Assembly (NCBI GenBank): GCA_003278705.1
Contig: QCDR01000001.1
Location: 1 to 64,000 of the forward strand
Direction: 5' to 3'
Length of the DNA: 64,000 nucleotides
Source: Prochlorococcus sp. AG-355-J23
GTDB taxonomy: Bacteria > Cyanobacteriota > Cyanobacteriia > PCC-6307 > Cyanobiaceae
Under the pieces are notes generated by a model. It ran no database searches, was not told the origin of the DNA, and saw only the letters and a program-made list of their open reading frames with translations. Of this stretch, positions 1-64,000 are shown piece by piece; position 1 is the stretch's first letter; each line of letters starts with the position of its first letter. Both the position numbers and the translations under genes were made by a program.

Positions 1-234
1 ATCATTTATTACAGATTGAATAGTTAATTCAGCCGTGTCACTATTGAGAAAAAGCCTTATTCCAATCCCTGATATTTCCTTATCTTTTTTATGAGATAGT
101 TTTTTATTAGTTTTCACACATCCTGCATAATCTCGTGCTTCTAAACATTTTTTATGTAATTCATCAGATATTTCAGCATTAACAGCAGTTGGTAAAGCGA
201 GGGCAGCTAGTAGTGGGAGTAGTAAGCGTTTCAT
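1..234 (-). CDS. Small secreted protein, 3' end outside window (partial)
   Basis: The reading frame is open from an ATG at 234 to the window edge, giving at least 78 residues. The first 20 residues form a clear signal peptide: MKR, then a Leu/Ala-rich core, then PTAVNA and a likely cleavage site before EISDEL. The mature part has two Cys (HKKCLEARDYAGCVK) and is basic, suggesting a small periplasmic or exported protein. I do not recognise a family. Its ATG directly abuts the stop codon of the SHOCT gene upstream, so the two are probably co-transcribed. A diverged copy of the same leader occurs at 32100-32243 and a short scrap at 52053-52066. Confidence 0.75.
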   Translation of the reverse strand, partial: MKRLLLPLLAALALPTAVNAEISDELHKKCLEARDYAGCVKTNKKLSHKKDKEISGIGIRLFLNSDTAELTIQSVIND

Positions 235-684
235 TTATAAACCTAAAATTTGTTTTTTCTTTGTATTAAATTCTTCTTCTGTAATTATTCCTTGTTGTTT
301 TAAGTCCGCAAATTTCTTTAATTCATCAGCTTGTGAACTACTCCCCTTATTATCCTGATTTTTTCTCTCTTCAATTCTTCTATAAATTTCCTCTCTAACT
401 TTTCTTGCTTCCTCTTTTTTCTTATATGTATATTGAACTTTATAGGGGTTTTCGGTATCTGCTCCTTTAAATTCTTGACCATCAACTTTAAAAGTAATAC
501 TAGGAATTGTCAAAGTAAGTAGCCCTTTTCTTGAATCAAAAATCTCTATTGAATTAATTTCTTCATATCTAAATTCAACCTCTGGAACGCCTGTTAATTT
601 ATCTAAAAATCCTCTTGTCTCAATACTGACTTTATCTTCTTTTAAAACAATAACTTTTTTAAAAATATCACTTATAAATTCCAT
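235..684 (-). CDS. PH-like/SHOCT-domain protein
   Basis: 149 aa. The C-terminal 30 residues (DELKKFADLKQQGIITEEEF...KKQILGL) match the SHOCT short C-terminal domain, usually found on membrane-linked or oligomeric bacterial proteins of unknown role. The first 90 residues alternate hydrophobic strands with charged turns (VIVLKEDKVSIET..., LLTLTIPSITFKVDG), like a bacterial PH-type domain. A charged, probably helical linker (KKKEEARKVREEIYRRIEERKN) joins them. There is no signal peptide or membrane segment. A repeated promoter-like motif lies 22 nt upstream, and the stop codon touches the start of the next gene. The exact function is unknown. Confidence 0.85.
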   Translation of the reverse strand: MEFISDIFKKVIVLKEDKVSIETRGFLDKLTGVPEVEFRYEEINSIEIFDSRKGLLTLTIPSITFKVDGQEFKGADTENPYKVQYTYKKKEEARKVREEIYRRIEERKNQDNKGSSSQADELKKFADLKQQGIITEEEFNTKKKQILGL

Positions 685-706
685 AAATTAACTTACTAAT
701 TGCCCC

Positions 707-727
707 TTATTTTAGATCGACTGTCAA
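707..727 (-). promoter_or_regulatory. Repeated upstream motif, copy 1
   Basis: Read on the minus strand this is TTGACA, GTC, then GATCTAAAATAA. It is identical over 21 bp to 47579-47599 and similar to 52940-52960 and 54007-54027. All four copies lie upstream of minus-strand genes. TAAAAT resembles a -10 box. TTGACA is only 7 nt from it, so it cannot be the matching -35 box. Confidence 0.5.
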
Positions 728-730
728 CGA

Positions 731-1978
731 TTAAGCCACCGATCTTGCTCTTGCAAGTTTAAAAGCATTAGTAGTTGTTGACTCTTTTGAATATGGATAA
801 TTTCTATGATGAGCTTCTATTGAATGTCCCATACTTAATGATGCACTACCAGAATCAATAAGTTTTAAATGACAACGAAGGGCATAGTAATGCCTGAAGG
901 AATAGCAAGTTATATTAGTTCCCTGGAGTCTTTTCATATCTGCTTTAAGTTGTATCCAACTTTCTCTGCGTTTTAAATAAGTACCAGCAGCTTCTCCTGT
1001 AACCCTCTCTGGTAAAGGTAATAAATTACTTTTAAATCTTTCAATCAAATTCCATTTGACCTCGTTCCCATCTCTATCAATTAGTGGCAAAGGTTCGATT
1101 CTTCTTGGTTGCGTAGCACCATTACCAGACTTCTTTATAAAGGTGCAATGCCAATAATGTTCCTTATTTATTGGGTCAAATAATACCTGTAAAAAGTTTA
1201 TTTCTATTGGTCTTAAACCTAATTCAGCCATCAGGCAAAAACAATTTAACCATCTTGTAGCAGCATCAGCATCCTTCTTCGATTCGCTATCAGTTGGTAA
1301 TGTCTTTAGGAAATCTAATATCTGAATATCACTTTCAAAAGCACCAGCTTTTTGTATTTGAATTTCTCCTTTTTTAGCCTTACCAATATGAGAGCTTAGA
1401 TCAGTTGGTGGTGTCCAAACATCTGCAATACCTTCTCTTGTTACTGCATGATCTAAAAATTGTTTTATAGCTCTAACCCTATGCTTACGGGAAACACTTT
1501 GTGGTTTCCAATCTTTCACACAGATGTCTATTAAATCAGCAGGGTTAGTTGGTGGATTCTTTTTGCTCATAACATCAACTACCATTTCACATGGTGGTAG
1601 ATATTGTTTATTGAAAGTTGCTTCTGTTATAGCAGTCCCAAAATTAATCTTCTGATCTTTAAAACTTTCTAATATATGTGCCCAATCCTTACCTTTCTTT
1701 GGTGCTTTGCCTTGAGCCAATTCAGCAGCGGCTTTTAGGTTATGTCCTTCAGTAATGAATTTAAAAATATTCCTAATTCTTGTGTAGGCATCACCCCAGT
1801 TTTCTTCCCACTTAAATGGAATTGTTTTAACAACATTGAACCCCTGCCCTCTATGCCTAAGTTCAACATTACCTATTTTGCTTCTGGTGACTGTCAAACC
1901 ACAATTCTCATCAATAGATGAAACTGCTCTTTGAAATTCTATTTCCCATGCCTTTTTATTAAGCCTCTGGAGTGGCAT
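731..1978 (-). CDS. Tyrosine recombinase / phage-type integrase
   Basis: 415 aa, with an N-terminal SAM-like DNA-binding region and a C-terminal tyrosine-recombinase catalytic domain. Catalytic landmarks visible are Arg256 in ELGLRPIEI, Arg362-His363 in CYSFRHYYALR, His385 in SMGHS, and the Tyr nucleophile in HHRNYPY (Tyr394 or Tyr396). The first His of the usual HxxR box is replaced by Tyr359. The gene starts 112 bp from a tRNA-Pro 3' fragment, the normal arrangement for an integrase that uses a tRNA end as its attachment site. Prochlorococcus elements of this kind (tycheposons) also carry tyrosine recombinases next to tRNA genes. Length and motifs look intact, so it may be active. Confidence 0.9.
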   Translation of the reverse strand: MPLQRLNKKAWEIEFQRAVSSIDENCGLTVTRSKIGNVELRHRGQGFNVVKTIPFKWEENWGDAYTRIRNIFKFITEGHNLKAAAELAQGKAPKKGKDWAHILESFKDQKINFGTAITEATFNKQYLPPCEMVVDVMSKKNPPTNPADLIDICVKDWKPQSVSRKHRVRAIKQFLDHAVTREGIADVWTPPTDLSSHIGKAKKGEIQIQKAGAFESDIQILDFLKTLPTDSESKKDADAATRWLNCFCLMAELGLRPIEINFLQVLFDPINKEHYWHCTFIKKSGNGATQPRRIEPLPLIDRDGNEVKWNLIERFKSNLLPLPERVTGEAAGTYLKRRESWIQLKADMKRLQGTNITCYSFRHYYALRCHLKLIDSGSASLSMGHSIEAHHRNYPYSKESTTTNAFKLARARSVA

Positions 1979-2089
1979 AATTCCGTCAAAATTCCGTCAA
2001 ATACATCATAGTTTCTCCTGACAAGGTACGCAATACTAAGCAATAAATAAGTTATAGCTTGAAAACCTAGTGCCTCACTAGCCCCGTCA

Positions 2090-2138
2090 AGTGCTTTGGG
2101 AGCACTAGGTCGCAGTCTCAAATGCTGTCGCCCCGATT
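2090..2138 (+). other. tRNA-Pro(TGG) 3'-half fragment, probable attachment site
   Basis: The stretch reads as an anticodon stem-loop (AGTGC, TTTGGGA, GCACT, with anticodon TGG), a variable region, a T-arm (GCAGTCTCAAATGCTG) and a 3' acceptor strand ending in CCCCGA. The sequence 5' of it does not supply a D-arm or a 5' acceptor strand, so this is a remnant and not a working tRNA. It matches 48872-48914 at 37 of 44 positions in the same orientation. It is probably an att site or a relic of integration at tRNA-Pro. Confidence 0.7.
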
Positions 2139-2319
2139 GGGATCTCAGAAAATGGTAAAAACTCTTGTGGGATAAGTGTGAAATAAAAATATAATATTTT
2201 GGACAGCAAGGAAAACAGTCCCAGAATATAAGATATTTATTTTTATCAACTAAAAAAATTAATACCTATTAATTCTTGTTGTTAAAATTACTAAACAGAG
2301 GATAATTTTTGAAAATTCA

Positions 2320-3990
2320 ATGTACAAATTAAAAAATTCATATGAAAGTTCTGAAATTATTAGAAAATTTAATGAAAAAATTTTCAGAGAATATATTGGA
2401 AATAATTTTGAAGTAACTTTTGATTCTGCAGAGAACAAACCTAACATATTAATTTGCGGCAATCATTTACAAGATGCCAACCAAAATTCAATTATATGTG
2501 GATCAGGTTATAAATTAATAAACTCAAAAATATTTAAAAAGCCAAAGAAAATATTTTTACAAAGAGGTCCATATACAAAAGAACTTTTAAAAAAACAATT
2601 TATAAATACTACTGTAAAGTGTGGTGACCCTGGAATACTTTTTTCTCATATTTATCCGGCTAATTTAGATAAAGGATTTGTTAACAAAAGCAAAAATTAC
2701 AAGTTTGGAATAGTTATAAATGAAAATGAAAAGAAAAACTCAAAAATAAATTTTTATAGAAAAAATTATGGTGGAAAGATAATTAGTTTATCCTTAAAAC
2801 CTGAAATCTTTTCAGAATATCTTCAAAAATGTGAATTTGTTATTTCCACTTCTCTTGAAGGAATAATTTTTTCTCATTCTTATAAAATACCCGCAGTTTG
2901 GATTGAATTATCAAAAGATCATCTAGGAAATAATTTTGAATTTTATGATTATTTCGGAAACTATGGAATTAAACCAATTAATGTTTTTAAAGCGAATTTA
3001 TGGGAGAAGGAATACTCTCTGAGAGATTTAAAAAGTAACGCTTCTTTTTATAGTAATGAAGAAATGGTTGAAAATATTTTAAAAAGTTTTTCTGAAGTTA
3101 AGAAATTTATAGAAAACAAAAATAAAAATATTAATCAAAATATTATGATCCCTCGTTTTAGTTCAGATATTGACAATAAAATATTCAAAGAGAAATTAAA
3201 ATCACCCATAATAAATTTTGAAGCCCCTGAATTAATTATTGATAAAAGCAAGCTTACCATTATTGAAAAGAAACCAACTGTGAGTATATGCACAGTAACT
3301 TTTAATAGATCAGACTTCCTCAAAATTGCTGAGAAAATTGTAAAAGCGCAAGACTATCCTCGTAATTTATTGGAATGGATAGTTGTTGATGATAGTGATG
3401 AAAATAATTCTTACAAACCAAGCATGTTAAATAATATAAAAATTATTTATGAAAAGTTACCTAGCAAAGTACCAATAGGGGAGAAGCGAAACATTTCACA
3501 TAGACTTTCTAATGGAGATATTTTGGTTTACTTTGATGATGATGATTACTACCCACCATCAAGAATTTCTTCAGCTGTTAGCAGCTTATTAAAAAGTAAT
3601 AAATTAATGGGAGGATCCACAATCTTACCAGTCCTATATTTATCAGGATTTGAAACCTGGATTGCAGGCCCCTTTGGGGAAAATCATGCGACCGCAGCCA
3701 CATTTGCTTTTAAAAGAGAATTGCTAAAATATACGAAATATAATGATTCTTGTAAATGTGGAGAGGAGAAAGAATTTTTAAAGGGGTACAAAATACCCAT
3801 GGAACAGCTTGATCCTTTTAAAACAATGATTGCCATAGCTCATAATAAAAATACTTATGGGAAAGAACAAATGCGACAAAATCCAAAGAAATACAGAATG
3901 AAAAAGTTCACAAATAAATATATGGAAGAGACAGTAAAAAATATTAAGCCACTTTATAAAAAGTACCTTAATAAAAATATATTCGAATAA
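2320..3990 (+). CDS. Polysaccharide pyruvyl transferase-like / family 2 glycosyltransferase fusion
   Basis: 556 aa. The N-terminal ~300 residues look like the polysaccharide pyruvyl transferase family: ICGSGYKL, then FLQRGPYTKELL, then VKCGDPGILFS, then VISTSLEGIIFSHSYKIPAVWIE. The C-terminal ~230 residues are a GT-A glycosyltransferase of the GT2 type: TVSICTVTFNRSDFL, EWIVVDDS, PIGEKRNISH, and the metal-binding acidic run ILVYFDDDDYYPPSR. The protein is probably cytoplasmic and decorates a surface glycan by adding sugar and a pyruvate ketal. It lies just right of the tRNA-Pro fragment and is divergent from the integrase. It is extremely AT-rich, Lys/Asn-rich coding DNA. The acceptor and donor are unknown. 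Confidence 0.8.
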   Translation: MYKLKNSYESSEIIRKFNEKIFREYIGNNFEVTFDSAENKPNILICGNHLQDANQNSIICGSGYKLINSKIFKKPKKIFLQRGPYTKELLKKQFINTTVKCGDPGILFSHIYPANLDKGFVNKSKNYKFGIVINENEKKNSKINFYRKNYGGKIISLSLKPEIFSEYLQKCEFVISTSLEGIIFSHSYKIPAVWIELSKDHLGNNFEFYDYFGNYGIKPINVFKANLWEKEYSLRDLKSNASFYSNEEMVENILKSFSEVKKFIENKNKNINQNIMIPRFSSDIDNKIFKEKLKSPIINFEAPELIIDKSKLTIIEKKPTVSICTVTFNRSDFLKIAEKIVKAQDYPRNLLEWIVVDDSDENNSYKPSMLNNIKIIYEKLPSKVPIGEKRNISHRLSNGDILVYFDDDDYYPPSRISSAVSSLLKSNKLMGGSTILPVLYLSGFETWIAGPFGENHATAATFAFKRELLKYTKYNDSCKCGEEKEFLKGYKIPMEQLDPFKTMIAIAHNKNTYGKEQMRQNPKKYRMKKFTNKYMEETVKNIKPLYKKYLNKNIFE

Positions 3991-4123
3991 ATTTATTTCT
4001 TATCTAAAAATATTAAGGATGAATAAAATTTTTACTAAAAAAATAAAATATATTTGTGTCCAATTCTTATATTGATAATTAGAAATTTTTAATGTATAGT
4101 AACTTATTTTAAAGGAAAAATTC

Positions 4124-4342
4124 TTGGACTCTAATCAAAAAAATCCCGTTCTTACATTTAATGGCAAAAAGTATGATATTAATTCCCTCCCAGAAAAGGC
4201 TAAAGAATTATTAAAAGCTGCACAAGTATCAGATACACAAATAAAAATGCAGGAAGATAATTTGAAATTGTTAACAGTTGCCAGACAAACTATAGCTAAT
4301 CAATTAAAAGATGAGCTTGATCAAATTTCTCCTTTAGAATAA
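4124..4342 (+). CDS. DUF6447-like small protein of secretion loci
   Basis: 72 aa, starting at TTG with AAAGGA 6 nt upstream. The opening (NPVLTFNGKKYDINSLPEKAK) and the following helical part with regular Leu/Ala spacing match the small cyanobacterial DUF6447 family, which I recall near type I secretion genes. It has no signal peptide or membrane segment. It converges on the HlyD-like gene with a gap of two bases. Function is unknown. A regulatory or chaperone-like role in export would be inference from position only. Confidence 0.7.
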   Translation: MDSNQKNPVLTFNGKKYDINSLPEKAKELLKAAQVSDTQIKMQEDNLKLLTVARQTIANQLKDELDQISPLE

Positions 4343-4344
4343 TA

Positions 4345-5727
4345 TTATCTTTCCTCAGCAAGTGGATCCCATATATCAGTAAGTATGGTAAAAGCTGAAG
4401 AAATTATGGGTTTTTCCCTTAATTTTATTTTTGTAGTTGTAGCCATTCCTGATCTCAAAAGAGAAAAATCTATACTATCTGGTATTTCTGGAGAAATTAA
4501 CTTGATTTCAGCTATATAAGATCTTTGCTTTACTCCAGATGAGTTTTCAGTTAATACAGTTGGTGATATTGTAAGAACTTCAGCTAATATGCCTCCAAAA
4601 TCATCAGCAGGATAAGCATCAACCTCCACTTTGGCAGACATTCCTGCTTTGATAGGTGCACTAACTCTTGAGGGAATAGATGCTTGTACTATCAATTCAT
4701 TATCTGGGACTATCGTTATGACAATATCATTAGCCATTATCCTTTCCCCAACACTTTGATATTTTATATTTTGGATAAATCCACTGACAGGGGCGGTTAT
4801 TTTAAATCGATTTACTTTTGCCCGTAATTCTATAATTTGAGTTGATAATTGTTCTAATTGTTCCGCATTTTGATAAAGTGCATTCTCCTTTTCTACCAAA
4901 GTGGATTCGTAGTTTAACTTTAAACTATTTAACTCTGATTGATTTTGCATTAATTCAATTTTTGAGAATGCTCCTTCAGACTCCAATTTTGAAAGTCTTG
5001 CAAAAATATCTTCCTTAATTTCTATCTGATTATTTAATTGGTTTAATTTGTAGTCATAGGATTTATAAAGATTTTTTCTTTGAAACTCAATAAATGATAA
5101 TCTTTTTTCAGCACTACTTAACCTTGCCATAGTCTCGTCATCTTCATAAATTAATAAAACATTGTCCTTTTCAACGAATTGATTGGGAGCAACTAAAACT
5201 TGGGTAATTTTTCCGGGATCCATTGCGCCAATCTGAACCTCAGGCGTTATGGTAGTTAATTCTCCTGTTAAAATTATTGTCTCTTCAATTTTTGTGAATA
5301 CTGACCATAGAAATAAAGTGATAGTTCCTGTTCCAAGAGTCCATATAAATATTCTTGACCAAATTGGAGGTGGTGGAAGAAGAGTAGAGTCAGCAGCGAA
5401 ATTTTTTTCTGAATTTTTTAAAAATGTAATATTCTTCTCTAATAAGGAAAGGATATTTTTGGTGTACTTATTTTCATGCAACTTACCATAGTAAATTTTA
5501 GAGTATTTATAGATATTTATTTTTAATTTATTAAAAGCCTTGATGGAAAAAAAAATTATTTTTTTTGAAACTTTTAAATATGGTTTATTTTCAATAATAA
5601 ATTTTCCAGATATTTTTTTTATTTTACTAATTTTATTTTTTTCAAGAAGTTCGAGAGATGATAACTTTATCTTCTCAAAATAATATTTTGAAATTGATTT
5701 TAGTTTTCTTATTCTCTTATTAAACAT
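4345..5727 (-). CDS. HlyD-family periplasmic adaptor of type I secretion
   Basis: 460 aa. A basic, cytoplasmic N-terminal ~120 residues is followed by one membrane segment (IFIWTLGTGTITLFLWSVF). Then comes the lipoyl-like half PEVQIGAMDPGKITQVLV, a long coiled coil (KRLSFIEFQRKN... through LRAKVNRF), the second lipoyl half (ITAPVSGFIQNIKYQSVGERI) and a beta-rich C-terminal domain. This is the membrane-fusion protein linking an ABC exporter to an outer-membrane TolC channel; no TolC is in the window. The start lies 2 bp from the stop of the ABC exporter, so it is the last gene of a giant protein-PPIase-ABC-HlyD operon. The N-terminal extension is longer than in E. coli HlyD. Confidence 0.93.
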   Translation of the reverse strand: MFNKRIRKLKSISKYYFEKIKLSSLELLEKNKISKIKKISGKFIIENKPYLKVSKKIIFFSIKAFNKLKINIYKYSKIYYGKLHENKYTKNILSLLEKNITFLKNSEKNFAADSTLLPPPPIWSRIFIWTLGTGTITLFLWSVFTKIEETIILTGELTTITPEVQIGAMDPGKITQVLVAPNQFVEKDNVLLIYEDDETMARLSSAEKRLSFIEFQRKNLYKSYDYKLNQLNNQIEIKEDIFARLSKLESEGAFSKIELMQNQSELNSLKLNYESTLVEKENALYQNAEQLEQLSTQIIELRAKVNRFKITAPVSGFIQNIKYQSVGERIMANDIVITIVPDNELIVQASIPSRVSAPIKAGMSAKVEVDAYPADDFGGILAEVLTISPTVLTENSSGVKQRSYIAEIKLISPEIPDSIDFSLLRSGMATTTKIKLREKPIISSAFTILTDIWDPLAEER

Positions 5728-5729
5728 CT

Positions 5730-8681
5730 TTAGGTCTCATTAAATTGTGTTTGGTAAAGGGCATAGTATCTACCTCTTTCTTTCATTAAATCAACATGTT
5801 TACCCATTGAGTCAATCTTACCTTCATGCATTACTATTATTTGATCTGCATCCTTAATTGAAGATAATCTATGAGTGATCATAACTAATGTTCTACCTTT
5901 AAATTCGTTTCTTAGATTTCTAACAACTTGCTTTTCAGTATCCACGTCTAATGCAGATGTGGCTTCATCTAAAACCACCAGATTTGGATTTTCTAATAAC
6001 ATTCTTGCTAAAGCAACTCTTTGTCTTTGCCCACCGGATAAACCTGCACCTTTTTCTCCAATTGGGGTTCCATAACCATAAGGGAGGTTCATAATAAAGT
6101 CATGTGCGCATGCAGCTTTTGATGCATTAATAACGTTCTCAGCTGAAGATTCAGGGTTACCTAAAGCTATATTACTAAAAACAGTTCCTTCAAAAAGCAT
6201 GCAATCTTGGGGAACGAATCCAATTTGATTCCTTAAACTATATAAATCAACTTTTGTTACATCAAAATTATCTATTATAAGCTTTCCTGAAGTAGGTCTA
6301 TATAAACGAGGGATCATTTTTAGAAAAGAACTTTTTCCGCAGCCACTTTGACCTACTAATCCAACAAATGAACCCTTTTTAATTTCTAAATTTAATGAAT
6401 TTAAAACAGGTTGTGACGATGATGAATAACTAAAACTAAGATCCTTAGCTAATATGTCTCCTGAAATTTCTGGCATATCTATATTTTTATCTTCATTTTC
6501 CAAAACTTCTAAAGGTTGATTTACTATATCTCCCACTCTTTGTAATGAAAGTTGCATTTCTTGAAATTGCTGCCAAGAGCCAGTTAAACGAAGCATTGGG
6601 GTGGTTACCATTCCGCTAATTATTCTAAATGCAATGAGTTCGCCTAAAGTTATTTCGTTCTTAATAACTAGCCAAGCACCAACACCAATAACAGAAATAT
6701 TTGTTAATTTATTAATCAATTGCCCTGCGTTTTGACTTGAAGTGTTCGCAAGTATCGCTTTAAAACCCTGGTTAATTGAACCTAAATGTCTATCCTCCCA
6801 TTGTCTCCTAGCACTAAATTCAGCATTCTGCAGTTTAATAGTGTGAATGCCTCCAAGTATTTCAACTAAAAGAGCATTTGTTCTTGCTTGAGCTTCAGCT
6901 CTTAATCTTATTAACCTTTGGGTAATTGGGGTGACACCAACAGTAACCAAAAATAGTAATGGGATAGAAATAAGAACAATAAACGTCAGTAAAGGTGTAT
7001 AAAAAATCATTACTGAAAAATAAAGCGCGGAAAATATAGCATCAAGCACTACTGTTAGTGCTGTTCCAGTTAAAAAGCTTCTAATGTTTTGTAACTCGTT
7101 CAATCTACTGGAGAGTTCCCCAACAGGTCTTGAATCAAAAAACCTTGCATTTAGTCTAAGCATTCTAGATAAAATAGCTGATCCAATTCCAATATCTATT
7201 CGATTTGATATCTCTACGAATTGAAATGTCCTTAAACTACTAAACATTATTTCCAGAAGACTGAAAACAATCATCAAAATAACAAGTGGCATCAGCGCAT
7301 CTGATGCACCTTTGGATAAAACTCTATCTATTATTTGCTGAAATAACATTGGTGTTGCCAACTGAAACAACTGAGTAAGAAAACTTGCAGCAAATACTTC
7401 TATTAATTGACTTCTAAATTTTTTAACATAAGGTATCATCCAACCTAGATTAAATCGTTTTTTTGGAGTGTTTAAGCCAACCTCAACTGTTATTATTTGA
7501 GTCGCATCTTCGAATCTCTTTCTACAATCATCAATATTCAAAAGCTGCATACCTTCTATTGGACTAAACAAATATAGATATCTTGAAGTGCTTTTTAAAA
7601 TCAAATTGCAATTTTTATTTTTGTCTATCCATATAGTGGGAGTAGGAACAAGTAAAGGATTATCACTATTAATATTAATTATCCTTACTGATAATCCATA
7701 TCGATCAAGCAGATTAACAAGATTTAATTTGTATGATTTTTTTTGTTCTTCAATAATCTGAGCACCTCTTTTTATGCTTTCAGAGCGCGTAGGCATTTCA
7801 AAATATTCAATTAACATTGAAATACAAGCAAAATAACTTTCCTCACGATTTTTTCCTCTAATTAAATTAAAACCATTTTTTTCACTTCTTTTTTCTTCAA
7901 CTTTATCATTTTTAATTTGTTTCTCTTTATTTGTTTTACTTTTTTCGTCTTTATTCTCTTTTTTGATATTTAATTCTGAGAAACTCTCATTATTTTCTGT
8001 AAAAGTATTTTTGCCAGTTTTTAATTTATCAAATTCAATATCTCTAATCTTCCTTAAGATAGAGTATCCATCTATTTTAACTTCAACAATTCTCGGCCAA
8101 AAATCTAAAAAGAATTTTTTACAAACCTCAGGTGTTATTAATTGTCCATAAGAGAAACCTAAGTAATCATTATCTAAAAAAATTAACTGATTTTCTTCGG
8201 AAAGGGAATCAAGATTGAATGCAATTTGAGTATTTTCTGAAAGCTCTCTGAAATTTATTTTTTCTAAGAAAGGTTTTATTGAATTATTTCCTTCTAAAAC
8301 TTTCTTCAGATATACGATTTCATGAGGTGAAAGATTATTTTTCAAAATATTAAAAATTAAACTAATTTTATCCTTATCAATTTCTTCAAAATTAAAGTTA
8401 ACTATTTCGCATTCTTCATTTGCTCTCACTTCTTCATTTAGTTGAATATTTACAAACTTAGAAAATCCAAAAAGATAAGGGGATTGATCAATAACTAAAG
8501 TTTGAGATTTAAATGTCTGAAAATTATCAATTACTCGAATAGAACCCTTAGTAACAATTGTTATTAGCCCCTCTGAGGCGGTTGAGCTATAAATTAAAGA
8601 ACCAATTTTTATTTTACTAGTTTGGGAATATTTTCCTAAAAATCCGATAATTTTATTTAGTTGTTCTTCTGTTAATTTCAT
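5730..8681 (-). CDS. HlyB-type ABC exporter with N-terminal cNMP-like and inactive C39-like domains
   Basis: 983 aa. Residues ~1-130 resemble a cyclic-nucleotide-binding fold (IKIGSLIYSS..., GLITIVTKGSIRVID). A low-complexity Lys/Glu/Asn linker runs to ~270. Residues ~271-400 form a C39-peptidase-like domain. Its active Cys appears replaced (ESYFACISMLIEYF where a protease has DCG), so it should bind the substrate rather than cut it, as in RTX exporters. The membrane domain spans ~415-700. The ATPase has Walker A GQSGCGKS (777-784), signature LSGGQ (881-885), Walker B LVVLDE (901-906) and switch THR. The start overlaps the PPIase stop by 4 bp (ATGA). It probably exports the 4174-aa protein, and perhaps the dockerin-type proteins upstream. 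Confidence 0.93.
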   Translation of the reverse strand: MKLTEEQLNKIIGFLGKYSQTSKIKIGSLIYSSTASEGLITIVTKGSIRVIDNFQTFKSQTLVIDQSPYLFGFSKFVNIQLNEEVRANEECEIVNFNFEEIDKDKISLIFNILKNNLSPHEIVYLKKVLEGNNSIKPFLEKINFRELSENTQIAFNLDSLSEENQLIFLDNDYLGFSYGQLITPEVCKKFFLDFWPRIVEVKIDGYSILRKIRDIEFDKLKTGKNTFTENNESFSELNIKKENKDEKSKTNKEKQIKNDKVEEKRSEKNGFNLIRGKNREESYFACISMLIEYFEMPTRSESIKRGAQIIEEQKKSYKLNLVNLLDRYGLSVRIININSDNPLLVPTPTIWIDKNKNCNLILKSTSRYLYLFSPIEGMQLLNIDDCRKRFEDATQIITVEVGLNTPKKRFNLGWMIPYVKKFRSQLIEVFAASFLTQLFQLATPMLFQQIIDRVLSKGASDALMPLVILMIVFSLLEIMFSSLRTFQFVEISNRIDIGIGSAILSRMLRLNARFFDSRPVGELSSRLNELQNIRSFLTGTALTVVLDAIFSALYFSVMIFYTPLLTFIVLISIPLLFLVTVGVTPITQRLIRLRAEAQARTNALLVEILGGIHTIKLQNAEFSARRQWEDRHLGSINQGFKAILANTSSQNAGQLINKLTNISVIGVGAWLVIKNEITLGELIAFRIISGMVTTPMLRLTGSWQQFQEMQLSLQRVGDIVNQPLEVLENEDKNIDMPEISGDILAKDLSFSYSSSSQPVLNSLNLEIKKGSFVGLVGQSGCGKSSFLKMIPRLYRPTSGKLIIDNFDVTKVDLYSLRNQIGFVPQDCMLFEGTVFSNIALGNPESSAENVINASKAACAHDFIMNLPYGYGTPIGEKGAGLSGGQRQRVALARMLLENPNLVVLDEATSALDVDTEKQVVRNLRNEFKGRTLVMITHRLSSIKDADQIIVMHEGKIDSMGKHVDLMKERGRYYALYQTQFNET

Positions 8682-9415
8682 TTATCAGCGAATTGATCAA
8701 TTGCTTCTTTATAAATTTCAGATGATAATTTTCTTACTTTCGAGCTTAAGAGCATAGAACCTAGCGTTAACTTTGTAGACTCGTTAAATTCACTATCAAA
8801 TCTATATTCTAATCTCAAAATAGCAAACCATTTTTCAATTGCAAATGGCTTAAATAGTTGTTTTGGAGATGCATTTCTAAGTCTTGAGGAGATATCAGGA
8901 TGTGGAACAGAAAGATCACATGGTCCTATAATACCTTGAGTTTTAGATTCAGGTCCCTCACTATATTTTACAGATGCATCACCAAATTCTATTTCATTGG
9001 ATTCTATAGAGTAATAAATATGATGCGCCAAATCTTCATCAGATACTCTTATAAGACTGTATAAAACCCTATCTAATCTATCTTTGTATCTCAAAAACAA
9101 GGCTTCCCCATTTCCTTCTAATAATTTATCAATGATACATCTTCTTTTATATCTAAATTGGGCATATTCCGAAAGAGTTAATGCATCCGTTGCTAATAAA
9201 TTAATCCTTTGCCATTTAATTAAATCTTTTCTGTCTTTTATTTTTAATTCAATCATTAAACCCTTAATAGCTTTTTCATCTGAAATTTTAATATTTTGGT
9301 CCTCAAATTTAAATTCATTTACGAACCTTATTTCTCCTTGAAGTCTTGCTAATGGTTCAATAAGATTTCCCATTGCTAATAATCGCATTAATGAATTTTC
9401 TAAAGCTTTATTCAT
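8678..9415 (-). CDS. Parvulin-like peptidyl-prolyl isomerase of the secretion operon
   Basis: 245 aa. The middle and C-terminal part follows the parvulin/PpiC pattern: RVLYSLIRVSDEDLAHHIYYSI, then FGDASVKYSEGPESKTQG-IIGPCDLSVPHPDI, then LFKPFAIEKWFAILRLEYRF. No signal peptide is seen, so it probably acts in the cytoplasm, possibly keeping giant substrates soluble or presenting them to the exporter. It sits between the 4174-aa protein (23 bp gap) and the ABC exporter (4-bp overlap). Similar PPIases occur in other cyanobacterial type I secretion loci. The catalytic match is partial, so it may act as a chaperone only. Confidence 0.75.
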   Translation of the reverse strand: MNKALENSLMRLLAMGNLIEPLARLQGEIRFVNEFKFEDQNIKISDEKAIKGLMIELKIKDRKDLIKWQRINLLATDALTLSEYAQFRYKRRCIIDKLLEGNGEALFLRYKDRLDRVLYSLIRVSDEDLAHHIYYSIESNEIEFGDASVKYSEGPESKTQGIIGPCDLSVPHPDISSRLRNASPKQLFKPFAIEKWFAILRLEYRFDSEFNESTKLTLGSMLLSSKVRKLSSEIYKEAIDQFADK

Positions 9416-9438
9416 TGAGATTTATAGAAATAAATTAG

Positions 9439-12400
9439 TTAAATATTAAGTTTTTTTATTGGGAGATTAAGGTTCTCACAACAATCAACAATATGAGCAA
9501 ACATAGTAATATCTGTTATGCAAATATCAATCGAACTACTTTTATCTATTAATTTAATTAGGCTTCTAGATAAGACTTTATTGTATTTATTATCCATATC
9601 AATATGAGTTAGTAAATTTTCATTAATCCAAGTACTCCAATTTATTTCAAAAGAATTTATATTTTGATATTCAAATTGGATTTTTTGTATTGCATCTAAA
9701 AACAATCCGGGTTGTTTAGATTTAAGAAAAGCCTTATAAAGTAAAGAATTATTTTGGATGTCAAAGCCATTAATTGGTTTTATATGTTCATCGTCAAAAA
9801 GATCATCTATATAATACAATTCTAAATTATTAAAACCCCTTGTAATTAAATATTTATTTCCTTGAGAGGAAATAAAAAACCATCTCCCAGAGAATAGAGG
9901 ATTTCTTCTAACTAAATCTAATTTGAAATCTAAATTTAAATTTTTTGCTATGGGAGTTAAAATCCTTTCTCCAGCTAATGGTAAAAACATTAATGTTAAA
10001 AATCCTAAGAACCCATTGTTATTATATTCTTCAAAAAATGTCTCTATTGAATCTCTTAGTTTTTCCAAATTATTTTTATTTTTTGTTATTAGGCTATTAA
10101 AACTTCCATACAAACTTTTTAATGGTTTAATACCTGGAACCAAAAATTCAGGAATATTCATACCTTTGAAATCCATAGATTTGGATAAAGATATTGACAC
10201 AGGGAAAGATTCTTTTGATCCATAATTAATCTTATTTCCCAAATCTTTAATTAATAATTTTTTATTTTCAAAATCATTACCAGTATCTATTGATAAATAA
10301 TTTGAAGCGCTGGAATTTGGGGCAAAATTATTAGAAGTTAAAGTCAAATCTTCATCTAAAACTTCCTCATTAGTATCAACGGGTATTAAAACTTCCTCAT
10401 TAGTATCAACGGGTATTAAAGGATCCTTAATAATGAATTCTCTACTATCGTTATCGAAATAGCCTTGATCTAATAAGAACATGGAAATTATATCAATAAG
10501 TCCATCTTCATCAGTATCAATTAAAAAAGCTGAACCATCAATTTTACTAATTATTTCATCTGAAAAGTTCAGTTCTGACAAATCATCATTTCTATTAAAA
10601 CTATCAATAATAATATTTTGATTACTACTTGAATAGTCATATATTCCATAATTAAGACCTTTCAACCAATCCTCTAAATCCACCTCTCCTCTTGAATTGA
10701 AAGTTAAAGTTTTAGACTCAAAAATATTAGGTATATTTAAAGAGTTGGTTTTTATTAATTCATCTATATCAGCCCCTCCACTCTCTAAAAATATATCAAC
10801 GAAGGCGCCTTTTTGTTCATTAGTTTCTAATGTAAATTCTAATTGTCCAATAGGGCTATCTAAAAAATCTTTTTCTCCTAGTAAAAGTTGAGATTCCAAA
10901 ATCATTTCATCAGATAATTCTTGCCTCTCTGAATTTAATAAAACCAATTCATCTTCAGACATAGAATCTAATAAAACCAAAGGTGAACTTTCGTCAATAT
11001 TATTGAATATTGCTGCAGATCCATTAGAAATCTTCTCAATCAAATTGTCTCTATTCTGATCATTAATTTTTAATCTTTCGAAAATATTTACTAAATCCTT
11101 TTCTTGATCAGTTAAAGATCTCTCATTATCTTGTTTATCTGCTCTTGAAAAAACTTCTCTAATTTCTGATGCATCTAATTCATTTATCAAATTTATTCCA
11201 TTGATTAAATTTTGTGTATTTTCGTTATCAACTACATTTATTCTTAGAGAGCCTTTTACTTTTGCTCTGTTATCACCAAGTTGATATGTACTATCTTCTG
11301 CTGTTATCAATATTCTATGATTCCCTAAAGGTAAGTCCTCCAACTTTTTGACAGTATTGCTTAGGTAAACATTTCCATTTATTGAATCTAATTTAATTAA
11401 GTTTTCTAGTTTATCTGGGAGATTAAGCTTCCAGCTTAGGATATCATTTTGGTCATTATCAGTAAAATTATTTGTAAGATCAAATAAAATATTTGCCGTA
11501 TCCTCGTTTTCATTAAAATTAAAATTTTTATCTAATTTAATTGGCTTTGAAGGCACAAAATTAGGAGGATTATTTCTAACTGGCAACCATATTCTTGAGA
11601 CTATAGAGTCTTCAGAACCAAAATTTTCTATTTCATCATCAATAACTCTCGTTGTTGTCCATATCTCAATTGGAATTCCAAACTTTATTTGCGAAGACAA
11701 ATTGCTAGGGATTTCATAAAAAGAATTTGGATCGACTTCCAATTTTAAACCGCTTAAATCGCCAAAATTATTTCCTGATGCTAAGGCTAATTTATTTATA
11801 TTAATCCTATGAAGTATTTTTTCTTCTCCAAGATCTGAAGTGGTGATGAAATCATTTACGTTTTCTAAATCAGAAATAATGGAACTATTGTTAGATTTTA
11901 TTTTTAAATTAACAAATAATTCATCACCAAAAGAATCAAGCAATTCAGGAGAATTTATATTTAAAGCATTATCAAGATCAATCGTTATATTTTTATTGAT
12001 TATATTACCCAAATTTTCAAGACTTAGTTGATTTTTATCAATCCCAGAGGTCAGAAGGGTTACTTCTGATTTTGGGAAGAAATTTGCTGTGAATATTGGA
12101 GATTCTGCACTTAAATTCTCATTATCGTTTGCAATTATTTTAAATCTTGGGGAAACAACTTCATTAAAGCCTCTGGGAGGTTCAAATTTAAATCTTAAAT
12201 TCCCTTTATTGTCTGATTGTATAGAAATAGAATTCGCGAATTTTGGATTATTAAGAATATTATCCTCATCTTCAGACTGTATTTCGAGTTTTAGTTTATC
12301 TAAATGTATGATATCCGGATCATTAAATAGATTAAAGACTTCTGAAATTTCAGTACTATTTTCAAATCTAGTACTCTCTATAAACTCCCTAATTTTTGAA

Positions 12401-15400
12401 ATTTGAGAGCTATTAATTATAGGTTTTTCATTTAGGTTTTTAATACTAAGTAACATAGTTCCAACAACACTTTCTCCTATTTGGTCTTGTGCTTTAATTT
12501 TAATTTTATAAAGACCAACATCATTATTATCAGGGGCAAGTATTTCAATATCTGCTCCATCTTGATTTGATACAGAATGAATAACGCTATTATTTTCATC
12601 TAAATTGTCAGCATTTCTTGTATTAAATCCATCTCTAAATTCGCCTATTCCTGGAGTAATTGAAACCATCATTTTTAAGTCAGTATTCTTTACTAAAACC
12701 TCAAAGCTAGCAAGTTCCTCCTCACTTTCATCTCCAACAGAACCACCTATTCCAAGGTCTGGTGCCGAACCTGCTTCAACTCTAAAACCATTGCTATCTC
12801 TTGTTATTTGATTAAATAAAGGTAATTCACTAGATATTTTTATAGAGTTTTCTACGATTTCAAAGGAATTACTAGTCAAAACATCAAAATCCGCACCAAT
12901 TAGACCTTTTAATTCAGTATCCCTTTTATCAGAAGCAATTATAGAAACTTTTAATTTAGTGTTTTCATTAAGAGAGCTTAAATCATCAACATCTATTTCC
13001 CTAATAAATTCTCCATTTTCATTCTGCGTATAAAAAGCTGGTCTTACCAGAAGCTTTCCATTATTTTCTGGTATTTTGCTGGTTTTATATGAAAAGCTTA
13101 TCCAGTCGGGATTCTCTAATGATTCTTCAATATCATCATTTATTTTTAAAACATCAACCAATTCATAACTCAAAGAATCTCCATAAGGAAAGTCTTCATC
13201 ATCAAATAATATTCCAGGATCAAATCTTTCATAAGATGATTGACTTACAGTAGGGATCCCATTTATTACCTCTTTAAAAGATGAGAAATCAGGATTTTCT
13301 TTTAGAATAGGAGCATCATTAATATTCTGTACCTCCAAAATCAATCTATAAGTTATTGTTTTACCTGATTGATCAAAGGCGTTGAAATCAAGAGTCTCTG
13401 TACCTATATCGCCAATTTTCGGATTACCAACTAAAATCATGCCCGTTCTTCCCTGAATTCTTTCTAAATTCAACCAAGGTGGAAGCACCGGAAATATTTC
13501 TTCAATTGTATCTGTCTCATCAGGATCAATAAAAAGATCTAATAAATCCAATTTAAATTCGGCTTTATCTGGAATTAGATTTAATTTTTCCTGCCACATA
13601 CTTTGGCTTATTTTTATAGCTTCTAATCTATTAACAAATGGAGGTTCATTTACATTAAGTATATTAATTTTTAATTTGATAGATGAGCTTGCGCCCTGTA
13701 AGTCTATAGCTCTCACATAAATATTATTAACTCCAGTTTGCTTCTTTGTGAGAGGATTAATGAATAAAGTACCAGTTGTAATTGAAGCTAAATTTGTTAA
13801 ATTGTCTGACCAATTTAATCCATCATCGCTAATTTGAAAACTTAGTGAATCGCCATGTTTTATATCTACATCATCAAAAGTATTTGCCAGATCAATAATC
13901 CTAGTTTGGTCTAGAAAGATAGTAGTTTCAAATTCCTTTATATTACCTGTTGAAATTTCATTCCAATTGGATGGCAAACTTTTAAATGCCGGATTTTGAT
14001 TAATATTACCTACATCAAGGTTTACTTCTTGTTGGACTTGCCCACCAAGTGGGTCTGTAGCTTCTATTAATAATGTATAGATACCAACATGATCATTATT
14101 GGCATTTGAAGATAGAATTCCATTGTTATCTAATGATAACCAATTTGGTAAATCACTATAAGATCCTGAATCGTTTTTAATTTTTACATCTATTCGCAAA
14201 TCACCAATTTCATTGTCATGATCAAAAAATCTACTTCTCAAATTCCAATATTTTAATAGGCCTTCATCAGCTCTTTCTAAATCATTTAAGTTTATTACTA
14301 GAGGTGCATCATTTACAGGCACAAGAAATGCCTTAACTAATAAATTTTGAGTTGATTTCTCTTCAAGAGATTCGTCACCAATACTTATGGACCTTGCATT
14401 AAATTCTATTATTCCATTTTCATTCTCAGGCGCAGATAAATATAAAGATTCCCATTTATAGTAAGGTAGTCTTAATGATTTAAGGAGATTCCCTGAATCA
14501 TCTAAATTTATGGGTTTAGAAAATTCAGAATTAGAGTTATCCGAATTAAGTTTTTCTACAATTTTGGATCCTTCTGGTAAATTATTTAATTCTAGAAAAA
14601 GTGTTTGCCCAAGTCCCTTATCCCTGTGCTGGGATAATATAGATCCACCAGCATTAGATAGTACTGGGAAGGGGACATCTTCTTGACCTTGAATAGTTCC
14701 TGATACCTGCAAAAGTGGAACTTTGACTATGATTTTTTCTAAATTAGCTTTAACTGTTAATTGAGTTGACATTCCTATTAATTCTGAATCTTTATCAATT
14801 GATTTAGGTGTTAGCGAAATAAATAAATCATCAGTAGTTTTATCAATGAACAAACTTAAATTATCAAGATACTTTTTCTTGATTTCATAAGAACCATCAG
14901 AAAGTTGATAGGGAACATTTATGATTACTTGTTCAGGGAATTGAATTATTTCTCCTTCATTATTTATAGGAGAAATCAAAATACTATATTCTTCAGAATT
15001 ATCATTATCTTCACTATTAACATTTAATCCAAGTTCATGTAAATTAACCCATCCATTACTACTAATTTCAATTTTATCTTCTGGAGGATTTTCGAAAGTC
15101 AATATAGGCGTATCTGCGATCGGAAGAACCTCTATTTGACAATCAAGTTTTTGAGATAAAGCATCTGCTCCCCTCCCTTTAGGAGAGCTTATAGAATAAA
15201 AACTAAAAGAAAATTTTCCAGAAATATTAGATTTGGATTTAATTAAATAGTCATCCAAATTATTTATAGTTATTTCATTTGATATTGCATTTAGCTTTGT
15301 ATTATTTTCTTTTTTGTAGATTTCCAAATTAGAATTTAAATCCTCTACAACATATCTAAGTGTATCCGTCTGACTATATGGAGTAATATTGAATAATTGA

Positions 15401-18400
15401 TTTAGAGATATTCCTGATGAATCTTCCTCTATAGTTGTTTCATTAAATAAAATTTTAGCAGGTCTGGCATTTTTATTAAAAGGGATTTCTATCTTTGTAC
15501 TTAAACTTTTTGACTGATTAGAATTACTAATTTCTCGACTTATTCTAGTAATTGTAAATTCAATCATTTCATCAGAAAATCCATTATCGGCAATTTCTAA
15601 ATAAGGAAGATCTTGGCTTTGAACTGTGATGAATGTTTTGTCATTCTCGATGGATAACGACAAAGGTGACCAATTATTGTCATCACTTTTTATGATAGAA
15701 ATATAGCTTGGTATCTCTATTTGGTACCTAATCTCTTCAGATCCATCTAAATCTAATAACCCATTATCAAAACTTAAAACATCTATAAATTGATTAAGAG
15801 CTAATGATTTATTTTCAATTAAAACAGAATTATTATTAATGCTATTAATAGGTAAGGGTTTATCAGCAACAGCATTTACGAACAATGTATTATTTCTAGA
15901 AACTTCTTTACTCAAATTATTTGAAGTTTCGGTAGCTACAGCTTTCCATGAAAATTCTATTTTTCCTGAGAAATTTTCTGTTGGAGAAACAAATACATTA
16001 TCAATTACTTCTGATGAAATGATATAGGAGTTATTTGTTTTACTAAAAAAGACTTTTTGATCAGAAGAATTTAAAGTATATAAATTAAAGTTATCAGTCT
16101 GAGAGTTTAGTTCATAATGTAGTTTTTCTGATCCATCATTATCTATTAATTGACCAATAGAAATCATTTCTCTTAATTTAATACTTTCATCTTCATTAAT
16201 TTCTACGTCTGTAAGTTTAAGTAAAGGTGCAGTGGGTACAGCACTAACATTCATTCCATATGTAATTATTGAAGAGTTTACTAATGATCCATCACCCTGT
16301 AATTGACTTATCAAGAAACTTAGATTAGAAAATCCACTCCATAGTGCAGGCGGAAATAATTTAACACTTCCTCCATTTTTGATTAAATCTGACCAGGTAA
16401 ATAACCAATCACCTCGAGAATCTTTAATCCCCAATGATGGAGTTACCTCATTGGGTAATCCGGATAAGCGAACTAATGTAAGAGAATCCAAGCCTTCCTC
16501 TAGCCAGTTTTCACTACCAGAAGAATCCAAGTAAAATTCTATAGTCTCTCCGTTCTCAAAAATATTAATGAAATCTCCTTCAGAATTGTTAGACCTTACT
16601 TTTAAATCCAAACTATTTTCTAAACTAGGATTAATAGTTAAGCCAACATCAAATAATTTAAATTGTTCTTGAAGATTATTATGGGAAGTAACATTAACAC
16701 TTCCCATAATTTGATTATCATTATTCCAAATTGGCTGAGATTTCATTATTTCATAAGTATCTAAATTAATTGAACTCAGAAAGTCTTGAACAGGATACAA
16801 TTCATTTAGTTCGCTAATAGCATCACCATCGTCAAACCATAAAAGTAATTTTTCCCAAAAATTATCTTCAGAATTAATTATTAAATTATTATCACTATCT
16901 ATAGAAGATAAAGCAGAAATTCCAGAATTAAAAGTCCTTAAACCATTATTTGAGCCATAATACTCTGAAAATAATTCGGTTATTGTGTTAATTGTAGTTT
17001 CATTAGATGAGTCATTCTCAGAATTATTTATAGCTAGGAATGCATTATTCAATTCAAGATTATTATTTTCTATCCAACCAGTTTCTAAAGGGACAGAACC
17101 TGGTAACATCGAAAAAAATGCGTTAGATTCATTAACTGATTTTAAATTTAAACTTTTATCTTCTTTTAGACTTAAGATAAGTGGATCGACAATTAAGTTG
17201 TTTTTTTGAATCTTGGGAATATTGTTTAAATTAGAAAAACTTTTCAAATTAATATTATTAAAAGCAATTTTCGACCTAGAGTCACCCCCTTCCTGTCCTG
17301 ATATCAACGATGAAATTGATAAATTCAATTTGCTATTATTTTGAATATTTTGATTATTATCCTGAAGAGATACTAAATATAAATTATTATTATTAACGTA
17401 ATCAAAGCTATCAATACTTCCTGCATTTTTTTCTTCCAAAGTAGGGAATATAAAAAGTGCAATTGTTCCAAATTTATCAGTTGCTCCAACTGGCCTAAAA
17501 TCTGAGCCAATTTTTTCTGCCAGGGTAAATCCTGTAGGTATATTAGAAATAGATAAGGAAATTGACTCATTTGGATTCCTAAAACCAGACTCGGAATTTC
17601 CCCTTCTTACCGCAATAGATAATTTCCCAGTCGTTTCATCAAAGAACAATTGATTATCCTCAATAAACTCTGGTTTTTTTGCGTTCTGAATCACATTCCA
17701 GTTAAATTCATTACCTGAGTTAATTGATGCAATTTTATTTAAAATATCTGACTGTTTTGAGAATGAATTTTCGCTAATTACAGAATATTTTCTTGAAGAA
17801 GTATAAAAATCTAGACTTCCATCAAGCTCTCCGCTAAATGATTCATCGGTTAAAACATTGATTTTCATTTGCTCTGGAAGTTTATCTTCTTTAACAGTTA
17901 TTAAATAAGTAAATCTTTTTAAGTTTTCACTAAGTGTCTCTTCTGAAAAAGATTGAAGATCACCTAGATTTTCTACAGAATTAACTTCTGAGCCATCAGG
18001 GAGATTTATACTTAATTCGATTGTCCTAGTTCCTAAAGGAACATCAAGCAAGACTGTGATTTCAGATAATAAACCTGAGTTTTGTACACCTATTGGTGGG
18101 ATCAAAGCTATTCCTGCTTCTTCATTAAGAATTGGGGTAGCAAACAATTCTAAATATTGAACAGGTGACTGAATTTGCTTACTATTAGATATTTCCTTAC
18201 TTATTGCACTAAAAGCGAAATTAAAACTTTCTGTATTTCCATTTCTAGATCTGATTAGCGCGTCAGCGAATTCTTGATTTGTAAGCAAAATCCCTAATTC
18301 CGTATCAGTACCTATTTCTGATGTTTTACTATCAGTGATAAAAAGATCCGTTCTTTCCATAGGGAAATTTATTAAATAAAATATTTGTTCCTCTGGGTCA

Positions 18401-21400
18401 TCACTATAAGCATTAAAAAAAGAATTCAATTTTGTTAGAGAGTATGGATTATTACTATTTATCTCAGAATTATTAAAGTTAAATTTTGGAATACTTGGTA
18501 CAGCATCTATAAAAAAACCTTTTTCGATTATTTGACTTTGAGTTCTAAGATTCGTTTCTCCAAGCCTACTTTGCATCAAAATTGAAAATTCAAAATCGCC
18601 TTTAGCATAAGGATTTAAAGTAGATACATTTAAATCATTTATTAATTTCTGAATATCTTCGAATGTTCCTGAAAATAACCAATCACCATAATCTAAATTG
18701 TCAGAATTTTTTTCAATTAAATTACCAGAAGAATCTTTAAATATTATCTGCCCCCCCTGAATACTGGAATCTTTTACATATAAGCTGAATGATTCACCAC
18801 TTACTGGATCATGATTAAAATCAAAGAATTCAGAGAATCCTATATTATCTCCCTCATCAAGATTTATTTCATTTGTTTTTGCAAAAACTTGTGGTTCTTT
18901 TATTGATCTTTCTAAATTGAAAAACAATTCAATACTATTTTCTAGACCATAATTATCCTTTACAATAAGGTTAGTTTGATATGAAACAACTCCATTTGTA
19001 CTATCTAATCCCAAGTCAGTTGTATTTCCTGTAATTCTTAAATTAGATTGATTAAATTGAAATAAATTTGTATAACTATCACTTAATATATCGGATTCTA
19101 AATCTTCTATTCTATAAGTTAAATTTTCATCAGGATCAGTCCCAACATCAATATCTTTTAACAAATCAAAAGGTAAATCAATTAAAAAGTCGGATTGTTC
19201 ATTTAAGCTAAAGGTTATCCTATTAAGAAAATTATCATCATTATTAATAGTTTCAGGAATAATTGAATTTACCCCACTAGTTAAAAAATTATTAATTAGA
19301 TTTTGAGAATTTTTATAATTAAGAACAGGATTATTGTTTTTATATTTTACGATGATAGGAATAGTTGCAGAGGCTTCAAGTCCTTGACTATCTTTCGCAT
19401 TTATAACTACATAATTAGTTCCAATTTTCTCGCCTATTGGCCTTATTTTCAATAAATTTTCTTTGCTATCAAAAATCAACCAATTTGATGTTTCGTTGTT
19501 GATTTCTTTAAGAACCCCACTTCCATCATCCTCAAATAAACTTAAAGTAATTTTCTCATTAGGATCTATTCCTAAGTCATAATCATTAAACCAAGAATTA
19601 ACATTAAAGTTAGCTTCTTCATCAAAAGAGATTGTAATGGGATTCTCAAAATTTGGTATTTTTTCTGTTAGAAAAGGGCTATCATTTATATTCAAAACAT
19701 TTAATTGGACATCTTGATCAATAAATAAGCTTTCTTTATCAGAAGCTCTAACAGTAAATTGGTTAATGCCAACTAAAGTATGATCAGAGCTAATAAGTAT
19801 ATTGCCAGTATCCCTATTAATTGAAATAAAGCGCAGTAAGTCTTTATTGCCACCTTTTGAATAAACTTCGAAAGTTAATTTTTCATTTTGATCTATTATT
19901 GTATCCTTATCAAAAAATGAGTTAGATGTTAAGGGATAATTAAAACTCTCACCTTGAGTTATTTCAGGTAAATTTATACTTGAAATTATTTCAGGAGCAT
20001 CATTAATATTTAAAACATTAATTAAAATTTTTTGCTCACTTGAATCGTTTTCACCATCAGAAGCTGAAACTATAATTTCATTTATTCCAACATGGGTATT
20101 TGATGGAGTTCCATAAATTAAACTACCCTCTTTTTGTATCCACTCAGGAAAATCTTTTAAAGTAAAAGTTAAATTTTCATCATCTTCATCAGAGAATAAT
20201 AATGAGAGATCTTGCGAAAAAGTTTGGTCTTGAAAAAGTGTCTGCTCTAAAGGATTAGAAGATGAAGAGTCAAAGTTAACTGGTATAGGGGCATCATTTA
20301 TTGATTCAACATTTAAAATAAAATTCTTATTATTAATATCATCATCTGAAGTAATCTTTACTATATGAGAACCAACATCATCTTGAAGTGGAACTCCTTC
20401 AACTACAAGTGCTTTGGGACTATTTGAATTGATCATTATTACTTTTTCTAATAATACTTTTCTAGCTTTTGATGCAGGTAAGCTTTTTAAAGTTAAATTT
20501 ATATCAGGTGTTATTTCTGAAGATTTAAAGCGGAATGGTAATCGAGCGAATTGAACATCTGCTTCCTGAGATTGCATATTTCCCAGAATTATTCCTTGAG
20601 AAGCCACTGGTAATGATCCACCAGATAAACCTCTTAAAATAGTTCTAGAAGAATCACCATTTTGCTCTAAAGAACCGAGATTCTGGAAAATTGGAAATCT
20701 ATCATTGCCAAACACATTTTCATTTTCTAATAGGCTTTCGTCTAAATAAATAGAATCATTAGACCAATCTAAATTCAATTCCGCTCCTAAGAATCCTTGT
20801 CCATGAGGCCTATAATCGTAAGCATTAATTTCTAACCAATTTAGATTACTGTCTTCAGTATCTGGAACTAGTTCATATTTGATAACTGGTTGTCCTTGAT
20901 TTACAATTTCTGGAAGCGGATCTACTAATTTAACTTGTAACCAATCTAATTTATTTGCATTCTCAAGCACGGGATTAAAATGTCCTAATTGAACTGAATC
21001 GATGTCTTTCGGCAAAAAATTATTAGAATCATAATTTTCAATTAAAAAGCTCTTTTTTTCATCCTCTTTGAAATAATTAAGATTGAAATCATAAAAAACA
21101 TCTGCATTTCTATCATCTTTTATTTTGTTTCCAGAAGAATCCAATGGCCGCCATTGAAATTTATCTAAATTAATGAAATTACAAAAATCGTTTGGAATAT
21201 TCTCAGCTGTATAAACAACAATGTCGTCCCCTGAAATAAAATCATAAATATTATCTTTATTATTAAAACCAATATTTACAATGTCATCATTTGGAGTTAG
21301 ACGAAGTAATTCAATATCTTCAATAATGTCAATATTATCAAAATCGATTTTAGATAAAATATCATTTTTGTTAACAATTAATGAATCTAAATTTAATTCC

Positions 21401-21963
21401 CTATTAATTAATGGTGAATTATTAGATTCAATATTTAGAAAAGAATTTTTATCATAAATCTTTAATCCTGAGGCAACATCAACCTTATATCCAAGATTAT
21501 TTAAATTAAAATCTTCTAATTTAGAATAATCAATTAGATCTATTGAAGACTTATCACCAAAATACACATCATTACCAGGAGTTCCTAAAAATGAAGAACT
21601 TATATTTAATGGAGAACTAGAATTAAAATCGCTTCTTCCATCGACTTTAATTAGATCATTATTAATTGTTCCTTGAAAGATAGATTGATCTGAAAATTTA
21701 AGATCACGATTTAATGTATTAACTTCTGCAAAAGTAATATTCGAAGTAAATTCTCCTAATGAGATTTCTAATTGTTCATTATTTAAAGTATATGATTCAA
21801 ACTGATTACTAATATTAAAATATTTATTGTTTTCCTCAAGATTAATTTCTAAATTATGGTAATTACTATCTTTCCTAATAATTAAATCAGGTTCTATAGA
21901 ATCTAAATCATAACTAGAAAGATCATTTAAATAACTTCTCTTGTCATCTAAAGAATCAAACAT
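9439..21963 (-). CDS. Giant (4174 aa) cadherin-like repeat protein, probable type I secretion substrate
   Basis: No N-terminal signal peptide (starts MFDSLDDKRSYL). The body is a long series of Ig-like/cadherin-like modules marked by NINDAP, NINDSP, NVNEPP and NLNEKP junctions, with D-x-D, DPDE and DDEN acidic loops that would bind calcium. Near ~3560-3880 is a module shared with the 2098- and 1538-aa proteins (IDGSAFLIDTDEDGLIDI ... LLDQGYFD ... IIKDPLIPV). I compare it tentatively to choice-of-anchor-U domains. The last ~160 residues are different: hydrophobic and containing the only clustered Cys (ICITD, VDCCENL). Cysteines are nearly absent elsewhere, as usual for type I substrates. It is first in the operon with the PPIase and exporter. 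Likely a surface adhesin or shield; it lacks the dockerin module of its neighbours. Confidence 0.85.
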   Translation of the reverse strand: MFDSLDDKRSYLNDLSSYDLDSIEPDLIIRKDSNYHNLEINLEENNKYFNISNQFESYTLNNEQLEISLGEFTSNITFAEVNTLNRDLKFSDQSIFQGTINNDLIKVDGRSDFNSSSPLNISSSFLGTPGNDVYFGDKSSIDLIDYSKLEDFNLNNLGYKVDVASGLKIYDKNSFLNIESNNSPLINRELNLDSLIVNKNDILSKIDFDNIDIIEDIELLRLTPNDDIVNIGFNNKDNIYDFISGDDIVVYTAENIPNDFCNFINLDKFQWRPLDSSGNKIKDDRNADVFYDFNLNYFKEDEKKSFLIENYDSNNFLPKDIDSVQLGHFNPVLENANKLDWLQVKLVDPLPEIVNQGQPVIKYELVPDTEDSNLNWLEINAYDYRPHGQGFLGAELNLDWSNDSIYLDESLLENENVFGNDRFPIFQNLGSLEQNGDSSRTILRGLSGGSLPVASQGIILGNMQSQEADVQFARLPFRFKSSEITPDINLTLKSLPASKARKVLLEKVIMINSNSPKALVVEGVPLQDDVGSHIVKITSDDDINNKNFILNVESINDAPIPVNFDSSSSNPLEQTLFQDQTFSQDLSLLFSDEDDENLTFTLKDFPEWIQKEGSLIYGTPSNTHVGINEIIVSASDGENDSSEQKILINVLNINDAPEIISSINLPEITQGESFNYPLTSNSFFDKDTIIDQNEKLTFEVYSKGGNKDLLRFISINRDTGNILISSDHTLVGINQFTVRASDKESLFIDQDVQLNVLNINDSPFLTEKIPNFENPITISFDEEANFNVNSWFNDYDLGIDPNEKITLSLFEDDGSGVLKEINNETSNWLIFDSKENLLKIRPIGEKIGTNYVVINAKDSQGLEASATIPIIVKYKNNNPVLNYKNSQNLINNFLTSGVNSIIPETINNDDNFLNRITFSLNEQSDFLIDLPFDLLKDIDVGTDPDENLTYRIEDLESDILSDSYTNLFQFNQSNLRITGNTTDLGLDSTNGVVSYQTNLIVKDNYGLENSIELFFNLERSIKEPQVFAKTNEINLDEGDNIGFSEFFDFNHDPVSGESFSLYVKDSSIQGGQIIFKDSSGNLIEKNSDNLDYGDWLFSGTFEDIQKLINDLNVSTLNPYAKGDFEFSILMQSRLGETNLRTQSQIIEKGFFIDAVPSIPKFNFNNSEINSNNPYSLTKLNSFFNAYSDDPEEQIFYLINFPMERTDLFITDSKTSEIGTDTELGILLTNQEFADALIRSRNGNTESFNFAFSAISKEISNSKQIQSPVQYLELFATPILNEEAGIALIPPIGVQNSGLLSEITVLLDVPLGTRTIELSINLPDGSEVNSVENLGDLQSFSEETLSENLKRFTYLITVKEDKLPEQMKINVLTDESFSGELDGSLDFYTSSRKYSVISENSFSKQSDILNKIASINSGNEFNWNVIQNAKKPEFIEDNQLFFDETTGKLSIAVRRGNSESGFRNPNESISLSISNIPTGFTLAEKIGSDFRPVGATDKFGTIALFIFPTLEEKNAGSIDSFDYVNNNNLYLVSLQDNNQNIQNNSKLNLSISSLISGQEGGDSRSKIAFNNINLKSFSNLNNIPKIQKNNLIVDPLILSLKEDKSLNLKSVNESNAFFSMLPGSVPLETGWIENNNLELNNAFLAINNSENDSSNETTINTITELFSEYYGSNNGLRTFNSGISALSSIDSDNNLIINSEDNFWEKLLLWFDDGDAISELNELYPVQDFLSSINLDTYEIMKSQPIWNNDNQIMGSVNVTSHNNLQEQFKLFDVGLTINPSLENSLDLKVRSNNSEGDFINIFENGETIEFYLDSSGSENWLEEGLDSLTLVRLSGLPNEVTPSLGIKDSRGDWLFTWSDLIKNGGSVKLFPPALWSGFSNLSFLISQLQGDGSLVNSSIITYGMNVSAVPTAPLLKLTDVEINEDESIKLREMISIGQLIDNDGSEKLHYELNSQTDNFNLYTLNSSDQKVFFSKTNNSYIISSEVIDNVFVSPTENFSGKIEFSWKAVATETSNNLSKEVSRNNTLFVNAVADKPLPINSINNNSVLIENKSLALNQFIDVLSFDNGLLDLDGSEEIRYQIEIPSYISIIKSDDNNWSPLSLSIENDKTFITVQSQDLPYLEIADNGFSDEMIEFTITRISREISNSNQSKSLSTKIEIPFNKNARPAKILFNETTIEEDSSGISLNQLFNITPYSQTDTLRYVVEDLNSNLEIYKKENNTKLNAISNEITINNLDDYLIKSKSNISGKFSFSFYSISSPKGRGADALSQKLDCQIEVLPIADTPILTFENPPEDKIEISSNGWVNLHELGLNVNSEDNDNSEEYSILISPINNEGEIIQFPEQVIINVPYQLSDGSYEIKKKYLDNLSLFIDKTTDDLFISLTPKSIDKDSELIGMSTQLTVKANLEKIIVKVPLLQVSGTIQGQEDVPFPVLSNAGGSILSQHRDKGLGQTLFLELNNLPEGSKIVEKLNSDNSNSEFSKPINLDDSGNLLKSLRLPYYKWESLYLSAPENENGIIEFNARSISIGDESLEEKSTQNLLVKAFLVPVNDAPLVINLNDLERADEGLLKYWNLRSRFFDHDNEIGDLRIDVKIKNDSGSYSDLPNWLSLDNNGILSSNANNDHVGIYTLLIEATDPLGGQVQQEVNLDVGNINQNPAFKSLPSNWNEISTGNIKEFETTIFLDQTRIIDLANTFDDVDIKHGDSLSFQISDDGLNWSDNLTNLASITTGTLFINPLTKKQTGVNNIYVRAIDLQGASSSIKLKINILNVNEPPFVNRLEAIKISQSMWQEKLNLIPDKAEFKLDLLDLFIDPDETDTIEEIFPVLPPWLNLERIQGRTGMILVGNPKIGDIGTETLDFNAFDQSGKTITYRLILEVQNINDAPILKENPDFSSFKEVINGIPTVSQSSYERFDPGILFDDEDFPYGDSLSYELVDVLKINDDIEESLENPDWISFSYKTSKIPENNGKLLVRPAFYTQNENGEFIREIDVDDLSSLNENTKLKVSIIASDKRDTELKGLIGADFDVLTSNSFEIVENSIKISSELPLFNQITRDSNGFRVEAGSAPDLGIGGSVGDESEEELASFEVLVKNTDLKMMVSITPGIGEFRDGFNTRNADNLDENNSVIHSVSNQDGADIEILAPDNNDVGLYKIKIKAQDQIGESVVGTMLLSIKNLNEKPIINSSQISKIREFIESTRFENSTEISEVFNLFNDPDIIHLDKLKLEIQSEDEDNILNNPKFANSISIQSDNKGNLRFKFEPPRGFNEVVSPRFKIIANDNENLSAESPIFTANFFPKSEVTLLTSGIDKNQLSLENLGNIINKNITIDLDNALNINSPELLDSFGDELFVNLKIKSNNSSIISDLENVNDFITTSDLGEEKILHRININKLALASGNNFGDLSGLKLEVDPNSFYEIPSNLSSQIKFGIPIEIWTTTRVIDDEIENFGSEDSIVSRIWLPVRNNPPNFVPSKPIKLDKNFNFNENEDTANILFDLTNNFTDNDQNDILSWKLNLPDKLENLIKLDSINGNVYLSNTVKKLEDLPLGNHRILITAEDSTYQLGDNRAKVKGSLRINVVDNENTQNLINGINLINELDASEIREVFSRADKQDNERSLTDQEKDLVNIFERLKINDQNRDNLIEKISNGSAAIFNNIDESSPLVLLDSMSEDELVLLNSERQELSDEMILESQLLLGEKDFLDSPIGQLEFTLETNEQKGAFVDIFLESGGADIDELIKTNSLNIPNIFESKTLTFNSRGEVDLEDWLKGLNYGIYDYSSSNQNIIIDSFNRNDDLSELNFSDEIISKIDGSAFLIDTDEDGLIDIISMFLLDQGYFDNDSREFIIKDPLIPVDTNEEVLIPVDTNEEVLDEDLTLTSNNFAPNSSASNYLSIDTGNDFENKKLLIKDLGNKINYGSKESFPVSISLSKSMDFKGMNIPEFLVPGIKPLKSLYGSFNSLITKNKNNLEKLRDSIETFFEEYNNNGFLGFLTLMFLPLAGERILTPIAKNLNLDFKLDLVRRNPLFSGRWFFISSQGNKYLITRGFNNLELYYIDDLFDDEHIKPINGFDIQNNSLLYKAFLKSKQPGLFLDAIQKIQFEYQNINSFEINWSTWINENLLTHIDMDNKYNKVLSRSLIKLIDKSSSIDICITDITMFAHIVDCCENLNLPIKKLNI
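10361..10420 (-). repeat. Perfect 30-bp tandem duplication inside the giant gene
   Basis: Two identical adjacent 30-bp units (10361-10390 and 10391-10420) encode the decapeptide LIPVDTNEEV twice. The duplication keeps the frame and lies just after the shared DPLIPV module. This suggests replication slippage in a linker. Confidence 0.95.
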
Positions 21964-22017
21964 AAAAAAGACAAATATTTATGTTGATTCAGATTCTTTC
22001 TTTAAACTTATGCATTA

Positions 22018-23922
22018 TTAAAGAGTTAAAGTTTCGTAATCTGATCCACTTAAACTAGAACCAACACTACTATAAGCAGCCTTATCAGCAAATCCATCAG
22101 AATAAGATGTATTTTCGTAGGTAAAGTCTTCAGTACCTTCAAAAATATCAGCGACCCAAGTACCTGAAGCATCGAAACCAACCGATGATCCAGAGAAATC
22201 TTCAAGTTCTGAGAGGGCATCATTAATAAATGAACCAGATGAGTCATTTAATGTAATCCAACCATTTGAGGTTTCAAAGTCATCAAATGATGCAAAATTT
22301 CCACTAAAGTCTGATGAAGAAGCATCATATATGGTCTCACCCCAATCATTAGAAAGGACTTCTAAGTCATCGATAGTTATAGACCCGTCAAAGTTTGCAT
22401 CAACATCTGCAAAATTACCAGAACTATCTTCTGCGACTTCTCCAGCATTTAGGAAAGCTAAGTCTGTTAATGAAACTCTTCCATCATAGTTAAGGTCACC
22501 CTGATAAGTAATAAGGTTCTCAGTCACTTGATCAGCATAACCAGTAACATCGGAGGATTGTTCACCAGTAAGCTGGAAAATACCGCTTGCATCGCTAAAA
22601 CTATGAACAGAACCTGCGCTCACTCCTGATGAATCTAGTGATAGACGAGTTATTAATTTAGCACCATCCATTGTGCTGGCATCCAACATACCTCCACTCA
22701 TATCAGAATTCATTACACTTAGTCCATCAATCTCATATGCGCTACCAGAACCATCTTTTGAGATATAAGAACCACTTGGATCATAAGCGGATACATCCCA
22801 TCCAGAGTTTAAAACTGATCCTGAAAAATCACTTATAAAACCTCCGGAGAAATCATTTGCTACAATTTTCAAAACAGATCCAGAAACATCAGAAATGCTA
22901 ATGTCATCAAGTTGCTCAGCAAATGTACCGGCATTAATCCAGTAAGATTCTGCAACAATCGCTTGGTTTCCGCTGGAATCAACGTTGTAAGAATTTGCTC
23001 TTATTAAGTTAGTTTTATCTGATGAACCAATGTATCTTTGTGTATAAATATTAGTTGCTACGTTTACGAGATTTGACTCAGCCTCATGAATTGTAACTGC
23101 ACTAAAACGATCTCCCTCATAGAAACCTTGAGAGTTAACACCTGAAATGTCGTTAGTAAAATCTAATTCATCTAAGCTTTTAATAAGTGTGCTACTCGAA
23201 GATCCAGAGGCATCCTCTTCAGTTCCAATTCTTGAAAAAGTAGTATCGTATAGATCAGTATCATCAGTGAACTGAATTGTGGCTAAATCTGTTCCAGAAA
23301 TATCGGTATTTAATGAGACATCTTTTAAAGTAAATAATAAATGACCTCCAGAGGTAGAAGTAGAACCTGTGCTGAGATCGGACGAAGTATATGGGGTTGA
23401 GGAGTAAAAATCTGTTGCATTAAGGGTACTTTGTGAATTAATTGGAGTGAATGACCCACCTGAAGTATCCTCGAAAAGTGATGCACCAACAGCACCAGTG
23501 AATCTTATTGAACTACCACTTATATCGGCTGACCGTGCAAAATTAAATGCTGATCCTGAGAAATCTGCAGTTGCCCCGCTGAAATCTAACAAATCAGTAG
23601 TTGATGAATTACCGGTAGTGAAGAGAACGTCTAAAGTTTCCAGATCAATTGCAGCTTTTGCGAAATCAGAGCTGTCATAGGCCCAACCTGCTTCAACATA
23701 AAAAGCTATATCATAAGTAGCTGCTCCACCAACATCTAAATCATTATCAAAATTAATAGTATTTGATTCGCTATCACTAATATCTGTACCTAATAAACCA
23801 CTTATTGGACCATTTCCACTAAAGTCACCTGAAGCATGAGTTATCTCATATCTGTATTGGAGAGCTGAACCAGAAAAATCAAAATCTAATGATGAAAAAT
23901 CTGTAAAAACCGATGATGACAT
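22018..23922 (-). CDS. Dockerin-bearing surface protein rich in D-x-S-G motifs (634 aa)
   Basis: Residues ~15-430 form a region shared with three other large proteins here. Markers are LQYRYEI, LETLDVLF, IRFTGAVG, IYTQRYIGSSDKTNLIR and a cohesin-like ETLDVxF strand pattern. Residues 476-527 are a type-I-dockerin-like pair of Ca loops (DLNYDGRVSLTD and DANFDGSITIDD). The last ~30 residues (YENTSYSDG...SDYETLTL) closely match the end of the 1538-aa protein and may be the type I secretion signal. The protein has no Cys and no N-terminal signal peptide. It is studded with short D-[FSAI]-S-G repeats. It lies 54 bp upstream of the giant gene on the same strand. It lacks any variable N-terminal binding module, so it may be the minimal member. 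Confidence 0.8.
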   Translation of the reverse strand: MSSSVFTDFSSLDFDFSGSALQYRYEITHASGDFSGNGPISGLLGTDISDSESNTINFDNDLDVGGAATYDIAFYVEAGWAYDSSDFAKAAIDLETLDVLFTTGNSSTTDLLDFSGATADFSGSAFNFARSADISGSSIRFTGAVGASLFEDTSGGSFTPINSQSTLNATDFYSSTPYTSSDLSTGSTSTSGGHLLFTLKDVSLNTDISGTDLATIQFTDDTDLYDTTFSRIGTEEDASGSSSSTLIKSLDELDFTNDISGVNSQGFYEGDRFSAVTIHEAESNLVNVATNIYTQRYIGSSDKTNLIRANSYNVDSSGNQAIVAESYWINAGTFAEQLDDISISDVSGSVLKIVANDFSGGFISDFSGSVLNSGWDVSAYDPSGSYISKDGSGSAYEIDGLSVMNSDMSGGMLDASTMDGAKLITRLSLDSSGVSAGSVHSFSDASGIFQLTGEQSSDVTGYADQVTENLITYQGDLNYDGRVSLTDLAFLNAGEVAEDSSGNFADVDANFDGSITIDDLEVLSNDWGETIYDASSSDFSGNFASFDDFETSNGWITLNDSSGSFINDALSELEDFSGSSVGFDASGTWVADIFEGTEDFTYENTSYSDGFADKAAYSSVGSSLSGSDYETLTL

Positions 23923-24272
23923 TTAAAGAAATAGCAACTTTTGAATAATTAAAATATAGCACGCAAAATTGCATTTAGATTGAATTTGTTTTCAATTTTT
24001 TTCAAATAAAAACAAGATTATAATTATCTATTCTTATAAAGTTCGCAAGGCTACAAAACTAACGACTTTATGTATCAATACATACTTTTTAATTGTTTTA
24101 ATTTTTAGTTTTTGTATTAATAAATACAATACAAATCTGTTAATTTTTTTTCACTTTATTACCTTATCTGGTGACTTAAATCACAAAATTAAATTTTTGT
24201 TTCTCGAGTTGTTAAAAAAACTCTAAAGATGTGGAAATATAATTAAAAAATTTTTCAAGAAATAACTTTAAA
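23923..24272. other. Intergenic, no gene seen
   Basis: 350 bp, strongly AT-rich. It must hold the promoter of the 634-aa gene and the 3' end region of the 999-aa gene. I see no convincing ORF, RNA or hairpin. Confidence 0.5.
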
Positions 24273-27272
24273 TTAATTCGTGAAATCTGTTATTGGGACA
24301 CTATTGAGAACTCCACTATCCTCCAGAAGTTGTTGTCTTAGGAAACTTGTATTATCGAAACTTATAAGTGTATGAGAATTATCAATCGATCCTACATCTA
24401 GATGAGCTATCTCTGAGTCAGGGATTTGAGGAATTCCCCATTCCAAAGAATCCCAATTTAAGTAATTTCCTGATAAATCCTCATTATGGTTTAAACCTGT
24501 ATGAAGGTTTTTCATAAAATCACTTTCTATTATCGCAATATCTGCTATGGAAATTTCACCATCAAAATTTGCATCGACATCATCAGATGCGATAAAAGAA
24601 TTATTATCTGCATGGATTTTTGCCGCATTAAGATAAGCAAGATCTACTAAAGATACCCTACCGTCGTAATTTAAATCACCCTGAAAAGTAATTATATTTT
24701 TTGATAGCCTTTCTGAATTGTTTGAAATTTTTAAATTATCTTTAAAATCATTTCCACTCATTGCATAAAAACTTTCTTGACTTATGCTCTCTCCCTCTTC
24801 CCCAGAAACTCTAACTTTTAAATCAATATAAAATGATTCGGAAGTTGAATCATCCCATGAACTTGCCTTACCATCTGCTGATATCCCATTAACGCTAAAT
24901 CCTTTGACAGTATTTTCTCCTACCGAAGTGAGATTGGAAGCATTTGAGAAGCTAACTAACGATAAATTATTGTTGAATTCATTGTGAAGTTGCAATCCAG
25001 CATAATTATTATTTAACCCCTCAGAGAAATTAGAGAGTGTAAGTTTATTAGTGATCAATGAATTATCAGAATTTAGATATTCATTAGAAGAAGATGCTAA
25101 AAAGTCATCCATAGTACCGATTTCCAAAGACCCACTATCAAAAAAATTATTACCACTCAAATCCTCACTCAAGGAAAACCATGAGTATCTTTGCTCCAGA
25201 GATAAATCATGTAAGACAATATCGTCTAATTCAGTTTCAAAATTACCAATATTTGACCACCATGATCTCCCTTGAATTGTCGCTCCATTTCTTACTAAAA
25301 AAGATTTTGTTCCGGATCCAATTTCTCTTTGAGTCCAGAGTGTGGTTCCATGTTCAATAAGATCTGCAAAAGTTTGGTAAGTATATATTTCGCTAGATCT
25401 ATCAATTTCAATTGAATTATTGGAACTATCAAATCCCAAATCATCCAATGATTTTATAAGCGCATTATCGAAAGAGCTGTCATTATCAGTATCCTGATAA
25501 TTTGAAACCACAGTATCACAGTCATTGGAAATAATATCTATGGCTAGAGTCTCTCCATCCTGTGTTGTACCTCTCTCAATATTTTCGTCAAAATATAGTC
25601 CACTAACTCTGAATAATTCTGCATAATCATTGTTTATTCTTTGAGATCCTATAAGCTCACTTCCTACGGCACCAGTTACTCTGACTCCTTCTTTTTCATA
25701 TGAATATTCACCATTAAAAAATGATTGATCAAGTTTTGAAAAAGATTTAGCAAAATTAATATTTGATCCAAAATTTAAATCTGCGGTATCCCAATTCGAA
25801 AAAATTCCGTTAACTAAATTAAGAGTAATATCAAATGTTTCTAGATTCCAGATATTGGCTGTATCAACAGTTTTTGCCTCTATAACTAAATCGTAGCTTT
25901 TATTTTTGTATTCCTCATCAAAAGTAGTATTTTCTCCTGAATCATCTAATGTCCACAAATTGACTCCCTTTACTTTGATGTCTGTTCCAGACTCAACAAG
26001 TTTATAGTGATAACGAATTAAGGCTGTTTCATTGCTCAAAGAAATCTCATTTATGGGGTATATTTTAGAGGTAAGATCATAAAAATTTACTTCTCCATAA
26101 TTGTTTTCGCCACCATGTATTGAACTTATGGCTATGGTTTCAGAATCTGAAGAAAAACTCAATGCCGAACCAAAGTTCTCGTTTGATTTTGCTCCTAAAA
26201 GATCAAAACCTGATTGTCTCCAGATATCATTTTGCTCATCAAAATTAAATATACGTACCTGCCCTACATCATTTCCTGAAGCATCATGTTTAATTGAGCC
26301 TATACCAACAGTATTACCATCTTCGGATAAATCGATCTTATAAGAACTTAAGTCTCCAATATTAGTCCCATCAATATCACTTCCGAGTTTTGTCCATTTA
26401 TTATCACTTTCTGAATATTTAAAAACTCTTACATGTCCGGAATTATTTTTATCTTCTCCATCATTCTTTATAGCCCCTATTGCAATAATTGAACCGTCAA
26501 CAATATCATCAGGAGATACGAGCCTTAATGTAGTACCTGCCTCATCAGAAAGAGCTTCGCCTAAAATATCATCCCCAATTTTTTGCCAGTTTTCATTGTT
26601 TAATTTATAAACAGAAACTAACCCATTTTTATTATCCAATCCTTTTTCAGGAGAACCGATAGCTAGTAAATTTCCATTTAATGAAAGATCAACAGAATAT
26701 CCAAGTTTTGAATTATGAGATGTACCAATTATGTTCTGACCAATTTGTACCCAGTCATTTGAAGCAGAATCAAATTGATAAGAATGAGTTGATCCAACCT
26801 TAGAGCCAGAAAAATCATAGTCTGGATCACCGATTGCAATAATCGAACCATTTTCTGCAAGGCTTATAGAACTACCAAAAGATTTATTATTTATTCCTCC
26901 ATTTATAGCCGAACCTTTAAGGTTCCAAGTTTCGTCAGAATATTCATAAATACTTACAGCCCCCGAATAATCTTGGTCACCCGGAGAACCTATCGCTAAT
27001 AAATTTCCATCATTCGAAAAGCTAATAGAGAATCCAAGATTATCATTAGCACCTTGACCAATAAATTCTGCGTTTAAATTATATGTACTTAAGGAATTTG
27101 AAGATGAATCATATACAGCTACATACCCAGCATTAGTAAGATCATTAGTATCGTAATCAGGATCACTTATAGCTACTCTGCTTTTATTATTTGACAGCAC
27201 AATATCCCACCCAAATTTACCATTTTCGGATGAGCCACCTATATTAGATTTTTTCTCCCAAAAAGATCCCAA
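24273..27272 (-). CDS. Beta-propeller (FG-GAP-like) plus dockerin surface protein (999 aa)
   Basis: Residues ~1-395 are seven repeats of the type GxSISFSNDGNLLAIGSPGD...GAVSIYEY, an integrin-alpha/FG-GAP-like propeller. Each blade has a D-x-x-G-type calcium loop and a VxVYxL strand. Residues ~400-830 are the shared region (RYHYKLVESG, NLETFDITLNL, VRVTGAVG, LWTQREIGSG). Residues 866-920 are the dockerin-like loops (DLNYDGRVSLVD, DANFDGEISIAD). The C-terminal tail differs from the 634- and 1538-aa proteins. There is one Cys and no signal peptide. Likely extracellular, with the propeller as a protein- or glycan-binding head. Transcribed toward the exporter operon. Confidence 0.8.
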   Translation of the reverse strand: MGSFWEKKSNIGGSSENGKFGWDIVLSNNKSRVAISDPDYDTNDLTNAGYVAVYDSSSNSLSTYNLNAEFIGQGANDNLGFSISFSNDGNLLAIGSPGDQDYSGAVSIYEYSDETWNLKGSAINGGINNKSFGSSISLAENGSIIAIGDPDYDFSGSKVGSTHSYQFDSASNDWVQIGQNIIGTSHNSKLGYSVDLSLNGNLLAIGSPEKGLDNKNGLVSVYKLNNENWQKIGDDILGEALSDEAGTTLRLVSPDDIVDGSIIAIGAIKNDGEDKNNSGHVRVFKYSESDNKWTKLGSDIDGTNIGDLSSYKIDLSEDGNTVGIGSIKHDASGNDVGQVRIFNFDEQNDIWRQSGFDLLGAKSNENFGSALSFSSDSETIAISSIHGGENNYGEVNFYDLTSKIYPINEISLSNETALIRYHYKLVESGTDIKVKGVNLWTLDDSGENTTFDEEYKNKSYDLVIEAKTVDTANIWNLETFDITLNLVNGIFSNWDTADLNFGSNINFAKSFSKLDQSFFNGEYSYEKEGVRVTGAVGSELIGSQRINNDYAELFRVSGLYFDENIERGTTQDGETLAIDIISNDCDTVVSNYQDTDNDSSFDNALIKSLDDLGFDSSNNSIEIDRSSEIYTYQTFADLIEHGTTLWTQREIGSGTKSFLVRNGATIQGRSWWSNIGNFETELDDIVLHDLSLEQRYSWFSLSEDLSGNNFFDSGSLEIGTMDDFLASSSNEYLNSDNSLITNKLTLSNFSEGLNNNYAGLQLHNEFNNNLSLVSFSNASNLTSVGENTVKGFSVNGISADGKASSWDDSTSESFYIDLKVRVSGEEGESISQESFYAMSGNDFKDNLKISNNSERLSKNIITFQGDLNYDGRVSLVDLAYLNAAKIHADNNSFIASDDVDANFDGEISIADIAIIESDFMKNLHTGLNHNEDLSGNYLNWDSLEWGIPQIPDSEIAHLDVGSIDNSHTLISFDNTSFLRQQLLEDSGVLNSVPITDFTN

Positions 27273-27372
27273 ATAGTATTAGTGAAGTACATATTAAATA
27301 TACATCTATTGATTTTTTTTTACTTAGATATTTCTCATTTTTTCTTAAATAAACAAAATTTTGTAATTTTTT

Positions 27373-28635
27373 TTATATGCAATACTTATCTTTTAATGAT
27401 TTAGACATCTCATAACCAAAACCTGCTGATTTATTATAACTTTCGCAGGCTTTTTTATTATTTTTCATATCTGAATAAACTCTAGCTTTTTCGTAATAAA
27501 CATTAGCTAAATCCTCTTCAGATTTACTTACCAATAAAGCTTTTTTAAAAAAGTAAATTGCTTCATTATTTAATCCAAGAGTATTCAAAGCTATACCTCT
27601 TTTTAAAAAAACTTGAAAATTATAATTTTTAAAAGTACTTGATAAAAGCTGGCAAGTAATAAATAAAACTTCCTTTGCCTTTGAAGTGCTATCAATTTCT
27701 TCAAAATCAAAAACAAGTTTTTCTTTTAAATAAAGATATGACTTAAAGTTATAAGAATTGATCTTATTATTAGGGCAACTACTAAGCTCTAAATTTAACT
27801 TTGATTTTGATTTAAAATCTTTCTTTGGAATATTTTGTAAAACATTATCTGATGTAGGTTGTTTATTCTGTTTTTTTACTAATTTATAATACTTTGGTTT
27901 CTTTATAAATTCTTGAATAAATTCGTGAGCATGTGATCCTGAAATAGCAAAATTCAATCCCTCAGCATCTCTAAAAATAAAAGTATTTATCCCTACAACA
28001 CATCCACTTTTATCAATTAATGGACCTCCTGAATTACCTTGATTAATTGCTGCATCTGTTTGTACAAGTTTATTATCAGATCTAAGAGCACTAATTATTC
28101 CTCTTGTAATTGAAAAACCTAAACTTTTTGGGTAACCAACAGAAATCACTTCCTCCCCAATACTTAAATCTTCAATCTTAAGTTTTAGTACATTACCTTT
28201 TATTTTATTTATTTCTATTAAAGCTAAGTCATTTAATTTATCGCCTTTACCATCATATACAACCTGTCCAACATCGGTAGTTCCGTCTGTCCACTTTAAC
28301 ATCACTGACTTATTATTATTCACAACATGGCTATTGGTAAGAATTAAAGTACTTTCATTTCTATGTTGCACAACAAAACCAGAGCCACTATTTTTCATAG
28401 TATTTATTTCTAAAACAGACAGTTTTGCGATATTACTTATTTCCTTAATACCCAAATCTTTGTAACAAAACTCATCAGAGTTAGTGTAGTATTTTATCTT
28501 TTGGATATTTTCAGGAATTACATCATTTTTTTTACTTTCTTTTTCAATTTTTAATAATTCTGAAACTAGAAAAATAAACAAAAAAATAGATCCAAAAAAA
28601 AATAAGTATCTTATTTTAATTTTTTTTAATAGCAT
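27373..28635 (-). CDS. HtrA/S1C-like serine protease with C-terminal TPR region
   Basis: 420 aa. An N-terminal membrane anchor (YLFFFGSIFLFIFLVSELL) is followed by a trypsin-like domain with all three catalytic residues: His in LTNSHVV, Asp in LNDLALIEI and Ser in NQGNSGGPL. There is no PDZ domain. Instead, the last ~130 residues form tetratricopeptide-like helices (NTLGLNNEAIYFFKKALLV..., ANVYYEKARVYSDMKNNKKAC). It probably acts in the periplasm, anchored to the inner membrane. Placed between the dockerin-protein genes and the glycan genes, it could process or quality-control the exported proteins. That link is inference. Confidence 0.85.
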   Translation of the reverse strand: MLLKKIKIRYLFFFGSIFLFIFLVSELLKIEKESKKNDVIPENIQKIKYYTNSDEFCYKDLGIKEISNIAKLSVLEINTMKNSGSGFVVQHRNESTLILTNSHVVNNNKSVMLKWTDGTTDVGQVVYDGKGDKLNDLALIEINKIKGNVLKLKIEDLSIGEEVISVGYPKSLGFSITRGIISALRSDNKLVQTDAAINQGNSGGPLIDKSGCVVGINTFIFRDAEGLNFAISGSHAHEFIQEFIKKPKYYKLVKKQNKQPTSDNVLQNIPKKDFKSKSKLNLELSSCPNNKINSYNFKSYLYLKEKLVFDFEEIDSTSKAKEVLFITCQLLSSTFKNYNFQVFLKRGIALNTLGLNNEAIYFFKKALLVSKSEEDLANVYYEKARVYSDMKNNKKACESYNKSAGFGYEMSKSLKDKYCI

Positions 28636-29493
28636 CTATTTAATTATTATTTTGATTTAATATTTTTCATTATTAATTTTAAAACAAAATAGGCTAGAGT
28701 GATTTTAAACGGAGAATTTTGTTTTTTAAAACTTAAAATTTACTTTTTAAAATTAAAAATAATCTTCTATTATTATCATCTAATTAAATTTTTTATATTT
28801 ATTTTAAAAGGTTATTTTAATTATATAAAATATTTCAAATTTCAAATTTTAATATATTTAAAGTTTTTATAATTATGTCTTAGCTTATGAATTAATTCAT
28901 AATGTTTTTAAAGCTTGAGGCTTAAATCTATAAAAATTTTATCTATTTGAATCTCTATATTTAATTGATTTAAAAGCATAGAAAACTCACTTTCTTTGCT
29001 CCAAGCCCAAAAAGCCTGTATAGATAAAAGAAATAATTGCATAGTTATATTTGTCTTCTATTAAAAAATTGTCTAACTTCTCCACTATTGTTTATTTATA
29101 ATGCATTTTTTAAATTTGATATTTTTTTTTGAAAATTTACTATTTTATAAACGTGAATCAACAAAAAGAATTTTAGTGGTGACTAATATTAACGATAACC
29201 GTTTTCTAAAGATTTAGAAAATGATTCAACTATATATTTTGCACGATTAATCTTATCTTAATATTTTCTTGTAGAATTTCCGCAAATGGCAAGATTAAAT
29301 CCAAATTAGTTTTGCATTCGCGTATTATTTTATAAAATTTATGCTCCTATATTATCCTTAAATTCATTGTATAAAATAACTACAAAATGAATTTAGATAC
29401 TAAAAATAGATATAATTTTAGTCAAAAAATAAATTCCATTACTTATCATTTTTGGCAATCTATTGTCAATTTTAAAAATATATCCTTTAAATC
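28636..29493. other. Long AT-rich intergenic region
   Basis: 858 bp between divergent genes, with long A/T runs. The only coding-like item I see is the 44-codon ORF listed at 28908-29042. It must contain the promoters for the protease (minus) and the GT10 gene (plus). Confidence 0.5.
28908..29042 (-). CDS. Possible small protein (44 aa)
   Basis: An ATG ORF reads MQLFLLSIQAFWAWSKESEF and ends IDKIFIDLSLKL. The composition (Trp, Glu and Ser mixed with hydrophobic residues) is less random than surrounding frames, but I see no ribosome site and no family. Could be a relic or chance ORF. Confidence 0.25.
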   Translation of the reverse strand: MQLFLLSIQAFWAWSKESEFSMLLNQLNIEIQIDKIFIDLSLKL

Positions 29494-30399
29494 ATGAAAA
29501 ATAAACTGATTAAGATTTGCATTGTTAACTTCTGGGAAAGGGCTTTTAAAAAAGGAGATTTTTATGAATATCTACTTAATCAGGCTTTAGGAGATAAATA
29601 TGAAATTATTGAAGATGGAAATAATGCAGATGTTGTTATAAGTTCGGTTTTTGGAGATGCAAAATTCCCTAGAGAAAAAACTATCTTTATTATTGGGGAA
29701 AGTATTAGACCTAACTTCTTAAGATGTAAATATGCATTAAGCCATGATCAGGATTCCTACTATGGTTATAACTGTTATCTCCCAATTTGGTATAACAAAA
29801 TTGCGTGGCCTGGATTTGAATTTATATCGCAAAAAAAATTTAAGAACCATCCCCATGAGCAAGATGGATATGGGTATATCAGTCTAGATTCTTTAATTTC
29901 AAAAAGAAGATTAAACCCTGGTAATAATAAAAAAAAGTTTTGTGCAATCATTGCTGCAAATCCAGAAGCACTTCGAATTAACTTGTATGCTTTTATCAAC
30001 AAAGTTTATAAGAAAGTTGACGGTTATGGTCCAATGTTTGGGAAAATAGCGGCTACACCCAAAGCAACAATTTTGCAAGAATATAAATTTTGTTTATGCC
30101 CAGAGAATAGTTTTTATCCTGGATATATCACTGAAAAGTTAATAGAAGCTTGGTACTCGGGAACTATACCAATTTGGTCTGGATCTCTTTCATCTAAAAG
30201 AATTTTCAATCAAAATGCCTTCTTAAATTATCAAAAATTTAATGAGATGGATAAATTTATACAAAATATAATAAGGATTGATCAAAATGATGAAGAATAT
30301 ACTGATATTTTTGAACAACCTCTTCTACTAAAGAAACCAGATATAAAAATAGTAATTAATTTTTTAAGAAGGGCAATATTAAATATTGCTGATTCATAA
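29494..30399 (+). CDS. Family 10 glycosyltransferase (alpha-1,3-fucosyltransferase-like)
   Basis: 301 aa. The C-terminal half carries the GT10 signature YKFCLCPENSFYPGYITEKL followed by IEAWYSGTIPIWSGS, the GDP-fucose-binding motif of alpha-1,3/1,4-fucosyltransferases. The N-terminal half has DVVISSVFGD and TIFIIGESIRPNF, as in bacterial members. No membrane segment is seen, so it is probably cytoplasmic. It would add fucose or a similar sugar to a surface glycan, or possibly to the exported proteins. It stands alone on the plus strand and faces the FkbM methyltransferase. Confidence 0.88.
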   Translation: MKNKLIKICIVNFWERAFKKGDFYEYLLNQALGDKYEIIEDGNNADVVISSVFGDAKFPREKTIFIIGESIRPNFLRCKYALSHDQDSYYGYNCYLPIWYNKIAWPGFEFISQKKFKNHPHEQDGYGYISLDSLISKRRLNPGNNKKKFCAIIAANPEALRINLYAFINKVYKKVDGYGPMFGKIAATPKATILQEYKFCLCPENSFYPGYITEKLIEAWYSGTIPIWSGSLSSKRIFNQNAFLNYQKFNEMDKFIQNIIRIDQNDEEYTDIFEQPLLLKKPDIKIVINFLRRAILNIADS

Positions 30400-30477
30400 T
30401 TATTTTTATTAGAGTTAAATATATAAATATAATTTTCAATTAGATCCTATCTCTGAATGAGCTGCTAAATCATTGGA

Positions 30478-31215
30478 TTAAATTTTTGAATAAAAATCAA
30501 ACTCTCCATGTTTTCCATGAGCGAATCCTTCATCTTTGATGGCATTATGAAAAGCTTCGCTACATCCAGGAACAAATCTATCATGTAACTCGCATGAAAT
30601 TACTTTTGATCTCCTTATCCATTCTTTAGATTTTAAATCTGAAAATATTTCCTTTTCTGACCCTTCAATGTCTATCTTTAAAAAGTCGATGTTTTCCATT
30701 TCAACAAAATTCATAATATCCATAACCGTCATAGCCTTAATTTTCGGGGAAACTTTCTCATTTTCTGATACCTCGCGAACCATGGTGCCCCAATCTCCGC
30801 CAACTTTTGCTGATATTGTTAGATCACATGTTTTTGACCAAACCCCAAAGTTAATACATTCAATATTTCTAAATTGGCGTGAATTGAGTTTAGCAATTAT
30901 GTAGTTATCAGGATCGGGTTCAACTAAAACAATTTTGGCATTAGGATATTTTTGTGCCAAGAAAGTGCTCGCGAGTCCCACATAACCACCAAGATCTAAA
31001 ATTGTATTTGGCGTCTGCTTTAGAAAATCATATTCTTTTTTTAGATAAATCTGTATAAAGTTATCTATATCGCTTGTTGATCTACGCAAATAAATTGGAG
31101 CGGTAAATCCCTTAGGAACTATTGATAATATCTCATTTCTCGAACCCTGTTTTGCGTAAAAGTAAAATTGGTTCCAAGTTTCTTTATTTACATGTGCAAG
31201 ATTTAATGTGAACAT
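30478..31215 (-). CDS. FkbM-family methyltransferase
   Basis: 245 aa. SAM-binding motif I is NTILDLGGYVGLASTFLA. The acidic end of the next strand is IVLVEPDPDNY, followed by the FkbM landmark IDFLKIDIEGSEKEIFSDL. FkbM enzymes O-methylate sugars and secondary metabolites. It lies 36 bp downstream of the GT2 gene on the same strand, so it probably methylates a sugar in the same glycan. Confidence 0.9.
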   Translation of the reverse strand: MFTLNLAHVNKETWNQFYFYAKQGSRNEILSIVPKGFTAPIYLRRSTSDIDNFIQIYLKKEYDFLKQTPNTILDLGGYVGLASTFLAQKYPNAKIVLVEPDPDNYIIAKLNSRQFRNIECINFGVWSKTCDLTISAKVGGDWGTMVREVSENEKVSPKIKAMTVMDIMNFVEMENIDFLKIDIEGSEKEIFSDLKSKEWIRRSKVISCELHDRFVPGCSEAFHNAIKDEGFAHGKHGEFDFYSKI

Positions 31216-31251
31216 CTATTTTTTTAAAGGAACTTTTTGATAGTGAAGAAA

Positions 31252-32091
31252 TTAAAATTTATTTTTGAAAATAAATCTGTTCCAATTTAAAAATTTTTTT
31301 TCTGAAAATTTTTTTAAACAGCTTAAGTCTAGTTCATAAGCGTTCTCTGGAGGTTTCAAACCAGCCTTTAAATAACTGTTTTTATAATTGGAGGTATAGT
31401 TAACAGTTTCCTTTTCAGTATAAGCAATCTTTAGTCTATTTCTTAAAAATTCTTGCCTCATAACCCTATCGCCAATTACAGACAATTCTTTCGTCATAGT
31501 TGCCCAGAAAGGAAGTAAGAAAAAACTGCTTTCAAAAAAAATCATACAATTAGTGTCAATGTGTTTTCTTTCGTAATCAACTGGTTCAGATCCTACTAAG
31601 GTTCCACATGGCAAATATATTTTTCTACATGAGGCTACTATGTCTAAAGATTTATCCATTTGTTTAAGTTTAAGTGCTTCCTCTACATGATTTTCCTCAT
31701 ACCAGTTATCAGCGTCTAAGAAAAAAATAACATTATAGCCTTTATTAATAGCAGACAAAGCCCCAATACTTCTTGGAGTATTTCCATAATCAGAATGAGC
31801 ATTTGGAAGAATTATGTGATCAACATCCCAATCCCGAACCTCATCTTTAGGGAATCCATCTGCAACAAAAAAATGATTAACTGACTTTGATTGAGAAGCA
31901 CAAGATTCATGACATCTTTTTAGCAAAGATAAATTTTCTTTGTAATAAGGAGTAATAACTGCAGGTTTGAGAAGCATTTTCTGACAATCATCAATTATCA
32001 ACTTTTCATCTTCAGTTCTTTCTTCAATAGATATTAAGGGAGAGGTATTAGTGCCTATAATAGTTTCCCAATTGAAACTCGGTTTTGACAT
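31252..32091 (-). CDS. Family 2-like glycosyltransferase
   Basis: 279 aa. GT-A fold landmarks are VITPYYKENLSLLKRCHESC, NHFFVADGFP, SIGALSAINKGYNVIFFLDADNWY (the DAD metal-binding site) and the later GDRVMRQEFLRNRL. No membrane segment is seen. Probably the first gene of a GT2-FkbM pair. Donor and acceptor sugars cannot be read from the sequence. Confidence 0.85.
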   Translation of the reverse strand: MSKPSFNWETIIGTNTSPLISIEERTEDEKLIIDDCQKMLLKPAVITPYYKENLSLLKRCHESCASQSKSVNHFFVADGFPKDEVRDWDVDHIILPNAHSDYGNTPRSIGALSAINKGYNVIFFLDADNWYEENHVEEALKLKQMDKSLDIVASCRKIYLPCGTLVGSEPVDYERKHIDTNCMIFFESSFFLLPFWATMTKELSVIGDRVMRQEFLRNRLKIAYTEKETVNYTSNYKNSYLKAGLKPPENAYELDLSCLKKFSEKKFLNWNRFIFKNKF

Positions 32092-32099
32092 CTCTAAAC

Positions 32100-32243
32100 T
32101 TAAGAAAATAAAGTTTCTAAGAAGATATTAGCTTTAAATTTAGGCTTATTCTTCAAAAAGTTAGAATTGCAATTAACCTTTATTGCATTAACAGCATTAG
32201 GCAAATCAAAAATAACTAGTATTGGGAGTAGGAAAAGTTTCAC
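32100..32243 (-). CDS. Small protein with leader related to the one at 1-234 (47 aa)
   Basis: GTG start. The leader MKLFLLPILVIFDLPNAVNA aligns with the leader at 1-234 (44 of 59 bp identical), with the PxAVNA cleavage region kept. The mature part is only 27 residues (IKVNCNSNFLKNKPKFK...). It is either a truncated, decaying copy or a short secreted peptide. Short length and loss of the alanine-rich core favour decay. Confidence 0.45.
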   Translation of the reverse strand: MKLFLLPILVIFDLPNAVNAIKVNCNSNFLKNKPKFKANIFLETLFS

Positions 32244-32326
32244 TTTTATATCCTTTTAGAAAAAATTATGTAAAAAAAGCAAGAATTAGTCTAATAATTT
32301 TACGAAGTAGTTTTTAAATTTTTTTT

Positions 32327-32953
32327 CTACCCGTAAAAAAAACATTGATCATTTTGATGATGAGAATTTTCAATGATAGACTTTATTTCTATATTTTCCC
32401 TAGCAATTTTTGCTTCTTTTGAAAATGGAGAAACATTTCTAGGTTGATTAAGATTTAATTCCATAATTTTTTCGCAATCTTTATTGAGGTTTTCAGTGCG
32501 AATTATTTTTAAATTAATTGGAATAAAACCATTTTGAGAAGGGAAAGATAACATCTGTAAACAAGATGGTTGAATGTTTACAAGATTTTTAAACTCATTG
32601 ATATCAAGACTTACTTTTTTGGGTAAATATAATTTATTAGTAACTGGATCTTTTTTTACATGCCTGTGAGGAGAAAAATATAAGGAGACTAATCGGTTTA
32701 AAGGTCTCCTAACACAGACGAATATAGGGTAATTACGTAATTCATGATTTTTATAATAATCTCTAAGAGTCATATGCTTGTTTTTTGTATATTTACCTCT
32801 TATTTCAAAACGATCTATTCCATCCTGATGTCCTGTAACAATCATTTTGTCTAGAGACAAATTTTTATCAAATAATGTTTTTTGTATAGTATTTCCACCA
32901 GTTTTAGGTATATGAATAAAGATAGAAGGTTTTCCTTTATTTATAAAAATCAT
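32327..32953 (-). CDS. Sulfotransferase family protein
   Basis: 208 aa. The PAPS 5'-phosphosulfate loop is KPSIFIHIPKTGGNTIQKTLF and the 3'-phosphate site is PIFVCVRRPLNRLVSLYF, both diagnostic of the Sulfotransfer_2 type. It would transfer sulfate from PAPS to a glycan or protein hydroxyl. It is divergent from the second sulfotransferase at 33579. No membrane segment is seen. Length is near the family minimum but both binding sites are present. Confidence 0.88.
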   Translation of the reverse strand: MIFINKGKPSIFIHIPKTGGNTIQKTLFDKNLSLDKMIVTGHQDGIDRFEIRGKYTKNKHMTLRDYYKNHELRNYPIFVCVRRPLNRLVSLYFSPHRHVKKDPVTNKLYLPKKVSLDINEFKNLVNIQPSCLQMLSFPSQNGFIPINLKIIRTENLNKDCEKIMELNLNQPRNVSPFSKEAKIARENIEIKSIIENSHHQNDQCFFYG

Positions 32954-33188
32954 GATTATCTCGTTATCAAAAAATTTGCAAAAAACTTTTGATTTGCAAT
33001 TACTAACTATTTACTGATTCTTTTGGATATTAACATCATCTACTGTAAAAGTATTCAGTGAATCAAAAAGGGGATTTGTTAATTAATATTATGCCAGCTA
33101 AATTTTTAGCAAGAAAATTAAATCAGTTTTGTTGTTAAGCTAGGATTATTTAGCGATTCATTTCATAAGTCAAGAAATCTATTGAGTG

Positions 33189-33329
33189 TCAGTAATTTAA
33201 TTCCAGTAAAAAGGCAAATGTTTCTTGGCCTTTTTTTGCTAACTGATGATGATTATTTTTTACTAGATTCTTCACTACAGTTATTACTAAGCCAATAATT
33301 TTTGATCTTCTAGCGAATTTTTTAATCAT
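33189..33329 (-). CDS. Possible small basic protein (46 aa)
   Basis: The ORF reads MIKKFARRSKIIGLVITVV, then KNNHHQLAKKGQETFAFLLELNY. A basic start, a hydrophobic helix and a regular C-terminus look somewhat protein-like. No family is recognised. It overlaps the hairpin at 33208-33237. Confidence 0.3.
   Translation of the reverse strand: MIKKFARRSKIIGLVITVVKNLVKNNHHQLAKKGQETFAFLLELNY
33208..33237 (+). terminator. Terminator-like hairpin with T-run
   Basis: AAAAAGGC, a 12-nt loop, then GCC followed by seven T. No annotated plus-strand gene ends just upstream, so it could end a small RNA, or it may just be part of the minus-strand ORF. Confidence 0.35.
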
Positions 33330-33578
33330 CCTAATAAAAAAAAATCCAAAAAACACTAATATAAGATCAATATTTTTTTTTAAGCTAATAAATTGCTATT
33401 CGAAAAAAAAGTCTTAAGCTATAATTCCTATTTTATTTTTTTGTATAAGAATTAACTAAAATAATTAAATTTGCGCTTCGAGATATTATTTTTAATTAAC
33501 TATATTTGAATTAAAATGTAAATACATTTGAAAAATAATACATCGAAATTTTTATTAATCTAAACAATTTATATTCTT

Positions 33579-34439
33579 ATGCTTCTAACGATTCATCATG
33601 GCTGTTGCACAGGGGGGTCTATTATTTCACAAATTTTAGCTTCGGCTACAAATTCAATTTTAATATCTGAAATTAATCCTTACCACAATATAAGAGATCA
33701 TAGGATTAAACCATTTCATGACCCCACTGCAATCCTATGGCATCTGGTATATAACTCTAGAGAAATTTCTTATACTCACAAACTAAAATATTTTCTATGT
33801 CAACTTTCTATTGCTGTAGAACATGCAAAAGAGTTAAATAAAAACTTACTTTTAAGGGACCATACACATTCCACTTTCAATTTTTCAGAAAAAGATATTT
33901 TTTTTATGAAAAAAAAATTAGGTTCATCGTTTTTAGAAACCTTAAGATTTTTTTATGAATCAAAAAATAAGGGTTTTAACTTTAAACTAATCAAGCCCAT
34001 TATTAGTGTTAGACACCCTTTAGATTCCTATATTGCTGCCAGAAAAAAACGTTGGTTATTGCCTTATTGCGGAGGCGAAGAAATAAATTTAGACAATTAT
34101 TGTAAAGGACTTTTAAAACTTCAAAAATATATGGAAAAAGAAGAATCTGCAAAAGTAATTAGATACGAAGATATATGCTTAAACCTTAGCGATTGTCTAA
34201 AAGAAACTTTCCTAAACATAGATATTGATTATAAAATTCCATCTATAGATGATATCAATCTGATAAAAGTTACAGGTAAGTCAGGAAGAAAATCGGAAAA
34301 TATTTCACTCAGGCAAAGATCAACAGATGATTTAGATATTGAATTAAAAAATCAAACAGAGATTTCAAACTACTATAAACAATATTGTCAATTAAATAAC
34401 TATAATCCTAACTGTAATTCCCATCAAATTAGTAAGTAA
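33579..34439 (+). CDS. Sulfotransferase-like protein
   Basis: 286 aa. The N-terminal loop LLTIHHGCCTGGSIISQILA has the place and glycine pattern of a PAPS-binding P-loop. KPIISVRHPLDSYIAARKKRW fits the 3'-phosphate-binding strand (RxPxxSY with Arg and Ser). Later parts (SAKVIRYEDIC) also match sulfotransferases. Probably modifies the same surface glycan or protein as the 32327 gene. Divergent from that gene. Confidence 0.75.
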   Translation: MLLTIHHGCCTGGSIISQILASATNSILISEINPYHNIRDHRIKPFHDPTAILWHLVYNSREISYTHKLKYFLCQLSIAVEHAKELNKNLLLRDHTHSTFNFSEKDIFFMKKKLGSSFLETLRFFYESKNKGFNFKLIKPIISVRHPLDSYIAARKKRWLLPYCGGEEINLDNYCKGLLKLQKYMEKEESAKVIRYEDICLNLSDCLKETFLNIDIDYKIPSIDDINLIKVTGKSGRKSENISLRQRSTDDLDIELKNQTEISNYYKQYCQLNNYNPNCNSHQISK

Positions 34440-34741
34440 AATGCAAAACCATTTATAGCAACTTTATCGAGCAATTAATTTCAGTCATATTAATACTTTA
34501 GAGGGAAAGGATTTAGATAAGTAAGTATCAAAAAGATAGAAGATGATGAGAATAAGAATAAGACAGTTTTTAATCTTTTGAGACTATAATCGCAAAATAT
34601 AAGTCTTATAGTAGTATCTCAACATTCTTAATTTATTTATTTGAAAATTTCTCCTTATTAAAATTTTTATTTTTCTATCTTCAGCTAATTTAAGATTTCC
34701 CTTTAAAACTATTATTTTTATAACATGTCAACTCCATTAAT
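34440..34741. other. Intergenic, no gene seen
   Basis: 302 bp between the convergent sulfotransferase and the 2098-aa gene. AT-rich, with no convincing ORF or strong hairpin. Confidence 0.5.
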
Positions 34742-37700
34742 TTAGGTTGGATCATATCCAATTATCGGGCTAGAATTTACGCCAAAGTCTTTAGTATCAT
34801 CTGCAAATAGATTACTTCCTGTATATAAATTACCTTCGCCACTATAGATATCGCCAGCCAACGGATCTCCCTGCAGGCTATCTACAGTACTTTGATGATC
34901 ATAGGCACTATTTTTAAAGTCGACTTCCGTATCGGAAATATTATTTATCTCATCATTATCCCAGTAGTTTAGTGAGATCCAGCTCTTAGATTCCCATTCA
35001 CTATTTGTTGTAAGAGAATCGGAATGAATGGTTCCACCCCAGTCCCTATCTAAAATCGCCAAATCTGAGGTTGTTATCTCGCCGTCATAATTTGCATCCA
35101 CATCTGAGAAGTTACCAGAGTTATCTTCTGCTACCTCTCCAGCATTTAAGAATGCCAAATCTTTCATTGAAACACGACCATCATAGTTAAGATCACCCTG
35201 GAAAGTAATTATGTTGTTGGTCAACTTGGCACTTTTTGATTCATAGCCATCTGTATCTTTTCCTTCCAATGTATAGAAATCTGTTTCTAAGTCATTAAGA
35301 CGTTGCCCAACTTTTCCATCGACCTGCACCTTAAAGCTCAGTTCTAAATTTTCACTACCAGATCCATCCCAGGAAGATTTATTGGCATTACCACTTGCAT
35401 CAAATCCTGTTGATAAATCAACAGATCCTCCTTCAATCAGATCAGATCCAGATAGATCTGTCACTCTATCAATTGCATAAGAACTAACAGAATCATATTT
35501 ACCGTTCTCGCCAACAGTTAACTCCATTAATTTAAAGTTTGTCGTGTCGGCAGCAGTTAGATTAAGATCTTCTGCCTTAACTCCATAATTTCCTCTGTTT
35601 GCCCACCATCCCTTTGCATCTACAGTGGAACCATCTCTGATCAAATAAGTCTTGTCACTGCTACCTATATATCTCTGGGTATATAAAGTCGTTCCCTGCT
35701 CATCTAAATCTGCGTAGGCATTATGGATATATGTCTTGTAAGTGGTGTCATCAACAGAACTTCCATTATTTAGATCTGTATATCCCAATCCTGAAAGTGA
35801 TTTAATATAAGCATTATCTTCGACCGTATCATCATCAGTACTCTGATAATTGGCAACAACAGTATCGTAAATATTGGTTTCAATATCTACATCAATAAAT
35901 TGATTACCACCTTCAACAAAAGCTTTTGCGCCGCTGGCATCAAACCTTAATCCTGTGAGAGTGAATAATTCTTTATAGTCACCCTGAATTCCAGTCTCTC
36001 CATTTACTTTAGACAATGTTGCACCTGTAATTCTTACAGAATCGGCACTTAAATTATCTATTGTATAGTCATAGGATTTTGCATTATTTACCTCGTCTCC
36101 AAAACTTACTGATGCCCCTGATGCATCCCAATTACTAAATAAATCATAGTTAAAGTCTAATGTGACATCGAAGGACTCCAGATCCCAAGTAACATTAGTT
36201 CCGTTAATATCTCCATTGGTTAATGTCTTGGCTTCTACGATCAAGTCATAAGAAATATCCCCATAGGCAGAGTTCGTATTACTATCGTTGCTATAAGCAA
36301 TGACTCCACCAAGATCCGCATCACTTCCTGATTTCTGCAATCTATACTGATATTCAATCAATGACTGATTTGTATCAACTGCAATTTCTGCCAGGCTTAC
36401 AGTATCTAGGCTGTTGCTGGATGCTATATCTGTATATTCAAAACCTCCATCATCTGTGTAACTGACAAGTGCTCTTAATTTTTTATCAACATCAGCTGTT
36501 GTGATTGTATAGTCTGCATCTGTGGCAACTGTTGTCCAGTTAGCCCCTCCATCTCCACTTAACTGCCAATCGTAACTGTAACTTCCATCTAAAACATTTC
36601 CTGAGTTATCTGCATCAACTGCTGTTTCTGTAAGGTTATATCCAACTGTCATTGTCTCACCGACCTTGGCAGTTCCTCTTATTTCAAAAGTAGAATTCCC
36701 TTCATCAAGATTATTAATAGATAAAGTTACATCCTTAGTTGTTATATTATTTACTTCATCTGTCGCAGCAACAGTAAAGCTGTAACTTGACTTGGTTTCA
36801 TAATTCGGACTGTCATTAATAGTAATATCACCTGTTGCGGAATCTATACTAAATAATCCGGCATCAGTTCCACTGATCGCAAAGCTATCTGCCTTTACTC
36901 CAGTTCCACTGCCGTCATCTGCTGTAACTGTATAAATTGTGCTGCCACCTGCAATATTTTCGTCTATTGCAGCTGTTCCTAATGAGGTTATTGCTGGACC
37001 GGTTGAATCATATATCCAAGTGAACGTACTTGATACATCATTAGTATTTCCAGCTTGATCAGTAAATGCTCCACCTGCTATCGATATTGTTTTTGTTCCG
37101 TCACTATCTGGAGTAAAGATTACAGAATAACTATCAGCAGTACCGCTAAAACCACTTAGGGTAGTTATATCACCACCAGTTAAGGAAATATCATTAATAT
37201 CAAAATCAGTCGTTGCTTCACTGAAGCTAAAACTTACATTTATCGATGCGTCATTGCTGCTAAATCCACTAGTTCCTTCACTAACACTGATTGAATCTAC
37301 TGTTGGTTTTATTGAATCATATATCCAAGTGAACGTACTTGATACATCATTAGTATTTCCAGCTTGATCAGTAAATGCTCCACCTGCTATCGATATTGTT
37401 TTTGTTCCGTCACTATCTGGAGTAAAGATTACAGAATAACTATCAGCAGTACCGCTAAAACCACTTAGGGTAGTTATATCACCACCAGTTAAGGAAATAT
37501 CATTAATATCAAAATCAGTCGTTGCTTCACTGAAGCTAAAACTTACATTTATCGATGCGTCATTGCTGCTAAATCCACTAGTTCCTTCACTAACACTTAT
37601 TGAATCTACTGCTGGATTTAAGGTATCAATGGTTATTGCAAAGTCTTTTGTTTCGGATGGTACATCTGTTATTGGATCAAAAGCCTTAACTTTTAATGTA

Positions 37701-40700
37701 TGATCTCCATCAGTAACATTATTACCGGAATAATCACTATCACTGATTGACCATGTATCTGATCCTGCGGTTGTTGTAGCTAGTAATGTTGTTCCATCCT
37801 CTGCATACACATTAATGATACTGCCAGAAACATCGGTTGTTCCCGAGAAATTTGGAGTGGAATCATTAAAAATAGGACTCCCTAATCCATCAATTGTTGG
37901 TGTGCCTGGAGCTGGTGAATCAATAAATATGACAGGGTCACGGATTAAACCATCTTCATCATCAAGATCAAAGAAACCACCGTCAATCAAGAAGGCACTG
38001 ACCATTTCAATATCACCGTCGCCATCTTTATCAATTAAATAGGCAGAACCGTCAATATAAGGGGTATGGTTTGTTGCTGTAATTCCTGCATCTACAAATG
38101 CCTGTAATATGTTGCCATCATTTTTTACAGTTATATTTGTAAAATCTCCCTTACCTCTCTCTATTCCATCTGGTAAAGTTCCGTAATAACTAAGGCTGTA
38201 ATCAAGATTATCCAACCAGGAATCAAAGTCTGCCTCTTCTCCTGTATAAGTAACGATCTTGGAGTTATAAAGGAATGAATTTCCATCTTTATTAGTTTTA
38301 ATTATCCGGTTTATATCTTGGTCGGCCTCTTCCAGTGTCATATTCACAACTGCTGTTCCATTTGCAATCGTGTCAACAGAGAAATCCAATTCTCCTATCG
38401 GTGTATCGATTATTGAAGACTCATCAACGTTTAGGATTTCCTTTATCTGCTCCTTACGTTCATCTGTCAGATCTGTAATTGTTGATTCAACTATTAAGAC
38501 GTCATCCTTTTGTGATGTATCAAGAATTACCATATTGTCGGTGGCACTATCATCTGAAGCGGCAACTACAGCTGTCCCTGTATCTAACTTGTCAATTAAA
38601 TAATTTTCATTATTTTTTTCAATCTTAAATCTATTAAAGATGTCTACTGCAGCGTTTTGATATTTATGTGTAAAGTTATGATTACGATGCCAATTATTAC
38701 CGCTACGGAATCTATTAGCTGCACTGAAAATATTTTTAATATTTAACTTTGCTCCATCTCCATCAATACCATCATTCAAAAGGTTTATTGCCTTTTGCCT
38801 ATCTGATAATTCGCTTTCTGGCTTGATAAAAACTCTTAAAGCTTTGGTTTTTCTTGTTAAATTGTTTCCACTTGACCTTCTCGCAATAAATCTTCTAGAT
38901 CCTTTTCTAAGGCTAACAGAATTCCCATAATCATCTAGATGATTGTTGAAACGCAAGAATCCATTGTGCTTTCTAAAGTTATATCTATATCTCTTTGGTA
39001 TTTTTATATCCCAGTCGCTTGTATCAGATTCATCTTCTTTGGCAATACTTTTAATATTAAAAATATCAGAATTTCTCAGAGAATTATCAGAGGAGAAATC
39101 TGATACTCTAATTAATTTTTCTGCTTTATCCTCGCTGGTTTCAAAGTCAGGAGCATCACTATCAATTATGAATGATTTGGTTGTTGGGTTAGATACGTTG
39201 CCTGCACTATCTTCTGATTCAACCTTAATTTGATGGGTTCCATTTGAAAGAGAATCTGTAGTATATTGCCAATTTCCTGATCCATTTGCTGTTGTGCTGC
39301 CTAATTCTGTAATTCCACCATATAAAGTCACTTTACTATTCGCTTCTGCAGTTCCTACAAATGTAGGAGTTGTATCGTTAGTTTTATTATCTGATTTAGA
39401 TCCTGAATTACTGCTACTAGCTAAGTTGAAAATTGGTGGATTTGGTGGAATTTCATCTATATCTAAAATTCTTACTTCAAAATTTTGAGTATCTGTTAAC
39501 GATCCGTCACTTGCTCTAATTGTAGTTGAGTAAAAAGATTTAGATTCAAAATCAGGACTTTGTTTGAATTTTATTATCCCTCCGCTGCTACTAATATCAA
39601 AACTGGAGGCATCTCCTCCTTGTAGTGAATAGGTTATGGAATCTCCATCCCCATCAGAAGCATTTACATCATAAACAACATCAAATTTAGAGCGGTTTTC
39701 ATTCCACAAAACAGATTTAGAGAAACCACTATTTGATGTAATTATGGGATTGTTATCATTTAGGTTATTAAGCCTAAAAGTGAGGGATTGAGTATCCTGT
39801 CTCCCGCTACCATCTCTCGCATATACAGTTGTTGAATATGATGTTGGACCAGTATCAAAATCCTTCGGTGCTTTAAAATAAACTTTACCGTTACTACTAT
39901 TAATTGAGAAATCTGAAGTATTACTCAAAGAATAGGTAACAGTATTAAAATTTGAACTCCTGTCAGAATCAGTAGCGTTTACATCATAAATTACGTTATT
40001 AGTCGAGTAATTTTCATCAAAATAACGAGTAACAGAACGTCCCGAATCAGAGGTGATTATTGGGGAATTATCATTTAAATCATTAAGCCTAAAAGTAAGG
40101 GATTGAGTATCCTGTCTCCCGCTACCATCTCTCGCATATACAGTTGTTGAATATGATGTTGGACCAGTATCAAAATCTTTCGCTGATTTAAAATAAACTT
40201 TACCGTTACTACTATTAATTGAGAAATCTGAAGTATTACTCAAAGAATAGGTAACAGTATTAAAGTTTGAACTCCTGTCAGAATCAGTAGCGTTTACATC
40301 ATATATTACATTGTTAGGCGAGTAATTTTCATCAAAATAACGAGTAATAGAATTCCCTGAATCAGATGTAATTATTGGGGAATTATCGTTTATATCATTG
40401 AGCTTAAAAGTAAGGTATTGACTGTCCTGTCTCCCGCCACTATCTCTCGCATATACAGTTGTTGAATATGTTGTGGGACCAGTATCAAAATCTTTCGCTG
40501 ATTTGAAATAAACTCTACCGTCTTTACTATTAATGGTGAAATCTGAATTATTACTTAAAGAATAGGTAACCTGATTATGGGGATAATTATCTCTATCACT
40601 AGCATTCACATCTAAAATGACAGTGCTAGGACTTGTATTCTCGTTAATATTTTGAGTAACTGAATTACCACCATTATTTGTTATGACAGGGGAATGGTCA

Positions 40701-41038
40701 TTTGTATTCTCATTTATATCGTTTAAATAAACAGATACACCTTTAGTATGAGTACTAGTTCGCCAACGTCCTCCAGAGAAAGAAGAATACGAATAATATT
40801 GCCCTCTTTGATTAATAGTTATGCTATAGGAAGATTTGGTCTCATAATCAGGATTAGAGTTGAATGATAGATAACCACTAGAACTAATATTGAAATAATG
40901 ACTATCACTACCACTTAACCAATAACTGAAATTTCTAGTACTACCTGAAGAACTAGGGTTATAATCACCTAATCCTTTTGAGCTATTTTCATTAATCCTG
41001 AAAGAACTGCTCCCACTTATTCCAGAAATACTGCCCAT
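34742..41038 (-). CDS. Cadherin-repeat and dockerin surface protein (2098 aa)
   Basis: Order of parts: about five cadherin-like repeats (~1-530) with DINDN/DLNDN junctions, YDVNATDSDR and YSTTVYARDGSG. Then Ig-like modules (~535-640), and the module shared with the 4174- and 1538-aa proteins (~700-1070, ending IDGSAYLIDKDGDGDIEM ... LIRDP). Next come Ig-like domains including a near-identical tandem pair, then the shared cohesin-like region (~1500-1900: YQYRLQKSG, DLESFDVTLDF, TLYTQRYIGSSDKTYLIR). Last are dockerin-like loops (1949-2002). I see no Cys and no signal peptide. The C-terminal tail differs from the 634- and 1538-aa proteins. Probable calcium-dependent, type I-exported adhesin. Confidence 0.85.
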   Translation of the reverse strand: MGSISGISGSSSFRINENSSKGLGDYNPSSSGSTRNFSYWLSGSDSHYFNISSSGYLSFNSNPDYETKSSYSITINQRGQYYSYSSFSGGRWRTSTHTKGVSVYLNDINENTNDHSPVITNNGGNSVTQNINENTSPSTVILDVNASDRDNYPHNQVTYSLSNNSDFTINSKDGRVYFKSAKDFDTGPTTYSTTVYARDSGGRQDSQYLTFKLNDINDNSPIITSDSGNSITRYFDENYSPNNVIYDVNATDSDRSSNFNTVTYSLSNTSDFSINSSNGKVYFKSAKDFDTGPTSYSTTVYARDGSGRQDTQSLTFRLNDLNDNSPIITSDSGRSVTRYFDENYSTNNVIYDVNATDSDRSSNFNTVTYSLSNTSDFSINSSNGKVYFKAPKDFDTGPTSYSTTVYARDGSGRQDTQSLTFRLNNLNDNNPIITSNSGFSKSVLWNENRSKFDVVYDVNASDGDGDSITYSLQGGDASSFDISSSGGIIKFKQSPDFESKSFYSTTIRASDGSLTDTQNFEVRILDIDEIPPNPPIFNLASSSNSGSKSDNKTNDTTPTFVGTAEANSKVTLYGGITELGSTTANGSGNWQYTTDSLSNGTHQIKVESEDSAGNVSNPTTKSFIIDSDAPDFETSEDKAEKLIRVSDFSSDNSLRNSDIFNIKSIAKEDESDTSDWDIKIPKRYRYNFRKHNGFLRFNNHLDDYGNSVSLRKGSRRFIARRSSGNNLTRKTKALRVFIKPESELSDRQKAINLLNDGIDGDGAKLNIKNIFSAANRFRSGNNWHRNHNFTHKYQNAAVDIFNRFKIEKNNENYLIDKLDTGTAVVAASDDSATDNMVILDTSQKDDVLIVESTITDLTDERKEQIKEILNVDESSIIDTPIGELDFSVDTIANGTAVVNMTLEEADQDINRIIKTNKDGNSFLYNSKIVTYTGEEADFDSWLDNLDYSLSYYGTLPDGIERGKGDFTNITVKNDGNILQAFVDAGITATNHTPYIDGSAYLIDKDGDGDIEMVSAFLIDGGFFDLDDEDGLIRDPVIFIDSPAPGTPTIDGLGSPIFNDSTPNFSGTTDVSGSIINVYAEDGTTLLATTTAGSDTWSISDSDYSGNNVTDGDHTLKVKAFDPITDVPSETKDFAITIDTLNPAVDSISVSEGTSGFSSNDASINVSFSFSEATTDFDINDISLTGGDITTLSGFSGTADSYSVIFTPDSDGTKTISIAGGAFTDQAGNTNDVSSTFTWIYDSIKPTVDSISVSEGTSGFSSNDASINVSFSFSEATTDFDINDISLTGGDITTLSGFSGTADSYSVIFTPDSDGTKTISIAGGAFTDQAGNTNDVSSTFTWIYDSTGPAITSLGTAAIDENIAGGSTIYTVTADDGSGTGVKADSFAISGTDAGLFSIDSATGDITINDSPNYETKSSYSFTVAATDEVNNITTKDVTLSINNLDEGNSTFEIRGTAKVGETMTVGYNLTETAVDADNSGNVLDGSYSYDWQLSGDGGANWTTVATDADYTITTADVDKKLRALVSYTDDGGFEYTDIASSNSLDTVSLAEIAVDTNQSLIEYQYRLQKSGSDADLGGVIAYSNDSNTNSAYGDISYDLIVEAKTLTNGDINGTNVTWDLESFDVTLDFNYDLFSNWDASGASVSFGDEVNNAKSYDYTIDNLSADSVRITGATLSKVNGETGIQGDYKELFTLTGLRFDASGAKAFVEGGNQFIDVDIETNIYDTVVANYQSTDDDTVEDNAYIKSLSGLGYTDLNNGSSVDDTTYKTYIHNAYADLDEQGTTLYTQRYIGSSDKTYLIRDGSTVDAKGWWANRGNYGVKAEDLNLTAADTTNFKLMELTVGENGKYDSVSSYAIDRVTDLSGSDLIEGGSVDLSTGFDASGNANKSSWDGSGSENLELSFKVQVDGKVGQRLNDLETDFYTLEGKDTDGYESKSAKLTNNIITFQGDLNYDGRVSMKDLAFLNAGEVAEDNSGNFSDVDANYDGEITTSDLAILDRDWGGTIHSDSLTTNSEWESKSWISLNYWDNDEINNISDTEVDFKNSAYDHQSTVDSLQGDPLAGDIYSGEGNLYTGSNLFADDTKDFGVNSSPIIGYDPT
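37003..37620 (-). repeat. 309-bp near-identical tandem duplication
   Basis: Two adjacent 309-bp units (37003-37311 and 37312-37620) encode the same 103-residue Ig-like domain (SISVSEGTSGFSSNDASI... to SSTFTWIYDS). They differ at only a few bases by eye, including near the distal end. The copies are recent or being homogenised. Confidence 0.93.
39771..40715 (-). repeat. Three 315-bp cadherin repeat units
   Basis: Units beginning at 39771, 40086 and 40401 each encode 105 residues (FRLNDLNDNSPIITSDSG... to YARDGSGRQDTQSLT). The first two are almost identical in DNA and the third is more diverged. A fourth, more distant unit precedes them in the DNA. Confidence 0.9.
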
Positions 41039-41342
41039 CTAATAAAAAATATATTGACTAGGAAATTGTTATTCCAATTATATCTTATTTTGAGCTGAAT
41101 TACTTAATTTAATAAAAATTTATCAATCAAAACCTCAATTACTTGCAAAAGATTTTTGTAGGTCTTGAATTGTATTTGTAATTTATAAATTACTATTATT
41201 TTTGAGCTTTTTAGATTTTCTTATATTATTTTGAATATTAAGGCTATATTCAGATTAGAAGTCAGAAATTTTAGAACATTTTGTGAAAAATAAATATTTT
41301 TGTTCCAAATTATTTATTGATAATAGGATTTGTAAGGTTTTT

Positions 41343-41873
41343 ATGAATCGTCTTACAGAGTTTCAACCTGGATTCTATGGATGGAATATTGGATTTGCCA
41401 TAGGAAAATCCAATAGACAACTAAATGACTGGTTTAAAGAGAAAAAGAATAAAAGAGCATCTTCGTTAAAGTTCAAATTAGTTGGCAAATCTGGTTTAAA
41501 GTTTATTCGATATGGTTTTGAGGAAGTCCTTAAATTACGCTGGCATATCCCTCCAGGAGATGCAATAATTTTTGACTGCACCTCGGGCGAACCTGAAAAG
41601 CAATTTAGAGCCTGGCATAGATGGAAAAGGAAGCACCCTGATATCTTTGTAGATGAAGAAAAAAAACTATTTATTTGGCATCGACCTCCTTATTACAACG
41701 ATCCAGTTTGGAAGAAATTTAAAATAATTGGTAAAGTTCCTGAATCTCCCTCTCTAAGCATTTCAAAAAAAAGATATATGCAATGTTTTGACACCCAAAA
41801 TTGCAATGAAAACACTTTTACCAAGAGTTTTCCTGATATTGACATTCCAAAATTTGACATAAAATTTTATTAG
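41343..41873 (+). CDS. Unrecognised protein (176 aa)
   Basis: I start it at the ATG at 41343 (MNRLTEFQPGFYGWNIGFA). A GTG 60 bp upstream would add 20 residues that look non-conserved. The protein is rich in Trp, Lys and Pro (KLRWHIPPGDAIIFDCTSGE, RAWHRWKRKHPDIF, IWHRPPYYNDPVWKKF). No signal peptide or membrane segment is seen. I do not recognise a family. It lies between the 2098- and 1538-aa surface-protein genes on the opposite strand, so an accessory or modification role is possible but only by position. Confidence 0.7.
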   Translation: MNRLTEFQPGFYGWNIGFAIGKSNRQLNDWFKEKKNKRASSLKFKLVGKSGLKFIRYGFEEVLKLRWHIPPGDAIIFDCTSGEPEKQFRAWHRWKRKHPDIFVDEEKKLFIWHRPPYYNDPVWKKFKIIGKVPESPSLSISKKRYMQCFDTQNCNENTFTKSFPDIDIPKFDIKFY

Positions 41874-41970
41874 AGTTTAATATTATTTTTTGGCTGAATA
41901 AAAACTTTAAATAGTTCATTCCTATGAAGCTATACCTGTTTATATGATTTATTAGTTTAATTAAAGCTCT

Positions 41971-44900
41971 CTAAAGAGAAAGCGTATCGTAAGGAGAATC
42001 GCCTAATCCTGTTCCTACACTATTAAATGATTCATATACTGATTTAGCGTTTGTATAAGATGAATTTTCATAATCCAGCTGCAGATCTGTATCACTAAAG
42101 ATATCTGCATCAGCCAAGGTGGCACCGGATGCATCACTTACAGTTACACCTGATAAATCTTCAAGAGTATTGATTTCTGTTGTTATTCCCGAGGCATCTA
42201 ATGTTGTCCAACTTGTACCTGAGAAATCAGCATTACTAGAACCGGAATAATCTAAAGTTTGTCCCCAGTCAGCAGAAAGAACAGCCAGATCGGCAACATC
42301 AATATCACCATCAAAGTCAGCATCCACATCAGAGAAGTTTCCACTGGCATCTTCTGCAACTTCTCCTGCATTTAAAAATGCCAGATCACTTAAAGAGACT
42401 CTTCCGTCATAGTTAAGATCACCCTGGAAAGTAATCAGGTTAGTTGATAATTTATCGGCAAAGCCGGAAGTGCTGCTGGATTGCTGTCCAGTTAACTGGA
42501 ATACCTGAGAGCTGGCAGAATAATCTGTTCCAGCTTCAACTCCAGAAGCATCAAAACTTACTTTGGTCCATAATTTCGCACCTTCTATGGTGCTTGCATC
42601 AAGGCTGCTGCCGGAGATGTCTGACTGAGAAACATCAAGACCTTCTAGATTTGTTAATGTGGCACCGTTTTTATTTAAGGAAAGATCCCAGCCATCAAAA
42701 GATGTTGCTCCACCGGAAATATCGAGAGTTGTATCGATCACACTGAATGCAGATCCAGAAGCATCAGATATGACTATATTTGCCAGATCTTCTGAGAATG
42801 TTCCGGTATTTACCCAGAATGATTCAGAGATCAGTGCTGTATTCGCATTGCTTACAACATCATTTGCTCTGATCAGATTACTCTTGTCACTGGATCCTAT
42901 ATAACGTTGGGTATATATATTTGTAGCCAGGTTCGTGAGGTTAGATTGCGCTTCATGGACTGAGACATCATTATATTTATCGACAATATCAAAACCCTGC
43001 GTTGTAGATGATCCCGTCAGCTCCGAGATACTCTTAATGGCTGCAGTCTGTGCTCCTCCTCTTCTAGATAGAACAGTGTCATAGATATTTGTATTATCTG
43101 TAAATGTAATTTTATCTAGATATTCTCCGACCGATTCATCAATGGTTACGCCTTTTAGTTCAAATAAGCTGTGATAATTTCCGTCATTGGTAACACCGGA
43201 TGCATCTTTTAACTCGTCAGTTACAGCACCTGTAAATCTGATTCCAGAAGCATCAATTGCTCCAGAAATAGCAGTATTAAATGCACTGCCGGAAGAATCA
43301 AATGTTGCGCCGGAGAAATCATTAAAGAATGTGGATCCAGAACCGTCGGCAAGATCAAAGGTTACATCCAATGTTTCTAGATTAATAGTGGCACCACTGC
43401 CGGCGTTGGAATCTTCTACCTTTGCATAGAATTTAATGTTGTACTCAGCAGCACCACCGGTACTTGTATCACTGTCAAATGCTATTCCTGAGGCATCGGT
43501 GTCGTTGTAGTCATAACCAAGCAGACCACTTATTTTTTCTGTTGGATCAGCCGCATTGTAGATTTCGTATTTATAACTTAGAGCTGTATTTGTATAGTTA
43601 AAATCACCGGTTGTATCGATTGTGATGTCAAATGTTTGGGCTGTTGATTCTCCTCCATCATCACTGGCTGTGATTTTTAATGAATGAGTTCCATCAGTAA
43701 GAGTATTGCCGGAATAATCAAGATCACTGATTGACCAGGTATTGTCTGACCCTGATGTTGTTGATGCTAATAATGTGATGCCATCTTCTGCATAGACATT
43801 GATGGTATTACCGGAATTATCTGTTGTACCAGTGAGGTTCGGGGTTTCATCACTGACGACTGCTGCGCCATCAACTACTGGGGCATTCGGGATTGGAGAT
43901 ACAATCGGGATGATCGGGTCACGGATTAATCCCACCTGATCATCTGTATCAAAGAAACCCTGGTCAAGTAAGAAGGCACTGACCATTTCAATATCACCGT
44001 CGCCGTCTTTATCAATTAAATAGGCAGAACCGTCAATTATGCTGTAGTGCCTGTAAGGCACGCCGGAACTATCTAACTGAGGTACCTTCGCTGCTCTTAG
44101 AAGTGCATCGATATCAGAAGTCTTACCTGCAGTTAGGTTTAGAGTTAATGGATTGTTTGGATCCTGACCTACCGGCTGGTCATAATAGCTAATTGAATAT
44201 TGCAGTCCATCAACAAAGGCATCAAAATCAGCTCCATGCTTATTTGGATCATATGTAATTATTGTTGAGTTAAATACAAAAGATTCATCCTGATTATTGG
44301 TTTTAATAATCCGGTTTATATTCTGATCAGCTTCTTCCAGCTGCAATTTAACAATCGCAGAACCGTTGGCTAACGTATCAACGGAGAAATCTAATTCATT
44401 TATCGGAGTTTCTATTGTTACGTCGTCTGCAATCGTCAGTCCTTCTGCTTCTAGGGCTTGTTTAATCTGAGCTTGTCTTGTTGCATCGACTTCATTGATC
44501 TCTGAGTCAACAATTATTGAATCACTTGTAGAAGATGAATCAATAATGACCATATTATTATTTGTATTTGCTGCAATTTTTGCTGAGCCCTGCTTAAATT
44601 TGTCTAAGAAATTATCTTCTTGTGTGGCATCAAGTTTGAATTTATTAAAGATATTATCGACAGCAGAATTGACATTATCAATTTCATTCCAGTTTTGACT
44701 GCTATTTGTACGATTCCAGGTTCTTGTCTTACTGAGGTTCCAGGAATTTAATTTATTTATTGCCTGGTCCTGATAACTCAATCCCTCTTCACTGTCAGGT
44801 TTGATTTTAAATTTGAGCGCCTGTTTAACTGTATTATCTTCTGATTTCGCAAAAACTCGGAAAACACCCTTCTTTAGATCAGCTTGTGATTTTCCTTCTA

Positions 44901-46587
44901 GGAAAGAAATCCATCCAAAATCAGCTGCAGTTTTATCATCTTGATATTGAATAATAGAACGTAATTTCTTGGGAATACGGACAGACCCCCAGGTTGTATC
45001 GCCAAATCCTGAGACATCATGAATGTCAAATAGGTGCCTGTTAGTGATGCCAGTTGTCGAGGTATCTTCAGCTTTAAGTGTTTTAGCTTTGGTTTCTGTT
45101 GTGTTCTCTGGGTTGATGACAAATTCATTTTCCAGTACATCATTAATCCCTAAAGTTACAGTTTGCTCTGTAGTTAGAGTTCCATCACTTGCTAAGACTG
45201 TAAATTGTAATCCGCTTCCATCTACTTCATAATCTGGACTTGAAGCCAAAGAGACATTTCCATTTTCATCTATAAAAAACTTATCATCATCAAACTCATC
45301 TTTTAATGACCAGGTTATTGCAGATTCATCTGTACCTGTTGCTGTATAAATAACTGTAGATGAGGCGGTGTTTTCATTAATAGCACTCACTGTTGATGAT
45401 GAGGTTATCGAGGGGGGTTGGTTGTTGGCTTCAATAGTTAAGTAAAATGTTTCTGATGGATCTGATGCTGTAATATTTGTCTGATTATTGTAATCATCGT
45501 AACCCTGATCAGTAACTGTTAATTCATAATCCCCTGGAGCTAATTCGCTTGAAGTTATGCTCCAACGTCCATGATTATCCTGAGCTCTTTCAGAACCAAG
45601 CAATTCATTTCCATTCCATAAATTGACAACAGCTCTGCCTGCTGCATAACCTCTTAAAGTAGGTGTACCATCTTTAGTGGTAAAACGATTTGAAGCTGTA
45701 TTAACTGATTCTGTTTGGTCTGCGCCTAGTGAATCAACAATATCAATAATATCTGGTGCATATGCTTTGGTTGAAGTAAGTTTAATTTCCGCAATTCCAT
45801 ACTTTGTATGGGAACCGTGGGCATCATCCCATTTTCCATTTTTGTTAGCCCAATATAATCCAAAATCTTGCCCAGTACTATGATCATCAGGCTGACCAGT
45901 ATCCCATTTTGTAAAAGTGGATTGAGAACCGTTAACCCAATTCCATACACCTTCCCTATGATGATCGTTATATCCAATCCAGTAATCCCGAGAGGGGTCA
46001 ATATTTTTAATTATTTCATCATGTTCTTCTTGTGAATCTACAGATACTAGATGCCCTCCTAAAGCTCTTGCAGCAGTTTCAGCGTTATACCAATTAGAAG
46101 AAGATAAAATCTGATATCTAGTATTGTCCCAAGTAAAAGATTCGCCTGGTTGATCAGCCTTATTAGTAACTATCTCTATAACTGCAGATGTGGAATGAGT
46201 ATATCTATGGTCATTCCATAGAAAACTACTACCTCTAGTAAAGTGAGCGACATGTTCGCCACCTGAGTCATTAGGTTCCCTTGAATTCCACTTGTCATAA
46301 TTAACAGTTGATCCATCCATCCAACGCCAACCAGCCTTTCCACCTTCATAGGCTCCAGAAACATTATTAGGGTCATCTGTTAAACCTATCCAACTATCGT
46401 AATATTTTCTACTGTTTAGCTGACCAGTAACATAATTATATTCAGAAAGATCATTAAGACTAACTAAATACCCTCCATGTTGAGCAGCTCTATTTTGGTG
46501 CGTTTGCCAAACTTGCCTTCTACTGTCATAGTAGTAAGTCGAATTATCTCTAGTACCAATTTGTATCCAATTACTATCTACGGACAT
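41971..46587 (-). CDS. Double C-type-lectin and dockerin surface protein (1538 aa)
   Basis: Residues ~5-140 and ~148-270 are two C-type-lectin-like domains without Cys. The first has a mannose-type EPN (104-106) with WND (124-126). The second has a galactose-type QPD (232-234) with WDD (253-255). Then come Ig/cadherin-like modules, the module shared with the 4174- and 2098-aa proteins (~500-900), another Ig-like domain, the cohesin-like region (YKYEIYNAAD, LETLDVTFDL, IYTQRYIGSSDKSNLIR) and dockerin-like loops (1390-1441). The tail YENSSYTNA...SPYDTLSL matches the 634-aa protein. It is D-x-S-G-rich toward the C-terminus. Likely an exported sugar-binding surface protein. The 3' half of the gene looks richer in G+C than its surroundings. 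Confidence 0.87.
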   Translation of the reverse strand: MSVDSNWIQIGTRDNSTYYYDSRRQVWQTHQNRAAQHGGYLVSLNDLSEYNYVTGQLNSRKYYDSWIGLTDDPNNVSGAYEGGKAGWRWMDGSTVNYDKWNSREPNDSGGEHVAHFTRGSSFLWNDHRYTHSTSAVIEIVTNKADQPGESFTWDNTRYQILSSSNWYNAETAARALGGHLVSVDSQEEHDEIIKNIDPSRDYWIGYNDHHREGVWNWVNGSQSTFTKWDTGQPDDHSTGQDFGLYWANKNGKWDDAHGSHTKYGIAEIKLTSTKAYAPDIIDIVDSLGADQTESVNTASNRFTTKDGTPTLRGYAAGRAVVNLWNGNELLGSERAQDNHGRWSITSSELAPGDYELTVTDQGYDDYNNQTNITASDPSETFYLTIEANNQPPSITSSSTVSAINENTASSTVIYTATGTDESAITWSLKDEFDDDKFFIDENGNVSLASSPDYEVDGSGLQFTVLASDGTLTTEQTVTLGINDVLENEFVINPENTTETKAKTLKAEDTSTTGITNRHLFDIHDVSGFGDTTWGSVRIPKKLRSIIQYQDDKTAADFGWISFLEGKSQADLKKGVFRVFAKSEDNTVKQALKFKIKPDSEEGLSYQDQAINKLNSWNLSKTRTWNRTNSSQNWNEIDNVNSAVDNIFNKFKLDATQEDNFLDKFKQGSAKIAANTNNNMVIIDSSSTSDSIIVDSEINEVDATRQAQIKQALEAEGLTIADDVTIETPINELDFSVDTLANGSAIVKLQLEEADQNINRIIKTNNQDESFVFNSTIITYDPNKHGADFDAFVDGLQYSISYYDQPVGQDPNNPLTLNLTAGKTSDIDALLRAAKVPQLDSSGVPYRHYSIIDGSAYLIDKDGDGDIEMVSAFLLDQGFFDTDDQVGLIRDPIIPIVSPIPNAPVVDGAAVVSDETPNLTGTTDNSGNTINVYAEDGITLLASTTSGSDNTWSISDLDYSGNTLTDGTHSLKITASDDGGESTAQTFDITIDTTGDFNYTNTALSYKYEIYNAADPTEKISGLLGYDYNDTDASGIAFDSDTSTGGAAEYNIKFYAKVEDSNAGSGATINLETLDVTFDLADGSGSTFFNDFSGATFDSSGSAFNTAISGAIDASGIRFTGAVTDELKDASGVTNDGNYHSLFELKGVTIDESVGEYLDKITFTDNTNIYDTVLSRRGGAQTAAIKSISELTGSSTTQGFDIVDKYNDVSVHEAQSNLTNLATNIYTQRYIGSSDKSNLIRANDVVSNANTALISESFWVNTGTFSEDLANIVISDASGSAFSVIDTTLDISGGATSFDGWDLSLNKNGATLTNLEGLDVSQSDISGSSLDASTIEGAKLWTKVSFDASGVEAGTDYSASSQVFQLTGQQSSSTSGFADKLSTNLITFQGDLNYDGRVSLSDLAFLNAGEVAEDASGNFSDVDADFDGDIDVADLAVLSADWGQTLDYSGSSNADFSGTSWTTLDASGITTEINTLEDLSGVTVSDASGATLADADIFSDTDLQLDYENSSYTNAKSVYESFNSVGTGLGDSPYDTLSL

Positions 46588-47087
46588 TGATAGTTTTTAA
46601 CTACTTATCTAGAACTTACTCTAGCATCTAAGAAATATTTTTGAATATATAATTCTTTGCAAATTTAACAAGTTTTTTATAAATAAATTTCTGATAACTA
46701 TTGTTGATATATCTAGATTAATTAAGTGTAACCTCGTGAACATATTTACTTAATTTCTCTTAATTTTGGTATCTTCGAATACATTAATTTAAAGCAAGTT
46801 TATTTTCTTAAATCTTTTTAAGTCATGAAAACAAGATATTATTTTTACTTCTTTTAACTGTATAACTCAAGCATATTCTGAAGCACTTTAGAAATCATGT
46901 TTTTTGGATTTTATTGATATCAAACGAAAACCAAAAAGCATGAGATTTATAAAGCTTAAAAGGAAAAAGAAAACCCAACGATTTCTTCACTACTCTTACT
47001 AACTACAAACCATAACTAAAGATTTCACTAAAATACTTCAATAGATTTTCTAATAATTTCAAGTTTTATTTTTAATAACTAAACTTT
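46588..47087. other. Intergenic, no gene seen
   Basis: 500 bp, AT-rich. It should hold the promoter of the 1538-aa gene on the minus strand. No ORF, RNA or strong hairpin convinces me. Confidence 0.5.
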
Positions 47088-47495
47088 TTAAGCTACCTCC
47101 TTTAATTTTGTATACCTTCTAAAAACAAAATAATTTGCGATTATTAAAATTGCCAAAAATATATGAAATTGTTTGCCATAAGGAATTCCCATACCATATA
47201 TAGCTACCCACGTATTTACGTAGAAAGCCCATACGTTAATTATTAACAAGGGTACAAAAACTCTTATTTTTTTTAATTTTGAACGGATATTAATAAAAAT
47301 ACTAAATGCACTAAAAATCCCAATAAGTAAACCAATCGATGTATATCCATGCAAGATTCTCATCGAAGCATCAGAATGTTCATGTGCAAAAAAAGCAGCA
47401 AGAATATTCAATGGAACAAGAGCACCTGGCTCTGGTCCGAAGAATTCTCTCGCTTTTCCAAAAAACCAATTTACAGTATTACTATAATTATCCAT
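47088..47495 (-). CDS. Four-helix membrane protein of unknown function
   Basis: 135 aa with about four hydrophobic helices: VPLNILAAFFAHEH, TSIGLLIGIFSAFSIFI, VFVPLLIINVWAFYVNTWVAI and FHIFLAILIIANYFVF. His and Asp residues sit at helix ends (AHEHSDASMRILHGY), which could bind a metal or haem. I do not recognise the family. A copy of the repeated promoter-like motif lies 83 nt upstream of the start. Confidence 0.75.
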   Translation of the reverse strand: MDNYSNTVNWFFGKAREFFGPEPGALVPLNILAAFFAHEHSDASMRILHGYTSIGLLIGIFSAFSIFINIRSKLKKIRVFVPLLIINVWAFYVNTWVAIYGMGIPYGKQFHIFLAILIIANYFVFRRYTKLKEVA

Positions 47496-47578
47496 TTAAA
47501 ACTTTAAATTCAGAAAAAGGGCAATCAATTATTGAGGCAAGTAATGTTACAGCCATAAAAAAATGAGCTTATTGACCT

Positions 47579-47599
47579 TTATTTTAGATCGACTGTCAA
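47579..47599 (-). promoter_or_regulatory. Repeated upstream motif, copy 2
   Basis: Identical over all 21 bp to the copy at 707-727, here 83 nt upstream of the membrane-protein gene starting at 47495. Confidence 0.5.
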
Positions 47600-47636
47600 T
47601 TTCTAACTTTAAACGATGGAATAGTAATCGTTTAAT

Positions 47637-47906
47637 TTAAAATCTTCTAAAGCAGGAGTCCCCAATCAATAAAATCTTTAAATATTTATTTTTATTTTTT
47701 TTAATTTTTAAAAGATAATTAGGATTGATTGAGAGAGCGGTCCCAATTTTTATAGAACCATCACTACCGTCTTTGAGGATATTAAAAAAACATTTTCTGC
47801 TATTTCCAGAAATAATTCCTGGCCAAATTGAAATAACTCCTATAGAAAACCCTAAAATAAAAATTGGAATTATTTGAAGATAAAAGATTTTATAAAATTT
47901 TCGCAT
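47637..47906 (-). CDS. Small protein with N-terminal membrane helix (89 aa)
   Basis: The N-terminal segment IFYLQIIPIFILGFSIGVISIWPGI is a membrane anchor or signal. The rest (NSRKCFFNILKDGSDGSIKI, LSINPNYLLKIKKNKNKYLK, ILLIGDSCFRRF) is basic with a Cys near each end. It resembles conserved Prochlorococcus hypothetical proteins I have seen, but I cannot name a family. Probably faces the periplasm. Confidence 0.7.
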   Translation of the reverse strand: MRKFYKIFYLQIIPIFILGFSIGVISIWPGIISGNSRKCFFNILKDGSDGSIKIGTALSINPNYLLKIKKNKNKYLKILLIGDSCFRRF

Positions 47907-48120
47907 AAAAATTAATGCCTCATGTATAAAGTAATTTAATTCTAAGATTCAGCATTAATTTCAAATTTATTAGCTACTCCAGGTGATTTATCCTATCTTA
48001 AACTCACTTAATTCCTCATTTAACCATAGAAGTATATTAAATTTTTGTGGATATTAGCCTACCTTATATAAATATCTATAGAGTTGGTTTCAATCCTCAT
48101 TGAGCAATAGCTATTAAGTA

Positions 48121-48243
48121 TTGAAGGAATTTTTACTGGAACTTTGGCAGAACCATCACGAACCATATCATGCAATATATGGCATAGTTGGAGTAATAGT
48201 ATTATTAGTAATTTATAACCGATTACTTAATAAATATCAGTAA
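48121..48243 (+). CDS. Very small single-helix membrane protein (40 aa)
   Basis: TTG start. The product reads KEFLLELWQNHHEPYHAIYG, then IVGVIVLLVIYNRLLNKYQ: an amphipathic, His-rich start followed by one membrane helix and a basic end. A perfect 11-bp inverted repeat follows six bases after the stop. Protein-like composition and the downstream hairpin support a real gene. Function is unknown. Confidence 0.5.
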   Translation: MKEFLLELWQNHHEPYHAIYGIVGVIVLLVIYNRLLNKYQ

Positions 48244-48248
48244 CAAGA

Positions 48249-48282
48249 AACCCTTTCAGAAATTCCAACTACTGAAAGGGTT
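48249..48282 (+). terminator. Strong hairpin after the 40-aa gene
   Basis: AACCCTTTCAG, a 12-nt loop, then CTGAAAGGGTT: a perfect 11-bp stem. The 3' side is ATTAAATT rather than a pure T-run, so it may be a weak or processed terminator. Confidence 0.6.
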
Positions 48283-48286
48283 ATTA

Positions 48287-48316
48287 AATTGACTCGCAAC
48301 TATCATAGAGTCAATT
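48287..48316. repeat. Second perfect inverted repeat
   Basis: AATTGACTC, a 12-nt loop, then GAGTCAATT: a perfect 9-bp stem five bases after the previous hairpin, with the same loop length. It could be a minus-strand terminator, an operator or part of an RNA. Confidence 0.55.
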
Positions 48317-48383
48317 CATGTCTTGCAGCATACGTAGAGTGTGCTGACGAGGTTTGGCCTAGATTAATTTTTAGCATGAATTT

Positions 48384-48599
48384 TTAAACTCCCGCTATTT
48401 TTCTTTCCGCTTGTCGTTTTTTTAGAATTGAATAAGCTTGTGAAGCCCATTTTCGAGAAATATCAAATTCGGCTTCTAACTTTTCTTTAAGTAATTTGCC
48501 AATTTTAAATACTTCTACAAATCCTAGATAAATTATTACTAGCAACTTAGTTATGTTTACTGCAACGGCTGCTATCTTTTCAATTCTTTGATCTTGCAT
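48384..48599 (-). CDS. Unrecognised small protein (71 aa)
   Basis: MQDQRIEKIAAVAV begins an amphipathic part. A hydrophobic stretch (VNITKLLVIIYLGFVEVFKIG) is followed by a charged helix (KLLKEKLEAEFDISRKWASQAY) and a basic end (KKRQAERKIAGV). It might be a small membrane-associated or DNA-binding protein of the island. No family is recognised. Confidence 0.6.
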   Translation of the reverse strand: MQDQRIEKIAAVAVNITKLLVIIYLGFVEVFKIGKLLKEKLEAEFDISRKWASQAYSILKKRQAERKIAGV

Positions 48600-48871
48600 T
48601 TGAACTTATCCAAGTCCACTAAAATTAACAGTTGTAAGGAATTATGCAAATATTTTTTCAAATTAAAAATAACTTCTAAAAATACTGCTTTTCTTCCTAG
48701 CCACGACCCACATCACTTAGATCAACTTTCAAAACCTTTTAGAGCAATAGGTCAATTTTAGGGGGAAATCCATTAAGTGTTAGAAAGTCTTATAAGGTTT
48801 TAGAAGAAAAAAGTGCTCATAACTAGAGTTATATACCTAAATCGTAGATATATGGTCTTCAGCACTAATAA

Positions 48872-48914
48872 TTTGGGTGCACTTGGTCGCAGGTTCAAAT
48901 CCTGTCGACTCGAT
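48872..48914 (+). other. Second tRNA-Pro 3'-end fragment, probable attachment site
   Basis: TTTGGG, then GCACTTGGTCGCAGG, then the T-loop TTCAAATCCTG and CGA near the acceptor end. It matches 2095-2138 at 37 of 44 bases and keeps the T-arm better than that copy. There is no 5' half, so it is not a functional tRNA. The surrounding 48600-49055 contains no other recognisable gene. Confidence 0.65.
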
Positions 48915-49055
48915 TATCTTCTGAGCAATCCCTAATATTCCAAAAAAGATTAAATAGCGATTATTTGTATAGCCGTGTATAAATTAGGTCTATTGAAATA
49001 GACATATTCTTGAAAACTGATAATCTATTTCATTAGGATATATTTAGATAATATT

Positions 49056-49823
49056 TTGGATACGTACTTACTCAGCAAATTATTACCTTTAATTTTCTCT
49101 CCATTAGGGATTGTTTTAAGCCTATTATTGATTTTTATTTTTAGAAAAAAAGTAAAATTTATTTACACAGCGTTTATTTTCTTAATTATTTTTAGCAATG
49201 GATTATTTGCTGATATTTTATGGAGACTATTAGAATATCCATGGAAAAGATTAGACTATTCTTTAGTTGCTCCTTCAGATGGAATAGTTGTTTTAAGTGG
49301 TGGAAGGCATTTGCCTCCAGGAAATACAAAAATAATTGAATGGTACGACCCAGATAGGTTTATTGCTGGAATAGATCTTTATAAGGAGAATAAATCAAAT
49401 AGGTTAATTTTTACAGGAGGAATAAATCCTTTAACTTCAGAATTACCTCCAGAAGGAGATATCTATATTAAGGAAGCTATTTCTATGGGGATTCCAAAAG
49501 AAGATTTATTTACCACATATCCTGTTAATAATACTTTTCAAGAAGCTAAAGCAATTAATAAATTACTTAATAATGAATTACCTACAATAGAGAAGAGAAT
49601 CATACTAGTGACAAGTGCCTTTCATATGAAAAGGGCAAAAAAAGTTTTTGAAAGTGAGGGGATAAGGGTTCAACCATATCCTGTAGATTTTAAAAGTAAT
49701 ATAAGTTTTTATTCGTCATTACGTAATCCATTAAACTGGATGCCTAGCTCCTATTCTTTAAATAAAAGCTCTAGTGCAATTAGAGAAATCATTGGAAGAT
49801 TTGTCTATGGAGCGTGGAGATAG
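49056..49823 (+). CDS. YdcF/ElyC-like (DUF218) membrane protein
   Basis: 255 aa from a TTG start. Two N-terminal membrane helices (LLPLIFSPLGIVLSLLLIFIF, FIYTAFIFLIIFSNGLFA) are followed by the DUF218 domain: DGIVVLSGG, RLIFTGG, DLFTTYPVNNTFQEAKAI and ILVTSAFHMKRAKKVFE. ElyC/SanA relatives act in envelope and peptidoglycan or lipid-carrier metabolism. No other Met lies in the first part of the frame, which supports the TTG start. It stands just outside the second tRNA-Pro fragment. Confidence 0.85.
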   Translation: MDTYLLSKLLPLIFSPLGIVLSLLLIFIFRKKVKFIYTAFIFLIIFSNGLFADILWRLLEYPWKRLDYSLVAPSDGIVVLSGGRHLPPGNTKIIEWYDPDRFIAGIDLYKENKSNRLIFTGGINPLTSELPPEGDIYIKEAISMGIPKEDLFTTYPVNNTFQEAKAINKLLNNELPTIEKRIILVTSAFHMKRAKKVFESEGIRVQPYPVDFKSNISFYSSLRNPLNWMPSSYSLNKSSSAIREIIGRFVYGAWR

Positions 49824-49993
49824 ATTTATTAACTAACCTTTTATTAATTTGAAGTTATCCGAATCCTTTTGCAGACTTTCTAGTATTCTTTACTATTAAG
49901 TGCTTCTAGAAATAAAAAAAATTATGAATAAATTACCCGTAAAAAAAATAGTTCCTTTAATTAAATAACTTATTAGAAAGATAATTCGAATTA

Positions 49994-50049
49994 GTAAACC
50001 AAGCATCAATTTGAAATTACTTTTTCGTAAACCACGCATCAGATTGAAA
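49994..50049 (+). repeat. Imperfect 33-bp tandem repeat
   Basis: GTAAACCAAGCATCAATTTG and GTAAACCACGCATCAGATTG start 33 bp apart, just upstream of the frameshifted gene at 50064, and are framed by two AATTCGAA-like boxes. Possibly a regulatory or slippage repeat. Confidence 0.6.
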
Positions 50050-50063
50050 ATTCGAAAGCTTTT

Positions 50064-50869
50064 ATGTCAGAAAAGCCAAAATGGGATCCTTCTTGGGGTT
50101 GGGAAAATAAAATATATTATTTAGGTTCTGAAAGTAAAGATTTTAGGGATTTTTTTAATTGGCCATATGCCTTATATGTAGATGGGAAAATTACTTTCAA
50201 ACCCAATAAGGCAAAACTATGTGCTGGATCTTTTGTGGATGATTTATATTTCGGAAGCCTATCTTATGATGTTTTTTGCAGAAAAAGTAAAAACGGATTC
50301 ATGGATCACTCTTTTTTTGTTTGTAATCGAGATTGGGAAATTTTATCTGAATTCAGGCCATCAAATTACATTACTGAAAAATCCACTTTATTCTCGCGCT
50401 TAAATATTAACTATAGGATGGTTATACCATTTAGGGACCCAGCTTTACTACCAAATGGAAATTTTTCTGTTTGCACAGGAGGATATAGATGGGGAAATAT
50501 ATCGGGGAATTTATGTGAGGTAAAATATGAGGATTCAAAATTTAGCATTACAAAAGAATCTATAATTGAAAACGATATGAGAATTTTCCGGGAATAGAAA
50601 GGGCAACTTTTTGGAATGAATATATGTTTTTTTCAATTAATGGAGGTTGTGTTAATAGCGATGATTTTTGTGGAATACAAGTCGCAAAGTTAAATAAAAA
50701 AGGGCTTTATTCTTATTTCGGAGAAGTTGAAAATTCAAAAGGGCTTTATGGTCCTTCCGTAAATAAGAATTTAATGATGTTATTTTGGTATCAAGGTCTT
50801 TTTAGTATTAATAATCCCTTTAAGCAAAATTTATTCTATTCGTCTGGCAAATGGTCTCTAAAATTTTAA
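50064..50869 (+). pseudogene. Frameshifted glycosidase-like gene
   Basis: The first frame gives 177 aa (MSEKPKWDPSWGWENKIYY... to ENDMRIFRE) and stops at 50597. The second frame continues directly (FPGIERATFWNEYMF ... SSGKWSLKF) to 50869. One extra T in the TTTT near 50588 would join them into a protein of ~267 aa. The content (IPFRDPALLPNGNFSVCTGGY, WNEYMFFSINGGC) resembles five-bladed GH43/GH32-like glycosidases with their RDP motif, but this is tentative. It is either a true recent pseudogene or a homopolymer sequencing error. Confidence 0.65.
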
Positions 50870-51248
50870 TAAATATAAATTTTTCTATTCTTGTAAAAAA
50901 AATATTTTTTAAAGAACAATTTCATTCTATTCACACACAGGATTATGTTTATCCATATGTCACTATTCAATTGGAAGAGTGAGAGGAGGGAGCTAAACTT
51001 ATTTACCAAATATAAAAAATAAATTTTTTACTACATTAATATTAATATTTGATTCACTCAATTAGTTATGAGATTGTTAGGAAAATAATTTTAATTAATC
51101 TCAAATTTATTACTTAGTGCTTTGAGATCACTTATTGGATTTGCTTCTATCAAATGGTCTATAAAGAAAAAAATTTGGTTGTTGAAATACCTTTTTAACC
51201 TATTTAGCTTTTTTTTTTAAGATATAAAGAGTCTAAATTTCTAAAAAA
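50870..51248. other. Intergenic with a possible coding relic
   Basis: 379 bp. The only coding-like part is the minus-strand frame at 51091-51207. The right end must hold the hli promoter. Confidence 0.45.
51091..51207 (-). pseudogene. Possible relic of a small gene
   Basis: An open frame without a start codon reads LNRLKRYFNNQIFFFIDHLI, then EANPISDLKALSNKFEIN and stop. It looks protein-like, but a stop codon lies just upstream in an A-run and no ATG is available. Probably the 3' remnant of a lost gene. Confidence 0.3.
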
Positions 51249-51503
51249 ATGAGTAAATTTAAAGATAACTTTTCAAGCGAAAGCTTTTACCCAGATAGTA
51301 ATTATTATCTTGAACAGGAAAATAGTCTTAAAGAGCCCCCAAGATCAGAAGCTCAAAAATCTCGTATGGGAGAAAATTTTGAATGGCCAAATACTTATTG
51401 GTTTATTGCTGAAAGAACAAATGGAAGGCTTGCAATGATAGGTTTCATGGCTGTCATTATTAACTACACCTTATTCGGATGGATAGCTTATCCAATCCTT
51501 TAA
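51249..51503 (+). CDS. hli: High-light-inducible protein (Hli, one-helix chlorophyll-binding)
   Basis: 84 aa. The C-terminal helix AERTNGRLAMIGFMAVIINY carries the conserved chlorophyll-binding ExxNGRxAMxGF motif of Hli/LHC proteins. The long hydrophilic N-terminus (SESFYPDSNYYLEQENS, RSEAQKSRMGENFEWPN) is the longer type of picocyanobacterial Hli. It sits in the thylakoid membrane and protects photosystem assembly under light or nutrient stress. The next gene starts on the base after its stop codon, so they are co-transcribed. Confidence 0.95.
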   Translation: MSKFKDNFSSESFYPDSNYYLEQENSLKEPPRSEAQKSRMGENFEWPNTYWFIAERTNGRLAMIGFMAVIINYTLFGWIAYPIL

Positions 51504-51731
51504 ATGAGTAATTCTAATTTTGACAAAAATGGTGTAGATGATTCTGGAACACATTGGCTTCAATATGCTGCGTTTGTTGTAACTGCATTTGCCATTTATT
51601 TTGGCTGGGCATTTTTCAATGATGCTAATTTCCACCATTTCGCCATAAAAATATTCAAATTCTGGAATTGTAATGGATATAACCCATTATGTTATTGCGT
51701 AATGCGTTGGAAAGTAGACTTTTATCCTTAG
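51504..51731 (+). CDS. Small membrane protein in operon with hli (75 aa)
   Basis: MSNSNFDKNGVDDSGTHWLQ leads into one membrane helix (YAAFVVTAFAIYFGWAFF). The C-terminal 30 residues (IKIFKFWNCNGYNPLCYCVM...) look less natural. A shifted frame over the same bases would give GIVMDITHYVIA and stop, so a recent frameshift is possible. The ATG follows the hli stop with no gap. Probably another thylakoid protein; no family is recognised. Confidence 0.65.
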   Translation: MSNSNFDKNGVDDSGTHWLQYAAFVVTAFAIYFGWAFFNDANFHHFAIKIFKFWNCNGYNPLCYCVMRWKVDFYP

Positions 51732-51737
51732 AAAATA

Positions 51738-51992
51738 ATGGATAGGTCTTATTGGTTGGTTAATTCAAATAGATCAAGGATGAAGAGGTTTATAGAAAAT
51801 ACAAATAATAAAGATCAATTTTTTGAATATATGTTTATTGATTCTGGGAAGGTTACTTCTATATGAGGCAAAGAACCACCTGTCATAATAACCATATAAG
51901 AATTAAAGAAAGGAGCAGCTAGAGAAAAATGGAAAAAATTAATTACTCAGGGTTTGAGAAGAACCGAGGAAGATAAAAAAATAGAGAGTTAG
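51738..51992 (+). pseudogene. Dead DUF1651-like copy
   Basis: The frame MDRSYWLVNSNRSRMKRFIE ... FFEYMFIDSGKV aligns with the intact gene at 53039-53284 (SYWLINSNRSEVKRF, EYMFIDTGK, KPPI). It is broken by TGA after GKVTSI and TAA after VIITI. The far end (KKWKKLITQGLRR-like) still matches the KGW region. It is a decayed paralogue pointing the opposite way. Confidence 0.8.
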
Positions 51993-52052
51993 GACTGTTA
52001 ATTCTTAATAGGCGATAAATAATACTCAATGACTAACGAATGGAGATTAAAG

Positions 52053-52066
52053 AAGTAAGCGTTTCA
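52053..52066 (-). other. Scrap of the MKRLLL leader
   Basis: AGTAAGCGTTTCAT is identical to the first codons of the secreted-protein gene at 1-234. Here it reads only MKRLLL and stop. A relic at most, and could be chance. Confidence 0.25.
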
Positions 52067-52081
52067 TACTATTAAAATTAT

Positions 52082-52099
52082 TTCGACCAAAGTCGAAAA
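52082..52099. repeat. Short perfect hairpin
   Basis: TTTCGAC, loop CAAA, GTCGAAA: a 7-bp stem with a 4-base loop, downstream of rluF. It may act as a transcription terminator or be an operator-like palindrome. Confidence 0.4.
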
Positions 52100-52165
52100 G
52101 TATCAATATTGCATTTTTGCTAACCAATTTACTTTAACTTCCCAATTACTTTTATTGGTTTTTGA

Positions 52166-52888
52166 TTAGTCATATGTTTTTGAGGAGTTTTCTAGTAATC
52201 TATTTAATTCCAAGAGTTCTTCTTTACTAAGTTCTCTATATTTTCCAGTTGGCAAGTCTAACTTAATATTCATAATTCTTACACGCTTTAATGATCGTAC
52301 TCTATATCCTAAGGCCTCACACATTCTCCTGATCTGACGGTTAAGTCCTTGTGTGAGTATTATTTTAAAATTTCTTGGACCCAATTGTTTTACGAAACAA
52401 TTTTTAGTTTTTGTGTCTAATATTTCAACTCCATTACTCATACTTTGAATAAAGTCGCTATTGATAGGACGATTAACTTTTACAATATATTCTTTTTCAT
52501 GATTATTTCTTGCTCTGAGAATTTTATTTACGATATCTCCATCATTAGTTAAGAAAATCAATCCCTCACTGAGCTTATCTAATCTTCCGATGGGGAAAAT
52601 TCTTTTAGGATATTTAATGAAATCTAGTACATTATTGGGTTCTACTTTTCTATCTGTTGTGCAAACAATTCCTACAGGTTTATTAAAGGCTAAATATATG
52701 TTTTTTTGTCTCTTTGATTTTTCTATTCTTTGACCTTTAACTTCAACTTGGTCACTATCTTCTACTTTAGTTCCAATTTCTGGAATTTTTCCGTTAATAG
52801 TTACCTTTCCTTCTAGTATTAATCTATCTGCTTCTCTTCTAGAACAAAAACCGACTTCACTTAAATATTTATTTATTCTGGTAGCCAT
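52166..52888 (-). CDS. rluF: 23S rRNA pseudouridine synthase RluF-type
   Basis: 240 aa. An N-terminal S4 domain (RINKYLSEVGFCSRREADRL) is followed by the RsuA/RluB/RluF catalytic domain: FPIGRLDKLSEGLIFLTNDG with the catalytic Asp, then HEKEYIVKV and the signature GLNRQIRRMCEALGY, then RIMNI. The RMCE...KRxRIMNI pattern matches E. coli RluF, which modifies U2604 of 23S rRNA, more than RluB. The repeated motif lies 51 nt upstream. Full length and intact. Confidence 0.88.
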   Translation of the reverse strand: MATRINKYLSEVGFCSRREADRLILEGKVTINGKIPEIGTKVEDSDQVEVKGQRIEKSKRQKNIYLAFNKPVGIVCTTDRKVEPNNVLDFIKYPKRIFPIGRLDKLSEGLIFLTNDGDIVNKILRARNNHEKEYIVKVNRPINSDFIQSMSNGVEILDTKTKNCFVKQLGPRNFKIILTQGLNRQIRRMCEALGYRVRSLKRVRIMNIKLDLPTGKYRELSKEELLELNRLLENSSKTYD

Positions 52889-52939
52889 TTTGGATGTTTC
52901 ATTTTATCTGCACTAAAAAAATAATTTACTAATCTCATA

Positions 52940-52960
52940 ATATTTTAGATCAGATGTCAA
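52940..52960 (-). promoter_or_regulatory. Repeated upstream motif, copy 3
   Basis: On the minus strand: TTGACA, TCT, GATCTAAAATAT. The edge is 51 nt from the rluF start codon, the same distance as copy 4 from the SRAP gene. It matches copy 1 at 17 of 21 positions, with the GATCTAAAATA core intact. Confidence 0.5.
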
Positions 52961-53038
52961 TTTTAGTTAATATTTTTCTTTATTGAATTTCAAATTATTT
53001 TCATCAGTAATTTATACCGTACAGATCTAACTCTCATT

Positions 53039-53284
53039 TTAATTCCAATTTTTTTCAATTTTCCTCCATCCCTTAGAAAGTAATCTTTGATAAATTTCTC
53101 TAGCTAAATCTATTTCAACAGAAACTGTATTTGTCATTATTGGTGGTTTGTTTCCTAATCCCCCCACTATTTTTCCAGTATCTATAAACATATATTCAAA
53201 AACTCCATCAATACTCTTATCGTTTTTCATAAATCTTTTAACTTCTGACCTATTTGAATTAATCAACCAATAAGATTTAGGCAT
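53039..53284 (-). CDS. DUF1651-like small protein (81 aa)
   Basis: The pattern SYWLINSNRSEVKRF ... EYMFIDTGKI ... NKPPIMTNTVSVEIDLAREIYQRLLSKGWRK fits the picocyanobacterial DUF1651 family: a VxRF start, a small beta part, then a helix ending in GW. Function is unknown. It lies 32 bp downstream of the SRAP gene and is probably co-transcribed. A dead copy is at 51738-51992 and a more distant relative at 55806-56054. Confidence 0.7.
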   Translation of the reverse strand: MPKSYWLINSNRSEVKRFMKNDKSIDGVFEYMFIDTGKIVGGLGNKPPIMTNTVSVEIDLAREIYQRLLSKGWRKIEKNWN

Positions 53285-53316
53285 TAATCTAACCTTGGAA
53301 TTAGTGAGCGTTCCAT

Positions 53317-53955
53317 TTAAAACAAACTCATTTGATCAGTTTTTTTTTTCTTTACATCCTCTACTAGCCAACCATCAGGGGACCAACTCATCATGATTGT
53401 AAATAATCTTTTTAATTCATCTGCATCTTTAACTTGCTCTGTCCATTGTTCCTCATATCCATTAGGAACGATCACAGGCATGCGCCGATGTAAAGGTTTA
53501 ATTAAATCATTTGGTACAGTTGTTAAAACGCAGCAACTCTCAAGTTCTGCTCCATCTGGTGAAGTCCACTTACTCCAAATCCCGCCCAACCAAAAAGTCT
53601 CATAATTCGATTTTCGAACACGATATTTTTTTTCAAAAAAACCGCTCGCAGGTATTAGGCACCTTTTATGTTTCCAACTTCCACTAAATAATTTTTTTTC
53701 TTCTACGGTTTCTGATCTTGCATTAAATGGTCTTGGTCTCTCTTTATCAAATGGCTCTCTGGCCCAAGGAGAAATAAAACCCCATGTCATAAAAGTAGTC
53801 TTAATTCTTCCTTCGTTTTTAATTACAAGAACAGGATCATTAGGTCTTATTAGACTCTGAGTCTCATATTTAGAATCAAGTCCACTTGGATAGTCTTGTT
53901 TCAAAACCTTTGGCAACTTCTCAAATTTGGTTTTTAGCTCAAATCTTCCGCACAT
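53317..53955 (-). CDS. SOS response-associated peptidase (SRAP; YedK/HMCES)
   Basis: 212 aa. It begins MCGRFELK with the essential Cys2 that crosslinks to abasic sites in single-stranded DNA. Other conserved pieces are RPNDPVLVI, MTWGFISPWA, NARSETVEEKKLF, RCLIPASGFFEKK (active Glu) and HRRMPVIVP (active His). It protects abasic sites at replication forks. Family length and all key residues are present. The repeated motif lies 51 nt upstream. Confidence 0.95.
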   Translation of the reverse strand: MCGRFELKTKFEKLPKVLKQDYPSGLDSKYETQSLIRPNDPVLVIKNEGRIKTTFMTWGFISPWAREPFDKERPRPFNARSETVEEKKLFSGSWKHKRCLIPASGFFEKKYRVRKSNYETFWLGGIWSKWTSPDGAELESCCVLTTVPNDLIKPLHRRMPVIVPNGYEEQWTEQVKDADELKRLFTIMMSWSPDGWLVEDVKKKKTDQMSLF

Positions 53956-54006
53956 TGATTTTTAAAGTATTTTTAAAACTCACTTTAAAAAAATAGTAAA
54001 TTTACC

Positions 54007-54027
54007 TTATTTTAGATCTACTTTCAG
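54007..54027 (-). promoter_or_regulatory. Repeated upstream motif, copy 4
   Basis: On the minus strand: CTGAAA, GTA, GATCTAAAATAA. 18 of 21 positions match copy 1, with the GATCTAAAATAA core intact. The SRAP start is 51 nt further on. Confidence 0.45.
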
Positions 54028-54147
54028 TTTTCTCAAAAAAAAAAACAATTTTTTGATCGTAGACAGTTTTTTATCCAAATTATTAAGAGAAAATATAGAT
54101 ATTGAAAAGCTTCCTCAAATTTAATTTGAATGTTTCAAACTTGAGTT

Positions 54148-54294
54148 ATGACAGATCCTATTCTTTATTTATCTATGTTATTGGGACTTGGAGGAGTTTA
54201 TGTATTAATCTCTTCCTTCCATGATGATGACGATGGTGATGATGATGGAGAAAAATATATTTATAATCTCGAACAAACTTATTTGGCAAGATAG
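54148..54294 (+). CDS. Small membrane protein with acidic tail (48 aa)
   Basis: MTDPILYLSMLLGLGGVYVL forms one membrane helix, followed by a run of Asp (HDDDDGDDDGE) and a short tail. This is a familiar picocyanobacterial small-ORF pattern. Function is unknown. Confidence 0.6.
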   Translation: MTDPILYLSMLLGLGGVYVLISSFHDDDDGDDDGEKYIYNLEQTYLAR

Positions 54295-54543
54295 TTGATT
54301 TGTTTATTAAAACACATTATCTTCAAAAAGTTTTTTCCAAAAAACAGGCTTCCGCTGAAATTCTTTTACCTGAGGCATGGAAATATTTTCTTTTTTTGAA
54401 AAATCTACCTGAAAATTATATTAATTTTTAAATTAGGTTGTTGGTCCTCTATCCGTATATATTTGTGCCTTAAACCGTACATTTTTATTAGTCGATTGAT
54501 AAGCATGACTTGTTAGAACTTAGTTGTAATTGAGATAAATTAA

Positions 54544-54729
54544 ATGCCTTCAACACCAATAAAATCTTGTAATAAATATGTTTTGAGTTACAAAGATTCA
54601 ACAAATAAGACACATGAAGTTGGCTTCTACGCTCGCGATGCATACGATTGCCTAATGCTTGCGAGAGAATTCAAGACTTACGTACATGACAATCCAGGAT
54701 CTGTAATCAGAATCCAACAAAAATTTTGA
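54544..54729 (+). CDS. Conserved-looking small soluble protein (61 aa)
   Basis: MPSTPIKSCNKYVLSYKDST ... ARDAYDCLMLAREFKTYVHD ... VIRIQQKF. It looks like a beta-alpha-beta mini-domain with two Cys. It is followed 11 bp later by the next small gene. Family is not recognised. Confidence 0.7.
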   Translation: MPSTPIKSCNKYVLSYKDSTNKTHEVGFYARDAYDCLMLAREFKTYVHDNPGSVIRIQQKF

Positions 54730-54740
54730 GGAAATTAATT

Positions 54741-54905
54741 ATGAATTTTAAAAGATCACCATTCGCAATTCAAGATAAAAATGCAAGAGATCTTGATAAT
54801 GCAAAAGATTATCCAACAATTGCAGATTTAATGAGAGAACAGAAAGTTCCAGAAGATTACTCAAATACAGTTCACCATCGTAGAGATTTAGACTCTCTCG
54901 GTTAG
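54741..54905 (+). CDS. Small hydrophilic protein (54 aa)
   Basis: GAGGA lies 8 nt before the ATG, a good ribosome site for this genome. The product reads MNFKRSPFAIQDKNARDLDN ... YPTIADLMREQKVPEDYSNT ... RRDLDSLG. Soluble, charged, no family recognised. Probably in operon with the 61-aa gene. Confidence 0.6.
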   Translation: MNFKRSPFAIQDKNARDLDNAKDYPTIADLMREQKVPEDYSNTVHHRRDLDSLG

Positions 54906-54973
54906 TTTACGAGAATGGCTATTTACTAATTTTTAAAATTTAATGATTATGATGGATTAGACTTGCAATTCAT

Positions 54974-55141
54974 TCATAAGATAATATTTTCTTCCTCAAG
55001 TTTATTTTTAAGCTCTATAGGCATATATGCAATATCTTTTTTTATTGCATTTATGGCATCTCTATACTTTTCAGGTTCAGCTAAAAGCATTTTTATTAAA
55101 TTGTATTGACTTTCAATTTCTTCAGAAGAAAATTTTCCCAT
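54974..55141 (-). CDS. Small helical protein (55 aa)
   Basis: MGKFSSEEIESQYNLIKMLL, then AEPEKYRDAINAIKKDIAYM and ELKNKLEEENIIL. Charged helical composition with regular Leu/Ile spacing. No family recognised. Convergent with the genes to its left. Confidence 0.55.
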   Translation of the reverse strand: MGKFSSEEIESQYNLIKMLLAEPEKYRDAINAIKKDIAYMPIELKNKLEEENIIL

Positions 55142-55201
55142 AAAAATTATGTACTACCCTTTTATATTAATTCAACAGTCAAACACACAAAAGATTAACT
55201 A

Positions 55202-55513
55202 TTAGTTAGAGGCTGCTGCAATTTCTTTATGGACGGAAAGAAATTCTTTATCCGTTAGAACTGGTGTAACTTCGATTTCTACGCCAAAATTATCGACCCA
55301 AATACTACTCCATTTCCAAATGTTCTGATGGTTGGAGGATTCAACTATTGCCCAACCATTAGCTCCCTCAGGATTTACTACTCGATTAAGAACTTTAAAC
55401 CCATCAAATTCATCACCTTCGCATCCTCCCTCGACAAAACCCGCAAAAGCTTCTGCCCCTTGCATATGACTTTCTTGATCTGGAAATTGCCAGTGAACGA
55501 TGTAAGTTTGCAT
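55202..55513 (-). CDS. DUF3303-like protein
   Basis: 103 aa. MQTYIVHWQFPDQESHMQGA opens a ferredoxin-like fold, followed by FVEGGCEGDEFDGFKVLNRV, GANGWAIVESSNHQNIWKWS and VEIEVTPVLTDKEF. This pattern fits the DUF3303 family, which resembles small dimeric alpha-beta barrel proteins. Full length, soluble. Role unknown. Confidence 0.75.
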   Translation of the reverse strand: MQTYIVHWQFPDQESHMQGAEAFAGFVEGGCEGDEFDGFKVLNRVVNPEGANGWAIVESSNHQNIWKWSSIWVDNFGVEIEVTPVLTDKEFLSVHKEIAAASN

Positions 55514-55666
55514 GAATAAAATTATTTTCTTAATTATTAATTATCGAATTTAAAAATTAAATAAAAAGTCTTTAAACACTAATTAAAACCTCAGTAACCT
55601 AAGGATAAAAAAACAAAAAAAAAGACTCTTACGAGCCTAGGTGATGGGGACTCTTATAATGACAAA

Positions 55667-55805
55667 TTAAACAGAAACAAACAACCCCACCAATAGGTAA
55701 TTTTAAATACTTACAAACACCATATGTAGTGCTAAGATTTTAAAAAGGCTGGGTGATGGGGATTATCCCGCTTTTTTATTGGGGCGAAGCTAACGCCCTT
55801 TTTTT
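55667..55805 (+). ncRNA. Candidate small RNA ending in tandem hairpins
   Basis: TATAAT at 55655-55660 would give a start near 55667. No ORF follows. The 3' end holds GGGATTATCCC with CTTTTTT, then a strong GC hairpin with seven T. The element GGGTGATGGGGA near 55751 is echoed by AGGTGATGGGGA at 55639, just before the promoter. Inference only. Confidence 0.4.
55782..55805 (+). terminator. Rho-independent terminator
   Basis: GGGCG, loop AAGCTAA, CGCCC, then seven T. It is the most GC-rich hairpin in this part of the window. The ATG of the next gene follows its T-run directly, so that gene needs a promoter inside this stretch or readthrough. Confidence 0.75.
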
Positions 55806-56054
55806 ATGGAAAAATTTACTTTAATCAATAAAGCCAGATCGAGGATTAAAGTATTTGAACCTTTTGAAGATAGTTCTAAGAACTCTTATATGGTTAATGC
55901 AATTTTAATCTCTTATGGTTGCGTTTTTAAGCGATCAAGTAAGCCAGTTATGAAAGGCTCTAGGGTTGAATCTATCTCAGAAGCAAGAAACGAATCTAAA
56001 AAACTTTTAGAGCAAGGGTGGAAAAAAACTTATAGATTCAATAGTTTTTTTTAA
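55806..56054 (+). CDS. DUF1651-like small protein (82 aa)
   Basis: ARSRIKVFEPFEDSSKNSYM ... CVFKRSSKPVMKGSRVESIS, then EARNESKKLLEQGWKK fits the same family as 53039-53284 (xVxxF start, small beta part, helix ending in GW). The ATG lies at the end of a terminator T-run, which is odd; a start further in is possible, but no good Met is near. Confidence 0.6.
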   Translation: MEKFTLINKARSRIKVFEPFEDSSKNSYMVNAILISYGCVFKRSSKPVMKGSRVESISEARNESKKLLEQGWKKTYRFNSFF

Positions 56055-56139
56055 AAATAATGGTGAATAGGTACTTTACCTAAAATTTGACATTATTAAA
56101 AATTAATTGCTAGATAAGCTTCGGGATGGAAGATTGAAA

Positions 56140-56307
56140 ATGAAAAATGAAATTTATTCAAATATTAAAGATTCAGATGCTTTGGAAAGTTTTTTTGAAT
56201 GTATAACTTCTTGTAGCATCAATAGTGAGGGAGTAGATTGCACAACAGCATGTTATGTAAAACATTTAGAACCAAACAATATTGATTATCCTTTAAAATT
56301 TTCATAA
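56140..56307 (+). CDS. Small cysteine-rich protein (55 aa)
   Basis: I choose the ATG at 56140 rather than the TTG 33 bp upstream. MKNEIYSNIKDSDALESFFE leads to a Cys pattern (CITSCSINSEGVDCTTACYV), four Cys that could form two disulfides or bind metal. It resembles short conserved picocyanobacterial proteins. Function unknown. Confidence 0.65.
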   Translation: MKNEIYSNIKDSDALESFFECITSCSINSEGVDCTTACYVKHLEPNNIDYPLKFS

Positions 56308-56339
56308 GCAAAGCTTATTAACAATTTTAAATTTCATTG

Positions 56340-56453
56340 ATGTTATTCCCACCTCCTCAAGTTATTTTTGGTCTATTGCTTTTATCTATAGCAGTAGTTC
56401 TTATTTGGGATATTAGATACAATCCTTTTGGAGAAGACGAAGACGGAATTTAA
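56340..56453 (+). CDS. Very small membrane protein (37 aa)
   Basis: MLFPPPQVIFGLLLLSIAVV is one membrane helix, then LIWDIRYNPFGEDEDGI with an acidic end. The layout resembles small photosystem-type subunits, but no identity is clear. Confidence 0.5.
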   Translation: MLFPPPQVIFGLLLLSIAVVLIWDIRYNPFGEDEDGI

Positions 56454-56456
56454 TCT

Positions 56457-56573
56457 TCAACTAGGAAGCTGATTTGTAGGTGGTGCGTGAAATTGCCGTT
56501 TCTTTCTTTTGAGTCTTTTATAAGCGACTAAAGAGACTAATAATAACAATGTAAAAGCTATTGAGTTAATCAT
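56457..56573 (-). CDS. Very small membrane protein (38 aa)
   Basis: MINSIAFTLLLLVSLVAYKR followed by a strongly basic tail (LKRKKRQFHAPPTNQLPS). One helix with positive-inside topology. Its stop lies only a few bases from the stop of the convergent 37-aa gene. Confidence 0.5.
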   Translation of the reverse strand: MINSIAFTLLLLVSLVAYKRLKRKKRQFHAPPTNQLPS

Positions 56574-56752
56574 ATCAAGTAGTTTTATATATATAAAAAC
56601 AAATATGTTCTAAATATCAATGACTAAAGTTATTTTTTCAAAAAGTGATTTATTATGAACTAATTTTTAATATTTAGCTTTTTTCATTAGGTACCTAAAA
56701 CAACTAAAAGAAAATGCACATCTGACCAAAAGTAATTGCTATGTAATAAGAA

Positions 56753-56857
56753 TCACTTTTTCTTATTTCTCATTTGATATTGCAGAACAGCTTTAAGATG
56801 TTGTACTTCTTTTTCTAAAGTTTCAATTCTTTTTTCTAGTTCTTCATTAGTTGCCAT
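56753..56857 (-). CDS. Short coiled-coil protein (34 aa)
   Basis: MATNEELEKRIETLEKEVQH then LKAVLQYQMRNKKK: regular heptads of Leu/Ile/Val over the whole length. Probably a small oligomerising peptide. No family recognised. Confidence 0.45.
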   Translation of the reverse strand: MATNEELEKRIETLEKEVQHLKAVLQYQMRNKKK

Positions 56858-57002
56858 ATTTTTTAGAGATAAATTCCTTAATATTTATAATATTAAAAAA
56901 GCGATTTATTACGCATGGTAAATGTCTAATAAGTAATAGAACCTATTGATGTGCATAATCTCTATAGATAAATTATGCAGAGTATAAATTTAGGGGGAAT
57001 TT

Positions 57003-57146
57003 ATGAGCGGAGATTATGAGACACTAGAAATCAATCAACCTAAAATTACATATTTTCATAAAAGATCCGAAAGTAATACAGAATGGTTAGATGAATTAAT
57101 CAACCAAATTGAAGATATGAAAAACAATATCTCCAAATCTGCTTAA
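57003..57146 (+). CDS. Small soluble protein (47 aa), first of a coupled set
   Basis: AGGGGGAA lies just upstream of the ATG, an unusually strong ribosome site for this genome. The product reads MSGDYETLEINQPKITYFHK ... WLDELINQIEDMKNNISKSA. Its stop shares a base with the next start (TAATG). Confidence 0.6.
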   Translation: MSGDYETLEINQPKITYFHKRSESNTEWLDELINQIEDMKNNISKSA

Positions 57147-57259
57147 TGACAGAAAAAGAATTTAAGGAATTAGAGAAATTTGCAAAAGAAAATGGATACA
57201 ATGACGAGCTAAAAGATATATATTTAAGGGAAGTTATTGACAGAAATAAAGAATACTAA
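57146..57259 (+). CDS. Small helical protein (37 aa), coupled
   Basis: MTEKEFKELEKFAKENGYND then ELKDIYLREVIDRNKEY. It overlaps the genes before and after by one base each (TAATG), so translation is probably coupled. No family recognised. Confidence 0.55.
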   Translation: MTEKEFKELEKFAKENGYNDELKDIYLREVIDRNKEY

Positions 57260-57489
57260 TGAGATCAAACTTTCGGCCAAATATTCGACTAGCTACAAAC
57301 GTTCTTCTAGTTATTGGTACTTTTTCTATTGCTTTAAAGATTGCTCCAATAGCCTTGGTATATCAGGAAAAAAATTTATGTATTAAATATTTAAAACATC
57401 AAATAGATAGAGACAAACTTATCAAAAGACTAAAAATAATTAAACAAGCAAATCCATCTAGTATTTGTGACTCTATCCTTAAAAGTTAA
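57259..57489 (+). CDS. Small protein with N-terminal membrane helix (76 aa)
   Basis: NIRLATNVLLVIGTFSIALK is a membrane anchor or uncleaved signal. The rest is basic, with two Cys (NLCIKYLKHQ, PSSICDSILK). It ends 2 bp before the MauE-like gene, so it may belong to the same metal-related operon. Confidence 0.6.
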   Translation: MRSNFRPNIRLATNVLLVIGTFSIALKIAPIALVYQEKNLCIKYLKHQIDRDKLIKRLKIIKQANPSSICDSILKS

Positions 57490-57491
57490 AA

Positions 57492-57944
57492 ATGAAGATT
57501 AAGTCATTTGCCCCCTTAATTGCAGTCTTTGGCACTTCATTTCTTATCACCATTACATTGCTTAAAAGTTTCCAAATTTTTATGGGGATATCAATTTGTC
57601 TTTTAGCGATGCTTAAGCTTATGGATATTGAAGCTTTTGGAACAAGTTATAAGAAATATGATTTAATTTCCTCTCAATTTGATAGCTGGATATATATTTA
57701 TCCTTTTTTTGAATTAATAATTGGGATAAGTTTTCTTAATTCTTCTCCACCTTCTCTAATTATTTTTATTGCTCTAGTTTTAGGAATTTCTGGAATGATT
57801 TCAGTATTTAAGGCCGTTTATTTGGATAAATTAAAATTAAATTGTGCATGTATCGGTGGATATGCAAAAACTCCTTTGGGAATTATTAGTTTTATCGAAA
57901 ATCTTTTAATGGCAATTATGAGTGTCCTGCTTTTGATTAAATAG
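57492..57944 (+). CDS. MauE/DoxX-like redox membrane protein
   Basis: 150 aa with four hydrophobic helices (LIAVFGTSFLITITLL, IFMGISICLLAMLKLMD, IYIYPFFELIIGISFL, IIFIALVLGISGMISVF) and the motif KLNCACIGGYAKTPLG. That Cys pair is typical of MauE-like members of the DoxX group, which help move electrons or mature periplasmic redox and metal proteins. It is followed by a DUF411 gene. Confidence 0.75.
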   Translation: MKIKSFAPLIAVFGTSFLITITLLKSFQIFMGISICLLAMLKLMDIEAFGTSYKKYDLISSQFDSWIYIYPFFELIIGISFLNSSPPSLIIFIALVLGISGMISVFKAVYLDKLKLNCACIGGYAKTPLGIISFIENLLMAIMSVLLLIK

Positions 57945-58005
57945 CACTTTTACAAATTTTCATTTATTGTTAATTAAAAAATAAAATTTAATCGTCTTAA
58001 TTTGT

Positions 58006-58524
58006 ATGGCAATTAATAAAGTATTTATAAAAACCAGATTTTTAAATTATCTAATTGCTTCTGGAATGCTTTTTGCAAATACAAATAACGTTCATAGGAT
58101 TAGTGCAGAAACGTCAGAAAATATAGATATCCCAAAAGTTGTTTCTTACAGATCAGCATCATGTGGTTGTTGCAAAAAATGGATCAATCATTTAAGAGAT
58201 AATGGATTACAAGTTGATGATAATATAGTTGAAGATGTTTCAGCAATTAAAAACCAATATCAAATTCCCAATAATCTGAGATCATGTCATTCTGCTCAAA
58301 TAGCTAACTATACGATTGAAGGACATGTCCCGATTGAATCAATCAACAAACTTTTTATAGAAAAACCAAATATTAATGGAATAGCAGTTCCGGGCATGCC
58401 ATTTGGCTCTCCAGGGATGGAAATGCATTCTCACCAATCGCACTCTCATGATTATGAGAACTACAAAGTAGTTTCATTTAGTAAAACTGGCAAAACAAAA
58501 ATATTTGATGAAATCTCTCCTTAA
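58006..58524 (+). CDS. DUF411 metal-binding-type periplasmic protein
   Basis: 172 aa. An N-terminal hydrophobic segment (FLNYLIASGMLFANTNN) is a signal or anchor. The DUF411 domain follows: VVSYRSASCGCCKKWINHLR, then RSCHSAQIANYTIEGHVPIE and GIAVPGMPFGSPGME. Near the C-terminus is a His-rich patch (MEMHSHQSHSHDYEN). DUF411 proteins often sit in copper or heavy-metal clusters. The CxCC site and His patch suit Cu(I) binding. Confidence 0.85.
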   Translation: MAINKVFIKTRFLNYLIASGMLFANTNNVHRISAETSENIDIPKVVSYRSASCGCCKKWINHLRDNGLQVDDNIVEDVSAIKNQYQIPNNLRSCHSAQIANYTIEGHVPIESINKLFIEKPNINGIAVPGMPFGSPGMEMHSHQSHSHDYENYKVVSFSKTGKTKIFDEISP

Positions 58525-58545
58525 TACAAATACTTATTTGAAATA

Positions 58546-58767
58546 ATGCATATTTTTCTTGGAAATTTTAAATTTTTTATTTTTTTATTTTCCTTATCTC
58601 TAAATTTCAATAGTTATTCGCATGCACATATGAGGGGTACATTTCATTCTGAAGAGGACGCCGAAAATAGATCTTTAGAACTTGGTTGCGAAGGAATACA
58701 TAAGAATCAAGATAAATGGATGCCGTGCAAAAACGAAAAAGAACTACATATCTATTTGAGGAAATAG
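58546..58767 (+). CDS. DUF3721 small secreted protein
   Basis: 73 aa. The signal peptide is FFIFLFSLSLNFNSYSHA. The mature part HMRGTFHSEEDAENRSLELG, then CEGIHKNQDKWMPCKNEKEL matches the DUF3721 pattern with two Cys. Its stop codon abuts the next start. Same probable metal-related operon. Confidence 0.8.
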   Translation: MHIFLGNFKFFIFLFSLSLNFNSYSHAHMRGTFHSEEDAENRSLELGCEGIHKNQDKWMPCKNEKELHIYLRK

Positions 58768-59028
58768 ATGGAAAAATTAAAAGCAAATCAAAGAAAAATT
58801 CACAGAAAAATAACCGCAATTTCAGCAATCCCATTACTAATTACTATTTTATCTGGAACTATTTATAGTATTCTTCAGCCACTAGGAATAGATGCTTTTT
58901 GGTTAATAAAATGGCATACAGGTAATTTTGGCATTATTAATTTGCAACCTTTTTACTCGATTTTTCTAGGTATAACTTCAATAATCTCAATAATATCTGG
59001 CGTTAAACTATTACAAAAAAAATCTTAG
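58768..59028 (+). CDS. PepSY-associated-type membrane protein (86 aa)
   Basis: KANQRKIHRKITAISAIPLL starts the first helix, and WLIKWHTGNFGIINLQPFYS precedes the second. The RKxHR...P...G and WHxG patterns fit short PepSY-TM proteins that accompany copper or iron reductase genes. It starts on the base after the DUF3721 stop. Confidence 0.7.
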   Translation: MEKLKANQRKIHRKITAISAIPLLITILSGTIYSILQPLGIDAFWLIKWHTGNFGIINLQPFYSIFLGITSIISIISGVKLLQKKS

Positions 59029-59060
59029 ATATATTCTAAGCCAAGCCAAAATTTAATTAT

Positions 59061-59261
59061 TTAATTAATCCTATTTGCTCCCCCACTTACTAAGAAAATT
59101 ATCGCTCCTAGTGCCATTGTTGCTACACCCATATAAGGGTATTTCTTAATTCTTGATTTAGTAATTGGAAGCCATGAAAGGTATCTATCAGATTTATTTA
59201 ATTCATTTTTTTTTGGTCTAGGTGGTAATCCTAATTCTTCTCTTCTTTTAGCTTCGCCCAT
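59061..59261 (-). CDS. DUF2839-like small membrane protein (66 aa)
   Basis: MGEAKRREELGLPPRPKKNE is the hallmark N-terminus, with WLPITKSRIKKYPYMGVATM and a final helix (ALGAIIFLVSGGAN). A related protein lies at 61469-61684. Function unknown, probably thylakoid or plasma membrane. Confidence 0.8.
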   Translation of the reverse strand: MGEAKRREELGLPPRPKKNELNKSDRYLSWLPITKSRIKKYPYMGVATMALGAIIFLVSGGANRIN

Positions 59262-59367
59262 AATCTTAAATTTGTTTATGTATCAATATTAAAAATTATG
59301 TTCCATACCTGCGAGTTAACTTTATTAAAAACAGAGGTCATTTATAGATAAACAAATTATTTAAAAT

Positions 59368-59514
59368 TTATTTAGCCTTCTTTAAATATAGATTCTTTGT
59401 ATTTGCCTGATCTGATGTAAATAACAAAATTAAGATAGTTCCAACTAGAAATGAAAAAATCATTGTCAAACCTACAACTTCAACCATTTCACTAGGCAGA
59501 TAATTTAGAAACAT
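59368..59514 (-). CDS. Small single-helix membrane protein (48 aa)
   Basis: MFLNYLPSEMVEVVGLTMIF then SFLVGTILILLFTSDQANTK: one long helix and a basic end (NLYLKKAK). No family recognised. Confidence 0.5.
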   Translation of the reverse strand: MFLNYLPSEMVEVVGLTMIFSFLVGTILILLFTSDQANTKNLYLKKAK

Positions 59515-59669
59515 TAATGTATAGATCTCTTATCTTAAACTTAGCAATTGTATTTTTTATGTAAAGTAAGTATTCCTCCTTAAATTTCAAAAAGAACTTT
59601 CTGAGACATTTTAATCTTTATTTATTTTTATTTGCGGGATAAATCTACTTCTAGCCGATCACAATCTTC

Positions 59670-59960
59670 TTACTTAGCTATTCCTATTTTCTTAAGCAAT
59701 TTCAGGTAAGGCAAGGCCCAATTACCAAAGGTAAAAGAGATTGTCGTATTTTTCGGAGTTGGTAATAATGTTTTAGAACGTGTAGAGGCTAATTTAGAAA
59801 ATATCTTAATAGTCTCTGCTTCTAGATTATCCATATACAATTTTTTTTGAACACCTCGATCTTTCTTTTGGGGCAAATAATTTTCTATAAACCATAAAAC
59901 TTGATCTAAATTTGATTTATTAGGTGAGGTGTTAATTTGTTTATTTTTCTCTTTAAACAT
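59670..59960 (-). CDS. Unrecognised soluble protein (96 aa)
   Basis: A hydrophilic start (MFKEKNKQINTSPNKSNLDQ), a helix with aromatic residues (VLWFIENYLPQKKDRGVQKK), then FTFGNWALPYLKLLKKIGIAK. No signal or membrane helix, no family recognised. Confidence 0.6.
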   Translation of the reverse strand: MFKEKNKQINTSPNKSNLDQVLWFIENYLPQKKDRGVQKKLYMDNLEAETIKIFSKLASTRSKTLLPTPKNTTISFTFGNWALPYLKLLKKIGIAK

Positions 59961-60106
59961 ATTTTTTACCTCTTAATTACTGAATTAAATTTGCCATTTA
60001 TATAATTTAAATCAATAGTAAAAGCATCAAAATTATGTTGTTTTTAATAATCGATAATCGAAAAAATAAATTAATAATTACTTTGTTTTTATAAAAATAA
60101 AAAAAG

Positions 60107-60126
60107 AGAGGGCTAAAACCCCCTCT
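60107..60126. terminator. Terminator-like hairpin
   Basis: AGAGGG, an 8-base loop, CCCTCT, with A-rich DNA on the left that gives a T-run on the minus strand. It lies just past the stop of the minus-strand gene at 60152-60322, so it probably ends that transcript. Confidence 0.6.
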
Positions 60127-60151
60127 TAATTAATCAGTTTCAAAAAAGAAT

Positions 60152-60322
60152 TTAATTTTTTGAGTCTTTCAATTTCATTTCTTTTTGTGTTTTCCTGATT
60201 CTTTCTTCAAAGACGGATATTCTGTATGGAGTAACTTCTCCACTTTTAGTAGCCAAAAGTTGGGCTTCATATAGCCTATTGGCTCTTTTGATTTTTTCTC
60301 TTATTTGTAAGAGGTTATTCAT
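60152..60322 (-). CDS. Small helical protein (56 aa)
   Basis: MNNLLQIREKIKRANRLYEA, then QLLATKSGEVTPYRISVFEE and RIRKTQKEMKLKDSKN. Highly charged and helical. It is followed by a terminator hairpin, which supports expression. No family recognised. Confidence 0.6.
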   Translation of the reverse strand: MNNLLQIREKIKRANRLYEAQLLATKSGEVTPYRISVFEERIRKTQKEMKLKDSKN

Positions 60323-60511
60323 GGTCTTTTGCAGTTAATGAGAATCCCGTTCCCTACTCCCATTTCATGCGTCCAGAGATATAAACTTGGATGAACGTTA
60401 GTGAACAATAACATCTTTAAAAAAATTCCGCGAGAGTAATTTTTACTAAATTTTTCTCAAAAAAATAAATATTGAGTAGAAAGTATAAATAAGGTTTTAA
60501 TATTTCCTAAA

Positions 60512-60787
60512 TTAGGATAAGAAAATTGTTTGCGACCCATCATTATTATCTTGAATCACTATTTTTTTATTTGGGAAAATATCTGATAATATTCTTTTCA
60601 AATTTGAATTATCTGAAGGAATTATATTACTCATATTTTTTGAATTAATTTTCCAATTTTCATCTACAAATAGCTCTTTATCATCCCCTTTTTCATTCTC
60701 CAGTGATGTCTTATTTAGAATCTTAAGTAACAGTTGTGAATCATAATCTTTAAATTCTTCAGGGTCCTCTTTAAAATTTTTAATCAT
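60512..60787 (-). CDS. Unrecognised acidic protein (91 aa)
   Basis: MIKNFKEDPEEFKDYDSQLL ... NKTSLENEKGDDKELFVDEN ... ILSDIFPNKKIVIQDNNDGS. Soluble, rich in Asp, Asn and Lys. No family recognised. Confidence 0.6.
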   Translation of the reverse strand: MIKNFKEDPEEFKDYDSQLLLKILNKTSLENEKGDDKELFVDENWKINSKNMSNIIPSDNSNLKRILSDIFPNKKIVIQDNNDGSQTIFLS

Positions 60788-61012
60788 TATTTAGAAATCT
60801 AATGTTTCTAAATCTTGCATAAGAAATTTGAAGAATACAAGGTATTAATTACCTAAAAATATCTCTTAGAATAAAAAATTTGGATGAAATTAGAATAATT
60901 TTCTTTAGAAAATTTAATTCCAAAATAGCTAAAGAATGATATTTAAAAAGATTAATTAATCATTTACACCATTTATTTACTTGTTAGGTTGCAATCAAGG
61001 GATTCAGAAAAG

Positions 61013-61144
61013 ATGCCAAGAGTAATTAACAAAAAAATTAGACTTTTAAGATGGTTAAACTCAGGCATGATACTACCATTTATCATTATGGCTGCATCCT
61101 CATCAATTATTCTTTATGGTGTTTTATTTATCCTTATAAAATAG
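61013..61144 (+). CDS. Small single-helix membrane protein (43 aa)
   Basis: MPRVINKKIRLLRWLNSGMI is basic, then LPFIIMAASSSIILYGVLFI is the membrane helix. Positive-inside topology suggests a cytoplasmic N-terminus. No family recognised. Confidence 0.5.
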   Translation: MPRVINKKIRLLRWLNSGMILPFIIMAASSSIILYGVLFILIK

Positions 61145-61153
61145 TTTTTAAAT

Positions 61154-61288
61154 TTAAGCAGCTAAGTTTTCCTCAGATTTAGACATAATTATTGCAGCTT
61201 TTTTTAATAAACTAACTACTTCTTTTCTTCCAACTGCATTATCCGCTTGACGAATTATTTCATCATATTTTTTATTTATTTTTTTCAT
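61154..61288 (-). CDS. Small soluble helical protein (44 aa)
   Basis: MKKINKKYDEIIRQADNAVG, then RKEVVSLLKKAAIIMSKSEE and NLAA. Looks like two amphipathic helices. Its stop is about 10 bp from the stop of the convergent 43-aa gene. Confidence 0.5.
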   Translation of the reverse strand: MKKINKKYDEIIRQADNAVGRKEVVSLLKKAAIIMSKSEENLAA

Positions 61289-61301
61289 AAATAGTTTTAA
61301 T

Positions 61302-61397
61302 TTAATCTAAAATTACAACACCATTTGATGGTGTCAATCGTAAATAATTCTCATATATTATTTCTTTGATTATTTTTTCACAATAAAAATTGCTCAT
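61302..61397 (-). CDS. Possible 31-aa peptide
   Basis: GAAGGA lies 6 nt before the ATG, a clear ribosome site. The product is MSNFYCEKIIKEIIYENYLR, then LTPSNGVVILD. A palindrome (ACACCAT, TTG, ATGGTGT) lies within the gene at 61319-61335. Too short to be certain. Confidence 0.4.
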   Translation of the reverse strand: MSNFYCEKIIKEIIYENYLRLTPSNGVVILD

Positions 61398-61468
61398 TTA
61401 TTATCCTTCAAGTTTCTTTATTGATGATGCCAAAAAATCATAAATATCAAAATTAATAATCCTTTGAA

Positions 61469-61684
61469 TTAAGCTATATTGAAGGATTTAAAAACATAAA
61501 ATAAACCTCCGATTAGGATCAATATTGCAGCTCCATAAAAAAGAAAAGGGATAATTGGATATTTATACAAAGTAGACCTTACTTTTTGTTGTATGGCTTT
61601 TTTATCAAGTTGAGGCAATTTTATATCTTCAGTTTTTTTTCTAGGCGGAATACCTAAATTTTTTCTTCTCTTTGCTTCTCCCAT
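61469..61684 (-). CDS. DUF2839-like small membrane protein (71 aa)
   Basis: The start is placed at the ATG of MGEAKRRKNLGIPPRKKTED; an in-frame ATG 27 bp upstream would add residues not seen in the family. One membrane helix is near the end (IPFLFYGAAILILIGGLFYV). Paralogue of 59061-59261. Confidence 0.75.
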   Translation of the reverse strand: MGEAKRRKNLGIPPRKKTEDIKLPQLDKKAIQQKVRSTLYKYPIIPFLFYGAAILILIGGLFYVFKSFNIA

Positions 61685-61686
61685 AA

Positions 61687-61917
61687 TTAAAAATGAGGTA
61701 TTCCCATACATTTTAAATAATTGTTATCAGCTAAATCTAAAATTTGATTCCATTCTTCATGAGATGTTTCCAAATTATTTTTAAAATCTTTTTCAAATTT
61801 AAGGATACATCTTTTTTCTATATTTTCTGGAGAATTATAATTTCTTAAAAAAGAAACACTCAAATACGTTAATGATGAAAAAACTACAATTATTTTAGCA
61901 ATCCTAAAATTATTCAT
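61687..61917 (-). CDS. Small protein with N-terminal membrane helix (76 aa)
   Basis: IAKIIVVFSSLTYLSVSFLR is an anchor or signal. The rest (SPENIEKRCILKFEKDFKNN, NYLKCMGIPHF) has two Cys. It lies 2 bp upstream of the DUF2839-like start, so the two are co-transcribed. No family recognised. Confidence 0.6.
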   Translation of the reverse strand: MNNFRIAKIIVVFSSLTYLSVSFLRNYNSPENIEKRCILKFEKDFKNNLETSHEEWNQILDLADNNYLKCMGIPHF

Positions 61918-61999
61918 ATCTTAGATGTTATTGCCTTATAAATAAATAAGGTACTTGTTGGTTTTATAATTAATTTAAACTATTAAAAACAATTATCAA

Positions 62000-62197
62000 A
62001 TGATTAATTCGGTGAATTTTAACCATTTGCCTATTCAGGATTTGGTTGTTTCAGGCTTAATAATCTTTATAATGTCGACGATTATTGCCAATATTTATGA
62101 CCCATTATTAGGAATAAGTTATGCATTTGGGAATATACTTACTCTTACTTTTTTGAGCTGGTTATACAAAGAAACTTGGAGTGATCCAAGGAAATAA
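62000..62197 (+). CDS. Two-helix membrane protein (65 aa)
   Basis: IQDLVVSGLIIFIMSTIIAN and YDPLLGISYAFGNILTLTFL are membrane segments, followed by YKETWSDPRK. No family recognised. Confidence 0.6.
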   Translation: MINSVNFNHLPIQDLVVSGLIIFIMSTIIANIYDPLLGISYAFGNILTLTFLSWLYKETWSDPRK

Positions 62198-62226
62198 ATC
62201 TAATTAAGACAAAAGATAAATTAAAA

Positions 62227-62340
62227 CTACTTCTGTGTTTTTAATTTTGAAGAATACTTTAAATTAACAATGTAAGTTGCAACGAGTGAAAGTATCAAAA
62301 AAAATAATAAGCTTTCCAAAGTGGATTGGGGCATAACCAT
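62227..62340 (-). CDS. Very small membrane protein (37 aa)
   Basis: MVMPQSTLESLLFFLILSLV then ATYIVNLKYSSKLKTQK: one helix with a basic end. The second Met (62334) is an equally good start. Confidence 0.45.
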   Translation of the reverse strand: MVMPQSTLESLLFFLILSLVATYIVNLKYSSKLKTQK

Positions 62341-62469
62341 GAGTAGTACCAAAAATGATATATCTTTAGAGAAACGAATTCTGAAAAAAAATCAACCCTT
62401 TCATTATTTTTTATACTCAAACTTATAAATTTAATTTCTCTTATAAAAACTTATACATTTAGGTTGATA

Positions 62470-62826
62470 TTAATTTGAAAAATATTTTTCTGCCCTCCTA
62501 AAGGCTTTTATTGCTCCTTTATAATCAAGATTCTTTAATCTTTCCTTACTTTTTTGTTCCAACATTTTTACTATCTCATTTCTCTTTATTTCATCAATTT
62601 TCAGCTTATGATCGAATATAAGATCAAATTTTGAAGAATATAAACTAGATAATTCTTCTCTATATTTTTCAATAATTTTTTCATCACAAGATTTGGATTT
62701 CAATATTTCATTAGCCTTCATTTTGTCATCTATTGCCCCTTTAAAATTTCCTAGTTTAAATTTCTTTTCACTTGATCTCGTTAGCTTGATAATATCTCCC
62801 AATATCAATTCATTAGAATCGTTCAT
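62470..62826 (-). CDS. TPR-like helical protein (118 aa)
   Basis: Two helix-turn-helix units with TPR-like spacing: KKFKLGNFKGAIDDKMKANE near the start and KERLKNLDYKGAIKAFRRAE near the end. These look like a single tetratricopeptide motif at each end. Soluble, probably a protein-binding adaptor. No closer family. Confidence 0.6.
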   Translation of the reverse strand: MNDSNELILGDIIKLTRSSEKKFKLGNFKGAIDDKMKANEILKSKSCDEKIIEKYREELSSLYSSKFDLIFDHKLKIDEIKRNEIVKMLEQKSKERLKNLDYKGAIKAFRRAEKYFSN

Positions 62827-62902
62827 TTATTTATCTGACACTAGATTAATGCTATCAGAATAAAGAAAAGACAACTTTTTTAATACTCAAATAATTAAAC
62901 AA

Positions 62903-63229
62903 TTAACCAATAACAAGTCCTTTTTTAAGAAGTAAATCAAAAACCTCCACACTTTTTGTTTTCCCAAATTTGGGGGGCTTGTGTAAATCTAATATTTCAG
63001 CAAGGCACATAATCCAATAAGTATCTTTTTTTAAATTTAGACCTTCGCAAATATGGGTTGGGGCCGATTTAAAACAGCCAAAATCTATTGATATATTAAT
63101 GTTCATGATTTGAGTTTCAAGTTCCAGACTTAAAAGTTCTATTTCTTGCTCAGAAAGGGATGTCCCAAAAGAATATGATTCAATTAAAAGTTGATAATTC
63201 ATAAAAGATTTATTTTTCAAGAAATCCAT
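62903..63229 (-). CDS. Unrecognised soluble protein (108 aa)
   Basis: LSEQEIELLSLELETQIMNI is a helix. A patterned part follows with Cys (FGCFKSAPTHICEGLNLKKD, YWIMCLAEILDLHKPPKFGK). The true start may be the second Met, nine residues in. It overlaps the DUF3764-like gene by 13 bp, so co-transcription is likely. Confidence 0.6.
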   Translation of the reverse strand: MDFLKNKSFMNYQLLIESYSFGTSLSEQEIELLSLELETQIMNINISIDFGCFKSAPTHICEGLNLKKDTYWIMCLAEILDLHKPPKFGKTKSVEVFDLLLKKGLVIG

Positions 63230-63498
63230 CGAGTTATTTTTGTACCCGCATATATATGCCCTGAAGCTTCAACAATAGGTTTTGTTTCAGGGTTCATAAA
63301 AATATCGTATAAAACATTTTTTGGTCCTTGAAAAATTACAGTCGCGCGTTGAGGATCATCTAATGATTTACCAATATAAAAAGTTTTAACTCCCATTTCT
63401 TTAAACATCGACTGCTGTTCCTCAGCATTCATATGAGATTCATATTGTTCAAAAGTATTACTTAGTTGAAAATCTAAAATAGTCGTTTCAATAGTCAT
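63217..63498 (-). CDS. DUF3764-like protein (93 aa)
   Basis: Start placed at the ATG of MTIETTILDFQLSNTFEQYE; the upstream TTG extension does not look conserved. KEMGVKTFYIGKSLDDPQRA, TVIFQGPKNVLYDIFMNPET and SGHIYAGTKITRWIS fit the DUF3764 family, a small ferredoxin-like fold seen in marine picocyanobacteria. Function unknown. Confidence 0.8.
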   Translation of the reverse strand: MTIETTILDFQLSNTFEQYESHMNAEEQQSMFKEMGVKTFYIGKSLDDPQRATVIFQGPKNVLYDIFMNPETKPIVEASGHIYAGTKITRWIS

Positions 63499-63636
63499 AG
63501 CAATAATGAGATGTTTTTTAGATTTTAAATCTTTTTGCAAAAAAATAATTGAATAAAGATTAGTTTTTATTAAGCAACGTATTAACTAATTTTTATTTAT
63601 GGGTTATAAATCAACTATAAAAAACAGATTTTAATT

Positions 63637-64000
63637 TTGGACTCAAAAATTTCTCCAAGAGAACAATGGACTAGTAAGTTGGGATTCATTCTTGCAGCTG
63701 CTGGTAGCGCAGTAGGTCTTGGTAACCTCTGGGGTTTCGCCTACAGAGCCTCTCAAGGTGGAGGTGCTGCTTTTGTACTTTTATATATACTAATCGTTAT
63801 GATTGTCTGCCTTCCGGTATTTGTTGCTGAGATGGCTTTAGGAAGAAACGCCACTGCAAGCACATTGCTTGCACCAGTAAAGTTAGCTGGGAAAAATTGG
63901 TATCCATTAGGAATTCTTTTCTTTATAGCTCCCTTGGGAATAGCATCATATTATTCAGTCATAATGGGGTGGACCGCAGATACCTTGTTCCATTCATTAT
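63637..64000 (+). CDS. Sodium:neurotransmitter-symporter-type transporter, N-terminal part
   Basis: TTG start; the gene runs off the right edge after 121 codons. EQWTSKLGFILAAAGSAVGL, then GNLWGFAYRASQGGGAAFVL is the NSS/LeuT helix-1 signature with its sodium- and substrate-binding unwound region. VCLPVFVAEMALGR and KNWYPLGILFFIAPLGIASY follow as helices 2 and 3. It would import an amino acid or similar solute with sodium. Confidence 0.9.
   Translation, partial: MDSKISPREQWTSKLGFILAAAGSAVGLGNLWGFAYRASQGGGAAFVLLYILIVMIVCLPVFVAEMALGRNATASTLLAPVKLAGKNWYPLGILFFIAPLGIASYYSVIMGWTADTLFHSL

Follow-up and report, generated by a model that had tools for sequence, protein, structure and literature searches.

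Two tandem cysteine-free C-type lectin domains in a large Prochlorococcus protein and the reading of their predicted sugar-binding positions

Described C-type lectin systems closest to the locus

Sugars are widely assigned to C-type lectins from sequence by the EPN/QPD rule. The carbohydrate-recognition domain (CRD) of rat MBP-A (1msb, 2msb), whose numbering is followed here, has the C-type lectin domain (CTLD) fold and five ligand letters at positions 185, 187, 193, 205 and 206. The galactose CRDs of ASGR1 and MGL (1dv8, 6py1) combine the same fold with QPD, and ASGR1 keeps E and N at 193/205, together with a Trp and a longer Gly-rich loop. According to the relevant passages of PMC8235521, the galactose mutant of MBP-A likewise retains Glu and Asn at 193/205 and has the Trp, while exchange of Trp for His raises mannose affinity (also in part of PMC8092209).

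The Polyandrocarpa lectin TC14 (1byf, 1tlg), a dimeric animal protein with disulfide cysteines, is named among the exceptions to the EPN rule in a section of PMC8235521. As reported in part of PMC3293724, it binds galactose and calcium, with two Asp as calcium ligands, and alignment gives its site letters as EPS/Q/DD.

Lepidopteran immulectins contain two tandem CRDs, in which EPN and QPD may be paired, as in IML-2, IML-10 and IML-13 (PMC8235521, in the part concerned with them). In the same part of that source, the QPD CRDs of immulectins keep Glu at the 193 position in only 5 of 12 cases and no Q-D pair is described. They are, however, disulfide-bonded insect immune proteins, unlike the protein considered here. 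In picocyanobacteria, LY254_05360 is described in passages of PMC9387257 as a giant surface protein with cadherin-like repeats and a CTLD (cd03603, CLECT_VCBS). The present system resembles proteins of this type in its very large, probably exported products with cadherin-like and C-type lectin-like domains, but its lectin protein has a pair of CTLDs at the N-terminus, and the core and tail to which they are joined are shared with lectin-free proteins.

The lectin-headed protein and its predicted fold

The window, that is, the whole stretch of 64,000 nucleotides analysed, contains on its reverse strand an open reading frame (ORF) at 41971..46587 that encodes a protein of 1538 aa, identified from the ORF list and Pfam, with two tandem CTLDs at its N-terminal start. 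The open frame extends to only 1541 aa, and a longer N-terminus is therefore impossible. Lectin_C is the sole Pfam family above cut-off, scoring 71 bits for the whole protein, 37.9 bits for CTLD 1 and 56 bits for CTLD 2 against a curated cut-off of 22.6 bits. CTLD 1 (residues 6-142; 46162..46572) is placed by Lectin_C, AlphaFold2 and Foldseek, and CTLD 2 (residues 150-270; 45778..46140) by Lectin_C, AlphaFold2 and its Z score to 5xtw. They are followed by a core (residues 385-994; 43606..45435) that is 81% identical to the core of the G472:C7 protein, and by a C-terminal module (residues 1364-1538; 41974..42498) common to three other window proteins; all four segments lie on the reverse strand.

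The earlier note had described two lectin domains with EPN and WND in the first and QPD and WDD in the second, a description now borne out by Pfam, alignment columns and predicted folds. All four motifs (EPN 104-106, WND 124-126, QPD 232-234 and WDD 253-255) fall in the expected alignment columns. The structure prediction with calcium that the note proposed as a check was carried through in part: calcium-free AlphaFold2 models of the single domains are confident CTLD folds, with mean pLDDT of 91.1 for CTLD 1 (residues 1-146) and 95.2 for CTLD 2 (residues 146-275). Both models match solved CTLDs in Foldseek, and that of CTLD 2, the domain for which a VIA-align comparison was run, matches the mannose receptor structure 5xtw with Z 21.1 and an rmsd of 1.3 over 118 residues. 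Chance motifs were rejected as an explanation, since the motifs are correctly placed in the alignment and the fold is predicted with confidence.

The Cys-free nature of both domains, also stated in that note, extends to the entire 1538 aa. If the Cys content of the remaining 20 window ORFs on the list (86/6084 residues) is taken as the expectation, such an absence is improbable for the whole protein (~3e-10) and unremarkable for the 275 aa that hold both CTLDs (~0.02). The two disulfides usual in animal CTLDs, present in MBP-A, are absent from the window CTLDs and, as a rule, from the sampled bacterial ones; 129 of 143 sampled Cyanobiaceae CTLDs are Cys-free, both window CTLDs counted in.

Ligand positions of the two domains and a possible sugar code

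The ligand stretch of CTLD 1 (46210..46278, reverse strand), placed by alignment, comprises E104, N106, E111, N125 and D126, identical to the full set of ligand letters in MBP-A. This complete set upholds the mannose-type assignment made earlier, and CTLD 1 probably binds sugars of the mannose/glucose/fucose type via one calcium.

The corresponding stretch of CTLD 2 (45823..45894, reverse strand), likewise aligned, comprises Q232, D234, Q240, D254 and D255, with His236 in the slot of MBP-A 189. QPD stands with its cis-Pro context in the expected columns (residues 232-234), and E185, N187, E193 and N205 of MBP-A are replaced by Q, D, Q and D on a loop of MBP-A length with similar letters (DHSTG in CTLD 2, DHGSG in MBP-A). 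The Q at the 193 position and the D at the 205 position went unmentioned in the earlier reading. In the nearest homologue, at locus L143, SPA stands in place of QPD, and Q...WDD is retained.

The earlier proposal of a single protein that recognises two contrasting classes of sugar, with a mannose-type CTLD 1 and a galactose-type CTLD 2, now appears unlikely. It draws on the presence of both EPN and QPD and on a rule well supported in animal lectins (in the passages concerned of PMC4681411 and PMC7618208), and bacterial QPD domains do exist (14 of 143 Cyanobiaceae domains). Against this, CTLD 2 has Q240 and D254 where a galactose-type site has Glu193 and Asn205, and where such a site has a Trp and a Gly-rich loop after QPD, it has the MBP-A-length loop DHSTG with His in the 189 slot, unlike ASGR1. 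No short motif always predicts the sugar, a point in the proposal's favour, but TC14 binds galactose with a Q-D pair next to EPS, and the motif alone is thus not decisive. The galactose-type label of CTLD 2 is accordingly unsupported, and to speak of "opposite sugar codes" is to draw too much from a motif of three letters. Because an acid at 205 is joined to an amide at 193 (the Q-D form), QPD in CTLD 2 does not appear to imply galactose, and its sugar seems unreadable from the textbook motif. The idea that opposite codes within one protein are unique was also rejected: EPN or EPS occurs together with QPD in 4 of 32 multi-domain Cyanobiaceae fragments (clipped loci), the window included.

Using the Q-D form of the site, CTLD 2 probably binds a vicinal diol together with calcium. 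Compared with MBP-A, acid and amide are swapped at all four of its exchangeable ligand positions while the loop stays MBP-A-like, an inversion that, by symmetry, would restore a mannose-type arrangement with donors and acceptors exchanged. CTLD 2 may therefore be mannose-like, and from this symmetry of the double swap both heads may bind overlapping, not opposite, sugar classes. The relevant part of PMC3293724 does not list Gln at the 193 position as a calcium ligand of TC14, and so the amide may not be the mirror partner.

CTLD 2 could instead have lost calcium or sugar binding and serve as a spacer or protein binder, its motif being a relic or a product of drift. SPA in place of QPD in L143 indicates that CTLD 2 may drift, position 193 holds a residue other than E or Q, or a gap, in 50 of 143 Cyanobiaceae domains, and calcium-independent CTLDs are common, among them the antifreeze protein 2zib, a close fold match of CTLD 2. 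Such a loss is nevertheless rather improbable, as all five ligand positions carry oxygen-bearing side chains in the cis-Pro context, TC14 binds calcium with D-D (PMC3293724, in the part concerned), and the coupling of Q and D across genomes is unexplained by drift.

At the level of sequence, bacterial CTLDs show the second swap (Q-D at 193/205) repeatedly, with its two positions coupled. Among 253 non-redundant domains, a combined set from which rows more than 70% identical were removed, the 193/205 pair is E-N in 103, Q-D in 23, E-D in 5 and Q-N in 3, and its covariation ranks 7th of 6441 column pairs; Fisher p-values take related sequences as independent and are hence descriptive only. A tree of 134 of the 253 rows requires at least 18 changes at position 193, 21 at position 205 and 23 in the pair state. 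It contains only three supported independent pairs for the 193/205 swap, mostly concordant and too few for significance to be within reach, and two for QPD versus Q193. The named set, which includes L143, came from a query in which Q-D rows were abundant and was limited to 80 of 295 relatives; 6 of its 11 Q-D domains are on loci of the Cyanobiaceae set (L143, L158, L160 twice, L206 and L218). The planctomycete/Bacteroidota sample, drawn from the best 30 matches per search with the already-used loci L238, L239, L243 and L244 omitted, overlaps two named-set genomes (L256 with L165; L280/L285 with L205).

It is tentatively proposed that bacterial CTLDs follow a code with two switches, 185/187 (EPN or QPD) and the coupled 193/205 pair (E...N or Q...D), in which CTLD 2 would be a double-swapped mannose-type site. 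Where just one pair is swapped, either QPD beside E-N or, as TC14 illustrates, EPx beside Q-D, a cis-diol, galactose-type site would result, whereas no swap or both swaps would give a trans-diol, mannose-type one. CTLD 2 and its whole class would then be polarity-inverted mannose-type sites mispredicted by the QPD rule. If the 193/205 pair does co-decide the sugar, many bacterial and some invertebrate assignments would need revising, a four-position rule could supersede the three-letter one, and galactose binding by TC14 despite EPS would have a reason.

The putative export island and the probable role of the lectin head

The lectin protein lies in a rare putative export island, in which heads and stalks look recombined. 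On the reverse strand, the island includes an HlyD-type membrane fusion protein (4345..5727) and an ABC transporter with a C39-type domain (5730..8681), both of type I secretion, a rotamase-like protein with a Pfam match under cut-off (8678..9415), and a giant protein of 4174 aa, part of which is related to the lectin core (9439..21963). Two tail-bearing proteins follow, one of 634 aa that is 46% identical to lectin residues 995-1538 (22018..23922) and one of 999 aa with a TTG start in the ORF list (24273..27272), and then a Cys-free neighbour of 2098 aa with cadherin and Big repeats and a related core and tail (34742..41038).

The earlier suggestion that the lack of Cys suits type I export stands in part. 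Secretion genes lie nearby in the island, and hydropathy alone reveals no Sec-like hydrophobic N-terminus in the lectin ORF, as is expected of a type I substrate. Lack of Cys is itself a weak sign of such export, and loses force as a special mark of it, because it is the family norm (129/143). The RTX repeat GGxGxD, common but not universal in type I substrates, is absent from the lectin ORF, and a literature search found no paper that links CTLDs of cyanobacteria to type I secretion.

The protein is most likely a type I-exported surface adhesin; the joint reading, in which CTLD 2 also has the Q-D form and the heads perhaps overlap, stands at about even probability. The pair of Cys-free CTLDs would form its exposed N-terminal head, carried by a long core and accompanied by the shared C-terminal module, and the protein is presumably anchored at the surface after export by the type I route. 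The lectin head likely belongs to a group of interchangeable heads that serve to recognise cells or surfaces, which would offer for picocyanobacteria a concrete example of a recognition head whose stalk seems to be exchangeable and whose ligand is measurable.

CTLD-like folds are known targets of diversity-generating retroelements, which are reportedly the topic of one paper on cyanobacteria. That such an element diversifies the lectin head as its variable region is nonetheless highly improbable, as no reverse transcriptase was detected (PF00078, no match at E <= 0.01) in a genome that is 84.8% complete. A scan for viral relatives, one of eight possible, gave 22 pattern matches and none confirmed as a relative.

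Of 19 other genomes tested, two have a close HlyD, and each of these has the C-terminal tail; the tail is also found in G443 (58% complete) and G477, which have no close HlyD. In the homologue search for the core, at most about two candidates were scored per genome, and the per-genome matches are partial. The gene order, secretion genes included, is conserved in one other genome (G472:C13).

Cysteine-free lectin domains and their ligand letters

The lectin-headed protein (41971-46587, minus strand) comprises 1538 residues without any cysteine, and its frame permits just three additional residues upstream (1541 aa). Lectin_C is its sole Pfam family above the cut-off (56 and 37.9 bits for the two domains versus 22.6), and these two N-terminal C-type lectin domains (CTLDs) are the sole Lectin_C matches (E <= 1) in its own genome, a 1.45-Mb draft that is 84.8% complete; the G+C content of the window is 30.45%. 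The observation in the earlier note of two Cys-free CTLDs, carrying EPN/WND and then QPD/WDD, is borne out by Pfam, the residue letters and the absence of Cys. When modeled alone with AlphaFold2, domain 1 reaches a mean pLDDT of 91.1 (51 alignment rows), with lower confidence over residues 71-90 and 141-146, and domain 2 reaches 95.2 (54 rows). Domain 2 superposes on the mannose receptor 5xtw (VIA-align; Z 21.1, rmsd 1.3, 118 residues) and on many other CTLDs (VIA-align and Foldseek), and domain 1 also has CTLD matches by Foldseek. Placement of EPN and QPD in predicted calcium sites was judged by alignment only, as the models are free of calcium.

The calcium and sugar ligands listed for rat mannose-binding protein A (MBP-A), whose numbering is adopted here, are E185, N187, E193, N205 and D206 (PMC8235521), and its sequence, checked directly, reads EPN-DHGSG-E...WND. 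Domain 1 (EPN 104-106, E111, WND 124-126) is identical to MBP-A at all five ligand letters. In contrast, domain 2 (QPD 232-234, Q240, WDD 253-255) has Q, D, Q, D and D, with the first four exchanged between acid and amide, in combination with a loop (DHSTG) of equal length. The galactose receptor ASGR1 (QPD-DWYGHGLGGG-E...WND) exchanges the 185/187 pair only and, unlike domain 2, carries Trp and a longer Gly-rich loop; tryptophan is described as a requirement of galactose-selective C-type lectins (PMC8092209). Because its 193/205 letters are exchanged and it has neither Trp nor the Gly-rich loop, domain 2 fails the sequence tests for a galactose-type site against MBP-A and ASGR1, QPD itself excepted. 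The proposal that the two domains have opposite sugar codes is thus only partly supported, in that domain 1 possesses the full set of MBP-A ligand letters, whereas QPD is the only galactose-type feature of domain 2. More interesting are the inversion of ligand letters in domain 2 and, underlying it, a 193/205 swap that is recurrent and coupled, which together make a testable variant of a known domain.

Occurrence of the motifs and a coupled swap at positions 193 and 205

Lectin_C is found at E <= 0.001 in 60 of 400 Cyanobiaceae genomes, its own included. Loci from this search and from a second one provided a Cyanobiaceae set of 143 domains (the window's two included), 129 of which lack Cys; EPN, EPS and QPD occur in 34, 14 and 14 of them, respectively. 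EPN or EPS accompanies QPD in 4 of 32 multi-domain fragments, the window included, and insect immulectins, like the lectin-headed protein, can join EPN and QPD CRDs (PMC8235521, table). Neither the Cys-free state nor the combination of EPN and QPD in one protein is therefore new. On a wider scale, at the thresholds used, Lectin_C matches were obtained in 26 of 292 genomes from the phylum to which Cyanobiaceae belong, in 35 of 246 from a planctomycete phylum and in 6 of 247 from that of a Saprospiraceae genome. One protein of Prochlorococcus AG-914-N13 has at least six CTLDs, nearly every one with its own motif set, including QPD/Q/WDD and YDD/Q/WDD.

After removal of rows more than 70% identical, the letters at 193/205 (E-N, E-D, Q-N and Q-D) were counted as 31, 5, 0 and 16 among 121 Cyanobiaceae domains (p 2e-9), 48, 0, 3 and 11 among 94 domains of named genomes (p 7e-10), and 34, 0, 2 and 4 among 68 domains of loci selected by Pfam match in cyanobacteria, planctomycetes and Bacteroidota (p 1.6e-4), all p values ignoring kinship. 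The sets overlap, as 6 of the named set's 11 Q-D domains sit on Cyanobiaceae-set loci, and the query used to collect the named set was rich in Q-D. Among the Pfam-picked loci, the planctomycete part contributes one Q-D domain and the Bacteroidota part two Q-N and no Q-D domains. The combined set gives 103, 5, 3 and 23 among 253 domains, and in its alignment the 193/205 pair ranks 7 of 6441 column pairs by corrected mutual information (z 7.0), compared with rank 18 for the known EPN/QPD pair at 185-187. Domains of this set that keep Pro, with E or Q first, fall into the classes EPx/E-N (74), QPx/E-N (18), QPx/Q-D (8), EPx/Q-D (6), QPx/Q-N (2) and QPx/E-D (1).

Variation at these positions is already known, because WDD accompanies EPN or QPN in the bivalve lectins MyCLF and TgCTL-1 (PMC12842671) and Glu is reported as kept in just 5 of 12 insect QPD CRDs (PMC8235521). 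A description of the coupled swap in bacterial CTLDs was not found among the open-access papers searched, in searches mostly aimed at other points. On a tree built without the ligand columns tested, the fewest changes are 18 for position 193, 21 for position 205 and 23 for the pair state, implying many joint changes; only 3 independent pairs lie on supported branches, mostly concordant, and the tree test of coupling is not significant.

Sugar prediction for the doubly swapped domain

Beyond the reversal of donor and acceptor, a two-fold/mirror argument, combining general background with inference, would link the swaps to sugar geometry. If a single pair is swapped, the two acids would adopt a mirror-like arrangement suited to galactose with its cis 3,4-diol; if neither or both pairs are, they would stand in a two-fold arrangement suited to a trans diol, as in mannose, glucose or fucose. 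Judged by its letters, domain 2 is the doubly swapped case.

TC14, a lectin of the tunicate Polyandrocarpa (EPS 86-88, Q94, D107-D108), aligns with the Q-D class and shares Q and D at 193/205 with domain 2 but has EPS instead of QPD. TC14 proteins are described as calcium-dependent and galactose-binding (PMC3293724), and TC14 is named among the exceptions to the EPN rule (PMC8235521). The calcium ligands listed for it (precursor numbers Glu106, Asn109, Asp127 and Asp128) indicate that both Asp residues bind calcium and include no residue at the Gln position (PMC3293724). TC14 and ordinary QPD lectins both agree with the pair-swap scheme. Among the bacterial domains sampled, position 189 is filled by F or Y in 7 of 14 QPD/E-N, 2 of 6 QPD/Q-D and 9 of 74 EPN-or-EPS/E-N domains, and by Trp in 0, 0 and 2 domains of these classes, respectively. 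The F or Y counts are small but consistent with the single-swap class having a stacking residue. The double-swap prediction for domain 2 is countered by the relative L143, in which SPA replaces QPD yet Q...WDD is kept, and by the reported frequent failure of short motifs to predict sugars (PMC12842671).

Probable export, modular histories and the surrounding island

Neither a hydrophobic N-terminus (by hydropathy) nor a GGxGxD repeat was found in the lectin-headed protein. It is a likely candidate for type I export. Consecutive genes in the window encode HlyD, an ABC transporter (5730-8681), a rotamase-like protein (below the cut-off) and a 4174-aa giant; the transporter has a C39-type domain at its N-terminus that scores above the Pfam cut-off. 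Five large island proteins together contain 6 Cys in 9443 residues. The C-terminal tail of the lectin-headed protein (residues 1364-1538) matches three further window proteins and is present in 5 of 265 same-genus genomes, its own included. Among 20 same-genus genomes including its own, a close HlyD (57-60%) is limited to two others, G472 and G473, each of which also carries the tail; weaker relatives (24-31%) occur in 11 further genomes, and 6, G443 included, have none at E <= 1e-10. Contig C13 of G472, read outside its 20-30 kb stretch, repeats the window order of HlyD, ABC transporter, rotamase-like protein, giant, homologues of 24273-27272 and of the trypsin-like protein, and lectin-headed protein. 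A second protein on this contig (1702 aa) has the same core as the lectin-headed protein, and its N-terminal stretch is 31% identical to domain 2 (a BLAST match only).

Over the core (lectin residues 383-992), an 1818-aa protein encoded on contig C7 of G472 is 78% identical to the lectin-headed protein, but the tails of the two share only about 30%. The 1818-aa tail is instead 77% identical to that of the cadherin-bearing neighbour in the window (34742-41038, minus strand), which in its own core shares just 44% identity with the lectin. In sequence comparison, the 1818-aa protein resembles this neighbour (45%), and not the CTLDs, in its N-terminal part. By these identities, heads, cores and tails differ in history, as recombination of recognition heads on common stalks would predict. 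Several G472 proteins (1702, 1658 and 1818 aa; L139-L141, on C7 and C13) combine the same core and tail with differing N-terminal heads, which suggests that paralogues exchange heads. A 196-aa ORF (41283-41873) has no Pfam match, and its homologue (73% identical) adjoins the 1818-aa protein.

A trypsin-like protein with TPR repeats (27373-28635) stands among the tail-bearing proteins, with a homologue (40% identical) in matching order on C13, and may act in the processing of exported proteins. Between the large surface proteins, 29494-32953 encodes a fucosyltransferase (GT10), an FkbM methyltransferase, a GT2 glycosyltransferase and a sulfotransferase, and the island may therefore modify its own surface glycans.
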